From Saccoglossus kowalevskii (Eukaryota; Hemichordata; Enteropneusta; Harrimaniidae), in the NCBI RefSeq assembly GCF_000003605.2, contig NW_003154741.1, positions 94,250-158,249 on the forward strand: a stretch of DNA of 64,000 bases, read 5' to 3'. The notes beneath the pieces were generated by a model, which was not told where the DNA came from, ran no database searches, and was given only the letters and a program-made list of their open reading frames with translations. A program made the position numbers and the translations under genes. Shown here one piece after another: positions 1 through 64,000 of the stretch (position 1 is the first letter of the stretch; the number at the start of each line of letters is the position of its first letter).

Positions 1-1135
1 GATCAACCTAAACGTGGACCACTGCAATCGAAAATAGCTTCCAGGGCAATAGAAATATATAACGATAATAAAGATGTACGTATTGTAATTTATTGTAGAT
101 TTTCTCCGTGCTAACTTGGCAGTTATTTGTGCGACGATGCATCTCTCAGAGATGCAAGTGCACATTGTGAAGCTAGGCGCCATCTAGTAATTGCGTAAAT
201 TTGTTCAACAATTACTGTTTTATTTTAATAACTATTGAGACATGTTATTCTTTCTTTAGATTGTTTTACAAAAGGTTCCATCACCAGAAAAATCGCCAAT
301 GACACATAGTCAGTTCTTCTCCTGTGCCCTCACTTTAGATGTACCAGTTGTTGGTAGCATTCCAGACAATAAATTAGTGGAACATCTTTTGACAAGTACA
401 GTACTGTTGCATTACACACAGCATGGTGATGGTAAGCACATTATATATTTATATTCATATATTTGTGTCATACTGCCAATGAAGTGTAGCGCTAACGCAG
501 TTACTGATTTGTTCCTGACTATTCGGAATATTTTGATGAGCGGAACAAAATGATAGGATCACTAAACGGCGTTTCTTCAAAATTAAATAGCATTACTATC
601 TCATATTTGTGTTTGTCCGTTTGTTGTTGTAAAATTGAAATAATATTCTGTACGATTTCTCGTATTATATACAAATAAAATGTGTTACTATTTATTTGTA
701 ACTGTGTCGCCATAAGTCATCATTTTGTATTTTTGAAGTTTGACATAAGGGTTCTCCATTTTACCATGTTCGGAATATCCCGTATTTCTAAGATGGTGGT
801 GGTATTAGAAAACAAAGGTCGTGGCGAGCAAATCCCAATGACTTTCATGTGTGAACTTTCTATATCAAGCATTCTGTTCGCAAAGATGTATAGCAATAAA
901 GTTATTAAGAAAATGCTACAGAGTTTGCACTCAGACATTAGGCAGTCTTACTTTGCGTCGGGTGACACTGCTACTGTGATGTTGTCTGCGGTATCCTTGT
1001 ATAAATCTCATAATCATATACAGCGATGAACTATATTGTTTATTCGTTGCAGTTGCCGGAAATATATTGGAAGCTAGCTAATTTAACGTATCTTAACAGT
1101 TACACGACAACACGAGGATTTTTTAGACTACAATG

Positions 1136-1199
<64 letters not shown>

Positions 1200-4100
1200 C
1201 GTGAATTATAAGTAATCTTTTTTTTCAGAAATACACACATTATATGAGCGAACACAGAAGATATTGAACGATGTACAAACAGTAATCAAGAACCATCATC
1301 AAGAATGCTTAGATGGTCAAATTAAAATACATATTCTCCGACCTATAACACAACACAAAAATGAGTGGTCCCAGTTAGCTTGTTGGAGTATGTCTGACGA
1401 GCAATTGCTGATTGACCCTGATTGCTATCTAAGCATTCGACAGCAAGAACTAAATGCAGTTGATAATTTTCGTAAAAGTCTTGATGTATTCGACAAATTC
1501 ACACGGCGTATAATCTTTACAGGTAATACAAATCTATAACTTCATACCAATAAAATTCTTCACCTGAACGATCTTTTGACAACGAAGCACATAATTTATT
1601 TGTCAATTGATATGTCATTGTCATTTCTAATCATTTTGCAGGTAATACAAGTTGTCTAAGCAATATTCGAAATGCATTAGCCGGGGATTGTTTTGAGGAT
1701 AGCAGTATTAAAGAAATAGTTGGTGTCCAGACAGTTATTGCCGACTCATCTGAACCAGCCGACCCACTTTTATCTTCAGTGTCTTCTCCATCGTTCAATC
1801 CAAGTCACATCTACGCCAATGATATCACTCCGCAAGTCGTAGAAATAGTTGAAACAACTGGAAGCACTGCAGGGTTCCCATATGTATTTAAAAGAATATG
1901 GGAGATAGTTAGCAATGATTATCCAAGCAATATTTTACTTGACGAATTTGCTGATCTATATTTAGGTGATATTAAAAATGCCCTCGAAAAGTTAAAAAAT
2001 CAATTGAAGTCGAGTGAAATAGTGTTAGGTGATGTGTGGAACTACTTCCAAAATGACGAAAACGAAATCTTGATACAGTTGTCTGCACTGCTCGGAAATG
2101 AAGTATGTGACAGACAACTAAAAAGCATCCAAGACAAGATAATCTACTGTTTTAAGATCCCAAATATCAGAACTGCAGCGAAGGTGGTCAAGAGATATCA
2201 ACACGAGCTATCATTGAAAGGCGACTTCCATGGAGTAGAAGAATTATGTAGTGAGGTAAAGAAATTATATCTGCTTTCGCCTGAATAGATTCAAAATAAC
2301 TTCCAATCATATTATACAAAACGCATGATAATTTGTTCAGTGAAGATAAATGCAGACATAGCGTGAATTAATCTAACAAATGTTGACAATGATATACATA
2401 AATAAATAATTGACTGAAGTATGCGAAAATAAATTAATTGTACATCTACAACTTGCAGCCACATAAATCCTTATAATGCATTTTAACTATTTTAGACACA
2501 ATATTTGGAACAAATAGAATTATCATTTCTAATTGGAGACGTTACTATATCTATCGACAAGCTTATGAACGTTAACATGGAGAACTGTGAGTGTCTGCAG
2601 GAATTGTTGTCAAATGGGGAAGTATTATATTGGTCTAAACGAGTTACGCAAGGTAAGTAATTGTGAAATAACTGTATTTCTGAAATACTATTTTGTGGAA
2701 ATAGTGTATTTAAAGTGGCTGTCATTATAGTTGCATTTTGCTAGTTTTACATGCATTATTTTCTTCTTTTTTTATATTTAATCTATGATACCAGTCATAA
2801 AAATTTGTCTATCAAAAAACTCTGAATCACTTATTTTAATTCACCCTCAACATTACTGACACAATTTTACTACATTTTATTTGTTTCTAACAATAGGATC
2901 AATCGCCCAAATTCGTCAATTTATCAACCTTATTTACCAGTGGGTTGATAAACACGATATTCCAAAAGTTATAACCTACCAATCTGCTGTAGAAGGATGT
3001 CAGCCGTTGATGAACATTCGAGCCGACGCTGGTATCAATCAATTGTTACAGTTATTTGAAGAATTATGCAAGTCTATGAAAGAAGACAATACTTTGTTGA
3101 AAAACCTGGTATGTTTTGAACATGTCATTTCAATTCGTGCCTAAACTGATGACGCATATTTACTATAATCTAGTGATCCCAAAAAAATTACAATTACAAC
3201 ATTACAATAGACATTTATCATGTAGGACGTTTATTATGACATATATTAAATTTAAATAAGAATTCAAACAACAAATGGTTTATTCCACTGTATTTTATTA
3301 TATTTGCAGAAAAACAGTAATGTAAATAGAAAATGGTTACAGGATCTTTGGGAAACACACGTCAAGCCAAGTGAGCAATGTAAACGTGTAATAAAGTCCG
3401 TCAATGAAAGAGGGGTGTACTACATTAAACAACTAGAAACACCCTCAAATCAAATATCTGATTATATTGAACTGAATATTCCAGATGACGTAGATGAAAC
3501 GAATGAATCTAAATCCAATACAAATATGAAATACCTTGCTGGCAAGGGAGTGCAGTTAACGTTGCGTGAGGTGATGGATTATCGAAATCGAGTAGCTCTT
3601 ATGATGGTGGATCAAGACAATGACAACACAGAGTTTGAGCGGTTTATTCAAGTTAGTATTGAGCATATGTTCAGTTCAATTAAATTATATATTCAATTTA
3701 CTAGTGATTTCTTAATATCCGGCTAATAATATTTCTATTGCACTGTATTAGGTACACTTATTATTTAGATGTAAGATCATCTTGTGTTTTTTATGTTTAA
3801 ATTGACATGTTGACCTGAACATTGATTTAAAAATGTTGTAACATTAATCTTGTCTCACGGCAGGTGCTTGATGAGTTGACAGCATTGGTTAGCAACATTA
3901 TCATTCTCCAAAATGATGGTAGTGACATGTTTCAAACATTCGAAGCCATGATAATGAATCAAAATGGTGTGAACAAGTTTGTCATAAAAATGGCTGACCA
4001 AGAATTCAGAGGTACTGGGCCGACAGATGCAGTATTGGCGGAGATGAACGAGTTCCTTAGATCCTGTATTAAAGAGTGGCAGATGAGATTAAAATGCGCA

Positions 4101-7100
4101 CGTGATTCGTTTTACAACTTAAACCACTTCACATCAAAGCAACTGTGTTTTCTCCGAAAAGAGTTGAACAACGCACTAGAGCCTAAAGTCACCGATTTTA
4201 GATATGCTCCTTCGGAACACATCAACTCAGAAAATGTCACTGAAAGCAGAATTCCTCGAGAAAACTTTAACAAGTCAACAGATGCCCCTGCTCTGTTGAG
4301 CATGCTAACACATATCAATGACACATTAGACGATGAAATGCTATGGATAATCGTAAATGATTGTATGAATCTTGTAAAAAAGAGGCCAGAGTTGCTGAGC
4401 CAAGGTGGCATGTATCAAACGCAGGATGTCCGACAACTTACTATAGAAGAAGAAAAAGAACGACGCAAGTTTTTCCAATTTATTGAAACAATGATGGAGT
4501 TGGACGAAGTGGATGAGCGAATTGCAAAAGCAGCATTCCAAGCGACCGGAGGCGACATAGAAAGTGGAGAACAATGGTGCCTGTCTGACGATAAAATACA
4601 GCTTCAGGAGATGTTCACCGAGTTTTGTAAATCCAAATTTGCTGATATTGACGATTTGAAGACAGGGTCACCTTTAGAGGATGCAACTAGTGACATATCA
4701 ACAGAATCGGCAAATAAAAATAATTATATGAGGTGAATATTTTTCTCATATATCACTTGTTTGTAATGGCCTATTTCCTTCTTAAGTATCTAATTTGTTA
4801 TCATATATCATTGTAGTCTATTGGTGAAAAGTCTTTCAGCATTCTGGAATGAGAACATTAATACAGAACATGGAAAAGTTAGCCTTGAATTCCTAGGAAT
4901 GGTATTAGCCGAATTAAGCTCTAATGGTAAGATGTCGTACTTGATATATCATTTACTGTTCATTTATTGTGATTATTGATCAACAAATCACCTTCTAGCA
5001 CATTTTTCACTATTTTTGGAAGACTTTCAGAATTGATGTGTTAAATAAGAAATTATTATTCTGTATTATGTATTGTTGTTTTACATACAGAAAACTATGT
5101 TTGAGCAACCTTCTCATATGTGATGTTTGAATAACTGGCTTTTACAGGTGTTTTTATGTTGTTCCCATTCACAGATGTCGCACTCAAGGGGTATGAAATT
5201 TTCCAAAGCATTGTTCCTGGTATACCAAACTCGTGCACTGTCACTGAAGGTAAGTACTTTCTGTTTTACTACTTGGAGAAATATGGTAATTTATGATTTT
5301 AGTTTTCCATCGGTGGTTTAATTATGTATCATATTTTATATTTTACGAATTTTTGTCTAACGTATTTATAATATTTGTTATTGAATGGTGATTGTGTCTT
5401 TGGTTTACTGTTATTTTAGGGGACGTGCTAAATACACTATTATCGTTATACACCACAAATGGAAAAGTATATTTCCCTAATCAAGACCAAGTCCTTTTAT
5501 GTAGTGGGAAAACAACAAAAGAAGAGGTAGGATGAATTGATTATATGTACTTGTTTATTTATCATTTATGGAAAAATAGCATATTCACGTAGTCGTAATG
5601 TGTTTTTATATCTGGCAGTTTACACTTTTCTTAAGACGGTGTATCAGAAGTCAAGTAAAGAACAGACTGTATTCTCTTGTATTTGCCGACCGTCTACCAT
5701 TCAATATTGCAGGTGACGCAATTAGTGAATTGCGTAGTCTCTGCACGGAATTCAAAGGTATTGTCACGTATGACTCGTTGAAAAGCAAGCTATTAATTCA
5801 CTGCGTCTGGTTATATGTTATTATTCTTTGCAATAACCATAATTAATATTGTCTTTGGTAACACATTGTTTCAATATTGTATTTCATATCAGATTACAAA
5901 CTGGTTATAATATCAGCTGAAGAGTATGGATCAAGTGCTATGTCTATCGCATTTCATAAGTATCGCATCGAGCCTCCAACTATTGAATTGAATGTTCTCA
6001 GAGAAAACGTTAATGAATTCCTACACAGCATAGATTCAGAATCAGTCGGTCAGTTGATTAACCCTGACAGGTAATCATTTATTTGTTAACTCCTTCTTTA
6101 AATCGCGTACACGAGGTGTAACTGCAGGTGATAATGGATAATTATCTTGTCTTATTTCAGTCATTGTTTGCGCATTGTGACATCTTCTCGCCCAGGTCTT
6201 GGTAAAACACTTGCAATTCACCGACTTCTAGAGAACTACTGTTTGAAGAGAAACTATAAATCATCCGATGTATATTTGAAAATACCAATAAATACAACAT
6301 CCATTGATTTAAACAAAATTGCAAGTTCTTTGGTGGAACATGTTAAGCATCGCAGTTACCAGGCAACGTCTGTGATTTATCATTTTGACATTTCTGCAAC
6401 TGTAAGTCTTCTATTTTTACTAGATAAATATTCCATTGTAATAATATATATGTAATTATATAAGACATACACTAAGACATATGAAAAAATAATTGTTGCT
6501 CACTGATCCACACAGGTTCGCGAGTTGCTGCGGCAATATTCCTCATCAGTTATGTTAATAACATGGATACATATTACATATTTAATAACGGCAGCAGAGA
6601 ACAACGACTTTTTATATTAAGATGCCAACGACTGGTTCTTGTCAACAATTCATTTTGTACGTGCAAAACGTTAAAAAGTGTGGTCTTTACATTATACTAT
6701 GTGAATATGCCTTACTTAAGCTAACATTTTACAGGTGGAGACTGGCATTGAAGAATTTATTTTTATGATATCTATATTACGGGAGATACAATGTCAAAAC
6801 GTACATGTATGGAGGCGCAGAGTGTCCGATCTGTGTTTGATAGAAATCACTCAAAGAAACATACAGGTAATGAACAAATAAATATATGAATGGCAGATGA
6901 CGTACCAGAAAATAATTCTAAATTGTTAATGCAGTTGGCGTAAACACGTATTTACACAGTTGTCAATATTCGTTAATAGGACTCGACAGTACAGGTAAAT
7001 TTGTTCAGCTCCATATTACCCAGAACATTTTGCATATCACCACAAGATAATGTTCACGGACGTGTAATAAAAGGTAAACAATAACTAATTATTACCTCGC

Positions 7101-10100
7101 TTGTTACAAGTTAAGTAAAAACATATCATCTTGCAATGAAATAAAACTACGATTAAGACTATTTCCGACGTTGTAAACATGTTTTGTTGTTCTTGAAGAA
7201 AATACAGACGCTTTCAAAAATTATATGAGTAGAACAAATTTGAAATATATATTCAGAATTTGACAAAATCAGCTGTTTTTCAATTTTTTACCCACAAAAA
7301 TTTTCAAAATTTTGGGAACGGAAATTCCTAATCCTGTTTAAATAACAACTGAATAATAGACCCTTTCCCACGAATTGCTTTGAATACAACCTGTCAGTTG
7401 TTTGAGTGTGTGTTATTCAATTTATTTAGATAAACGAGCAATGTGAATAACATGTTCAAAGCAATGCTCCCTAAGGATTATTATGCATATTAAATGCATA
7501 GAGGTATGCGTTAAGATTGGAACAAGTTAGAAGTCTCCAAACCAAAACCATGACACTGAAGTTATTTGAAGTACGATGAAACTGCATCTAGACAATTCTA
7601 AATTGGTTTATATTTTTGGCACTGAATCTTTAGTTCTCTGACAATGAAATTGGGTTGAAATTCCACAAGAAAATGGCGAAAGCAGGGTCCGTAAACCCTC
7701 AACAAATACCAGCGCTGTTGGTTTCTCGAGTTCACAGCTCGTACACCAAAACATTGCCAGTCGGTCATTAGGCTAATAATTCAGTGTCAATAACTCACAA
7801 GATCTCGACATCCATACTTCAATAATTGCCTTCTCCAAAGAACAGTAGTGTCAATCAAAATTACTCACAAACAGAATTTCCAAGTTACTTACCAACAACA
7901 GTGTATTGCGATAAAAGGTGTTTTTATTATTTACAGGTGGTCCTAACATTGGTTTTGATGACATTACATTCAGGAGTGAACCCATTCAAAGAGTGTACCA
8001 TCATCTTAAACTATTCAATACACAGAAGGAGAAGCTCGATACTTATGAATTCAAATTCTCAAAAAGTAGACTTGGCGATAAAAATGACTGCATGAAAGTA
8101 CTTATCAAGTAAGTGAACATATTTAGCATAAATCATATATACAGCGTCGTGGAACTAGTTATTGCATATCATCTTGTCACGTGTTTTTGTTTGTTTTTTT
8201 CGAATGAACATAATAATGTGTAACCATTAAGTTGATGAGATACACATGTTATATGTATGATATAATAGTATATAGATACATTTAGTTATTTCTTTGTATA
8301 TAAAGGTATTGTGGAGTCGAAAATCCAAGTTGGACACATATTCACATTTTTGTCAAGTTTCTGAACCACACTCTCTCTAATTGGCAAACAAGTCCATTTT
8401 GTGGCCTGGCAGCATCATCCGATCTTCCTGGTTTGCGACTGTTTGTTGTTACTTTCATGGCGATACAAGCAAAGGTGAATAATTTCATTCTTTTTAATAA
8501 TATAAGACCCAAATCAATGTTAATGTTTGCTCATATGTATAGTGATACATTAACTACTATAATGTACAACATACTATAGATCCCTATTTTGGGTAATAGC
8601 CACATAGTTTCTTTAGTTTTTCATATCTCCAATGCAAAATACCATACTGCAATTTAGTATCTCCTACCTAGACCATGTACAATATAACTAAATAATGTAG
8701 ATCACGGGATATACATCTGGACACATGAATGTGCAGTTATTCAATGGCAAAAAACAAACCCGACGCAAGCGAATTGGCGGCAAAAGAAATTAGTTTTATT
8801 TTGTTGAATCCAAAATTAAATTTCTGGCATACAGCAAAATACAGTACTAAAAGGCCAAAAATGAAAGCCGCCAAAAGCGAATGTTCAAAGTGTCAGATCG
8901 ACTTGGCCAGCGAATGCATGATGCCGTGCTGAGGCGATGACCCAATGAGGATTCCATGTAGAGCAGGTAAGCTTGTGAACGCCAGTCGCCTTGGGCTTTA
9001 ATTGCTTCAGGGTCTGCTCCTGACTGAAATTCGAAGGAGGCACCTCCACGACAAAAGCTGTGTCCGGAGTAGCTGTTTGGGTCCAGCCCTGTGGAGCTGA
9101 GCAATGATCACAGAAGTCGAAAGAAAGACTGGTAGGTGAAAGGATGCAGTCTGCCGGTAGATGACAGTGCAAGAAACAGGGGAGCTTCTGAGGGTGCTGG
9201 CAACATGTCCATCATCTGCTTGTAGGCTGATACTGGGCAGAGGGCTGAGCCAAGGATAGCCAGGATGGGAGTGTGCAGTACCCATTCTGAAGGGGCACCA
9301 GGTTGGACTTATGCAGGAATGAAAAAAATGCGTTGAGGAAAGCGGACCACTGTGTAACGTGCAGCGGGTGTGTAAAGTCCAAGAGACCATGAATTCGAAG
9401 AAGGATATCGTTCTTGTTGTGACCGGAACTGGCTTGATGTGAAAGAAACTGCAGAAAAGGAAGAATGCAAGCCATTGAGTTGTAATGTTGCACAATGAAC
9501 CGGAAGCAAATGCTGAGTGGAGTGAGCGGGATGCCTGGTGGTCCAGAGCCGCGAGCGGAGCTTGACTTCCTGCAGAAGCAAAAAAGTAAATGCTACAAGT
9601 TACCAAGGATAAATGAGCTAGAACGTTTCCTGAGGTACAATGACTTCTGAGATGCCAAAGTTTGACTGTAACCCTTCCACACGAGACTCATAAATGGCAG
9701 ATAAATGTGAACGGCTTGGCGCGTCCGCGACATTGCTCCGACCAGGGATGTGTACAGCCCAGAGATTGAATTTGAAACGTGCTTGGAAGTATGCGATCTC
9801 CAGCAAACAGCTGAGTTCTAAATCTGAATGGGTACGATGAGAGTTGATCAATGTGACCAAGGTTATTTGCAAGCGAAGCCCGCGTCAAGTATGGGACCAG
9901 AGCTTGAGTGAAATCACGACTGCAAGCAATTCGAATGCATTGATAGACAAGCCCATGTTGATGATGTGTTGTGGGAAAGGTGAGCCGAGCCGAATAGCCG
10001 AGAAGGTGGTAGTCTCCCGGATTCACGCGATGTTGTCGGTATGCCCTGCTGAGGTCCCGTTTGTAAAGGAGGCAACCGGAACCAAGTGTATGGATGCGAT

Positions 10101-13100
10101 CTAACATGGAGTCAACTGTAGGATATCTCATTATGTAATCATCCCTGATGTAACTGTCCCCTTGGATGCCATTGTTGACCAAGTAGCATTCTGGAAAACT
10201 TAGCCATTGTCATTAATGGTGAGGTAATGAGAGGGAAAGACAATGGCGGAGTGTCGATCGGTCCAACGGATGCGCCGAGAGATAGCACTGATTCAAAAAA
10301 ACTTTCCACGTGCTCAGCGAAATGTAAAGCCGAGGTGTGATTCGTTGGCTGCATAGTAGGGAGAAAGTCACGTGAGTAGTTGATGGGCCAACCAAATTCT
10401 AAGAAGTCGGAAATGTCGTCGTCGCAATCGCATAGAAAATGGCGCCAAGACTGAATGTTCAGACCGGAAGAGACCAGGATTCGACAACCTTGAAAGTTAT
10501 AAAGGCCTGGAGCGGAGATTCTTCGATGTAAATCAATGTAATGCTGTGCAATACTGCCATCAGTTTTAAAAATAATGTGATCTGGCGGCACAGAGATCGG
10601 ACTGGGCAACAATGATGAATGATCAGCTGATGATGGAGAAGTTGTTGTTGTTGTAGTTGATGATGTTGTCGATGACGAGTATGTAGCCCTCGACCCGCTT
10701 GTGTTGTGATGAAGTGTGGGGTCGAAGTTGATGTCGCTGCTGTCCGCCTGCGATGTTGGCGCTTTGACCATGCTTGATGTCAGTGTGGTTGTTGACTGAC
10801 CAGTGAGAGCGAGGGATTCAAAGTTGTTATTATCAATGAAGGCTGTGGTGCTGAGCTTGGGTAATGCTGTGTCCGTAAGTGACAACGGTGATGTAGCTAC
10901 TGGTGATCGAACAGGGAGGTCACAAGTCGTTGATGTGGTGTCTGAGGGCTGCACGTGGAGTCACGAGGATATTGGTTTATCGCGGTGCAGAGGTGACATG
11001 GACGTGCCTGACTTCTGTTTGCAGTCCTTTTCACTGTGATTATTAAAACGGTTGCGGGTAACATAGCAATGATTGCAAATGTGTTTAAATTTGCATGGAT
11101 CAAATGAGCAAGACCCTTTCTCATTGAAAGCTGTACACACTAATACAGGCGAACCGTCTGGGTTGGAGGTATTTCTGTTGCCGTTGCTTGTCGTCAGTTT
11201 CTGGGTGACTGATTTCAACTTGTCAGCTGAGAAATAAAAAAACAGTTCTTTCACGTCTGTACCATGCACGTCTGTTATCATCGATTAAACGAGCCCCTGC
11301 CGCGTGATAGCTCTGGTAGTTTAATAAACAAATCGTACAGGAGACGTAATCGGTCCTTTTGTTCTGCTTTGGGCATGGATGGGTCCTGCAGTAAGAGCGT
11401 GTAGCCCTGTAGAAATTGTTCGAGTGATAAGTCGTCGTATTTCAGTTCATGTGAAGAAAAGAATGATGGAACAAACTGTTCTGGAGATTTCAAACCGGGC
11501 AACTGTCTTCCGGCATGACACTCAGGGGAATTAACAAGACTGTCACAAATAATGTACTCACTGGCTGTTCCCTGCAATGGCGTCGAAGTATGGTGACAAT
11601 TCGTGATCAACCTTCGATCGGAGATTCATCATTTTGCGCAGTTCCACTAGTGAAATATCAGAGATCTGGTGATCAGAAGGCGATGTGCCCTGTGGATGAT
11701 AGGCCTGTGGTTGGTGCGTTCAAGGAACAACTTTTGAATTTCAGTTCTAGCTGAAAGATTTCCGCCTGTAATTTTTGCTTCGTGATTCTAGCCAACAAGG
11801 ATTGTTTCCGGCACTGCAAAATAGCTAACTCGGCTTGGTCGTCTTCATCCCCGTCTGAAAACTCGAAATATCCGTGTGGTTCCGGGTGTAAAACTGTGGG
11901 CGAGTGACGTTGGAGCTTTGAGGTGGAAGTAGACGACTTAGGAACGGCAGTTGAGCTGTTTGGTGAACGGCAATTCTCTTCCTCGGGCGGTGGGCCGGTG
12001 CAGAATTTGTCGTGCTTGCCCCAAGTGTGAGCTTCCACATCGAGCTAGCAGCCAGAGCATGCTGAGCGACGCTTACTTCTTGGCATAGCGAGAAAGTAAA
12101 ATGAAAATAACCCGAACAGAAATGACTGGGCACGAACAGCGTGCGTCGTAAACAGTGCATGAAAGAGAACAAGCAAATGGGCTACAATAAACATGCGCAG
12201 TGGAGAAATAAAACAAACGAACGAAGCTTATGCATATGAAAAGTATGCAAATAAATAATTAACAATTTTGAACTGCTTATAAAATACAACAATGATTGAA
12301 AATATATTTTAGCGTATTTTCCTTGTATCAATAGAATTATGCAAGTCGTGGAATGCAAATATCCGATGAAAGTTTTCAAGGAAGACGAGAACAAGGCGAA
12401 GATCTACAATGTTTTCAGTTGAAACAAAAATGGGAGAGCAGGTTAGTATATTTCGCGAATGTCCAATGGTTTATAAGTCAAATGCATACCACCAATAAAA
12501 AACTGTTTTATATTACTGTCTATGGAAAGTTTAACTGTAGTATTATACACGATTATTTGTTTAATTTAATGCTTTACTAAGTGGTACTATTTGATAATCT
12601 AACCACCAGTCCAACTGTCGTACCGAATCCCATTCTCTATATCAGCTGTTTTTTATCACAAGCTGTTGGATTACCATGTGCCCAAATTCTTTTTCTACTG
12701 GGATTTATTTCGAGGGGTATTTCCTTTGAACAGCTATAGTCATGTGTGCTGATAAATGCTTTGAGCAAGGGGGCTACAATTATGGTACTGCTATTATAAA
12801 TATGTAAATCTAAAAATCCTGTTCAAGCCGTAACTGCTAATTCATAACCCATGTGACTAAGCAACCATTTGTACACCTTGTTTTGCGAGATTTTGTTATA
12901 TTCATGCATATCACCTACAATAATTACGAGTACACTACTAGTGATAATAATATGTAATAATAACATAAAATGAAATAAATTCTAAGGAAACCACTTTGTC
13001 TATCTTTGTCGACGCAAATTTGTGTAAGTATAAGGATGACTGTGCAATAGTGCACAAATATATAAAATAGAGCTGCAGAAAGTGATTATCAATGGTCCAA

Positions 13101-16100
13101 TGGGCTATTAAACTCATTTTATGTCACTAACAAACTGAATGTCAAGTCGAAGTATTATATATTGGTCAACAATTCGGTCATATTTGTTTACGCTTGTTGT
13201 CATGAGTCAAAACATATTTTACTGAGTAAAGTGAAAATCGCTTTTTATTTGCTAGGAACACGCTGTTTTTACTGCTGATTGTTGATTCCATCCATTTAGT
13301 ATTCCTTGGAGTTGCAAAATATTGAATTCCTATTAACAAATATGTCTATATTCATTCTAGTGCTCATCCATACATATATTTTAATCAGGACGGTGCTTCC
13401 ATTACACTACATGGGATGGTTATCTATCTCGATGGTTATCTTCGAAACTCAACAGATAATAAACTCATACCTGGTTTACAGATGGACTTTTACTTACGTC
13501 ATGGTCTTAAGCTTAATGGTGTTGATGTGTTGCTAGACTTTGACCGTCTTTCAAGGTATGAGTACATTTTCACCAGAATTATACTTCAGTCAAACTTCTT
13601 TTACAACAAACGAAGAACAAATGGTCCTGTTTGAAATGCTACAATGTTCTGTTTGAAATACACATTATTTATAACGATAATATTGGGAATTAAATCCAAG
13701 TTATCTTGACAAAATTTCCATCAAAACAAACTGGGTTGTGTATACATTTCGAACAGACACTTGGCAGATTTAGTAATGTGTAGCAATCATCTGGATTTGA
13801 GCACGATAACAAAATTACACAGTCTGCTATCGGCCTGTCCAGTCAATTACCTTAAACAATGTCTGTATGACTAAAGCCCATTGCCAGTGAGCTACATTTA
13901 TGCACAGTATAGCCAGTGTGTCTAGGTGGTTCGATTAGAGTACTGTAAAACATGTCGTTTTCGCGAGCATGTCTTTATCGCGAAGTTAGCGAGAGAACTG
14001 ATTCGTTAATTCAAGATGTCGCTAATGACTTTATTATCAATTCAAAATGGCCGCCAAACAAAGAAATCAACAATGACAAGAGAGATTCGCTAAATCAACA
14101 TTTCGCTATTACGTCATTTTATCACACTTCGCTAAAATTGTTGCCGCTTTTTCAACATGTTTTACAGTAATTTAAACTTGATTGTAGAGAAACATTTACT
14201 TTTGGTTTTATCATCACTAAACCACATTCCTCATACATTTAATGATGTGCCGTAATACTAGACAGCAATTCAACGTTATTCACGCACCTGAGTTGAGTCA
14301 TGGTGACCTGTGCCAAACGTGTCATGCCTAGCTATTACTATAACAATTGCAATGTAAAAATGTAAAATAAAGCAAGCCTGATCTAAGCTGTAAGCAATTC
14401 AGTTTTTTGCCTGTGGATTTATCAAAACGGGTACTTGAATCAAGCAATAGTTTTTGGAAATTGTTAATTGTTGCAATGTATCAGACTGAAGCACGTATGT
14501 GGCGAGGCTACGCCCGTTAGTCAGTAATGCAGAAAAAACATGCAGATAATGCAGAAAAAATACATTGCTTTGCATATAATGAGTTTGTTTGTAGATTAAA
14601 ATGTAATATACCAACAGACGTAAGAAAATCGAACACATCCACACTGTGATGGGCATAAAGTTAAAGTCTGATCCTGATTCAACGTATGAACTAACTGCTG
14701 ACAATGTATCAAAACTGCTGGATATTTTCATGAATTTCAGGTAAACTTACAACAGAGTTTTGATAATTTGGTGACAAAATTTTAGTTGGCTTGATTATAT
14801 CGCTTTCGACGAGAGTAATAATTTTCAGATGATCAGAAGTGTATTTGATTCATATGTGTATTTATGCATGCATATCTATATACGTGTGTACCACCAATAT
14901 TCCAAAAAACATTCATTAGATTTTTTAATAATCTGTCAAATCTGTGCAAATTATTAATATGTACTAATGCTATATACTGCTATCTGACACACAAACAATG
15001 AATGTATTTTTGAAATATAGAATTAACACTTTATTTTTCAGCTGCCAAATAAAATGTAATTTTTTGACAAAAACATTGGGAAAATTGGTTTGTGTTTACT
15101 ATATATGTGTAAGAGCTACTCATGGATAGATGTTACTCTATAGGGAATGTCGATTTAGCCATGCACTTTCAAATGTCATGCATCTACAAATAAAATTGTA
15201 TAATATACAATCTACCAATTATCTATGTTTATTTTATCTGAACAGATGTGACATACCTGTAGTCATAATGGGAGACACTGGTACTGGGAAAACAAGAATG
15301 GTCAAATTCCTCTGTTATATGATGGCTGGAAGAAGTGATCAGTCAAACTTTCATATGGTGAAGGTACATAATAATAATAAAATTGCACACATATCACATT
15401 TTGCCAATAATCATAACCACCACTGATTGGTACAGAAATTCAAGCATGACTGGTGAATGATTATTTAATTATATAATATCAATGTATAGGCGAAGAGTCA
15501 TATTTGAAACACAGTATTGTAGATGTTTTTTTAGATCATTTGCTTCAGCAGAACGAATACGATCGATAACACTTCCTTTAATTCAACATACAACTAAACC
15601 ATATTAGCTATTAACATTATCATCGAAAATGAACTTGCCAGATTGAAACACTTGTTATATACACAATATAAATTAAATTTACGAATGGAAAGATGAATGA
15701 CTTTAAACAATATTTGCTATTTACCGCTCAATCAAATATGGCGACAAATGGGATGGTGATGTTCAACAAACATGTCAAGCAGTCTTAAACGTATCATTAT
15801 TAATGCTTTTATAGGGGTACTGACACCCTTCTGACAAAATCAATTATGTGTTTTAAAACAAAACCAAATAGCTGGTCATTGTTTAGGGAGGTATTCAACA
15901 TGACGGAAAAATGATGTAAACTATAAAAAAAAGTTTCGTGAAACCATTTTCAACAATTTGATAGATCTGATCAAATCCAACATCTTGAGGAATGTGTTCG
16001 CATGATTGTACATTTCTCGTCGTGTATTGACTCAGATATTCATGTTATGATAAATGCACGCAACTTGGGCGCTGTCATTGTGTCGTTTTACTTTTCCAAC

Positions 16101-19100
16101 TCATACAATTAATGTCTGTCATCTGAAAAATTCAGCAAATTCTGCAAGCCATTGATCAACCACCAGCCGAACGGTTGATGCCTGCCTATCAAGCATGTAC
16201 ATGTCCTATCAATATTTACAGGTTCATGGAGGCACAACAGCTGTTGACATTGAAGAACGAGTCTGGAAAGCTGCACAATCAGCAAAACACAATAAAAAGG
16301 AAATGAATGTATTATTTTTCGACGAAACAAATTCATGTGAAGCAGTTGGCTTGGTGGGAGAAATCTTATTAGACAGAACTGTGAGAGGAAAACCTATTGA
16401 TACACCAAATTTGAAATTTGTTGCTGCATGTAATCCTTATAGAAAACATGGGGATGCTGCAATAAAACAATTAGAATCTGCAGGGTTGGGTTTCACAGTA
16501 GACTCGGCCAATGTTCAAGAAAAGTTGGGTAAGTGACGAGATAAATCTATTCAATTTTATTTTGCATTAAGGTGCATATCTCAGAAGTGTGTAGCTAGTT
16601 TATCTGACCAGGACATGCAATTTAACTTTTAAAGTTTTTGTTCGCGTTAAGGTGACGTGCCACTTCGACATCTTGTATATCGTGTCCATCCATTGCCTGG
16701 AAGAATGATGCCATTTATCTGGGACTTTGGACAACTGAATCCAGAGACAGAAAAAAAGTACATTAGAAGCTTGGTTAATAATAATGTAAGTACATTGGTA
16801 TGGCAATAAAAATGTTTATAATTCCTGAAAAAAAATACAAATTAGGTCATTATATCTTTGTAACTGTTTCTTTTGATTTTGAAGGAATACATTCGACATT
16901 TGACTGAAGACACAAAGAAGTTGATTTCCGACGTTCTTGCAATGTCACAAGAGTACATGAAACAGCAAGAGGTATGTTATCATGTATGTGTATATCGATT
17001 ATTTTTTTGGTTGGAGTGGCATTATCTATGTATGAACATGAGCAATGAGTACATATATACACATCTATCGAGTGTGCACGATTACTACTTTCAGTTCTAT
17101 ATGTAGTTGCCCCATAAAGATGATGTTGAATGTATGAAGTGCAATGGTATCTTTGAATCTATTGTGATTGTAGTTTAGGTGTTTAACTTTCTGTGCTGTG
17201 TGCTGATACCATGCATTTTAAACTGACAATGACAAGAGATGATACCATTTTATTTGGTCACGTTCATTCGAATATCTTTACCAGGGTTGTGCAAATATGT
17301 TTATATATCAATGTAATGTGATCTTTATAGGACGAATGTAAATTCGCAAGTTTACGAGACATTGGGCGAGTGGTAGAAGTGTTTATCTGGTTCCACCGAA
17401 AGTATGTTCTTGTTAAAAACGAAATGGATATCAAAGAGGCACAGTATGTTCCAAAGCAATCAACGGAACCAGAATCTCGGGACCACGAGGATGTTGATCT
17501 CAAGTCCGACAATGGTAATTCACTCTACGCTAACTGTGGTTCCACAGATGAAAAAACAGCGATAAGTGAATATGTTAGGGAGACAGAGAGTACTGACGAA
17601 ATCATGTCGACAGTAAGTCATTTTTCTTCATTAGCATATTCAGTAATATGTACAGTTCAATTTTACTTGCATATTTTCAAAAAAATAACAATTATTATAT
17701 ATTCTGTGACTGGTTATGTGATGCATGCACCTTTAATATAATATTCTGATAATAGCTTACCATGCATGATGTTTATAAGGGGTATTTTTATTTGTTATAA
17801 GTTATTGCAACTAATAATATATTTAAAGTTGCAATAAACGACAATGGTATAAATTGTAAAACATTATTTTTGGGGGGTTACCCCAATTGGTAATTCATAG
17901 AATAATTATTGGAGTAATTTACATGATTTGTTTGTCTTATATCATGCAGGAAGAAATCAAGCAAACACGCAGGTGTTTGATATTTGCCATAGGAGTGTGC
18001 TACCATGCATCCTTAAAAAACAGAAAAAGATACAGGAACTATATATCTCGGAGTTTTAAAGGACGATTCAAGCTTCCACATGGACCAGACAGTATACATA
18101 ACGACATAATGTGGTATGTTAGCGAATATATTGACATAAAATGTGGTGTGTGTAGAACAAATAGTTGCATTGATGAATGATATTTCTGCCTTGGATGAGC
18201 ATTCGATTACTGCCAAATTTTCGCCATAGCTGGCGCTCTGCACATCCTTTGGTGAGACACGGTAAGCTATGTACTACAGGTAAACATATGGGAAAGGACT
18301 AGATTAGCAGTCACCTGACGGCTGTTTTCCAATCCTATTCTCACTTATGTTCTTGCATTGTATTTAGGTTTTGATTCTATTGTATTATTGTATTGGTTAT
18401 AATAAGGAGAATACACTTATGTATTATTATTATTATTATAAAGGTCATTTTGAGCTAACTTTGTTGAATCATATAGTAAGGTCAGTGGTTAATGCATATA
18501 CCTGCAACTATTAAAATCAACTAATAATATAGTACAAGTTTCACATATGCACCAATTATAATATATTCTCTAATCAAATGAAGAATATTGAGTTTGTATT
18601 GTGTTTCGGTCAAGATTGCAGGCTGCGGGGTGTGAACTTCAAGGAATTACTGAAAATATAATTAAAAAAATTAATTGGGCTAATTGCCACCACGCTGAAA
18701 ATGCTTACCGGTACAATGTGGAGTACATGAAGTGCGCCATCAACGTAAAGAATTTAACACTACATTTGCACACAGGACGTAACTACTACGCTGTTTATAG
18801 TTCTCTCAAAGAGGCTAAAAATATGTCTGAATTTATAACTTATAAACTACTAGAGGCTTATTTCTGAAGCCCGTAACCAGCAGCCTGAAGCCCGCAATTC
18901 GCACTTTGCAACCCGCAGCCCACAAACCGCATATTAATTATTTTGATCTATAATAAAAAAAATACAGATAAATATTTATGAAAAGAACATCTGTTCACAG
19001 GTGTCAACAATTGTTTATGGATGACGCGATGGTGACTGACCACATTGCAAAAAATAAAAACCTAACAGAGAACGTATTTATGATCGCAATATGCCTAGAA

Positions 19101-22100
19101 CTAAGAATACCTTTATTCATCATTGGCAAACCTGGGAGTTCAAAATCATTAGCAAGAACTATTATTGACAATACGATGCAGTCTCCATCATCAGATTCTA
19201 AGATTTTCCAATATTTGAAGAAGGTATGTGTTTTAGTGTGTTTTATTGGCATCTCACATTCAGTGTATTTTTCGAATAGATAGATCAATATATACATAGA
19301 AAAAATATTTAATTATGATTGAGTGGTGAAACTATGTATGTTCAACTAAAATTGTATTATAAATATCCTTTGTTTTGTAGATTCAGATGTTTGTCTGCCA
19401 GTGTAGCCAGCATTCAAGGCCAGAAGATATCATTGAAACGTTTGACCATGCATCTACTTATCAAAAGGACCAGAACCTTGATGAACATATTGGTGTTGTT
19501 TTACTTGATGAAGTTGGTCTGGCAGAGGACTCGCCCAAAATGCCATTGAAGGTGATATGACGTTTTGTATAATTTAGTCATATTGTTATTGACGCTACTT
19601 GTTTGATTTATCTATTACGGTATATATGTACAACATTTGATGTTTATTTGATTTTAACTACCATGAAATTTGGGCTAGTTGCCCCGAACACAAATATTTA
19701 TTTAGACCTAATGTATTACACATGTATATTTCACGTGCGAGAATAACAAGTTCGGAATATAAGTTAAATATGGCATATACTATGGCATTATGCGATGTTT
19801 ATATATTTCTTGATAAGACACTCCATCCACTTCTTGAGACTGGGTCCATTTGTGACGAGGAAACAATAGAAAACCCTTACAAGAAAGTAGGATTCATCGG
19901 ATTATCAAACTGGCCTCTTGACCCAGCCAAAATGAACAGAGGAATAACTGTAGTTACAGACGTTCCAGACACAAATGAGTTGGTGAAAAGTGCTAGGTAT
20001 GGTAATAAAGATTACATCAGAACGAGCAGTATTAATTGTGTCTATGTAGGTACATTGGTTAGATGTCTGTTGAAATGCTTATTCTTCTACAATAAATTAA
20101 ACTGGAAGGCAATCCGGGAGGACATATCTTCACAAAAAGTGTAAAATACTCGTACTTGGTGAAGAATACTTCCAAAAGTTACTGCTTCTATGAACTCTAT
20201 TTTACAGATGAAAACACCATTGATAGATAAACATACTGATGGAAGTGTAATTGGGAATCAAATTTAATCTTAATTATTAATGGTGATAAAGGGAATAATG
20301 CCACCTTTCTTTTATAGATCTATTTGTGGCTCGTTAGAACATGTTGACGGCTTGCTTGAACCAATGTCGAAAGCATATTCAAAAACATTTGCTGACTGTT
20401 CAAAACGAAGAGAATATTTTGGCTTGCGAGACTTTTACAGGTAAGCAGATACGTGTTCAAGTATTTAAGATCGCATGTAATATATATGGAATATTATGTA
20501 GTTATTATTAGTTATATTAACTATATTTGTTATTACTTATAACAGCCTTATTAAAATGGTTCACACTTTCTGCCAGCAACAAAAAGAAGTGCCATCTTGG
20601 AATGTATTGAAACATTTTGTTTTGCGCAATTTCGATGGTCATGACCAGATTAATCCGGAAGAAATATTCAAAGAGTATTGCGAGAAATACTGTTCTAAAA
20701 ATAGATCGGTAAGCGAGTCTATTTGCCTGTTATATTTCTCAGATGAAATTATTCCAAAATTAGCTACATAATCATTGATTTACTACATAACAGTTTGTAA
20801 TCATCTTATATTTTTTATTAGTATGTAGATACACTTGACTGTACAGTGATGGGACTAGTAAGATCAAATCTTGATAGTTATGGCTCAACAGGGTGAGTGC
20901 TAGTAAATAATTCATTGATTCTTTGATTGATGTATTGATTGATTGGTCGGTGCAGATGGGTGTGTGGCTTGGTGGCTGCTTAGGTCGGTTGCTCGGGTTG
21001 GTAGTAGTTGTGTGAGGATTGACGGGAGTTAGTGTGTTAATAGATTGGTTGAATCATGTGGTTGTTTGGTTGATTGATTGATCAGTTAGTATGTTCCTCT
21101 GTTTGTCAGTCAGTCGGTCCATTCATTAGTTGTTTCTTCTATCATATCTGAAAATCTTGCAGAGAAAACAGGTACCTTCTCTTGATGACAAAAAACAATG
21201 CAGCCTACAAAATAATACGATGCAATAAAATAAATGGTACACCACTATTGAATGAGAGGAAAATATTGGTAATCTATGGCAGTAAGTTTAAAGCAGATCA
21301 AGAATATTCACAGGTAAGACACTATTTGACTGCAGTATAGAGTGAACATGAATATTCCAAAGGGAAATAGACACGCGTTCATTTGTTCTCATAAATTATA
21401 TTTTCATATAACACAGTATTGTAATATACACGGGATAGAACTGTGGTCTTCAATACGGCTATCTCAATTATTCGGGAGGCCCTAGCTGCTGTCGAGAATA
21501 GTTATACAAAAATATTGTGATAGTATACATTTAATAAATCGTTGTTATAGATGGCTCATGTGACGACTATGCTCACAACTAATATATAGCTGTTTTCTTG
21601 TATTATTGTCAGGTTTGTAAAAACGTCATGAGACTGAAGTACGCTATGGAAAATGGGGAAACAGTGGTGCTAATCAAGGCAGAAAATGTATATGAAAGTT
21701 TATATGATGTAATGAATCAGGTAAACTAGAATACATTTTAAATTAAAACGACGATGACTTGCTTGTTAATATAAAAATTATATTATGAGATTCCTAGAAA
21801 ATACGTTTAACCAAATAATTTGGAATTATTAATTCTACCCAAACCTTGATAACTGGGGTCACGTAACAAGTCCGTAATAAGTCAAAGTGAACTGAGAACG
21901 AAAAGAGCATTAATCGTTTCAAGCTAAATTTTATGTCATGGTACATATGCCCATACTACTGCGACAATGTCCGACCACTGAGAATACCAGAAACGTGTAA
22001 AGATTTTTGAAAACATTTTATAGTTTGTAAAGCAAAACAAAAATTCCCACATGTATTGTGTTTGTCACCGGGAGCCAATGCAATTTAATTAAAATTGGTG

Positions 22101-25100
22101 AAACATGATAATTTTTTTCGTCCGAAATACCAGCCTTCGGTGCACTCACTCTGCACTCTTTTTAGTTTAGATATCTTCTCATTGGTGATCCCATACAATG
22201 AACTGTCACAATAATGCAATCTAGATTCCACAAGAGCATGTACAATAATCATTAATAATAATTTTAGACAACAACACAATTTCAAATGACATAGCTTCAA
22301 AACTGCAATGGAATATTATTTATTTTGTAAAATCCCCTATGTTGATTTTCAAGCGAGGTATTGGGGTAAGTTGTGACATCAAAGTCACTGTTGTGAACAA
22401 TTTAGAAAATGATTTTCAGCCAATATGAGTTCAACGATTCTGAATTCCAAGACTACTAGAACATAATGACAATGGTCACCCGAGTATTTTGTTTTAATCT
22501 AAGATGGCTGGCAAATTATGTGACTAATCAGAAGGCCGAAAGCAGATTGATGTAGCTCAGAAATACACCCATTCATTCTCTTTCCCAAAATATCTGCCAC
22601 CACTCACTAACATTTAGTAGCAGAACTGCATTTCTAAAACAAATACTCACAATGCACCACAACTGGATTTATTATTAAACGAGCTGCAATGTTATATGCG
22701 CATAGTAAATGCCCTTTGGCAACGAGTTTGACAAATTCAGTTGAATGAGCTACACCGGGTTGCATGAGAAATCGAAATACAATCTCGATTTCATTTTGCT
22801 GTGTTCCAAGTAAGTATGTTAAATAGACCACGCCTGGGTTTACTTAAACCTATATATCACGCGACCAATCCTAATTTTTAAATCAAATTGCACAAATTCA
22901 TATTATTGTCATGTCACCTTATATAAATTATAGAAAATCGCTCAGCAGTTCTATCAGGCAAACGTTTGAAAATAGAGAAATCAGGGCGATGTCAGTTTGA
23001 TCAATTTACTCTGGCGGCGGAGGTTAAATAAGGCAATTCTTTTTTTCTCAAAAAGTCGAATTTTACAGGGAAGATATCGTGTTATGTTGTTGTAGTTTAA
23101 CTAACAAATAATTAATTTGTTGACGTCTACTCATTGTTGCACAAAATAATCTTCAGTCAGGTAAATACAATACACATTTTAACATCAGCGTTTGATAGTG
23201 ATTTCTCTTGTTTATGTTATCCTATGGTTTATAATACTTGATTTTCAGTACTATTTGAAATCTGGCGAATATTGTTATGTGCGTTTGGGATTAGGAACTC
23301 ATCGATTCAGCTGCAATATCAGCAAAGAATTCAGGTAAGAACACGTTGTATGTATATACTTTTGAATTTATATTTGTGTCAGATATATTTCGATTTTTCT
23401 GTTTGAGTATTGTTAGTTAATATTCTAATTGCAGTGGTTGGTTTGGACTTTTGTGAAATGTTAAATCTCCAATATACAATCACACAGTTTATTTTGTTCT
23501 GTGTGATCGGATGGTACTCACCTTAACAATATACTGACATGTGTCTAATCATTCCACAGATTGATTGTAGTTGCAGAGAAAGATACTGCTTTGAAGAAAT
23601 ATCCAATACCATTAATGAACCGGCTAGAGAAACACTATCTAGCTATGGAAAGCGTTTTGTCAAAGAAGCAAAATATACAGGTGGAACACCACAAGCAGTG
23701 GCTCAACAACTACGTCGAAAGTGGCCAACCGGTATCTCGTATTACAAGGTGCTAAATTCATTACAGATACATGCATTTAAAGTTTCACACTATAATTAAA
23801 ATTTGTATCAGAGCGCCGGATCATGTTTGGTAACTGTTTGCAAGGGATGTTATATTTAATATTATACTAGTATAAACAGATGTTATCAGATGTAAGTAAC
23901 TGTTAAAACATGCATGACATATATATAATATAGTACTTTATCAAGAGATAAGATATTTCGATCATACTTTTAACAGTGCATATTTTCTATTGGAACATTG
24001 TGTTGGGCGGGATGCTAACTGGTGTCACAGATGAATTATATATTGTCTTACTAATGCAACTTCCTCTTAGATTGCATTCAAAACCGCCTTCCTTTGCCGT
24101 ATCCAATGTAGTAGTTGGTCATAATGAAGACACTATTGCTACATTAGTATATGATGTAGACGAAAATAACCAAGTCAATGATGGAAACACCGATGTAGAT
24201 GCTCATGTTAATTCGCAAATCAATCAGGTATATAAATAATTCTGTTATAACAGTCTTTACGTAAGTAGGTCTTCACCATATTTCTGTTTTACCTAAAGAG
24301 TAATACTATTACAGAGTCTTCAATGTTGTCGTTATGAATAATATCTGTAAATCGTGAGAAAACAAATGCATGAACAAAACAAATGCATGAACAAAGGCGA
24401 TCAATATGATCACTGTACTACTTGCGTGCATACTATAAACAATGTTTATAAATACTTATTATTATACAACATTTACTGCATTTACCCGTGATTTAGTAAG
24501 ATAACATACCGAAAAGCCAGCAAAACGTAGACGTGCATGTGAAATCGTTTCGATCACCGATAAGATTCTATTTCAGTCAAAGTCTACATTGTTGTTGCGT
24601 TTCATTTAACAGATGAGTGTATTATTTTTTTCTATATTTTTCCCGTCTAATATGTAGTTTATAAGTGTATGTGTTTATGCGTGTTTGTGTACCTGATTAG
24701 CTATTTTTATCGAAAAGCCTCCATATTAGTTAGTCCACATAGCATATTAGGCAATTTTTGGCATTTTAATTTAGTATGTAGATGTTCTAGGGTAATGCAC
24801 AAACCTGACGTTTTATTGAAACCCATGCATAATAATGACCTATTTGGCAGATTAATTAGCCAATTTATAGCTTTTCCAACAATAACCTACTAATCTAATT
24901 ACTTCGTCGTAGAAATTCATGTATATTATTTAACCACCTTGTATAAATGGGTTCATATGAACTTATTAATATGCAACTAGTGTTACAATGAAGGTATTTG
25001 ACATGAGATAAAACTAACTTATCAAATGACCATATATGGTCATGCAACCTAATTTATATGCATACTTGTAAGTATTAGGCACTTCTGTAAATAATGACAT

Positions 25101-28100
25101 GCAACCAATACTACGATAAAGCCTGTGACTAACATAAAGATGTGACTAACATACCACATGTTGACGTTATGTGAAATTAATTCATATACATAAATGTAAT
25201 GTCTCAAAAAAGGCAAGTCTGTGGTCAGAATAAGACATACTTCAATGATTTTGCATGCAATAAATACAATATTTGCTTTCTGTAAATTAGAGTGTGCGTA
25301 GTAAATACACCATCCTCAATACCCGTTTCAAGTATTTTTGTTTTTAATGTAGGTAAAGACAACAATTATTCACTGCACTACGCCAGACTCGGTAATTCGT
25401 TACGTTACAGCAGCAACAAGTGATGATTATAAGTGGGCAATTGATGAGTATTTCAAGGACAGGCGTCACGCATCACTGTCACATTGTATTAATGCAACGC
25501 TTACAGGTGTTTCCTTTCCACAAGGTCTCCTGTTTTTGGTAGGATACTTTCTTATTAGTAGTAACCAACATGATTTTCATAATTTATCGACAGTAATTTC
25601 TTCGATAGAAGCAAAATTCCCATGCAGCTGACACAACTATTATTTTCAGTAGTGTTCCTCGGTGTGGAATTCCATAATGAAATTGGTTGAACTTATGCCT
25701 CAGACATTTGTAATGTCATACGTTTTTCTTAAAGGTGACTACACACGGAAGATTATTATCTGACAGTTCTTCCGTTAAAACAGAATGCAAGCAGACAATA
25801 AGTGAAATATATATTGTTACTCTTCAACAATTTACATCCGAACAACATTTCAGAAATTTATTAAGGTAAAGACAAAATTCTACGTTCCGTTTTTTCCATT
25901 TGGATTTAAATACCCAGAAAAGAAACAAATATAATGCAAAAAATATTAAATTGTTTGTTTTATTAATAGAGATTTCTATGGACGTACCTGTGATACAGAC
26001 ACACTCTTGATTATACAGTCAGTTGCGGGTCAAAAATTCAACGATATGATATCATTCGCAATGTATCTCATTGAAGACGAATGCAACAAGATTAAATCAA
26101 GCACAAACCATCACCTGGCTTTCGTTGTACAACTGCCTAGAACATCCGACAACCAATTTCAGGGATTTTGGATCTCGCCATGGTATTCGATTCATATTGA
26201 TGACGTAAACACTCCATCTGTGATATATAATATTCAGTCAGTCTGGAGGAGGCCAATGAGTGACGTAATTCAAGACAGTCAGCTGCATAATACGACGGCT
26301 ATATTACGCATGTCAATTCATAATTCAACTGCACGACTCGAAGACCATTGGAAAGATGATACAACTGGAGGACAGCAATATGCTACAAGAAGAATAAAGA
26401 TTCTTATGGAACTACTATCTGGATCAGTGTCACCAGGTGAGACTAAATTATTTGAGGTTTGGAAGTGAATGAATGAATATCGTCTTAATGGTGTACTTTT
26501 TCACCACCACCATTATTTCAACACTCACTAGTCTGGTATTATGAATCAAGAATTTGGAACTATCCTGGGTATTTTATTTTAAATAGACTGTTTATTGTCT
26601 AATAATAAATAATTATTTCTCGTGAGCGGCAAAAGATTATAATTGAAACTTGGCGGTAATTATATTGTTGAAATATCAATATTAGTACATATTATACCTT
26701 AGTGTTCTTTAGACTAATAATCGGATTTTAATTGTTTGAAATTATATTTGTTAGTTTTACACACGACAACTTCAACAAATCTAATGAATTCTCTAGGACA
26801 TCCGGGTTTCCAAAATCTGCCATGTTATGCAGTCCAAAATAATTAAGACACAAACTCAAATCAGTAAACTCATGTTACGAGGATTACAATGTGTATGTGG
26901 GATTTCAGGTTTATCAATTACTATATCTACCATCCACAGGTCAAAGAACATATGTGACAGCCATCAAAATGAAAATATACCCATTGCTGCAAACACGAGA
27001 TAGTGGACTATATGACAATGGAAAACGATGGTGTGAACATATTGCAAACGACCAAGAGCGTTTGAGAGATTCGGGGTCGTTCAGATGTGCTCTTGAGAAT
27101 AGATTGATTGAAGTAGTGGCACCTTTACAGGCTGAGTTGTTATCAATACTAGACAAGAATGGAGGACTCGATTTTATTAGAGAATATCCTCCCGAAAGCT
27201 GGATACATAAATTTGCAATGGATATATTTGAAGATAATCGTATTATTATTTTCAACTACAACGACTTCTTGACTGACGAAGGACGATTTCGAGATAGGGT
27301 CTTATTAATGCATGATTCTTCCCCAAATACCATGATGTGGAAGCTTCCGTTTTCGTGGTTAATATTTAAACAATTAGAAACTTCTTTATCCGCCGTTGAA
27401 ACCTTGACAGGTAAAGTTCTATGTTATTTTGACATTCTTAATAAATTCAGATGCTTCAAAAATTGATCAATGTTACCATATTATTATGTTATTATATTAT
27501 TTCTTAATGGTCATTACAGAAGACGCTTTTGAAATGTGTCACCAGCTTTGGAGAACTGTAGATATCTCCCCGTTAGGAAGTATTATTCAGCAAGCTTTTC
27601 ATAATGGATGTGAGCAAGAATTGTTTAGATTTTATCTTAATGATTTTGCACACCTTGTGTACAAAGGAAGATCCCCAGTTGAGGTTGAGGTAAGAATAAT
27701 GTATCGATATATTTTTCATTCCAACGTAATATTACACATTTGTATTTTCGTCTAAATGCAATTAGAATTTATGTTTATTTATAGATGGCCTGTCAATGTA
27801 TTTCCTCCGCTATTAAAGAGATGAGAAATGATCATACCGAGATGAACGTCACGTTGGCGCATATACACATTGCCTACCACCGTATCAAAGAACGACTGCA
27901 TTGCATGGCTCAGTTGATAAAACTATTTCCAGAAATGCTTCCCACAATATCAAAACGTAATATGGAGGATGAAATGGTAGAATACTTTTTTTTTAATTAA
28001 TTTATTGTCACTGTCATGTTACTATTGTAATATCCAGTACTTATGATTACACCAGTGCATCATGGTATATGTAATTGTAATTCCCATCGCGTACTGTGTT

Positions 28101-31100
28101 GGAAAACGTTATTCGAGGTGTTAGTCTCATATACTAATACTAGCCTACGCACATCATTATCTGTCTTTAAAGTACATTTTGCCAATTTAAATTACAACTG
28201 TGATTGACAGTATTGACTTGCACAATTGTTTAAAATATGCCTTCTCAACATTTCTATAATTGGTGAGAATTGTGCTTAAATCTTACCCAACTACCCATCG
28301 AAATTATGTTTTATCAATATTAATGATTGCACACAACAAGAAATGTAGTACTTGTTTTCAGATTAACAAAAAACGATTTCGTGGACAACTCCGATCAGAT
28401 ATATTACGATGGAGTGCAATCTGCGTACTCAAATCAGATTGCCATTTTATTTTAATGTTATACACCAAAAGCCGCAGTTAAACTAAATTTGATTACAGAG
28501 TTTTGATTTTTTCTCTGTAGATTGCCGATATTTTTGCATTTCAATATGCAGTAAATACTTTGAAACCAACTCCTATAAAGCAATTGAAGGAGGACGCCAA
28601 TTTAAGCAATTGGTTATGTACACTGGTACCTGAGGTTGCTAAGATCAATGACCAGTTACGTGTATTACAACATCTTTTTGGTACACAGAGTACGAGACTA
28701 TATAACCAGTGCAGGTAATTTAAACTTGTATGTACTTGTATATTTTCGTTATATAATATACTCATATATTAAACTACCGTTTAATGCAGTCCTGGTAACC
28801 TGTGTTTGGTCCTACATGTTTATTTATCAGAATTTGCCATGAAACAATGTATCCAGTATTTATATTTATATTTATTGTTAACATTCAATTAAAACTCAAT
28901 CTAATACAGTTCTAAATTCTTACCAGACAAGCCTGGATAAACATTGTAATGGTTCGAATGTTTTTGGACAACATTTCGGAAGATCCCAACACTCTGGAAA
29001 AAAATATTGGGTTTGTTATGAAATACTACACTGTAAGTATTTGAATCAAATGTTACATCAAGAGATCGAAGCATTTATTTAAAATACGTGATATGTCTAC
29101 AAAACAAATGTGTCATCTGCATATATATGTGGTATTACCTATGCTACTCGTATATTTATTTTAATAATAATAATAGCATAAATGCTTTCCTTGTATATTG
29201 TTGGGGAGAAGTCTCAAATGTGCACGGTAGTTTTTTTTAGAAAGCTGTTAAATGCATCCAATCTCGGGTCATTAAATTGCTTTGTCTTTTTTGTAATTTA
29301 ACTCATTAGGCTATTGAGAAGGATAAAATTACAAAAAGGAACCATTTGAAAAAAGTTGAAGGACTACTTAACACATGCAACAAGAATGCAGTCAAGAAGA
29401 TTCTTAGGTGAGATACAAAACTGCGGCAAATTCTTTCAGAACTACTCGTAATTTTCGTCTGGTTCTTTCAGAATCTTCAGAAATTTCCGGTGGTCAATTA
29501 ACTCAATTGTCGGTAGTCTTCCAAATTAACTGGGCATTTAACAATGTGAATACATCAGTGTGGTTTGAGGGCCTTCGGAAACCGACGTGGCTACTCGAAT
29601 ACAAGATGCCTGTGTATACACAGATACCAATGGCGTAGTTTGTTAACAATTACTGTCACGTGACAGTGATTGATAGGGGTTAATCACTGAAAGGAAACGT
29701 TTATTCTCTGCACTCAAATCTGACTACGTTTTCGAAATATTCTTGACACGTATGTATGTATGTAATCATTATAGCTTATATATACAATCAGTATTATAAT
29801 ATTCTTAGTTAAAAATTGTAGAGAAAAGGTTGGGTGTTCAATCTCTTATCAGTGAAATGTGTAGGTTCCTTATATCATCAGAGGTGTTGAATAGACGCTG
29901 ATTAGAGACACTATGGTCGCTTTTTTCGGTCTATTATATAGTGGGAATAGGGGTTTAACAATTGCTGTATTCCACAGAGAAAAAGCATTACCTCATTGTG
30001 CATGTGGACCCCATGATGTCAATGATGGAGTGCGTTTGAGGTGCGGACATGTATGCTGTAGCCGATGTTACGAAACAGACAAAGATACAAAGAGATGTCC
30101 CGTTTCAACTTGCGAAGAAGTGTATAGCACTGGCCTTGAAAAGCAGACGATGCATGAACTCAGGTTTGAAGCTTTATTGTTTTGAATTTATTACGATGAA
30201 TATATCAGTGAGAGACAACTTTTATTAATTTTTATATGAAATGCATATCAATACATTTTAAGATTGTAATTCGTTATTAAAATCGAATACGTTCATTTCA
30301 GTGATCGTCTAAAGACGTACAGATCCTACAGACGACGTCTCACTAACTTCTTTTTGGAGTTCTTGAACATGTTTTACCTTAATCCAGAATATCCATGTAG
30401 TTCAGATAACGACGTTCGTAGCCATTTATTCAGTTACGTATCATTGAAAGAATCGAGTGGAACTAAGTCATTCACGCCGTTTGCTGTAGCAGATACAGAC
30501 CCTTCCCCGGTGGTTAGGTCATATATACTACAATTGCTTTTGAGATACAGGTTAGCAATTTACTGTGCTATATCAAGTAATATCAGAAGAAATCCGATTT
30601 CTAAAGAATAACAGTTAAATAAAAACCAAAATTCAAGTTATTTTTTGAAATATAAATACCTTTTATTTAACCATTATGTTATGCATTATGTAAGCGTGGA
30701 ACCATACACCTTTGTTCTAGATTGACAGATATAGAGGAGCAACTGCAACATTTTATAGAAAGTCACGTGGTTTTGGCACAAGAGTCATATGGGACCAAGT
30801 CTATAATCGAAATATTGGTGATGTACATACAGTGCGTGCAGGTAAGAAAAGTCGTTTTTGAATACATTTAACAATTTATATGACGAATTGAAACATGAAT
30901 ATATCCATGGGCAACATAATCCACTTTATACAGACAGCAATTAATCGTTGCAATTGATTAATTAAATATATACATCTAATGATGAAATTTACTTTACAAT
31001 TATTAAATAATGTATTTACTAACCTCTTATTGACTATTATTGTTGCAGAATTCTTATCAACGAGATATTGATTTCGAAATCAACTTGAACAATGTAAAAT

Positions 31101-34100
31101 CCGACCTGGAAAAAGCTATGGTTTTACTCGACGAAGATGCCATCTCTGCAGAACAAAGACCATCAGTCAAATACCTAAACAACGTTGCTCTCATTAGACA
31201 TGCCATGGTATTTATATCTGAGGCGATTCATTCACAAATTAATACATTGAAATTACATAGTAGTTTATCGGAAGTTATTGCCATAGCTCAACAATTGATA
31301 GAAAAGATGGATTCAATGGGCGCATCAGTGAGCAGTTCGTTTCTCCTGAAAAATATATGTCAGCGATACGGCATGTACTACAAAAACCGTATTCAGGTAT
31401 CCGATCAGTTGAAAGGGATAATTCCACGACATCTTAGAACCACGAATGTGAGTATGTATTTTGGTGCATAATAATTAGTATGCATGTGCATATCGTGTGC
31501 TTAATTATAAAAGTAATATCACGTATAGTAATGATATTCAAAGACGTCTTCAAACAAATATCAACTGTAAAAATGAAACTTACTAGCAGTTTAATATTTT
31601 GTTTCGGTCAGGTACAAAAAAGAAACTTGAATCCATTTGTGCTTGCTGGAAGAACTTACCAATACTTAACTGGGGTATTCACAATGTTCAACCATGACGG
31701 TGATATATCCAAAGCATTTGAACATCTGCAGGTTAGTATATTATAACTTTAAGTATTATTTCACTAATTCCATGTTATTTATAATTTCTGCAACGAAATA
31801 GAAATTCGTCATATTATTTATTTAATAAATTACAGGCACATGAGGCCAAAAGCAATATGGAATATAGTGTACTTCTTGCATTATTTTCTCAAGAAACCGG
31901 AAAAACAAAAAACTTTCAGGTATTGTGTTTATTAGTCGTGTATCAGGTTTTAATTGATATTAAACGTTCTTATATTTCTTGAATGATGTTCACAAGTTTT
32001 TAAATTGAGGATTCAACCTCTGTTGTGATTCCCTTATTATTAACCACTAACTATTTATATGTGTATTTTTGTTTATATTGCATAGTCTCTGGTAGATATG
32101 ATTACCATTTCAACTGAGTTAAAGAAAGAGGTAATCTCCATATATGTTTACACTACATGATAAGTTGTAGAATTGGTATATACTAAATTACGTCAGTAGA
32201 GGGGATTGTATAATACATTATATCACGTATTAAATCAGAATTATTTTTACATTTTTATAGACAATAGAATTCTTCAAAAAAGTGAGCGACGCGCTTTTGG
32301 TTTCCAGCAAAGACTATTATGACCGTAAAGATCTACTGTATGCAGTGATTCATCTATTATCCATCCTGTGTGTTTCGAAAAATTCGGATGTTTTGAAAAC
32401 TCTGTGGTTACTCATGAATTCCCCTAGCTGTATGCAGGTAAGTAAAATTTTCTAACAATATACGAGATTGTTTTGGGCAAAATGTTCAGAGAAATGATAT
32501 TGATACAAATTAGAAACTGTATAGCCACGAATTCGATATCTATTTTTCATTCTCCCAAAGCTAATAATAATAATTACTATACATCTATTGTGAATTCCTT
32601 TTATTAGGAAAGTTTGCTGCCAACTATGCCAGATGATGACCTGTATGATGTTCAGCAAATTATGGGAGAATTACAATGGTATAGTAAGTATTGGAAATTT
32701 GAGGCTGAATTTTACTGAATTTATATTTACAGAGTAGCCGTTATGAACATTGAACATTGAACATGTGATCTAATAGGATTGAATATTCCCGCAGTACGTT
32801 TTATAATTATAGTATTTAATTTATATTTAGGTAATAGTGTGTGATAACACAGCGAGGTCAGTGTTGTGCGAAATGATTTCTTATTCAAGCGCATAACCCT
32901 TTCTGTATCGTGTTGTAATTGGTATTGTAGGGTTCTACACAACTCTAATATACGTGCAGTAGTAGCCTGAAAACATTGACAATGTTGTTAACGTCCAGAT
33001 AGAATCAAAACGTGGAGAAACATTGAAATTTGATGTCGATTAACCAAAGAGATTGCGGTGTTACAATAACAGGCAGCTCACGGTATTATAATGATACACA
33101 TCCCACATGAATTTGATATTCAAATCTACTGGCAAATTCAGTAAATTTTCTGAGAACAACATTAATTTACATTGGCAAATTCATGATAGGAAATGGTATT
33201 GTACACCAATTGTCTTAAATGTGCCATCATACAAGCATATCTTATGTTCAAATACAGAGTGCCGCAATGGTCACCCGTATGCAATTGGAGAATGTGGAAA
33301 GCCATGGGACACGGGGGAGTGTAATATCTGTGGCGTTGTTATAGGAGGGCAGCAGCATGTGTTATTACCCGATAACACAAAGGCAAACGTGTATGTTCGT
33401 TTTGAACGTTATTTCATGTCATTAACAGTATTTACATTTACATGTGCTGAATTAATGCCGATCAATGTAGCACAGCCTTCCAAATAGAAAACTATATGAT
33501 GAAGACAGCGCACATGGTATAGATGATATCAGTGTAAGCAATCTTTACTATTTTGTTGGCAACCAATCAAGTATTTGTGTTTTAATTGTGTTTTATCAGT
33601 GCTAAAAGAAAACTCAATGGTCACATACTAGGAAATGCATCAGAAAGAAAAGAAGAACAGCCAGCACCTCTAAGAGATATGCTTTCTGTCTCCGTTGCGG
33701 TAATTCGTTTTTTAACGCATAGTGCCCTTTTAATTGGAAACAGTTGTAATCCCGAGGTTAGTACTGTCCATATATAAGTATTAACATGTGCAGTCATAAG
33801 CATATAGAAAGGTAAAAATATTAACTACTCTGTCATTGGAAATCCCTTATAAAAATATCGTTCTTAATTGCAGGATGTATCGAATCTGATACACACTGAC
33901 AATCCGATTGTTGGATGCATGGACACCTTTCTTTGGGAGCACCTTGAAAAAGACATGGACCTCTTGGCAACATCTCTCGGAAGAAGTGTAGATGATGCCA
34001 TGCTTTTTGTGCATCTTGTTATCAAGTGTGCTCTCTTGAATTCTGTTGAAAAAAATGGTAACAATTCGGAACTGTGATCAGAATATGTCAGAAATTCAAA

Positions 34101-37100
34101 TAAATTGCATAATATTTATATATTTATTTTGCAATAATTAAAAGTCTAGGGTAGAAAGTGTGAGACTTTCACACGTTTTCTTGTGTTTCTGGAAGTGTAT
34201 TCCACAATACATAACAGTATGGAATTAATGTCAATATTTTTGTTTATACATGTGTTTACTTCTAGCACCTAATATAGACTATGCATTGCCAACTAAGAAT
34301 GACAGACAAAAATGGGAGTCATACATTGCAAGGGAAATAATCAACCCATTACATGAGGTAGGTCTTTACGTACATTAGGTAATAGAGTGACTATGGTGAT
34401 TAATCCCGTTTTGTTTAGTTAAAATAATTTGTACTTGTTTCTACAATTGGCAGAATGTTGAAATGGAATTGAAGGAAGCACATAAGCTGATAAGTGATAC
34501 ATCTGAAGGTAATAAACAAGTAAATTTTAAACACCTAATTGTGAATATCCTTCCAAATATATCTATTGTATTTTAATAAACACAACAAATGCTAACAACT
34601 TGATATTTTTACAACAGATAAGCAGTTATTAGAGCAAGAAATATATGAATTGGATCATACTCCAACTTCAGATTTAAGTCAATCTGTTTACAAGATCCCA
34701 GAGTTATGGCGTTACATTCCAGGATTTTCTTTAGAAAATATTGGTGTGATGTTGCAAATGGCACAGACAAGAGATAGCAAAGCTGAATCAACAAACCCTA
34801 TACTATGCAAATTTATTAATGAAGTATGTATCAATCTCGATTTTTTTACGCCTAATGTAAATTTGAACGGATTTCATTGTCATAAACTTATGCTTTGTTT
34901 ATGTATAGGAGTGTCGTCTACGTGCTGTCCAATATCTTCCTGACATCATTGACCTGTACAAAGAATTGAAGAGCATGTTTCATCTGCGCATTTCAACAAA
35001 AGAAGCTGATGACCAAACAATTTCTGAATTTCTTGACACATTAAACGGTAAACACTGGATTGATGTCATTGCTAGTCGTGTCATTTTCTTTTTTCTCGTT
35101 TGTCAATTTATTTATAACATAATGCCCAAAGCTGGTTGAAATTATTCATATTCAATATTTTTGTTGTTTGCAGTTAAAACTGAGATGACAAAAAATGTAA
35201 ACAGCTTTTTCAGGGCATGGACTTTATTAAAACAGTACATCTTCAGTAACACACTTGGTAATGTAAATCATTTGTTTCTTAGTAAATTATTAGCTAATGC
35301 ATTGGTCATGATGACACAGTTTGTGTGCGATTGTATGAAATTATTCAGTGCATAAGTTATTCAGTGCATAAGCCTATACTGTGACACATAAATTATGCAT
35401 GGAATACATGATATCCTTATATGTCAGTATTCCCTAGTGCAAACAAATGTAAATAATGTGTCGTACTTTAATGCACTTGATTATCTTATTTCTAGGACGA
35501 CCATTGCCGCGTAATTATCACACTGAAAACATATCTCTGGAAAACGCACCTCTATCTATGTTGATACCATCACGAAGGGGAAGAGGAGTATGTTTCCTAT
35601 CCTTGGTTGACGCTTTGGTTACTGTACACAATAGTTTTCTTGGCTACTGTACTTCGATTAATCCCTCCTTGGTGAGGTATGTATGGATATGTTATTGCGG
35701 TCCAGTCACAATATTACCGTATATAATTAATATTGCACTAATCGTAACACCAAATAAAAAAAATTATATTGAGTTGAAGGAAACCTAGTCTATCAATATT
35801 ATTTCATGAGCTATATTTATTATTTTATATTTAGTTCAGAGAAAACTGACCTGACCAGCGTCACATCAGCACATATTGTTGCCTATGACTACAGAAAAGA
35901 TTTAGAGCCATTAATAATGTCACATTGTGATTACGAAGTGGTTGCAGAGGAACAAGCAAAAATGCGATGTGACTTCGCTGCGTTGGAAAGACAACTTGTT
36001 GTTAGATACATCCAGGGAAAATGTAAAATCATGGAAAAGGTAAATACATTATCATTCTAATCACGTGCATGTAACGTACAGTAACTATATTATTGTACAT
36101 TGTAGAATACACGTTATTTATGTTGTTTTTTCAACGTATCATTATGCTAGAATCTGGAGTTCACTTACATTAACGAGGTATGCGGAAATACCACCTTTGC
36201 TAGAGTACGCCAGTTGATTCCACAGGTATGTAATACACATGGTATTTTCATTTATTAACCTTACTGCAATATATATTTTGTATATTTGAGAAGTACATGG
36301 TTTTGCTGTAGCCATATTCATGTCTGGGACTACATGATGCCTTTACAATCGTCTTTTTAAATCGTTATAATGGCGTAAACCAGGCTCAGTCAAACACAAG
36401 CACCTGCATAGCTTAACCAAGGTTCTCGCAAAATCGCATCCGTTAATGAATGAATCTCGGTGGGATTAACCTATTCATTGGTTCTATGGCACACTCTCAC
36501 AGGGTATATAGGGGTTGCCCCTTTTGGGTTTTCAGCCTAAGGTATGATTTGAACTAGGGTCTACCGATAATGCGTGTTATGCAAAAAGCACTACACTACA
36601 GTGACTGGTAATGATGCACTGAGGCAAGTTACGGTACAACTGTATTACAATAAACGTTTGCCAAAATTGTTTTTGTGTTTACATTTTTGTGTAGTTACCC
36701 ATCTCACTTGAAGTACAACGCCTTATTATACGTGAATGTCGACTCGAGCATAGGTTACCCGAAATCAGAAGCTCCTTAGCAGCCATTGATACCGCAATTG
36801 GATTTCTGAAGTCATTTGGTGGAAATAAAGATGTCCCCATTCATAAATACTTACAAGATGTTCTGTTGTTTAAAGAACAAGGAATAACTGTGGAACAGGT
36901 ATGCTACTGGACACCTAATGAAATAGATCACTGTTAATGGAAAGTGAAGTTAAACCCTGTATACGCCCGTAGAAGTTAATTGATTTACGCCAGTTCACAT
37001 AACGTATTTTCACAGGTGAAAATAAGCTGTACATTAGAGCATATTCTGTCAATCTGGCAAGTACTCTCTGTAGAAAGAGTTAACCAGCAGATGATTGCAA

Positions 37101-38283
37101 GTCAGGCAAGCCAGGTAAATGACCAACTACACAATGAGTGTATAATGAGTACAAATGTATACGGCAATTACATTTACTAATTATCTAGTAGTTGCGAATA
37201 AGTCGAAAAGACTTTTGTTCACAATTTTAAACTGAATATGTTGTTGTTCTAGTATCAATAAAGAATTTCCCAACTTGTAGTGCTCAATCCTAATAAATTA
37301 ATTGTCTTCACTATGGTGAAGTAATATACTATTCATATACACGCTTCTGTGAAAACATGATGTAAATGGGTAGAAGCAATATCAGTTAAATCGAAAACTG
37401 TTTAACTAAGTAGTCGTTCGTCGCCTCTGATAAAGTATTGTTTTTAAAAGTATATATGTCATTGATGGACGATTACAGATCACAACGATATCGACGCTTT
37501 TAGAATTATTCTAGTCAGTCATTTACGTCACAGAAGCACCCGCAGCTGGGAGGAGTATTGTAGTTGTATTTAACTGAATGATTTTAATTTCAACAGTATA
37601 CCGATGTCTTTGACGATGTTGGTGATCAATTCAAAGAGCCACTACCCACTGGGATAAATGTGTCAAATTTTATATCGGACACAGACATTTATATCTTGGT
37701 TTATGAACTATTCGAATTTATTAAGTTGGAAATCTCTGATGACAAACAAACTGATATTCAACCTGAAGATCCGTAAGTTCTAAAACAAACTTCACTTTTC
37801 TACAATTAAGGATAGTAGATTACTTTGTAAATATATTCAGATTTTTAAAATTTTTTGTGAGGAAACGCGCTGTCATTATTCAAATGAGTAAGATTGCACG
37901 TGAGTTCTTGCACACGTTGGTGTAATTCATTTGCCAGTGAGCAACATTGTGACATTGAGCACAGCAATGGTTAGCGTGTAAAGTAGACTCTATATTGAGG
38001 TACGGTAATGTACGGATTAAATAATCAACACTGAAGAACACTATTCGATGTAGCGGCTACCGGCTACCGGATATACGTTGGGGTGGGTGTAAGCAGCATA
38101 GTAACACTTTTTTCAATGTTATTCAACAGGCTAGCAGGTCGTTTTGAAAACTTCTGTGAAGAAAAGAACATTGAAATCCCGAGCGTTGATCGTTTTCCTT
38201 ATGACATTGTGATGAAGCACGTCACCGAGCTGTGGCATAAAATCAACAAACACCACACATGCCTGGAGAAAAGGAATCTGTAG
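1..38283 (+). CDS. RNF213: RNF213 (mysterin)-like AAA+ ATPase / E3 ubiquitin ligase, 5'-truncated by window edge
   Basis: A giant gene that enters the window already in frame. I traced 71 exons by GT-AG sites and phase; they join without any stop into 12906 nt (4301 codons plus TAG at 38281-38283). Human RNF213 has about 5200 residues, so the missing upstream part is of the order of 900. Order along the joined protein: N-terminal arm; AAA2 P-loop (residues 1127-1131); AAA3 Walker A (1535-1542) and Walker B (1599-1600); AAA4 Walker A-like GKPGSSKS (1932-1939) and Walker B (2007-2008); long helical E3 scaffold; RING (3109-3147); RZ finger (3589-3612); C-terminal domain. In humans this cytosolic, lipid-droplet- and microbe-associated enzyme ubiquitylates proteins and bacterial LPS. 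Exon coordinates are given in the block entries below. Identity rests on recognisable block-by-block similarity to human RNF213. Paralogues exist in invertebrates, so orthology is not proven. Confidence 0.93.
138..156. repeat. Short perfect palindrome in intron 1
   Basis: TGCATCTCT, one unpaired C, then AGAGATGCA: 9-bp arms in the intron between exons 1 and 2. No known function; it may be chance. Confidence 0.5.
432..1228 (+). other. Intron 2 of the RNF213-like gene
   Basis: Intron bounded by GTAAGC and a pyrimidine-rich TTTTTTTTCAG. Apart from the (TA)n tract near its 3' end, I see only AT-rich sequence and short chance frames on both strands. Confidence 0.8.
1136..1198. repeat. (TA)n microsatellite
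   Basis: A nearly uninterrupted run of about 31 TA units in intron 2 of the RNF213-like gene, about 30 nt before the acceptor of exon 3. It is likely polymorphic in length. Confidence 0.97.
6161..8474 (+). other. RNF213: RNF213-like exons 14-18: AAA2 module
   Basis: Exons: 6161-6401, 6735-6866, 6980-7073, 7937-8108, 8306-8474. Exon 14 carries SRPGLGKTLAIHRL, a P-loop (residues 1127-1131 of the joined protein) equivalent to the AAA2 ATP site of RNF213, which in the family holds ATP but is not the main motor. Exon 15 has the conserved MWRR-type motif here as VWRRRVSDL. Exon 16 (94 nt) is easy to miss: without it exon 17 would be read in the wrong frame. Exon 18 (YCGVENPSW...) matches the human segment preceding AAA3 closely. 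The intron after exon 18 contains the retroelement described separately. Confidence 0.88.
7074..7936 (+). other. Intron 16 of the RNF213-like gene
   Basis: 863-nt intron between exons 16 and 17. A frame open through the acceptor (7826-8095) is not used: the correct frame of exon 17 is set by the one-base carry-over from exon 16. Nothing else recognised. Confidence 0.75.
8847..9606 (-). pseudogene. Tyrosine recombinase remnant of the DIRS-like element
   Basis: The best part is 9104-8847: SGHSFCRGGASF (second catalytic Arg region, about 9068-9033), AQGDWRSQAYLLYM (GDW and the nucleophile Tyr about 8960). Upstream, 9606-9105, recombinase-like fragments appear in three different frames, for example LRSRLWTTRHPAHSTQ, so the N-terminal half is frameshifted. 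In live elements this enzyme integrates a circular DNA intermediate without target-site duplication. Confidence 0.8.
9618..10182 (-). pseudogene. Truncated reverse transcriptase and RNase H tail
   Basis: 10182-9688 reads YKRDLSRAYRQHRV...DYHLLGY, the first palm motif of a DIRS-like RT. The sequence then degenerates and no F/YxDD motif is present, so the centre of the RT is missing. A second frame, 9872-9618, has the end of the RNase H/connection part (AVHIPGRSNVADAPSR). The two frames overlap, showing at least one indel plus a deletion. Confidence 0.75.
10139..10954 (-). pseudogene. DIRS-like polyprotein leader region (Ser/Thr-rich, then FLEFGWPINY block)
   Basis: An open stretch of 271 codons. 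The first half is Ser/Thr-rich and low in complexity (including a run of threonines). The second half has SGLNIQSWRHFL, DFLEFGWPINY and SLGASVGPID, the conserved lead-in to the RT of YR retroelements found in corals and molluscs. It overlaps the RT piece by about 40 nt in a different frame, so another frameshift lies near 10140-10180. Confidence 0.7.
10961..11281 (-). pseudogene. Zinc-finger (CCHC/CCCH-like) part of the element's Gag
   Basis: This piece contains CTAFNEKGSCSFDPCKFKHIC followed by CNHC and a terminal HSEKDC, that is Cys/His clusters like the nucleic-acid-binding fingers of DIRS-type Gag proteins. It begins a few bases inside the end of the previous piece, so a small indel separates them. 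Function in the living element: RNA binding. Confidence 0.7.
11278..12086 (-). pseudogene. Gag-like ORF1 remnant of the DIRS-like element
   Basis: Starts with ATG at 12086-12084 (MPRSKRRSACSGC) and meets TAG at 12047-12045. The same frame then continues with EAHTWGKHDKFCTGP, a cysteine/tryptophan motif common at the N-terminus of these Gags. Further down (11610-11278) is another open piece ending in RGRGSFNR. The following piece (11281-10961) overlaps it in a different frame. The stop and the shift make this a non-functional copy. Confidence 0.75.
12442..13360 (+). other. Intron 19 of the RNF213-like gene
   Basis: 919 nt of AT-rich sequence between exons 19 and 20; no coding, RNA or repeat feature recognised. 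Confidence 0.75.
13556..14617 (+). other. Intron 20 of the RNF213-like gene, with a TCGCGA-rich dispersed-repeat-like patch
   Basis: Most is plain AT-rich intron. The part 13950-14160 is unlike its surroundings: it repeats short words such as TTCGC, TCGCGA and TTCGCTA in both orientations. This is a texture I associate with dispersed non-autonomous repeats, not coding. The 72-codon frame at 13952-14170 is a by-product. Confidence 0.45.
14741..15245 (+). other. Intron 21 of the RNF213-like gene
   Basis: 505 nt of AT-rich sequence between exons 21 and 22; nothing recognised. Confidence 0.7.
15364..16221 (+). other. Intron 22 of the RNF213-like gene
   Basis: 858 nt between the Walker A exon and the Walker B exon of AAA3. 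Nothing recognised. Confidence 0.7.
17613..17949 (+). other. Intron 26 of the RNF213-like gene
   Basis: 337 nt, AT-rich, donor GTAAGT, acceptor CATGCAG; nothing else recognised. Confidence 0.7.
18114..19000 (+). other. Intron 27 of the RNF213-like gene, with a TTA repeat and an intronic open frame
   Basis: 887 nt. It holds a (TTA)n run at about 18424-18440 and an 88-codon open frame (18601-18867) that resembles nothing I know. It contains AENAYRYNVEYMKCAINVKN and is followed directly by the short AGCCCG repeat. It may be the end of an old element. Confidence 0.5.
18868..18932. repeat. Degenerate AGCCCGYAA minisatellite
   Basis: Four to five imperfect copies of a 9-12 nt unit (AGCCCGTAAC, AGCCTGAAGCCCGCAAT, CAACCCGCAGCCC, ...) in intron 27. 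It is GC-richer than the intron around it. Confidence 0.6.
19001..20892 (+). other. RNF213: RNF213-like exons 28-33: AAA4 motor module
   Basis: Exons: 19001-19223, 19381-19551, 19818-19996, 20318-20440, 20546-20708, 20822-20892. The P-loop is GKPGSSKSLA (residues 1932-1941). It lacks the usual second glycine before Lys, but the same SSKS form is present in human RNF213, so it is a family trait rather than a lesion. Walker B LLDEVGLAEDSPKMPLK sits in exon 29 (residues 2005-2021). Exon 30 carries KKVGFIGLSNWPLDPAKMNR, the sensor-1/arginine region. Exon 31 has YFGLRDFY. The module looks catalytically complete. Confidence 0.93.
20893..21162. repeat. GATT/GGTT-rich simple-sequence intron 33
   Basis: This intron consists mainly of diverged GATT, GGTT and GTCG words (for example ATTGATTGATTGGTCGG and TTGGTTGATTGATTGATC), with strong purine/pyrimidine skew. 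It looks like an old decayed tetranucleotide repeat. Confidence 0.65.
21721..23248 (+). other. Intron 35 of the RNF213-like gene
   Basis: 1528 nt. Besides the antisense LINE scrap at 22085-22300 I recognise nothing. The minus frame 22634-22831 is not supported by any motif. Confidence 0.7.
22085..22300 (-). mobile_element. LINE (CR1/L2/Jockey-type) reverse-transcriptase fragment in intron 35
   Basis: The minus strand reads HALVESRLHYCDSSLYGITNEKISKLKRVQ, the thumb-region motif common to CR1/L2/Jockey non-LTR elements (SRLDYCNSLLYG...KLQRVQN-type). Only about 70 codons are recognisable. It sits in the 1.5-kb intron 21721-23248 of the RNF213-like gene, antisense to it. It is a 5'-truncated, dead scrap. 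Confidence 0.75.
23749..24070 (+). other. Intron 37 of the RNF213-like gene
   Basis: 322 nt, AT-rich. The acceptor CTTCCTCTTAG is strong. Nothing else recognised. Confidence 0.7.
24228..25352 (+). other. Intron 38 of the RNF213-like gene
   Basis: 1125 nt, AT-rich. It contains the 17-nt tandem duplication at 24361-24394 and a second small duplication (TGTGACTAACATA, about 25125-25155). No coding or RNA feature. Confidence 0.7.
24361..24394. repeat. Two-copy 17-nt tandem duplication
   Basis: The unit AACAAATGCATGAACAA occurs twice without spacer in intron 38. The exact identity suggests a recent replication-slippage event. Confidence 0.9.
26437..26939 (+). other. Intron 41 of the RNF213-like gene
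   Basis: 503 nt, AT-rich; nothing recognised. The human protein has a long low-complexity insert near here. In this gene exons 41 and 42 align directly without it. Confidence 0.65.
27977..28520 (+). other. Intron 44 of the RNF213-like gene
   Basis: 544 nt, AT-rich; nothing recognised. Confidence 0.7.
29408..29977 (+). other. Intron 47 of the RNF213-like gene, just before the RING exon
   Basis: 570 nt. The 76-codon frame 29408-29638 has no recognisable content and is out of phase with both neighbouring exons. Confidence 0.65.
29978..30163 (+). other. RNF213: RNF213-like exon 48: RING finger with atypical ligand spacing
   Basis: The exon encodes a cysteine/histidine-rich finger at the position of the human RNF213 RING. 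Candidate zinc ligands: Cys 29997, Cys 30003, Cys 30042, His 30048, Cys 30057 (or Cys 30054), Cys 30066, Cys 30096, Cys 30111. The core CGHVCCSRC is normal for a RING. The first pair is C-x-C (or H-x2-C if His 29994 is used) instead of C-x2-C, and the last pair is C-x4-C instead of C-x2-C. In human RNF213 the RING is dispensable for much of the ligase activity, so relaxed constraint here is plausible. Splice sites are clear (TTCCACAG before, GTTTGA after). Confidence 0.85.
30302..32683 (+). other. RNF213: RNF213-like exons 49-56: helical E3 segment between RING and RZ
   Basis: Exons: 30302-30550, 30721-30841, 31049-31447, 31612-31731, 31836-31919, 32086-32130, 32261-32437, 32608-32683. The first exon includes PVVRSYILQLLLRY, matching the human motif after the RING (PVIRSVILKLLLKY-type). 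Exon 54 is only 45 nt (15 codons) and is recognised by its splice sites and phase. Exon 56 ends in LQWY, which together with the next exon forms the aromatic pair in front of the RZ finger. No catalytic motif is visible in this block; it is scaffold. Confidence 0.85.
32684..33257 (+). other. Intron 56 of the RNF213-like gene, just before the RZ exon
   Basis: 574 nt. The frame that runs into the RZ exon from 33107 is intronic; using it would insert unrelated residues between the WY pair and the first RZ cysteine. Confidence 0.75.
33258..33756 (+). other. RNF213: RNF213-like exons 57-58: RZ zinc finger
   Basis: Exons 33258-33390 and 33600-33756. The joined sequence reads WYKCRNGHPYAIGECGKP, then C-x2-C and GVVIGG: a textbook RZ finger. 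Ligand/catalytic candidates: Cys 33260, His 33272, Cys 33293, Cys 33320, Cys 33329. In human RNF213 the corresponding His and Cys are needed for ubiquitin transfer, including to bacterial LPS; both are kept here. The start at 33258 is chosen because only that acceptor completes the codon split after 32683 and gives the family motif; an apparently longer open frame upstream (from 33107) is intron. The donor after 33390 (GTATGT) is preferred over 33388 on phase. Confidence 0.93.
35341..35372. repeat. Two-copy 16-nt tandem duplication
   Basis: TTATTCAGTGCATAAG occurs twice in direct succession in intron 64 of the RNF213-like gene, exact in both copies. Confidence 0.92.
36370..36640 (-). mobile_element. 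tRNA-derived SINE in RNF213-like intron 67
   Basis: Read on the minus strand, the segment has an A-box-like TAGTGTAGTGC (36598-36588) and a B box GTTCAAATC (36554-36546), 33 nt apart, as in a tRNA head. A non-tRNA body with GGGGCAACCCC and CCTATATACCCTG-like text follows toward 36370. Ends are approximate. It lies between exons 36151-36225 and 36695-36898. A true tRNA gene is unlikely because the acceptor stem does not pair and the body continues. Confidence 0.6.
37115..37596 (+). other. Intron 69 of the RNF213-like gene
   Basis: 482 nt, AT-rich; nothing recognised. Confidence 0.65.
37773..38129 (+). other. Intron 70 of the RNF213-like gene
   Basis: 357 nt. Donor GTAAGT, acceptor TTCAACAG; nothing else recognised. 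Confidence 0.65.
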
Positions 38284-38870
38284 AATTATGTAAACTGTAC
38301 TGGCATTTCAATTACATAATTCTACTAGCTATTCCATTATATCGTTTATAACGTTGATTAATTATGTATTCGAACATACACATAATCCTATCGGAATGTT
38401 AATCTATGTATTTGTTATTCACGCACATATAATTATATAATCCAGATAATTAGAACGTGTATTTGACCACCAAGTAATCAGTATATTTGTTAACAATGAA
38501 AAGACGAAAATATATTGTCGGTATTATATAAAGATATTTGCCAAAACAATGTGACAATAATGTGATTAATCATTTAATTAATGTTCAATCATTCTATTAT
38601 AGTCGATTACTAAAACAAGTTAATCAAAGCAATAACAAACTTAAACTCATTGTTTTTTTAGATATGTTTGAAAGCTCCTCAATATTATATTTTTAAGATG
38701 TGTGTGTTTTTGGCTTATGTTCGTTTGAATTTTGAATAGAAAATATTATATTTTAAAAGTATTTAGTTTTTGTGTAGGTGGTGGGCAGCGTCATTTTGAT
38801 TGAGGAGACAACAAAACACGATGTATGACGAATTTTGTTTAATACATAGAAAGTTTTCAATATATGATAT

Positions 38871-38876
38871 ATTAAA
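38871..38876 (+). terminator. Possible poly(A) signal (ATTAAA) of the RNF213-like gene
   Basis: No AATAAA lies within about 600 nt of the stop at 38283. ATTAAA at this position is the first accepted variant that I noticed. The true 3' end could use another variant nearer to the stop. Confidence 0.25.
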
Positions 38877-40003
38877 TAACTGACAAGTAACAAGTGACAT
38901 AATATTAATTACAGGCACACATATGCAACATTAATTACATATGCAACACGAAATTAGAACATTATTATACATGCGCAATCAAATTGATATTTGGTATGAT
39001 TTCACGGATTTGATATCTGGTATACCTCGTATATACTTTTTCTTTTTTTATATACAGCTTTCTGAAACGTGGGTCACTGTTCCATGAACACCTATTACCG
39101 CCAGTTTCACAATGAATCCGGGGGGAGTAAGATTCTATCAATTTCACGCAGTTTCATCCTTATACACATATCTAGATTTGGCTTTGAAATTTGTACTTAG
39201 GTTACAAATGCATGCTGGGAACTAAATCATAAAGATAATAATGGCTTGAAAAAATGAATGAGAGCAATATGTGTTCATGAATGCTGAAAGTACGAAACAA
39301 ATATATGGGATAAACATAAAAAATCGGATATTATCGATTCGTTTCTGAAATACCCTTTCCACATTTGGTTATTCTGGAACTTATTTGATAAAACAATATG
39401 AAGTTCAACAATCCCGATTTTCTCCCTTGCACACGGGATTTATATTCATTGGTGCTTCCCTTCAATGAGAAACTATATACAGATAAACAGATAGAAACAA
39501 TCCAGTATATCTCTATTCTATAATGTTATTATGTTTAATATATCTACAAGCTTATCTCACATTACTCTCATCAAATGTTCTATCTCTGGATATATAGCAA
39601 TGCCAATGGTGGTCAATATTAACAAACTGATGTACATTGGATTTGTCTACATAAATGCTTATCTATCAAATCATTAATTGTACTTAACTGAGTCAATAAA
39701 TTATTAAATGCATTATAACAGTATTTTATTATATCGTTTGGATGCAGATGGATATATGCATTTGATAAGCTGTTGGGGGTACAACTCACAAAACACTACC
39801 TTCATGTATTTACATTGACTATGACCATTGTCCACTGCTGTTTTGGCCCCTGGCAATTAATAAGTCGAGTGACAAATAACACTGGGAACTGATAGGCAGT
39901 TTGTCAACCTCTATAACAACTGCTAACCAGGAATATTGCCAAGATGAGCGATGACCTGACCTGCTCTTACCCTGGATTGGAATTGAGTCATTAGGACTTA
40001 TGT

Positions 40004-40025
40004 GGTTGCACATTAATATGCAACC
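40004..40025. repeat. Small hairpin
   Basis: GGTTGCA, an 8-nt loop CATTAATA, then TGCAACC. It may belong to a decayed non-autonomous element around 39820-40070, which is somewhat GC-richer than its flanks, but no ends or target duplications are visible. Confidence 0.35.
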
Positions 40026-43000
40026 CAATCACTGTCCTGGATGGTACTATCAACGTGACTTGGGAAAATATAAGCATTGGCTTCACCCCTTCGCCTCATC
40101 GCCATTAGATCATTATATACCGTTCTGGTTGGCAAGAACCGATCGTTCGCACTTGAAAATAAAATAACGGCGTTGTTCGCTGCTGTTGTTTGTACGTGTG
40201 CATGTTAATAAAACCACGTATAGGGAATGTTATCGCAGTAGATATTGAGTCTGTGTTTGCTCAGCGAGCGACACTTTCACAAGCAGGTAGGCAGAAATAA
40301 ATATATGACGTCATAGTGCGTCGGCGTATAAAGAGCTGTATGGTGTACGTGCAATGAACTAACCATAATTACACATTTTCCCCTTCCACACAACTTTATT
40401 GGAAAAAAAACGGAATTTGTTTAAAGTTGCTATGCCTATACACAATTTTTCAGTCACCGTAGCAAATTGGAAATAACCAAAATGAAATTGCATTTCATAT
40501 TACAATTCAATGGTGTCCACAATAATCGATAAACGCAGCCATAATTGACATCATTTGGCCCGCACGCTAGATCTATCACACGAGTGTATCTACTTTAAAC
40601 CGGACATACCATGGGTGACAAGAGATAGAAAATAAATTACAGTAATTTCATAATTACAATTACAAACTGAATGCCGAAACGGTGCGCACAACAGAAGAAT
40701 GTGCATAATATGTCAATTACTAGCTAACTAATTACGAATTGCCATTATTAATATTATTATGGTGATATGATGTCGGTTCCAAAGAATCTATCAATAGCTG
40801 GTTAGAATCACTTTGTAAATATTCAGAGCAAAATAGTAATTGGCTAATCCATTCGCAGAGATTCACACCCACAAAATGACACGATAAGGTAAATTTATTT
40901 AAATTAATAAATACTATTAATATGTTCGCCTTCATTTGACCCAATGGTAATAATCATAACACCTACAAGCTGTGTTTGTAATGATTATTAAATAGAAATG
41001 CAGTTATTACAGCACAGAGATCACCTGTGCTTGTTGTATTTTATATCTGTTTCTTCAAACTTTCGTGAACCATTTTTTAAAAGTGGGTTAAAAGTGCCCC
41101 ATACAATAATTGCTTATTATACTGGTCATGATTACATCTCGGAAAATCGTCGCATAAAGATGGTGCAATTTAAAAAAGGATTATTGCGATGTGATAAATA
41201 TATCATAATTGCAGTGTGATAATATGAGGTTAATACAAGACTACCCTAAAGTATGCACGAAGATAGTACAGCGGGAGTATCGACCGATGCGCAGCGGATG
41301 TCGATGCGACGGCGTACTGTCTGCGTGTACTGTCTGACATCCGAACTGATGTGATCGGCGACGCCCTCCCAAAAATGCTTCTGTTTTTTATATCTTCAAA
41401 AACCGTTCTTTTACAAAGATTCAATTAATCGCAACAGATTCATCAATTCGAACCACATTGTAGAGTAATTGCATAGTTGTAAAAATACAGAAGGATAAGC
41501 TTTGACAATAACACCGAATTGGTCAGCATAGATGGTTGCGTAATGTACTATTTTCCACTAGGTACTAATAGTGAAACAATGGTAACTGTCAGCGTTATTT
41601 TGTGCCGAGATTTAGTTATCTGTGGTCGATTTAAAAGACGATTGGTGGTTTCGTCAGCGCTAGTAAATTCTAACACATATACGTTGCATTATGTATTTTC
41701 TACAGTTATATATAAAGGGTGCAATACATACCTCGTGAAAGTTCCTAATCAACATTCGTAATATGAGAATAAATGTGGTCGATGGTGGCATAAAGTTGTC
41801 AGTTCTATGTGCTGTACCTGTTCACAGTTCTCGTAGATTATCAAAAACTGCCGCAATGCGTAGCGGATTATCTGTGGGAAAATAGGATGTTTGAACATTG
41901 TTACATTTGAGTTCTACAAAAATAAGGTCTCATCCTAGTCCAAGAGATAGCACGGTTTTGTAACATTTAAACAATTCGGATGTACACCAATAAGTCGTGA
42001 TATTTATATAATTAGGATAAACAAGAAAACAATAACTGAATAACATATTTGCAAATGAGTATAATATATGAATTTATAATTATTAAAATTAAACAAAAGA
42101 ATGTAGTGAAAAAAGATGTTGCTTGAGTTCTTTTTTTTAAATATGGATCTACTGTGTATGGATTCTAAGTACTGGGGCAGGTCATTCCAGTATTTTGTTC
42201 CATTTTACTCGAGGGGTTAAATGACGAATTGTGTTATTTAGAAAGAAAGGTTATGTTTGTAAGGACAGAGTGCTAACAAACATATTGTAACGTAAAATTA
42301 TAGTGAAAAACACATGTGGTAGAAGAGTCTCTCGATGTGCAGTGTAAAGCACCATTATTTGGTAATTAGTTTTGAACCATGAAGCACGTTTATTTTTGGA
42401 GACAGTGGTATTTCAACTTGGATGGTACGGTGTAATTAATTAATAATTATAAAAGCGTGCTCCTCGGTGGTAAAATGTGATGTCCCAAACAATGTAATGA
42501 AATACCTTGGAATGTAGCTGAAAATGTGCTAAGTAAAGCTTGTTACTCAAATAGTTTATTTCACTACCAAATTGGCTATTTCTCTTTTTTCCTATTGGTC
42601 CCCTATTTTAAAAAATCTCTATTTTTTCTATAACTTAATTTGTAAGCCTATAGTTAAAATTACCCCTATAAACGTAGCTACAGTAGGTAAAACACTTAGT
42701 CGGAACTAAATGTGGTAGCTGATACCTTCTGTACACAAGTGCAAGTTTTAATGTGAGTACAGCTTATTTATTCACATAGCTATTTACGGGAGAGCGCATT
42801 TAATATTTATCACTGATTAATATTTGTATTTACTCTACCAGTGCCTAGCGCCCCCAAGTGTTCACTAATTGAATAAAATAAGAAAAAGCGTATAAACTCG
42901 TCGTCTCGTTGTCGACGGGGTAGGGGTGTGAAGAGAGTAAAGTTATTGGTAGAAACATCTCGTATTATTTGCATACACTAATAAGCAATGAAGAAATCGT

Positions 43001-43690
43001 GTTTTTCGGTAAAACTGTACTGAATTGTTAAGAGGCGAACAAATAATCAAAAAATCCCTGTAGATATTCTTTATGGACTGGATATGGTTTATAGAGTTCA
43101 TTAACAACGGTTGCGAACTACTGTTTTTTCATTTATCTCGGTTATTAACCTTATTCCTACTATTCATTCACACCTTCATAGTGCAGATTGATATTCATTT
43201 TCCTGACATCACAACATCAAGAAGACGCGCGAGCATTCTAAGATTAAGTCGCTCTCACAACTTCTTCAAACTAGAATCCCCGCTCGCACCACGACAGGAA
43301 CACGTAATCTCTTCTATGTGGTTAAAGTTTTTTATATATTTTCCCGTTTCCCGAATGCTAATTTTAGTTATTATGATCGATGTTTTATACAGGCATGTCC
43401 ACAACATAACAGCAAAGTTTTGTTCTGTCAATATCAATACAGTATAGCAACGAATGTCATTCCCGGCAACACTATGTACCGGTAACTGGCTGAATCATTT
43501 TGGAGGACGCGCTGCTCTAAATCCATAGAAGGAATAGTTTTGTCCAAATAAGGTCAAACAGGGTGTGATATAGAAAATTATTATACATCTGTCACCGTAA
43601 GTTACAGCGTGCCGTAATGTTGCGGTATTGCACTGGGTATTTTCATCCTACCTTATTAGGGAACGCGAATTCCAAATATAGAGCGATTAC

Positions 43691-43768
43691 GCGCATGTGC
43701 GTCCTCTAGTAACAAAAACAAACATGGCAGCCCCAGGGGTTTTACCGGACCCAACAAAAAGAAGTTAA
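43691..43768 (+). promoter_or_regulatory. NRF1-like site followed by a short well-placed ATG
   Basis: GCGCATGTGCGT at 43691-43702 is close to the NRF1 consensus (GCGCATGCGC) that marks many animal housekeeping promoters. 23 nt later AAACATGG starts a 14-codon frame (MAAPGVLPDPTKRS) that stops at 43766-43768 with no splice donor before it. It could be an old promoter/first-exon copy without its gene, or chance. Confidence 0.25.
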
Positions 43769-45179
43769 ATAAATAAATATGTTTTAAACGTTTTGTATTT
43801 CGGCATTCCGAAGATGTACCTTTAACATTATCCATAATCATTGAATATACCAAGGTTATAAAACATGTACTGAGGTGATACCTAAATATTTAAGTGAACC
43901 TTAATGAGCATAACCTGCAATCACTTATTTATCTTGACCCGTTATTTCACGGTTTAAATTAGGACCAGCACTGCCTTTTATATCATCACTTAGCAACAGA
44001 ATCATTCTCTTATTGTACAAATAAAGTTGCATAAATTCACACAGAAAAAAAATTGTTAGTGTTTTTATTACAAACTTCATTTTGTGTACAATGAAAAATT
44101 CAAAGTCTAAATACATAGTTCCATTATTCATATTTTTTGATAAAATAAAAGTGTCATAAATGAAGAAATTTAATTGAAGTCAGCAAATCTTCTGTAATAG
44201 ACTTGTGTATATTGCAGAACTATGTGGCATTGTTGCATGATATAAGCCATCAAAATTGTCTTTCAAATTCAGATCCTGTGAAAAAATACAAAAAAAAACA
44301 AATAAATAAACAATATACAGTTCACATTTTTCTCTCGTAACGGCACTCAAAATCGTAATCACATGATACTGTTGTGTTGGATCAATGATTTGTTATTGTA
44401 ATAATCGAAACAGAATGATTATCTTGAATACGTCCAAAAACAGTCATATTGCAATGCATGGTCGCTATTTGTGACGATCGAATACAAAACAACCGTGACT
44501 GCATGCGTAGGGCAGTGTGAAGGGGCATTGTCCATTAGTTAGCCCCGATCAATATAGCATTATACGTAGGGCTACTTATATTTCAGTTAAACGCAAGAAA
44601 ATATTTTTAGCCAACACAAATTGAAATAGATAGCTTGAATGATAAACGAACAGGCAAAAATATTATTGAAGCATGCATTAATTAAATAACGTAAAAACCT
44701 GCACTCAGTAGATAAAAAACAAATTACTTCACTGTACTTATCAAATAATTTAGTGATTTTCAGATTATTCAGTCTTAATTATCGCGAAGTGACAACAGGC
44801 ATCCGTAAACATGGACCCGAACATGAGGTGTGTTACCATTGACCTCACTTAAGCGAATCTTCTCCCAAGATGCAACACTGGAACACATTGCCTGAACGAT
44901 AAGACAATGTGGGAAAGGCAGGGTGCAGGTACGTGGTAAAAATATTGATTATCTTTATTGCAATCATTTTCTAATCAGTATATCAAAGAAAATACGAATA
45001 AAGGTAACATTCTGACAAACCAACATAATAATAGAACTTTATTGACATTAATTTAAAAACATAAAAACAACTTTGTATTAGATGCATTTAATTTATAGTC
45101 CATCTTAATCAGAATCTGTACATTATGGGATCTAAAATAGCTGCTAAACGATCAAAATTGATCTAATCACAAATCAAAT

Positions 45180-45325
45180 TCATGTGCATATGTATACCTT
45201 CATGGCAGGTATGTGTACCAAATTTGAAAAGAATCCGTCAAAGCCTGTCTGAAATATGACCGCACACGCACGCATGTACGTACGGAACCAAAAACACTAC
45301 TAATAAATAAATAAATTGTTGTTGT
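45180..45325 (-). mobile_element. LINE/SINE 3'-tail-like segment
   Basis: Read on the minus strand it has TTTGACGGATTCTTTTCAAATTTGG and TACACATACC-type text, similar in build to the tails of RTE-type elements. Toward 45325 there is an A/T-rich simple end. It lies 0.2 kb on the 3' side of the LINE scrap 45507-45785 with the same orientation, so the two may be one element. Confidence 0.4.
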
Positions 45326-45506
45326 TTTTTTTCAATAAGTACGAAAAGGCAAGTCTGCAATTTACAGTGAGAGACTATCAAGAATTGTTCTAAAGAGAGG
45401 AGCGTCATGGATGTCAGATAATGCGAGTTGGTGTACAGTATTTTTCTAAGAGTAGGATGTGTTCAAGTAAATTTTTATGCATGGCTTCATATTTCAAGAC
45501 AATAAG

Positions 45507-45785
45507 TTATATGTTGTAGAATTGAAAAATAATAAAAGCTTTGGTACAAAATAGCAAAGCTGTGAAATGATTCAGATTTTTGATGCAATTTTTATGAGAT
45601 TTCCAGGTACTGTTTTGATCGATGGATACGCCAAAGTAGTTAAATGGTGTTACGCCCTCTATCAATGACCCACTTATGTCCAGGCTGCCCTCGATACCGA
45701 CATGTCTCCGGGGAGTTCGCATAACCATATAGTTTGTTTGTTTTTTCGGCGTTAATTGTTTGCCTGTTTGAATTAGATTATTCAT
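45507..45785 (-). mobile_element. LINE reverse-transcriptase fragment
   Basis: The minus strand reads TPKKQTNYMVM, then a loop, FNYFGVSIDQNSTWKSHKNCI: the segment after the RT catalytic core in Jockey/CR1-type LINEs (KTNYMIF...YLGVxIDxNLxWxxHI-type). About 90 codons are open and both ends are broken. No function remains. Confidence 0.75.
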
Positions 45786-48700
45786 GAACCCGTTGGAAGT
45801 CTTGGTTAATATGCGTGGGGTTAATAATACTTTTTTTAGAAATTCGAATCAGCTAGTGACGTGAGAAAGAGTCAAAATGTGAGTAAGAGTACGAGCGATA
45901 TTACAGGCTGCGTGATTGACAATTTGGCTGGTATTTTGTTATGAACAACGGATTTCCTTGGGTCCATATCATTTCATTTAGAACATCTTGTTTGCCAAAA
46001 AAACAAGTTACGATAGTTTCCACCAAGGTAATCATTGACATTACTAGGTTAAGTAATATTAGCCGTTAGATTCGGACGGGCAATAGTAAACTAAATTTTT
46101 AAATTCCTCTAGTTATCGGTAAAACTAGTATTTTTTAGGGTAGATTATACTTGGTTCGTGGAATTAATTTGGTGGCGATGTATTTGTAATTTCATTGGTC
46201 ACGTTATTAGTCCCCGTTCGGACACAGTCCGCAAGCTGTGTACGCGTACTGTCTACGACAACAGTCATGCCAATACGATGTTCTGATCAATCTCGAAAAT
46301 AAAACGTTTGAAGACAACGTGAAAGATCGAAATAACAAAATTAGTAGATACTTAAGTAAACTCTGAAACAAATGGATAACAGCCATTTTCAAGTCCACTA
46401 GCTTTCCTTATTAACGCGGCATACTACCACGATGCATCGACATGACTGGTACTACTGACCCCATGACATACCGTATTCTCGATTGCCGGTTTATTGATCA
46501 ACAACCTCATACCTCGTGTTACACAACCTGAGTAGGTATGACTAGGAAGCAACAAGGTCGCCTTTTTTATTGTGACGCAATACAATCGTACCAAGCTAAG
46601 TTGTTTTTATCCCCGTGTAAGAAAATGCTAACATTTTGGGGGTTTGCTTCGTGCTCCTCGACGTCCAACAACTGCTGAAGAAGATGATGTTGCGAAACGC
46701 GAAAACACGATTCGGAATCTGCTCAATGTGCATACTAAATTGACAAATTTGTTTCGAGTTTTGAAAATCACATCGGATGTTGTTGTTATATCGACCAATA
46801 AATAGACGACGGATAAAATAGTTACATGTCAATATACAGTTGTCTGTTCATCGCGGGTGGCACAAGAGAAATATCGTCATTTAGTTGCTATTTAAGTTCG
46901 AATTATTTATTAACTGACGTAAACTCTGGTCATGTTGCCTCATTTTTTTAATCAGATAATTTGCAAAATTTCAACTCTCATTCAAAATTCAGCGTGTGGT
47001 TTGGACCTATGTCAGTTTGTAAATTTGTAGCCTAATAATATCGTTATAAATATAATACATTGCATATAGATTATGCTATTGCTATTGTGTAGAAAAGAAC
47101 ATAACTATTTTTGTAAAATAATTTTTGACAGACTGCATAGTGCGAAGACAGGTCTCCAATTGTACAGACAACAATTTTATTTTATTCAGAATTCAATTTC
47201 AAGAGTGAAAATTACTTGGTGTACATTGTTTTTGAAATAAGAAATACCTACAAATGCAAAAATAACACAATATTGGGGTTGTGACACAGAAATCAAACTA
47301 CCTCACTGTAATGTATATTTACTTGAGATTTTGTGGATACATTTATGCTGGTAGATTGCAAATGCAAATTAAAATGTGGGAGCAATTGTGGAAATTAATT
47401 TGACAAAACTGAATAATACTTCGAAGATTGATTGATTGTAGGCGTGACTTCAAATCGCAATGAAATTAGCCTATTCATATGTTAATATAAATATAATAGT
47501 TTGCATTGAATTAGAAAATATCATACTATGCTGAGTAGAACTAAACAAAATTCATACATGTTGTAATGTCTGCCATCAGTATTCACACAAGCACGTCGTC
47601 ACAAAATCATATTGTGACTTCATTTGTTTACATTGCTGCCAACGAGTATAAGTATATGTACTATGTGACAAAAACTGACGAGAATAAGTCACAACTCGTT
47701 ATCTTGTGCCATGACCGGCAGTCGGCAGTCATTGGACTTTACCCAGGACCGTCTGTTATCATTAAGCTGAGACAGCTCAGCTGTGATAAATTGTGATGTG
47801 TACTGTAATCTCACCTAAACACATGGCAAGGCCGTCAGTAGTTTCAAGTATTTACTTGTGAGGTGGATCTACAGATATTTTACATGCAATGACTTGAATT
47901 GGCGGATAGTTATACGCCACACAGTATTTATGTAGGCCACGATTCTTTTATATCTAATTAAGCAGATCAATAAATGCAACTACTGAGTTACAGCGACTGT
48001 TAATCTCGTGTCATCTGGCAGTCAACTCTGCTTCGCTGGAAATAAGGTCAGTCACGAGGTTTGGGTTATCTAATTCAAATAAAATGTTTTGCAACAGCTT
48101 CTCACGAAAACAATTGTATAATCATGTGAATGTCGAATGTACATGTTGCACTTTGTTCATATAATTTATACTATCTATTTTGTGAGCACATGCAAATAAA
48201 TAAATGTACCTGGTGGTGCCAGGATGACTATTTTAGTGAATGGATAGGGATCATACCTGAGGCATACATACTACGATTTGGTTGCAATAAGCATTCTAAG
48301 TTCTGATGAATGTTACTTTACTGGCGGAACTATTATATGATAGTTGGGGATAAGATAGGATAGGAGGTTGTTGAAATATTCTCATAATACTACCTCTTAT
48401 TAGTACAAAAGTTTAAAAAAAATAAAAGACAGATTTAGCATTTGATCTAAAATGCTACGACTCGTGTGTACATTGTCACGTTCTAAGTGTCTTAATTACA
48501 TCACGCGCGTCGTCAGTGATTTGCACCCCTTCACACACTAATAGTATAGTCCAAATATAAAGTCAATAGTTCTTTATATACTTTGAGTCATTTGCCTGCG
48601 CCAGTCAATCGATTGACTCTGAACTGATAACAGGGTGCCGATGTCAGCCACAGGATATTGTATCATTTCGTGATTATTTGCAAAAACTTCTGTACGTGTG

Positions 48701-50055
48701 GAATTTAACCGATTGGAAAAATAGCGAGAAACAAGAAAAATTCAGGTACGATTATGAATTTTATAACTCATTTCCACCGGGGAGTTTGTAATTCACAATT
48801 ACTGAAGGCCGCGATTTTAATGTCATAAACTCGACGGGAGTCTCTAACTTTAACCGGGATACTACTAGTAACTGAACTCATGTGCCAACACAGTACTTAG
48901 TATAATATAATTCTTCTTATTGTTTTCTTGTACAAACATTTCTGGAAAATCGTGACACATTTCATTACCCGTTGCTGTATGAATTTCCATGTTGTATGGC
49001 GTGAGCATTGCTACACAAGTGTGTTCTGTAGTGTGGTCACACCATAACCTGAGTAATTACAGTCGCGCTTCTTGTCACTAAACAGTATCTCTTTAAAAAA
49101 AATAGGAGGAAGTCACACTCTACGACTCTAGTCTTTAAATCAAAGATATATGTTGTCATCGATAAACAGTGTCGATTAATACTAAAAAATATGTTCTACC
49201 ATGTTCTAGTCTCAGTGATGGTTATTTCTTCAGATAATTACGGCATATTACAACAGTATGACGCGATGCTCGAGGTTTAATCAGTAATCTATAAACTACA
49301 AATGACGTTGTCAGGGTCCTTGAATCCAACTCACACCTACTGTATGTAAATCATTTGGTATGCGTTTAATATTATAAAACATTACATTGCAAAGACGTCC
49401 ACTTAAATCCACTTCCATGACAGCTCGCATACATGACCACAGCTAACTAATCAACTAAATCGGTACAATTTACTGCGAATTGCTCAGTACATGTATCGAC
49501 AGTGTTTATTTAACCATTTACCTTCATTGGGAAATTGTCTTTGCTAGATGTTTCAATTTATGATTGCGTGGTGTTTTTATTTTAATACATACACGAACGT
49601 TTAAGCACATATAATATGGCAAAGGTCATAGAGGTCACAAGGTCACAATGCCAAGGACATTTAGCGAGAAGAATGAGACGGGATGTCATATTAAATATTG
49701 TGGACGTATTTTCATATAAAAATTCTTCAAACATCTTTGGTTTAGAATCGTTGTTTTTTTATGAACAGGGGTTTCTCGTTTGAGTTGCTATAGTTTTTGG
49801 TTTCTAAGCCAATAACCGGATAAAGACACTGCCGTCAATGGGAAAGTACATTGTAACTATTGGTAGTTTCTTACAGTTGTGGCGCTAAACCGATGGTGAT
49901 TAAAATAAAAGTGTATTTTTTTCATGAAGCTGATCATGGAGATCTTTCGAATGGGGATTATTGTCGTATTATTTTATATTTACTCAGTTGATGAAATTAT
50001 TCTGAAATTTCTACCTTGATAAGACGAGGCAATTGCCATGATCGTATTCAGTATT

Positions 50056-50460
50056 TCATTTTGTGATTTGTCTGTTTGTAATATCTAGGGTGTGGCGCCC
50101 CAATTCACCACGAATAGCAGAAATTGTGGAGTATGGATACACTTTAAGAACCGAACGACAACACTTATTTTGGACTGTTTCTATGTCATCGCCATTGTGA
50201 AAACCCCAAATTTCGCACCCATACATTAAAATTGGTTCAATTTTACAACCGTAAATAGTGCACTCAGTCCTCACGTCTAGATTGCTAAAACGTGCAACGA
50301 TTTGTTTGACAAAAAAACGTGCTTTATTTCTTTTGTTTGCCAAACACTGATGGGCATGGTACCATTTGCCTGTACTTGCAAAAAACATTATAAAAGTAAT
50401 TGTAGTCGGAAATATCTTCGAAATTCTGGTCCTGGAAAAACATTTTTCCTGTTTCTTCAA
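50056..50460 (-). mobile_element. LINE reverse-transcriptase C-terminal fragment
   Basis: 134 open codons on the minus strand with ASTGKWYHAHQCLANKRNKA, then CKIEPILMYGCEIWGFHNGDD and GELGRHTLDI. These are the thumb and C-terminal motifs of Jockey/RTE-like LINEs (PILLYGCEIWG...GELGRYPL-type). It ends about 200 nt before the TATA-like box of the FAM111-like gene, in opposite orientation. Confidence 0.85.
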
Positions 50461-50665
50461 AACCAGACTTTCTAAACACTATAATTTTTGCTTTTGTAAT
50501 ATGTTAATTTTTAATTTCCACTTGGGAATAAATAAATTCTGTAACAAGCGTTGTGCGTCGATGGTTAACTAATATAAATGGCTAAGTCATCAGCAAATAA
50601 CACATAAAAAAGATTAATGAATAACTAATAAATATAACAGATACTAATTTCGATATATGGATTCC

Positions 50666-50673
50666 TATAAAAA
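50666..50673 (+). promoter_or_regulatory. TATA-box candidate of the FAM111-like gene
   Basis: TATAAAAA lies 115 nt before the start codon at 50781, which would place transcription start near 50696-50700 and give a 5' UTR of about 80 nt. The region 50674-50780 has no upstream ATG in frame with the gene. A splice-acceptor-like TTCTTAG sits directly before the ATG, so an upstream non-coding exon is the alternative. Confidence 0.4.
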
Positions 50674-50780
50674 GGATAAAACCACCTGTATATAATACCA
50701 GCGGCCAAATAACCTTAGAAGGAGTATAAGCCTGTTAGTGTCATGATGGTTAACTATCATTTTTATGACTATTCTTAGAT

Positions 50781-53700
50781 ATGCCAAAACAGAAAAGGAA
50801 GCAAACAGAAGAACTGCAACGTAGCAGTTTGACTAAGTGGTTTAAACCATTGGTTCATGATGAAAATGCTACTTGTGTGGAAAGAACGTCAGGAGTCAAG
50901 GTAAGATCATATTTCCAACCAAATTTGTTTTTTGTATCAAAATTTCAATCCAAAATCTCCGCTCGACCTCATATATTTGTTATTTATTATAAACATGACT
51001 GAAGATTGAAGTTATACAATAGACAATTGCATCTTTAAATGGTTATACCGTGGACCACGAAATATCACGATACATGGTTTGCTGAAAGAGTCCTAATGCT
51101 ATCTTAGTAAAGTAGCTCAATTTTGAGGGTAAGCCAGGTTTTAGATTTAAACAATAATGAACGACCCGCCAACCCATAATGGGCGGAAGCTCAACATGTA
51201 TGGAGCACAAAGTGTACTTGAGTTCATTTTTGTATGATGCAAATCCATTGAAAAATTTGGAGTAAAAATCCACAGTGAACTGAACGTTTTCACTGGCCCG
51301 TGAATCTGAATAATTTGAAATGTTTTTCTGGATTTTTTTTCCACAATCTTATATGGAAACTAAGAAAGGAACTAGTTTTAATCCATCAAATAGTATCGTA
51401 TTTAAATCATTTACATTGCGAGTGACTTACGTGTGGTGTGGAATAGCATTGCAGTGATCGCCCGAGCGAACGGCACATAGTGACTACGCCGTATCGGTGT
51501 CCGCCGCGGTCTTACACTCCTGGCTTGCACAACGCTACGCTAGATCGCCGCCGCGAGTGTTTTCAAACCATCAAGGTGGGTGTTATTATCAACTATCCTG
51601 CCTGTGTAATAGCAGTAATAGTTATTTTCAAATTCTACGGGAGGCCGGCGATTTGACGAATACTTTGAAGGCAAACGAAACTTTGGGGCGTAGCGAGCGA
51701 ACGAACATGACCGGAAAGCTAGTGGGTGTTAGCTATCCTAGAAGGAGAACCAACAGTGATTTTAATCTCACTGTATAAATAGACAGTATAATTAATGCAA
51801 ACTGTGCCCGGACTGATACATTTACCGGTAGTCGACGCCGAGGAAATACAAGTCACGTTGGTCTTTCGTCGATCTCGTTTCGCAAATTGTGTAGTACTAC
51901 TCACTACAAAAACAGAACCAATTCATCTCTCTTTACGCGTAGACATACCCCAACTTCGTTTATCGCATTCGCTTGAATAAATTACCTTTGCTTAAGCTCA
52001 CTTCATCGACATGATAAGGCGAACTAATCGGGAGGACAGCGCCATCAGTTGCGGAATCTAGAAACTCGTGTGCTGGATGGAACGCTTCTACCGAACGCGT
52101 TTTAGCGTACAGGGCAAACGGCGATGACCTCACAGAATTGTCTGATTTCGATATTGAAATCCGCTGTTATACGCAATGGACCGTTTTATTTGATGCCGAT
52201 TCAAAGCGTTGGTTATGAACAAGTCGGAAAGCTAATACAGACAGGTCGAATACTAACGACATACCCTATAATTTGGGCCAGCATATGTCTTTCGTGTACA
52301 TAATATTAATTAAGCATTTTTCCGTTCACTGCGAGATCCCGCGTTATGCGTGAAATCGGAATAAACAAGAGCCATGGCGTCGTAGTGGCGCCAAAACATC
52401 GCGTGGAATTACACACATGTAAAATGCTGGGTTTTACACGCTTACTAATGTGCTATATACTTTTGATGACAGTCAATTTTGATGAAGATTGAAATTTCGA
52501 AATTGAACTGTAAAAAAAGAGAAAATCAAACTCAAAATCAAATCGAATCACAGATGTTATGTTTTCGCTTGTCTTGAGCTCTGAGAACTGAGATCTACGG
52601 TACCTTGGCGTTTGTATTAACATCAAAAGTGCAAGATGCGTGACATGATCATTAGTTTGTCTGCACTTCATATTTTTAAATCACTGACGTTTTTTTTTAA
52701 GAATAATTCCAATACGATCGTTAGAAGCGGAAATGGTGCTAAAACTACGAGTCCCGGTAGATCAGAGAGCAGCACTTCGTGTAGGTGCATTTTTATTTAT
52801 TATTATGAACATGAGAATAATGCCATGAATTCATGTCTGTCAATGTTATATTTAAATATTAAAAATTGAACGAATTAAATTCGGAAGTGACAATTCAGGT
52901 TGAAGATATATAATACATTATTTTTATTCATCTTTTAGATCATCGCAGACACTGTCCACTCGAAGCAATACAGGTATGCCAAAAACATAATTGGTGAATG
53001 TATACGAGCTGTACTTTTCACTAATGTGTTTGTATTTATTCTGGATATCGTCTATTATTTATTTCATACGAAAAAAGATCATAAAGTGTATGAAAGTGGT
53101 TATAGTAATTACTTTGCACTTTTTTATTCCATGTATATTCTACTGTGTTTCAACGTGGACCACACAAAGAAGAGGTGAGAATATTTTGCAAACAATGTCT
53201 TATTGATATAATAATCCTATACTCGCTATGCCAGGTTGCTGGAGTCAGGACTGATCCGTCTGGTTGAGTTGTTTCATAATCATATATGGTATTTTCTATT
53301 TCAACAATAAATAAGAATTATATAGTGTAATATGCGAAATAGAAATTTAGAGTGCATTACATTAATATTGACCTTTGTGTCGTACACAATGAACACAAAC
53401 ATTTGCCTATGTTAAGTAATATGTACTTTCATATATTGGTATATTCGTTTCTGAACATTCAATACTTTCAGACGTCATTGTCAACTTTTACTCAAAGCAT
53501 GTCATTTTATTATTTTAAACAAATAAAAATTCATTTCCAGAAACGGTGACCGCGTCTTTGCGAGAAAGACGTCCGCTGACAGTAAGTATTTTAAGTACAT
53601 CGGTCTTCTATTAGTCCCTATCAGAAACAGGGATTTGTGATTTCGGCTCAATGTTTCGTCCACCTGCGTGTCATTTCGAAGATAGTTTAGTTATTCCCTT

Positions 53701-56700
53701 GACCTTGACAGACTGGGGGCTTTTTTGGCCCAAACACAAACATCGACGATTAAACATATCTATGTTTAGGGATTCCTCGACCGATTTCATTAAACGGAGT
53801 ATTGGAACCAGCCATGGTGGGTTGCTGGTGCACGTCGCTTTTTTACAATCTGGCCGACTGACTGATATTTCTGCTTTTTATATGTATTTTACCAATTCCT
53901 TAGGTACCGTTTAGGAATGTTGGGCTGGCTGCCATTTGCTTATTGCTCATTGCGGGTTTAATCTAAAGTTCAGTTTGCAGAATATAAATCGGCAATTGGA
54001 ATTCACATCGGAACATGAATCCGCAATCAGAAATCATTTTTGTCAATTTTCTGTCAGCAAACTTAGCATGGACATACCATACACTTGTTTTGATGTACGC
54101 TAGTTTGCATTGTGATTGTAATAAACAATGATTGACTAATAGACATCATAGTTTTACAATTTTTCGGACATACATTGACAGATTGTCTTTCCTCAGCGAG
54201 TAGTACCTTAGCATGCAATGTTTTATTTCATATTTGCTGGAATTGTTGTTAAATCATTATGCATTGTTCGTGAAAATCACACATCCTAGTAATGTTATGC
54301 TAGTACCATTGTTATGTAACTGATAATTTCCAATGATACATGTACATTATTTTAATGCGAAGCTTTAAACTTGAACTGCAATTGCAACTGCTTACAGCAA
54401 AAAATTATCGTCAAATTTGTAAATTAGTTACTTTGTACCCTACGAAAACGCTAGCCTGTGTTCATTTATTCATCACGCATATATTGTCCTTATATAAATA
54501 TACCAGGGAATCACAACAAAAAATCACATAGAAGAGCATCTGAAAAGGAAGCTGAAGGTCGCATTGATATGGCACATATGAATACTAGCAGTCAAAGAAG
54601 AGTTACAAGACAAACTTCTCTTGTCAGTAAGTAGTGTTAACTATAACTACATGTTGTTAGTCAACCCGTCATTCAAGGAGACCAATTGCTATGGAAAATC
54701 GTCAAGTTTTTACTGGTTAACCAATTATTTTGTGTTATGTGCATTCAAGATCACACACACCAAAAGTATGTCTGAGAAGTTTTAGCTGAGTTGAGTTCGG
54801 ACTTTCTTTCCCATTTTTTACATAACATAACTACTACTAGCACGTTATTCTGCATAATCAATTTATGAGTATTTATGAACGTGACAAGATTTGAGAATCG
54901 ATCACTGACATCAAATTTCTGATAGATCAAAGTACAATATGTTTGTGCTATGAAACTTTGCGATTTCGAGCAAGCAGGGGCGTTGCGTTTTGTACCATAA
55001 ATTCACAATTTGGTCTTTTCTATTAATATATATTGATTATGGAATGCACGGTCTCTTAAAATGACGCGAGTGTTGACTTTGTATCTAGATGGCGGGAGGC
55101 CATTATGTAGGTGATGATCCGCAGGCAGGACATTATTTAAATAATTCCCCATACTGAGACAAGCAGTCAGAGAAAGGTCACGCGCAGTGTTGTAAGCTAC
55201 GCTGGTGTAGAACCCATTACTCAAAGTTGTATTCATCTGTCGACACTGAGAGTATGGAATCAAACTAAAACTCTTGTCAACAACTTTTAAACCGTGTGCA
55301 TGAATATAATAGGATATATTACTGTTTTATAAGTGTTTACAGTGTGAAAATGTTCCTAAGAATCTATAAGATGTAGTTTGGATGGATACATTAATCTCCA
55401 TCTATATATTATTCCAGGTGATCGGCATGAAGAGGCACCAGCTACAGAAAGTGCATCTAAAGTGGACTTGGATCTGAAAAGGTATTAACAATAATAATCA
55501 GTGAAATATCTTAAATTTTATAATGTGTCAAACGTCCATGTCTGAATAGTCTTAAAAATACTAGTGTATATGCTTGCTGGCCCGTACATTTGTTCGCATC
55601 ATTTAGTCAGTGATAAATAACGTGTTAATGTGGCATTAACTTTGACTAGTTTCCTTTATTAGCTTAGGGAACACAATTTATAAGACGTGCGTATTAAACT
55701 ATCTAGATAAGACGTGATCTTCAATTGTACGCTTCAATTGTTTGCCTAATTTGCATATGATAAATAAATGTTAATTATAACATATCTTTCATTACAGAAC
55801 AAAGAAAAACACATTAACGTTTCACTTGAAAATAGGAAAGTGCAAGGAACTAAAAAAACACATATTGGAATTTGACGAACACGATACTATTCTTGATGTA
55901 ATTGAGCGTTTTCTCGACAAAGACAAATACAAATACAAATCAATCATCAATAATTTGTTTCCGGAAGTTAACATTAGTGAACAACGCAACATAGAAAGAT
56001 ATATTCCTAATTTTGGCATGCCTGCGAAGTTAGTAGCAGGGGAGACTAGTCGTCATTGAATAAAAGGTTCAACCCAAAGTAACAAAGTACAGAAGACAGC
56101 TCGAACAAGGAGATAGCTATCTCGGTATATTTTATGTCAGTTATGTTGAGAAACATAAACCGAACAAAAAGGTTACAATTTTGAATCATTGTCATTACAA
56201 AAATCAACTTTTAGGTGTCATGGTCATTCAGGACGATACTCTGTCTGATGCCTTAATACGCGACAGACGTTTTAATGAAGAAATTAGAAAATGTGAACTT
56301 AGAGAAACTTCAGCTGGGGAAAATAATGTTAGCTTAGACCAACAGGCTTCAAGCTATATTGGTAAAATATTTTCTGTCATTTGGTTCGAGGCAAAACAAG
56401 GCGGCTCTAGTAGAATCGCCTCAGTGTCTCAAGGGATACCACAGCAAATCGATCGATCTGTAGACGCCACTTTAATTTTGTCGAAACTTGGTGAAATTGA
56501 AGACACCGCTAAAGAAGTTCGTAAGGTATTGCAACAGACTAAACCCAAGGCAACTGCAAATAATGTAAGAAATCGGTTGTCAAATTTATTCAGTTCAACT
56601 TTCACAGGCATTCCTTTAAATGTCTTGAATCATCTACAGAAATCAGTAGGTATTATAAAGTGGCCTCATAGTAAGAATGGCACTGCTTTCAGATTGGGCT

Positions 56701-57410
56701 CTAAGTACATCATAACTAATTACCATGTAGTTAGATTGATATACGACGCAATGAGGGCAAATCCATTTAGACCAGATGATGTAACTATTAGTTTTAATTT
56801 TGTTAGTACACAACACAGCTTAACAAATTATACATTGCGACACGATAGAATGAAATTCCATATGCCTTTCTTCAGTGAAATCGAAGACCTTGACTATGCA
56901 ATTTTAGAATTAGACATTGACGAAGATATGGAAATTGATGTGCAAGACGGCAATGGTATATCTGGCCAAAATGAAGACCAACAAATTCCAGCATCGTTAA
57001 CTGGTAATCTAGGTCGAATTCCCATTGAGCCGTCGGCTATAAATATATTAGGCCATCCTCAGGGCCAAGCAATGCTTTTAGATGCTCGGTGTACACTTAA
57101 AATTACCACACTTTGTGAATTCCCTGTGTATTATCAGAAAAGCTTTTCACTGGACGATATCATGGTTTCTTCCGATACTAGACGTATAAATTATGAAACG
57201 TGTCTGCTTCACGGAGCTTCAGGGTCCCCAGTTTTCACAAATGAAGGAATCATTATTGCTCTTCACACTCGCGGCTTTCCACCAACTGGAACACACAACA
57301 ACTCCGTCTTTGAACAAGGGGTTGCTATATTCGAAATTATGAAACATGCGAAAAATCTAGCTACCAAACAAGATACCCTTGATATTTGGAAAGATTTATT
57401 TGAAAATTGA
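50781..57410 (+). CDS. FAM111-like serine protease (PIP box, ubiquitin-like domain, trypsin-like domain)
   Basis: Exons: 50781-50900, 52939-52973, 53541-53581, 54507-54626, 55418-55481, 55798 to about 56028, and about 56093 to the TGA at 57408-57410. The first five junctions keep one open frame. N-terminus: RSSLTKWFKP (residues 14-23) at the place of the FAM111A PCNA-interacting motif. Then a basic linker. A ubiquitin-like domain starts with TLTFHLKIGK and ends with NFGMPAK. A second such region (DDTLSDALIRDRRF) follows, then the protease domain: His 56724-56726 in ITNYHVV, Asp 56892-56894 in EDLDYAIL, Ser 57219-57221 in HGASGSPVF, matching the FAM111A triad. Human FAM111A is a nuclear PCNA-linked protease that removes DNA-protein crosslinks and restricts some viruses. 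The frame problem at 56029-56092 is described separately; if it is a real lesion this is a pseudogene. Confidence 0.82.
50901..52938 (+). other. First intron of the FAM111-like gene, with a CpG-richer patch
   Basis: 2-kb intron between the PIP-box exon and the second exon. The part 51420-52420 has many CG dinucleotides (CCGCCGCGAG, GTAGCGAGCGAACG), unlike the rest of the window. It could be a promoter-like region or an old repeat. A tempting small exon at 52702-52780 was tested and rejected on phase. Confidence 0.5.
52974..55417 (+). other. Introns 2-4 of the FAM111-like gene
   Basis: Introns 52974-53540, 53582-54506 and 54627-55417 separate the tiny linker exons. They are AT-rich. The minus frame 55003-55263 is uninterrupted for 86 codons but shows no family motif. 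Nothing else recognised. Confidence 0.6.
56029..56092 (+). other. Frame break in the FAM111-like gene: very short intron or two lesions
   Basis: The ubiquitin-like exon (frame of 55799) would stop at TGA 56057-56059, whereas the downstream part is open in another frame from 56064 to 57410. A GT-AG intron 56029-56092 (64 nt, GTTAGT to TACAG) restores the frame; 56033-56099 (67 nt) also does. Against splicing: the text across the gap still resembles FAM111A. AKLVAGE in one frame is followed by LVVIE in the other, then TAA 56061-56063. That would fit one extra base in the G run 56039-56042 plus a stop. The shortest intron of the neighbouring RNF213-like gene is 84 nt. Confidence 0.6.
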
Positions 57411-60400
57411 TTACGTTATAGCAATGCTAACCATACAACGACCAGCAAAAAATCATACTTGATTCAAGTAAATTGTCAATATGTCATCACAGGGACATAA
57501 AGCATGTCCACAATAACGTGCTCGCATAAGTGTGTTGAGTAGATATTTTGTTTTCTTCAAGAACTCCCCTGTTAACATTTTACTTACGATAATATATTTA
57601 GAGTGTTTTGAATTAATGTTTACCTGCAATTGTATTTCAATTAAAAATGATGAATATGTTAGTCGAGTTTGTAAAGTAATGTTCAATGGATCACTGAATG
57701 TGTCTGAACTGCAAGTTAGAAAACTCATTCTTTTGTCTATTTGTGTTTAACTGTATAGTATCCGTTACTCCAGTTCGATGATATATGGTATGTTAAACCT
57801 CGCGTGTTGCTTCAAAATGACTATTACGAGTTCAAGTTTCCCAGTTATCAATAATATTCAAATAAATGTTAGTACATTTGAATGGAGTGGTTTTGTTATA
57901 CTAGAATCTTGGAACCGTGCAATATCTGATGACCCAAATGGGCGTGATTATTGCTTACTCATCTATCTTGGCGGATGCAAGTTGAAACCCCACTACCTGG
58001 AATACGTTTCACTATACTCCGTAAAAAAAACAATTGAGGCCTTTAGCTTTTGTATATCTCAAATAATTCTCAATAGCTAACTTGCTAAATGCATGGACGA
58101 AACTAAACGAAATGAATGATATAAATTGAATTTGTATTTCACAGTAACATAAGGAAATTAAATAAATACTAATGTACAGAAATACATATACAAAGTATTA
58201 TGGGGGGTCAAATGCATACATTTGTGTGAAATATATACGTCCTAAGACTGGCCAGACGCTGTATTTTTCGTTCCACTCGTCCACCTTTTGTTCAAAATCT
58301 GTGTCTTAATTGATCCATTTTCCTGATTTGCAGCATGGAACGTACACACGATTGTCGTTCTTAAAATTGTGGCGCTTCGTTCTAATTATATACTCACCAT
58401 GTCGTTGCAGCTGTTCAGAATGCATGAGTGATTATACTAGGAGGAATAAATGGACAATAGTAAGAGAAAGTCAACCAATTCTGTTCGCTTTCTTGTGGGT
58501 AACCTTTATTATAGCAAGTGAAGTTTGGCGGGGTTGACTTACACAATATTAGTGAAAGGCACAATTGTGCAAAGTGAAGCAAAATAGTGACCTGCAAAGA
58601 GCTTTTTTTCGCTACATTTTTATGTAAAATTTCAATTTTATGATCTGAAAAATATTTATTTAATTTATTTATATTTTGTATTCACATTTTCCCTAATTAT
58701 TTGGTGCTTATCAACGTTGATCTGTTTCTTTACATACCATTAACAGTAGACTCTTCTCGCCCTCTCCTGTTATTTTCAACTTCACATCCATATATTATAA
58801 TTATCAGTTATTCTGAATATGGTTATGAATATTGTACATTTTGGATGTAAAAACAGCTTTCGAGTTTTATATTATATGAAAAATAACATTTATACCAAGG
58901 TACCAAGAGGAAATAAATATCACGACTTATTGATGAACAGACGAATTGTTTAAATATTACAAAACTATGTTATATTTTGGACTAAGATGATAACTTATGT
59001 TGGAAAAACAATTTTCTATTTACTCGCTGAATTAGAGAATAATCCCGTTGGTACACAGATAATTCGCTACGATTTGCGACGGAGTAAATTACAGTTTACT
59101 TCCACCATCCAGAAAGGATATTTATTTTTATTTATATTACGAATGTTGATTATGAACATTCACGAGGTATATAACGCTGACCGACCAATTCGGTGTCATT
59201 CTATCTGAGCGTATTCTTCTATATTTACAATTATCTACATGTCACAAGGTAAATTATACGGTGAAGTACTATGGTGTGGTAGAATCGCCAAACGTAATAC
59301 AGGAATGCAATGGCCAAAATAAAGTACAGTCACCGACATTGTGGTTGGGTTCTTTACCCCAAAATACACAATATAAATAATGTATAGATATATTGATATA
59401 TAATCATACACAGTAATGCCAGGGTAGAACTTTGGGATAAAACAGGCACATCCGTAACAAAAATGAACGCACTTCAAGAAACACAAGTATATGTGGTCAA
59501 CGAAATATTTAATATAGAATAATCTCAAATAATATTTGTGATGCAAATCATCAAGTTTGACCACGAATAATTAAAGCAACAATTACATTATCATTTAAAC
59601 GCAAATAACCATGGTTAATGCCCTAAACATAATCAGTACATAACCGGAAAATACAAGTAAATAACGTTTCACGCTGTCACTTGTAGACCGTTAACATCAA
59701 TCACTGTACCATAACGACGAACGCAGTAACGTAGAAATAACAATGTAACGTCAGAGGCTACTTAGCTTTTGTGGTTGACTCAGTTCCATGCACAGTGTTC
59801 GTTGAATCACACGATTTAATGTCTTGATGGTGGTTTGACAATCTACTAGGAATTTTGTCTCGATGACGGTTTGACAAACAAGTTGCGGCACGGCTATGGA
59901 GACTCGGCGACTTCATTATGTAAAATACTATAGTTGGTAGAAGCGCATGTAGTTGACCATGGGGTTTCCAACCCAAAGTATCAGGAACTGGCAACAAACT
60001 TCTCATGATGTTAACTGTGACAGACAGCAGGGAGAAGTGATCCCTTTGTTCCACGCCATGTGACAAGTTAATTTATTCAGGAAGGTTTCATTTTCGGATG
60101 GGTTAGTCACACCCATTAAAGTGTCAAATACAGCGCCATCTCTGGCCAAACTAATTAAACTTAATTAAACTGTAAAAATGTACACTCCAACAATTAAAGT
60201 TAAGTTACTGAGACTTTGTGACTTTGTGACACTACATATATACACATATACCCTAAAATGCGGTTTAAAATAATGAAACGAAAATACAAAAAAAGAATAA
60301 TCATTTTTAGTCACTGATCACATCTGTTCTGTCTGATTGGCTCTTGAATATGCTAGTTGTTTACGTGTCGATATATCGTGGTAATCTTAACTATTGAGGA

Positions 60401-61484
60401 AACTCCCAGAGCGCAGTGCACAGTGAAAATCGCGCCCTCTTGTGTTGAAGAGGTTTTTTTGACGTAGATGTATGCGACCAATAATCAAGCTCCGAGTTCG
60501 AAACGCTGGAATGTCTACAAAAATAATTGTACGAGACACTTTGAATGCTTTTAAAGTGGTTTAACGCAAATTTAAAAACATTAAATATGAAATAAACTAA
60601 TACATGGATATTTGTGTTGTCTTTCTATTTCATAGTCATTACAAACACAGCTTGCAGGTGTTCAGATCACTAGTGTTAAAAATTAAACGTGATGGCACAA
60701 GATGGCAATATAATTGCTCCAGTGTGTTACAGAAAACGATCGTAAATTCATTAACATGTAAACCATGTTTACGCTGCATTTCGGCCCCTGGTTATGCCAG
60801 CTTGTATTCCCTTAGTCTTTGTGCACTGGTGCATACACGTAATTGGTTAGAGCTGTATGGCGCCCTCACTGTTGGTGGTGTCAATTACTTTTGTTGGCTG
60901 CATACCGACCTCTTTCGCGGGAACCTTTGTTGTGAGTGTGATGCAGTGTGACTATTGTCGCACCTGTGCTACTGTGCGCTATACTCTTTTCTTGGATATG
61001 TGATTGACTAGAGGTTGATTTGGAGAGTAGTTTTTATGACATTTTTATGAGCATTACTTGTGTTGTAATTTACTGTGTATTACGGAACGAGGTAGTTGTT
61101 TTTAGTGTGTACAGGGCTGAGAGCGAAAGGGCTCTCTCTCTCCTGGCGCCGAGCGGTTAACCTCACTGTGTACATTAACAGCAAGCTATAATTCTTTGAA
61201 GAAAAGTGAAAGAAGTGGGAAGCGGAACGTGGAACACTGTTGTTATGGTGCTTCGTTGGACGGCTAGACCAACCCGTGACCAAACTTTTGTCGCAGCTGG
61301 TAGGTGAACTATTACTGTTTGGAAAGGGGCCCAAAGCATCTTTGATTGCAATCGAACGTTGAACAATTATCACATGAACTTTTATCGCGTCAAAACTTTG
61401 TGATCTATATCATTGTAGCTTTTTGTGGGTAGTGAGAGCACTTTTTCCCGTCTTACGTAGTTTTTATGTGATTTTATTTTTCCA
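57411..61484. other. AT-rich region downstream of the FAM111-like gene
   Basis: Contains the likely 3' UTR (to about 57.9 or 58.2 kb) and then plain AT-rich DNA. Frames such as 57778-58080, 59235-59564 (minus), 59758-60066 (minus) and 60604-60951 have no recognisable domain, splice context or family similarity. Base composition begins to rise in GC at about 60.8 kb. Confidence 0.6.
57861..57866 (+). terminator. Poly(A) signal candidate (AATAAA) of the FAM111-like gene
   Basis: First AATAAA after the stop codon, 451 nt downstream. A second AATAAA at 58161-58166 is the alternative. The frames seen between 57450 and 58080 probably are 3' UTR chance frames. Confidence 0.4.
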
Positions 61485-62300
61485 GTGACAAGGTGCCACA
61501 TGGTTGTATCCGGCGGCCTTAAGCATTACCTCCTCGGCGGCCGATCAACGTCCGCCTATCAACAGTCCCTATCCACTTAAATAAGGGAGAGAGAATGTGT
61601 TCGACTGTGCATCTTATGCCAGGGTCAGTTCCCTCTGGTATACGCGCATGGGTTGGTAAGAGGTGAGTCAAAACCCATGGCGGAGACCGGACACAAGGGT
61701 AAATTCGTTACAGTTGTACCATTTCCGCACGACGAACCCTGGCTGGCTGAAAGTAAGGGGGAGGTGCAACATGTGCCCTGAACAAAAGCCCTGCCCCAAA
61801 ATCGGAAGCTTGGCTGCCAGCATCTCCGTTGGCATGCAGTGCCTGAGACCCCAGAGGAGACCAGGTGCAACTAGCCTGAGCCTAGGCCTCACCCAAATTA
61901 GCGGTCGCGAACGGGGGGTTCCCCAGAAGAGACGTGTTTGAATGCAAACAGCTCGCTCCAACTGCATCTGATCTACCCGGCCTTCCAGGGACGCAATTGC
62001 CCCGACAGCCCTCAACTTGGCAGCAAACCCGGTGCCATGCGAGGAAGAGTCCACAAAGGGACCCGCAACACAGAGGAAAGCCTCCAGGGGCACAGCCTCT
62101 CTGTAACCGGTAAAATCGGGTAAACCACCGCCTAAAAAAACAGACTGTGAAGATGCCCTCCGATCAGTGGGGGAGACCGAGAAAAAATATTGATACCTCC
62201 ACAATCGGGTATCCTACTCGACGTCTCGGTACACGAAGCACCGGTAGCCGAGCGTGGGGACTTTCCACTCATGCCAAACACGCAACTCACTTTAACTGTT
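61485..62300. other. Unidentified GC/CpG-rich block
   Basis: About 0.8 kb of GC-rich sequence in an otherwise AT-rich window, with open frames on both strands (minus 62204-61668, 178 codons; plus 61663-61941). The translations have no recognised motif. The block starts after an acceptor-like TTTTTCCAG (to 61484). It holds two consensus splice donors, GTAAGA at 61656 and GTGAGT at 61663. This would fit a CpG-island 5' region with an untranslated exon, or the GC-rich leader of an unknown mobile element. It is not rRNA, tRNA, a known spliceosomal snRNA, 7SL, 7SK or RNase P as far as I can compare. Confidence 0.45.
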
Positions 62301-62775
62301 TTTTTTACTAGATGCGCGACATTGCTTTGAAAATACGAGCGAAGCGGTCAGTCTCAGTGATTTGATCTGAAAAAAAAATCTCAGACCTGAGAACTCAAGT
62401 GAAAAACACACGCTTTCAAGGTAAAAAAAAAACCCGAACCCCGCACACAGCAAAAGTATTTCGGATGCGGGTTCTATGCTTGTAAATTCTGAATATAACC
62501 ACTGCACAGTCGACTCGGAAAACGAGGAGACCAAAAAAACGGTAGCGAGCCCTGCTGCTGTGATTACCTCTATTCATTTCTATATACACAGATCAAGCAT
62601 AAACTGAAGACGACATGTGTGAGAAAAGCGAATTACAGTAAGAAAAGGGGATGTATCGAAACCAACAAGTGATTAAGCCAAAACGCCCGGGTTTTATTGA
62701 AAAAAAAAATTACACACAAAAGGGAAAACGACACGAGGGTAAAAATCACAAGAAAAACTTATCCTACCAGCTACA

Positions 62776-62888
62776 ATGTCGGATGCCAAGCAGTGGCTAC
62801 AGCCCAAACAGAAATTCGACAGGAAAAAGCAGACGATCCAGGCAGAGACACTAGACTTGATCTACACTCGATGCAGAGAAGAAGCAGA
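62776..62888 (+). CDS. Candidate first coding exon of a gene continuing to the right
   Basis: ATG at 62776 (context ACAATGTC) opens a hydrophilic stretch, MSDAKQWLQPKQKFDRKKQT and onward, for 37 codons up to a strong splice donor (GA|GTGAGTAT, GT at 62889). The unspliced frame stops at 62890-62892. It lies 0.5 kb after the GC-rich block, as a first exon would. No family is recognised, and no matching acceptor/exon with a motif is visible in the last 1.1 kb. Overlapping open frames (62651-62854, 62697-62906) make chance a real possibility. Confidence 0.3.
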
Positions 62889-62892
62889 GTGA

Positions 62893-64000
62893 GTATCCAT
62901 CTCTAATGACGTGGTCCGTGACGTAAGGGAAAATAATTCTATCTAAAAGATTCTATCTGTCCGTCATTGGCAGAATTGCTGATTAATGCCTACTGTTCAA
63001 AATAGTCTTTCTGACTGACCGAAGTCCATGATGGGTATTTGAACGTAGTGAATTATCTAGTCTACATACAGCAACACAGTCCTCTGCTGAACATTAAACT
63101 GAATCTCCTGTCACTGTGGTAGTATACACAACAAGGACTGTACAATCGGTGATGCCCAGCAGTTCGGTGTTTGTCCATACACCTACACTCAAAGTAGCAC
63201 AGTTCACTGCAACGAAACTGTTGGCACCAAATGAAAATTTGGGCAAAGCTTCCCCTGTATTCTTTAGTTTCTCGCTTTTGGTTACATTTAATACACAATA
63301 CAGACAGACGACGGCATGTCCGTTCAACAAATCAGGTTCACCACAATAATTCAATGTCACAATCGGCACAGATGGCATAAATACAATGCAGCTACAATAT
63401 TCGTACACGAATCGATGTGAGATAGAGTCGTCAGTTGACTCAGACGCAAATAGTAATCACAGTTGATTCTGTCGTCGATCGGTGGTCTAAAGTTCAACTT
63501 CCGCTTATGCCATGGGCGCCGCCAGCTTGTTTCACTGTTTATATCTCTTGATTCATGTGAGCGAGATCTGAATTCACATCAGTGTACATGTTCATGTCCG
63601 ACAGTTCCGATTTCAGAAATTTACTCCAGAAATGATAATTCTGGTCAGATTCACAAAAGACTAGCATGGACGGGATCACTGACTTCTCTACTGTTGACAA
63701 ACGTCACTCTCGCTGAGATTCAAACTATATTTACTCCCACTCACTTTCTCTTTGAGTGTCCTGAACTGCATTCAAACCATGCGGGCTTGGATCTTTGGTT
63801 CTCTCTTCTTGACTCCCTAAGCTATTGAAGGACTTTTCACATGATCACAAACTCTACCAAATTACATCAATGACCCACAAGTTTAACTCAAATGGTCAAC
63901 AACAATTAACAAAACATGCAAAATAGAAAATAAATATTGCTATCCACATATCAGCAAAACTACAGCATCTCACTGTCAAACAGCAGACCACCTAGCTTGA
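62893..64000. other. Window end, no feature recognised
   Basis: Open frames overlap on both strands at 63062-63408, and 63463-63828 is open on the plus strand. The latter ends with FLFECPELHSN, faintly like the C-terminal end of some LINE reverse transcriptases, but too little to call. Confidence 0.5.

Follow-up and report, generated by a model that had tools for sequence, protein, structure and literature searches.

A FAM111-family serine protease gene of an acorn worm: a probable broken duplicate and its intact six-exon paralog

Human FAM111A (PDB 8S9K, 8S9L) is the best PDB match of the gene reported here. The relevant sections of the literature give its first coding exon as 81 coding bases in phase 0 (PMC11762410), describe a basic segment lying between the initial strands of its second ubiquitin-like domain (UBL2; PMC10551639) and identify Phe334 as the P1 residue of autocleavage (PMC10920703). 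The passages of a 2022 review that deal with the history of the family report FAM111 proteins without UBLs from a soft coral and a lancelet, place the origin of the UBLs between marine invertebrates and vertebrates, and have the PIP box arise in mammals once the marsupials had branched off (PMC9798293). In the portions of a 2026 paper that bear on the point, the abstract restricts both PIP and UBL to mammals, whereas in section 2.3 it is the canonical PIP box alone that is confined to mammals (PMC13029412); the canonical consensus, as quoted in a further source on the motif, is Qxxhxxaa (PMC9570017). Among the matches listed in a search of open-licence papers, no title or abstract opening contained a hemichordate FAM111. 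Invertebrate FAM111-like genes also figure in automatic database annotations.

The window analysed here, 64,000 nucleotides of the genome of Saccoglossus kowalevskii, carries such a gene on its + strand (Table 1), and the invertebrate host given in the preliminary description is borne out, the animal being an acorn worm. We consider it probable that this gene belongs to the FAM111 family of serine proteases and is a broken duplicate, and that an intact six-exon paralog of about 665 residues lies on a different contig. Two marine invertebrate proteins described as FAM111A-like, from Paramuricea clavata and Branchiostoma belcheri, likewise have a Trypsin_2 domain with an intact triad but are reported, in the same passages of the review, without UBLs or a PIP box, and are set apart from the acorn-worm gene by description (PMC9798293). 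FAM111B, likened to it by description only, shares the combination of UBLs and protease and is also a duplication-derived paralog, but it is a mammalian duplicate that lacks the PIP box (PMC9798293, in the passages concerned).

Table 1. Parts of the FAM111-family gene copy in the window
Feature	Positions	Strand	Remarks
Exon 1	50781..50900	+	40 codons, phase-0 donor GTAAGA; ATG, basic stretch, PIP-like motif; counterpart in copies B and C
PIP-like LTKWF, residues 17-21	50829..50843	+	LTKWL in copies B and C
Exon 2	52939..52973	+	35 nt; 32 nt in copy B, 47 nt in copy C
Exon 3	53541..53581	+	41 nt
Exon 4	54507..54626	+	120 nt; 120 nt in copy B, 102 nt in copy C
Exon 5	55418..55481	+	64 nt
Exon 6 start, UBL1 region	55798..56059	+	Truncated by frame break; homology to human weak by itself
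Lesions	56044..56063	+	2-base deletion relative to copies B and C, then TAA at 56061-56063 in the continuing frame
Exon 6 remainder	56064..57410	+	Open frame of 448 codons running through UBL2, hinge and protease to the stop
UBL2 region, approximate limits	56124..56384	+	From alignment to human FAM111A
Phe aligned with human Phe334 (autocleavage P1)	56601..56603	+	
Catalytic His codon	56724..56726	+	
Catalytic Asp codon	56892..56894	+	
Catalytic Ser codon	57225..57227	+	In GASGSPVF

Searching the genome (572 Mb, 4830 contigs) revealed two further copies, B and C, both on contig C4619, while the window lies on contig C4409. With copy C as the query, the same three loci were recovered together with one chance-level match (E 0.757), and these counts are lower bounds, so that there are at least three loci. 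Copy C is intact, with six exons, consistent phases and 665 residues, its last exon being a single open frame of 546 codons; copy B carries frame breaks of its own. Compared with 70 kb of C4619, of which 25,714 of 70,000 bases are N so that the flanks were compared in part, the window shows DNA similarity longer than 150 bases at 50632-60573; outside that interval there are two short matches, at about 36.4 kb and 41.9 kb. On this pattern the copies are more likely dispersed and tandem duplicates than alleles of a single locus. Three long stretches of N, either gaps or withheld sequence, surround and separate copies B and C on C4619 (26001-35247, 45765-51691 and 85461-96000). In exon 1, B and C are the more similar pair, and over the 3' half of exon 6 the window copy and B are; the copies look like mosaics, perhaps produced by gene conversion.

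The small front exons followed by one large last exon, noticed from the window alone, recur as a six-exon layout in all three copies, with exons 2-6 starting after AG and exons 1-5 stopping before GT. In B and C the boundaries were placed using motifs from the window copy. An in-frame stop at 50766 lies upstream of the ATG of exon 1, the peptide of which (50781-50900) reads MPKQKRKQ...SSLTKWFKP. Given that splice phases are consistent in all three copies, where the lengths of exons 1-5 vary by multiples of three only, that exons are less diverged than introns (5.5, 8.2 and 8.6% against 13.4, 15.2 and 17.9% in a three-way alignment, in which exon 1 is unaligned so that these figures describe the part from 52900 on), and that dN/dS stays below 1 (0.28-0.76 in ten comparisons), the comparison of the copies supports the prediction that the PIP-like exon and the protease exon are joined in one spliced gene. 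A point against is the dN/dS of exons 1-5 by themselves, which lies at just 0.55-0.67. A stretch of 79 bases at 52702-52780 is conserved in the three copies, has AG/GT flanks and is open in two frames. It was excluded from the gene model since its length breaks the phase with the neighbouring exons, the alignment being judged by eye, and it is possibly an alternative exon or belongs to another isoform.

ORF 56064-57410 matches Pfam Trypsin_2 (E 8.6e-9). In the PDB its two best matches, at E 2.7e-11 and 4e-11, are entries for the protease of human FAM111A; FAM111A is also the best PDB match for copy C. In a direct comparison, the protease part of copy C scored 208 against human FAM111A, where the maximum of 500 shuffles was 60, and the window ORF is 29% identical to the human protein. 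Residues 335-611 of the human sequence used equal PDB 8S9K except for the engineered Ser541Ala, and 18 of 18 numbered residues tested stand at their expected places. The last exon, which ends at 57410, carries the motifs ITNYHVV, LDYAIL and GASGSPVF, and the His-Asp-Ser triad codons within them are intact in the window copy, just as the preliminary description had read them; the same triad contexts occur in human FAM111A. A Phe of the window copy aligns with Phe334, at the autocleavage place. The two proteins differ in the dimer helix region, which is 8 residues shorter in the acorn worm in the alignment, and in Val347, Val351 and Phe538, which are not kept. The gene plans correspond in that the first coding exon, in phase 0, contains the start codon together with a PIP-type motif, and most of the protein comes from one large exon at the end, but the acorn-worm gene has four extra small exons.

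Ubiquitin-like parts had been proposed from the sequence as folds; homology to human FAM111A stood, strongly for UBL2, whereas UBL1 is weak alone and no fold was recovered. The N-terminal part of copy C scores 94 against the human protein (best of 500 shuffles, 67) over a span from the second half of UBL1 to most of UBL2, and UBL2 alone scores 82 (maximum of 49 in 500 shuffles). For UBL1 alone, the local score was reached by 84 of 500 shuffles and the end-to-end score by 25 of 1000 and 10 of 1000 with two matrices. A search of copy C against the PDB at E up to 5 matched no solved UBL, Pfam at E up to 0.1 gave no UBL family for it, and an AlphaFold prediction of the UBL2 stretch of the window alone, made without relatives, had a mean pLDDT of 38.2 and was discarded. 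The sequence KHKPN...HYKNQ occupies the place of the basic stretch of human UBL2. Two UBL-type regions are supported by homology to human FAM111A, UBL2 strongly and UBL1 weakly when taken alone.

Three other readings were weighed. That the gene encodes an HtrA/Deg-type or other trypsin-like protease merely resembling FAM111 is very improbable: such a protease shares the Trypsin_2 profile, and Deg8, which has the same trypsin-like fold, is the third and last PDB match of the window ORF at E up to 1 (E 0.02), but the FAM111A match is better by nine orders of magnitude, the UBL2 region matches human FAM111A, and in copy C Pfam at E up to 0.1 finds nothing but Trypsin_2, with no PDZ domain after the protease. 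The sole NCBIfam match is far under its cut-off (15 bits against 125), and across Pfam, NCBIfam and PDB no better similarity to another protease family was found. Judged by sequence comparison, the assignment to the FAM111 family is right. The preliminary description had, on the other hand, presented one readable gene, and this does not hold for the window: the UBL1-frame ORF (55781-56059) stops at a TGA, the protease ORF lies in a different frame, and a translation begun in exon 1 runs no further than residue 213. Aligned with B and C, the window copy is short of 2 bases and has TAA in place of their Lys codon, both between UBL1 and UBL2. The window match found with copy C contains one TAA and one TGA, which we read as the lesion at 56061-56063 and the normal end at 57408-57410, respectively. 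We think it unlikely that the window copy works and that the frame break is an error of sequencing or assembly; the remainder of the last exon is open with a dN/dS of 0.47 against copy C, and the missing two bases fall where B has CTCT, a slip-prone site, but this would require an error at each of two separate lesions, and the other frame breaks of B indicate that decay is common in these copies. As it stands, the window copy, a broken duplicate in our reading, is unable to encode the full protein and could give at most a 213-residue N-terminal fragment or, via an internal start, a protease piece.

The reading of the exon-1 motif is evenly balanced. The earlier claim of a PIP box holds for the presence of LTKWF at its place near the N-terminus and fails for the canonical form: in RSSLTKWF, positions 4, 7 and 8 fit the PIP consensus and position 1 is R, not Q, and copies B and C have LTKWL in an S-rich context, again without Q at position 1. 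"PIP box" is here a name for a non-canonical motif only. We give an even chance to the view that the motif is not a PCNA-binding site and that the exon-1 peptide has another role. Pointing that way, LTKWL occurs both in the intact copy C and in copy B, none of the three copies has Q at position 1, and the similarity of the exon-1 peptide to the human N-terminus is not significant, its score being reached by 377 of 2000 shuffles for the window copy, 1122 of 2000 for C and 1365 of 2000 for B. Against it, the pattern [ILMV]xx[FYW][FYW] arises in just 153 of 20000 shuffles of the window exon peptide (the full Q pattern is absent; a pattern loosened to admit LTKWL arises in 215 and 262 of 20000 for copies B and C, respectively), and the motif sits in a phase-0 first coding exon like the human PIP box. 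The first coding exon of human FAM111A ends just past the PIP box, and the human motif is likewise without Q and has YF where the acorn-worm copies have WF or WL. This shared placement is suggestive but falls short of proof.

Scans of other collections with a sequence pattern yielded little. In two viral-contig scans, 2 and 530 stretches fitted the pattern and none encoded a relative, and in a collection of genome contigs 1 of 188 fitting stretches did so. That one, on an Anaerolineae contig (L013, 2001-2606), encodes a protease 23% identical to the protease part of the query (E 5e-8 among candidates), possibly a distant bacterial relative.

Elsewhere in the window, an RNF213-like gene lies upstream on the + strand at about 16156-33487; its AAA-type ORF 16156-16536 matches RNF213 in the PDB (E 6.5e-21), and an RZ zinc finger falls at 33095-33487 (E 1.3e-16). 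For seven ORFs from this part of the window, no counterpart turned up in the compared, partly N, stretch of C4619. On the - strand, ORF 50056-50478 is presumably the tail of a LINE reverse transcriptase, which it resembles (ILMYGCEIWG...), and it has no Pfam family above cut-off; at about 8885-12181, also on the - strand, overlapping ORFs in a G+C richer segment (0.42-0.47) resemble a retroelement, and two of them had no Pfam match. CpG observed/expected for the window is 0.87, not strongly depleted.

The mitochondrial contig C4830 (17,037 bases), assumed to come from the same animal, has the code and gene order published for Saccoglossus kowalevskii, which makes Saccoglossus the most likely host on this evidence. 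Its COX1 match contains seven TGA codons. COX1 and ND6 are encoded on the other strand and ND2 stands before ND1, genes apart from COX1 and CYTB being named by eye. The counted genes contain no AGG and 8 AGA codons. In a comparison by eye with the best PDB chains (7o37), Ile, Val or Leu stands opposite 8 of 9 aligned ATA codons of COX1, Lys opposite 5 of 6 AAA codons of COX1 and CYTB, and Ser opposite the single AGA of CYTB. For S. kowalevskii, AUA=Ile, AAA=Lys, AGA=Ser and a lack of AGG are described, together with an inversion of COX1 and a transposition of ND1 or ND2 (PMC3121625). The same source has AUA=Met in vertebrates, lancelets and tunicates and AAA=Asn in echinoderms, and the ATA change is reported to be missing from Xenoturbella (PMC2697986).

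By analogy with vertebrate FAM111A, we propose how the product of the intact paralog may act. Its anatomy starts with a basic N-terminal exon that carries the PIP-like peptide; next come a linker of low-complexity appearance and two regions of UBL type, and a trypsin-fold protease with an intact triad forms the C-terminus. Such a protease would be nuclear and under the control of its N-terminal half, which would bring it to sites of replication or of viral replication. Single-stranded DNA is a possible ligand of UBL2 and its basic loop, and the targets of cleavage would be obstructing proteins or, after a Phe, the protease itself. Nuclear location and the roles in replication and against viruses are carried over from the vertebrate protein throughout, and the anatomy is what the acorn-worm copies themselves provide.

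On homology, the hemichordate gene contradicts the published dating of the UBLs. The published dating of the PIP box is only challenged by it, because the window copy reads RSSLTKWF, without Q, and the other copies have WL. A hemichordate FAM111 with UBL-type sequence would mean that the pairing of UBL and protease predates the chordates, unless it was gained separately. More tentatively, and in our view possible rather than probable, the full FAM111A plan, from a first exon of PIP type through both UBLs to the protease, may already have been present in the deuterostome ancestor. If so, the proteins of lancelet, marsupials and others that are reported without PIP box or UBLs would have lost them or would stem from incomplete gene models, instead of documenting a late invention. 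Already before vertebrates, FAM111 would then have served as a protease linked to PCNA, acting at replication forks or against viruses. Duplication with repeated decay, moreover, would fit a gene under changing selection, for example an antiviral factor.
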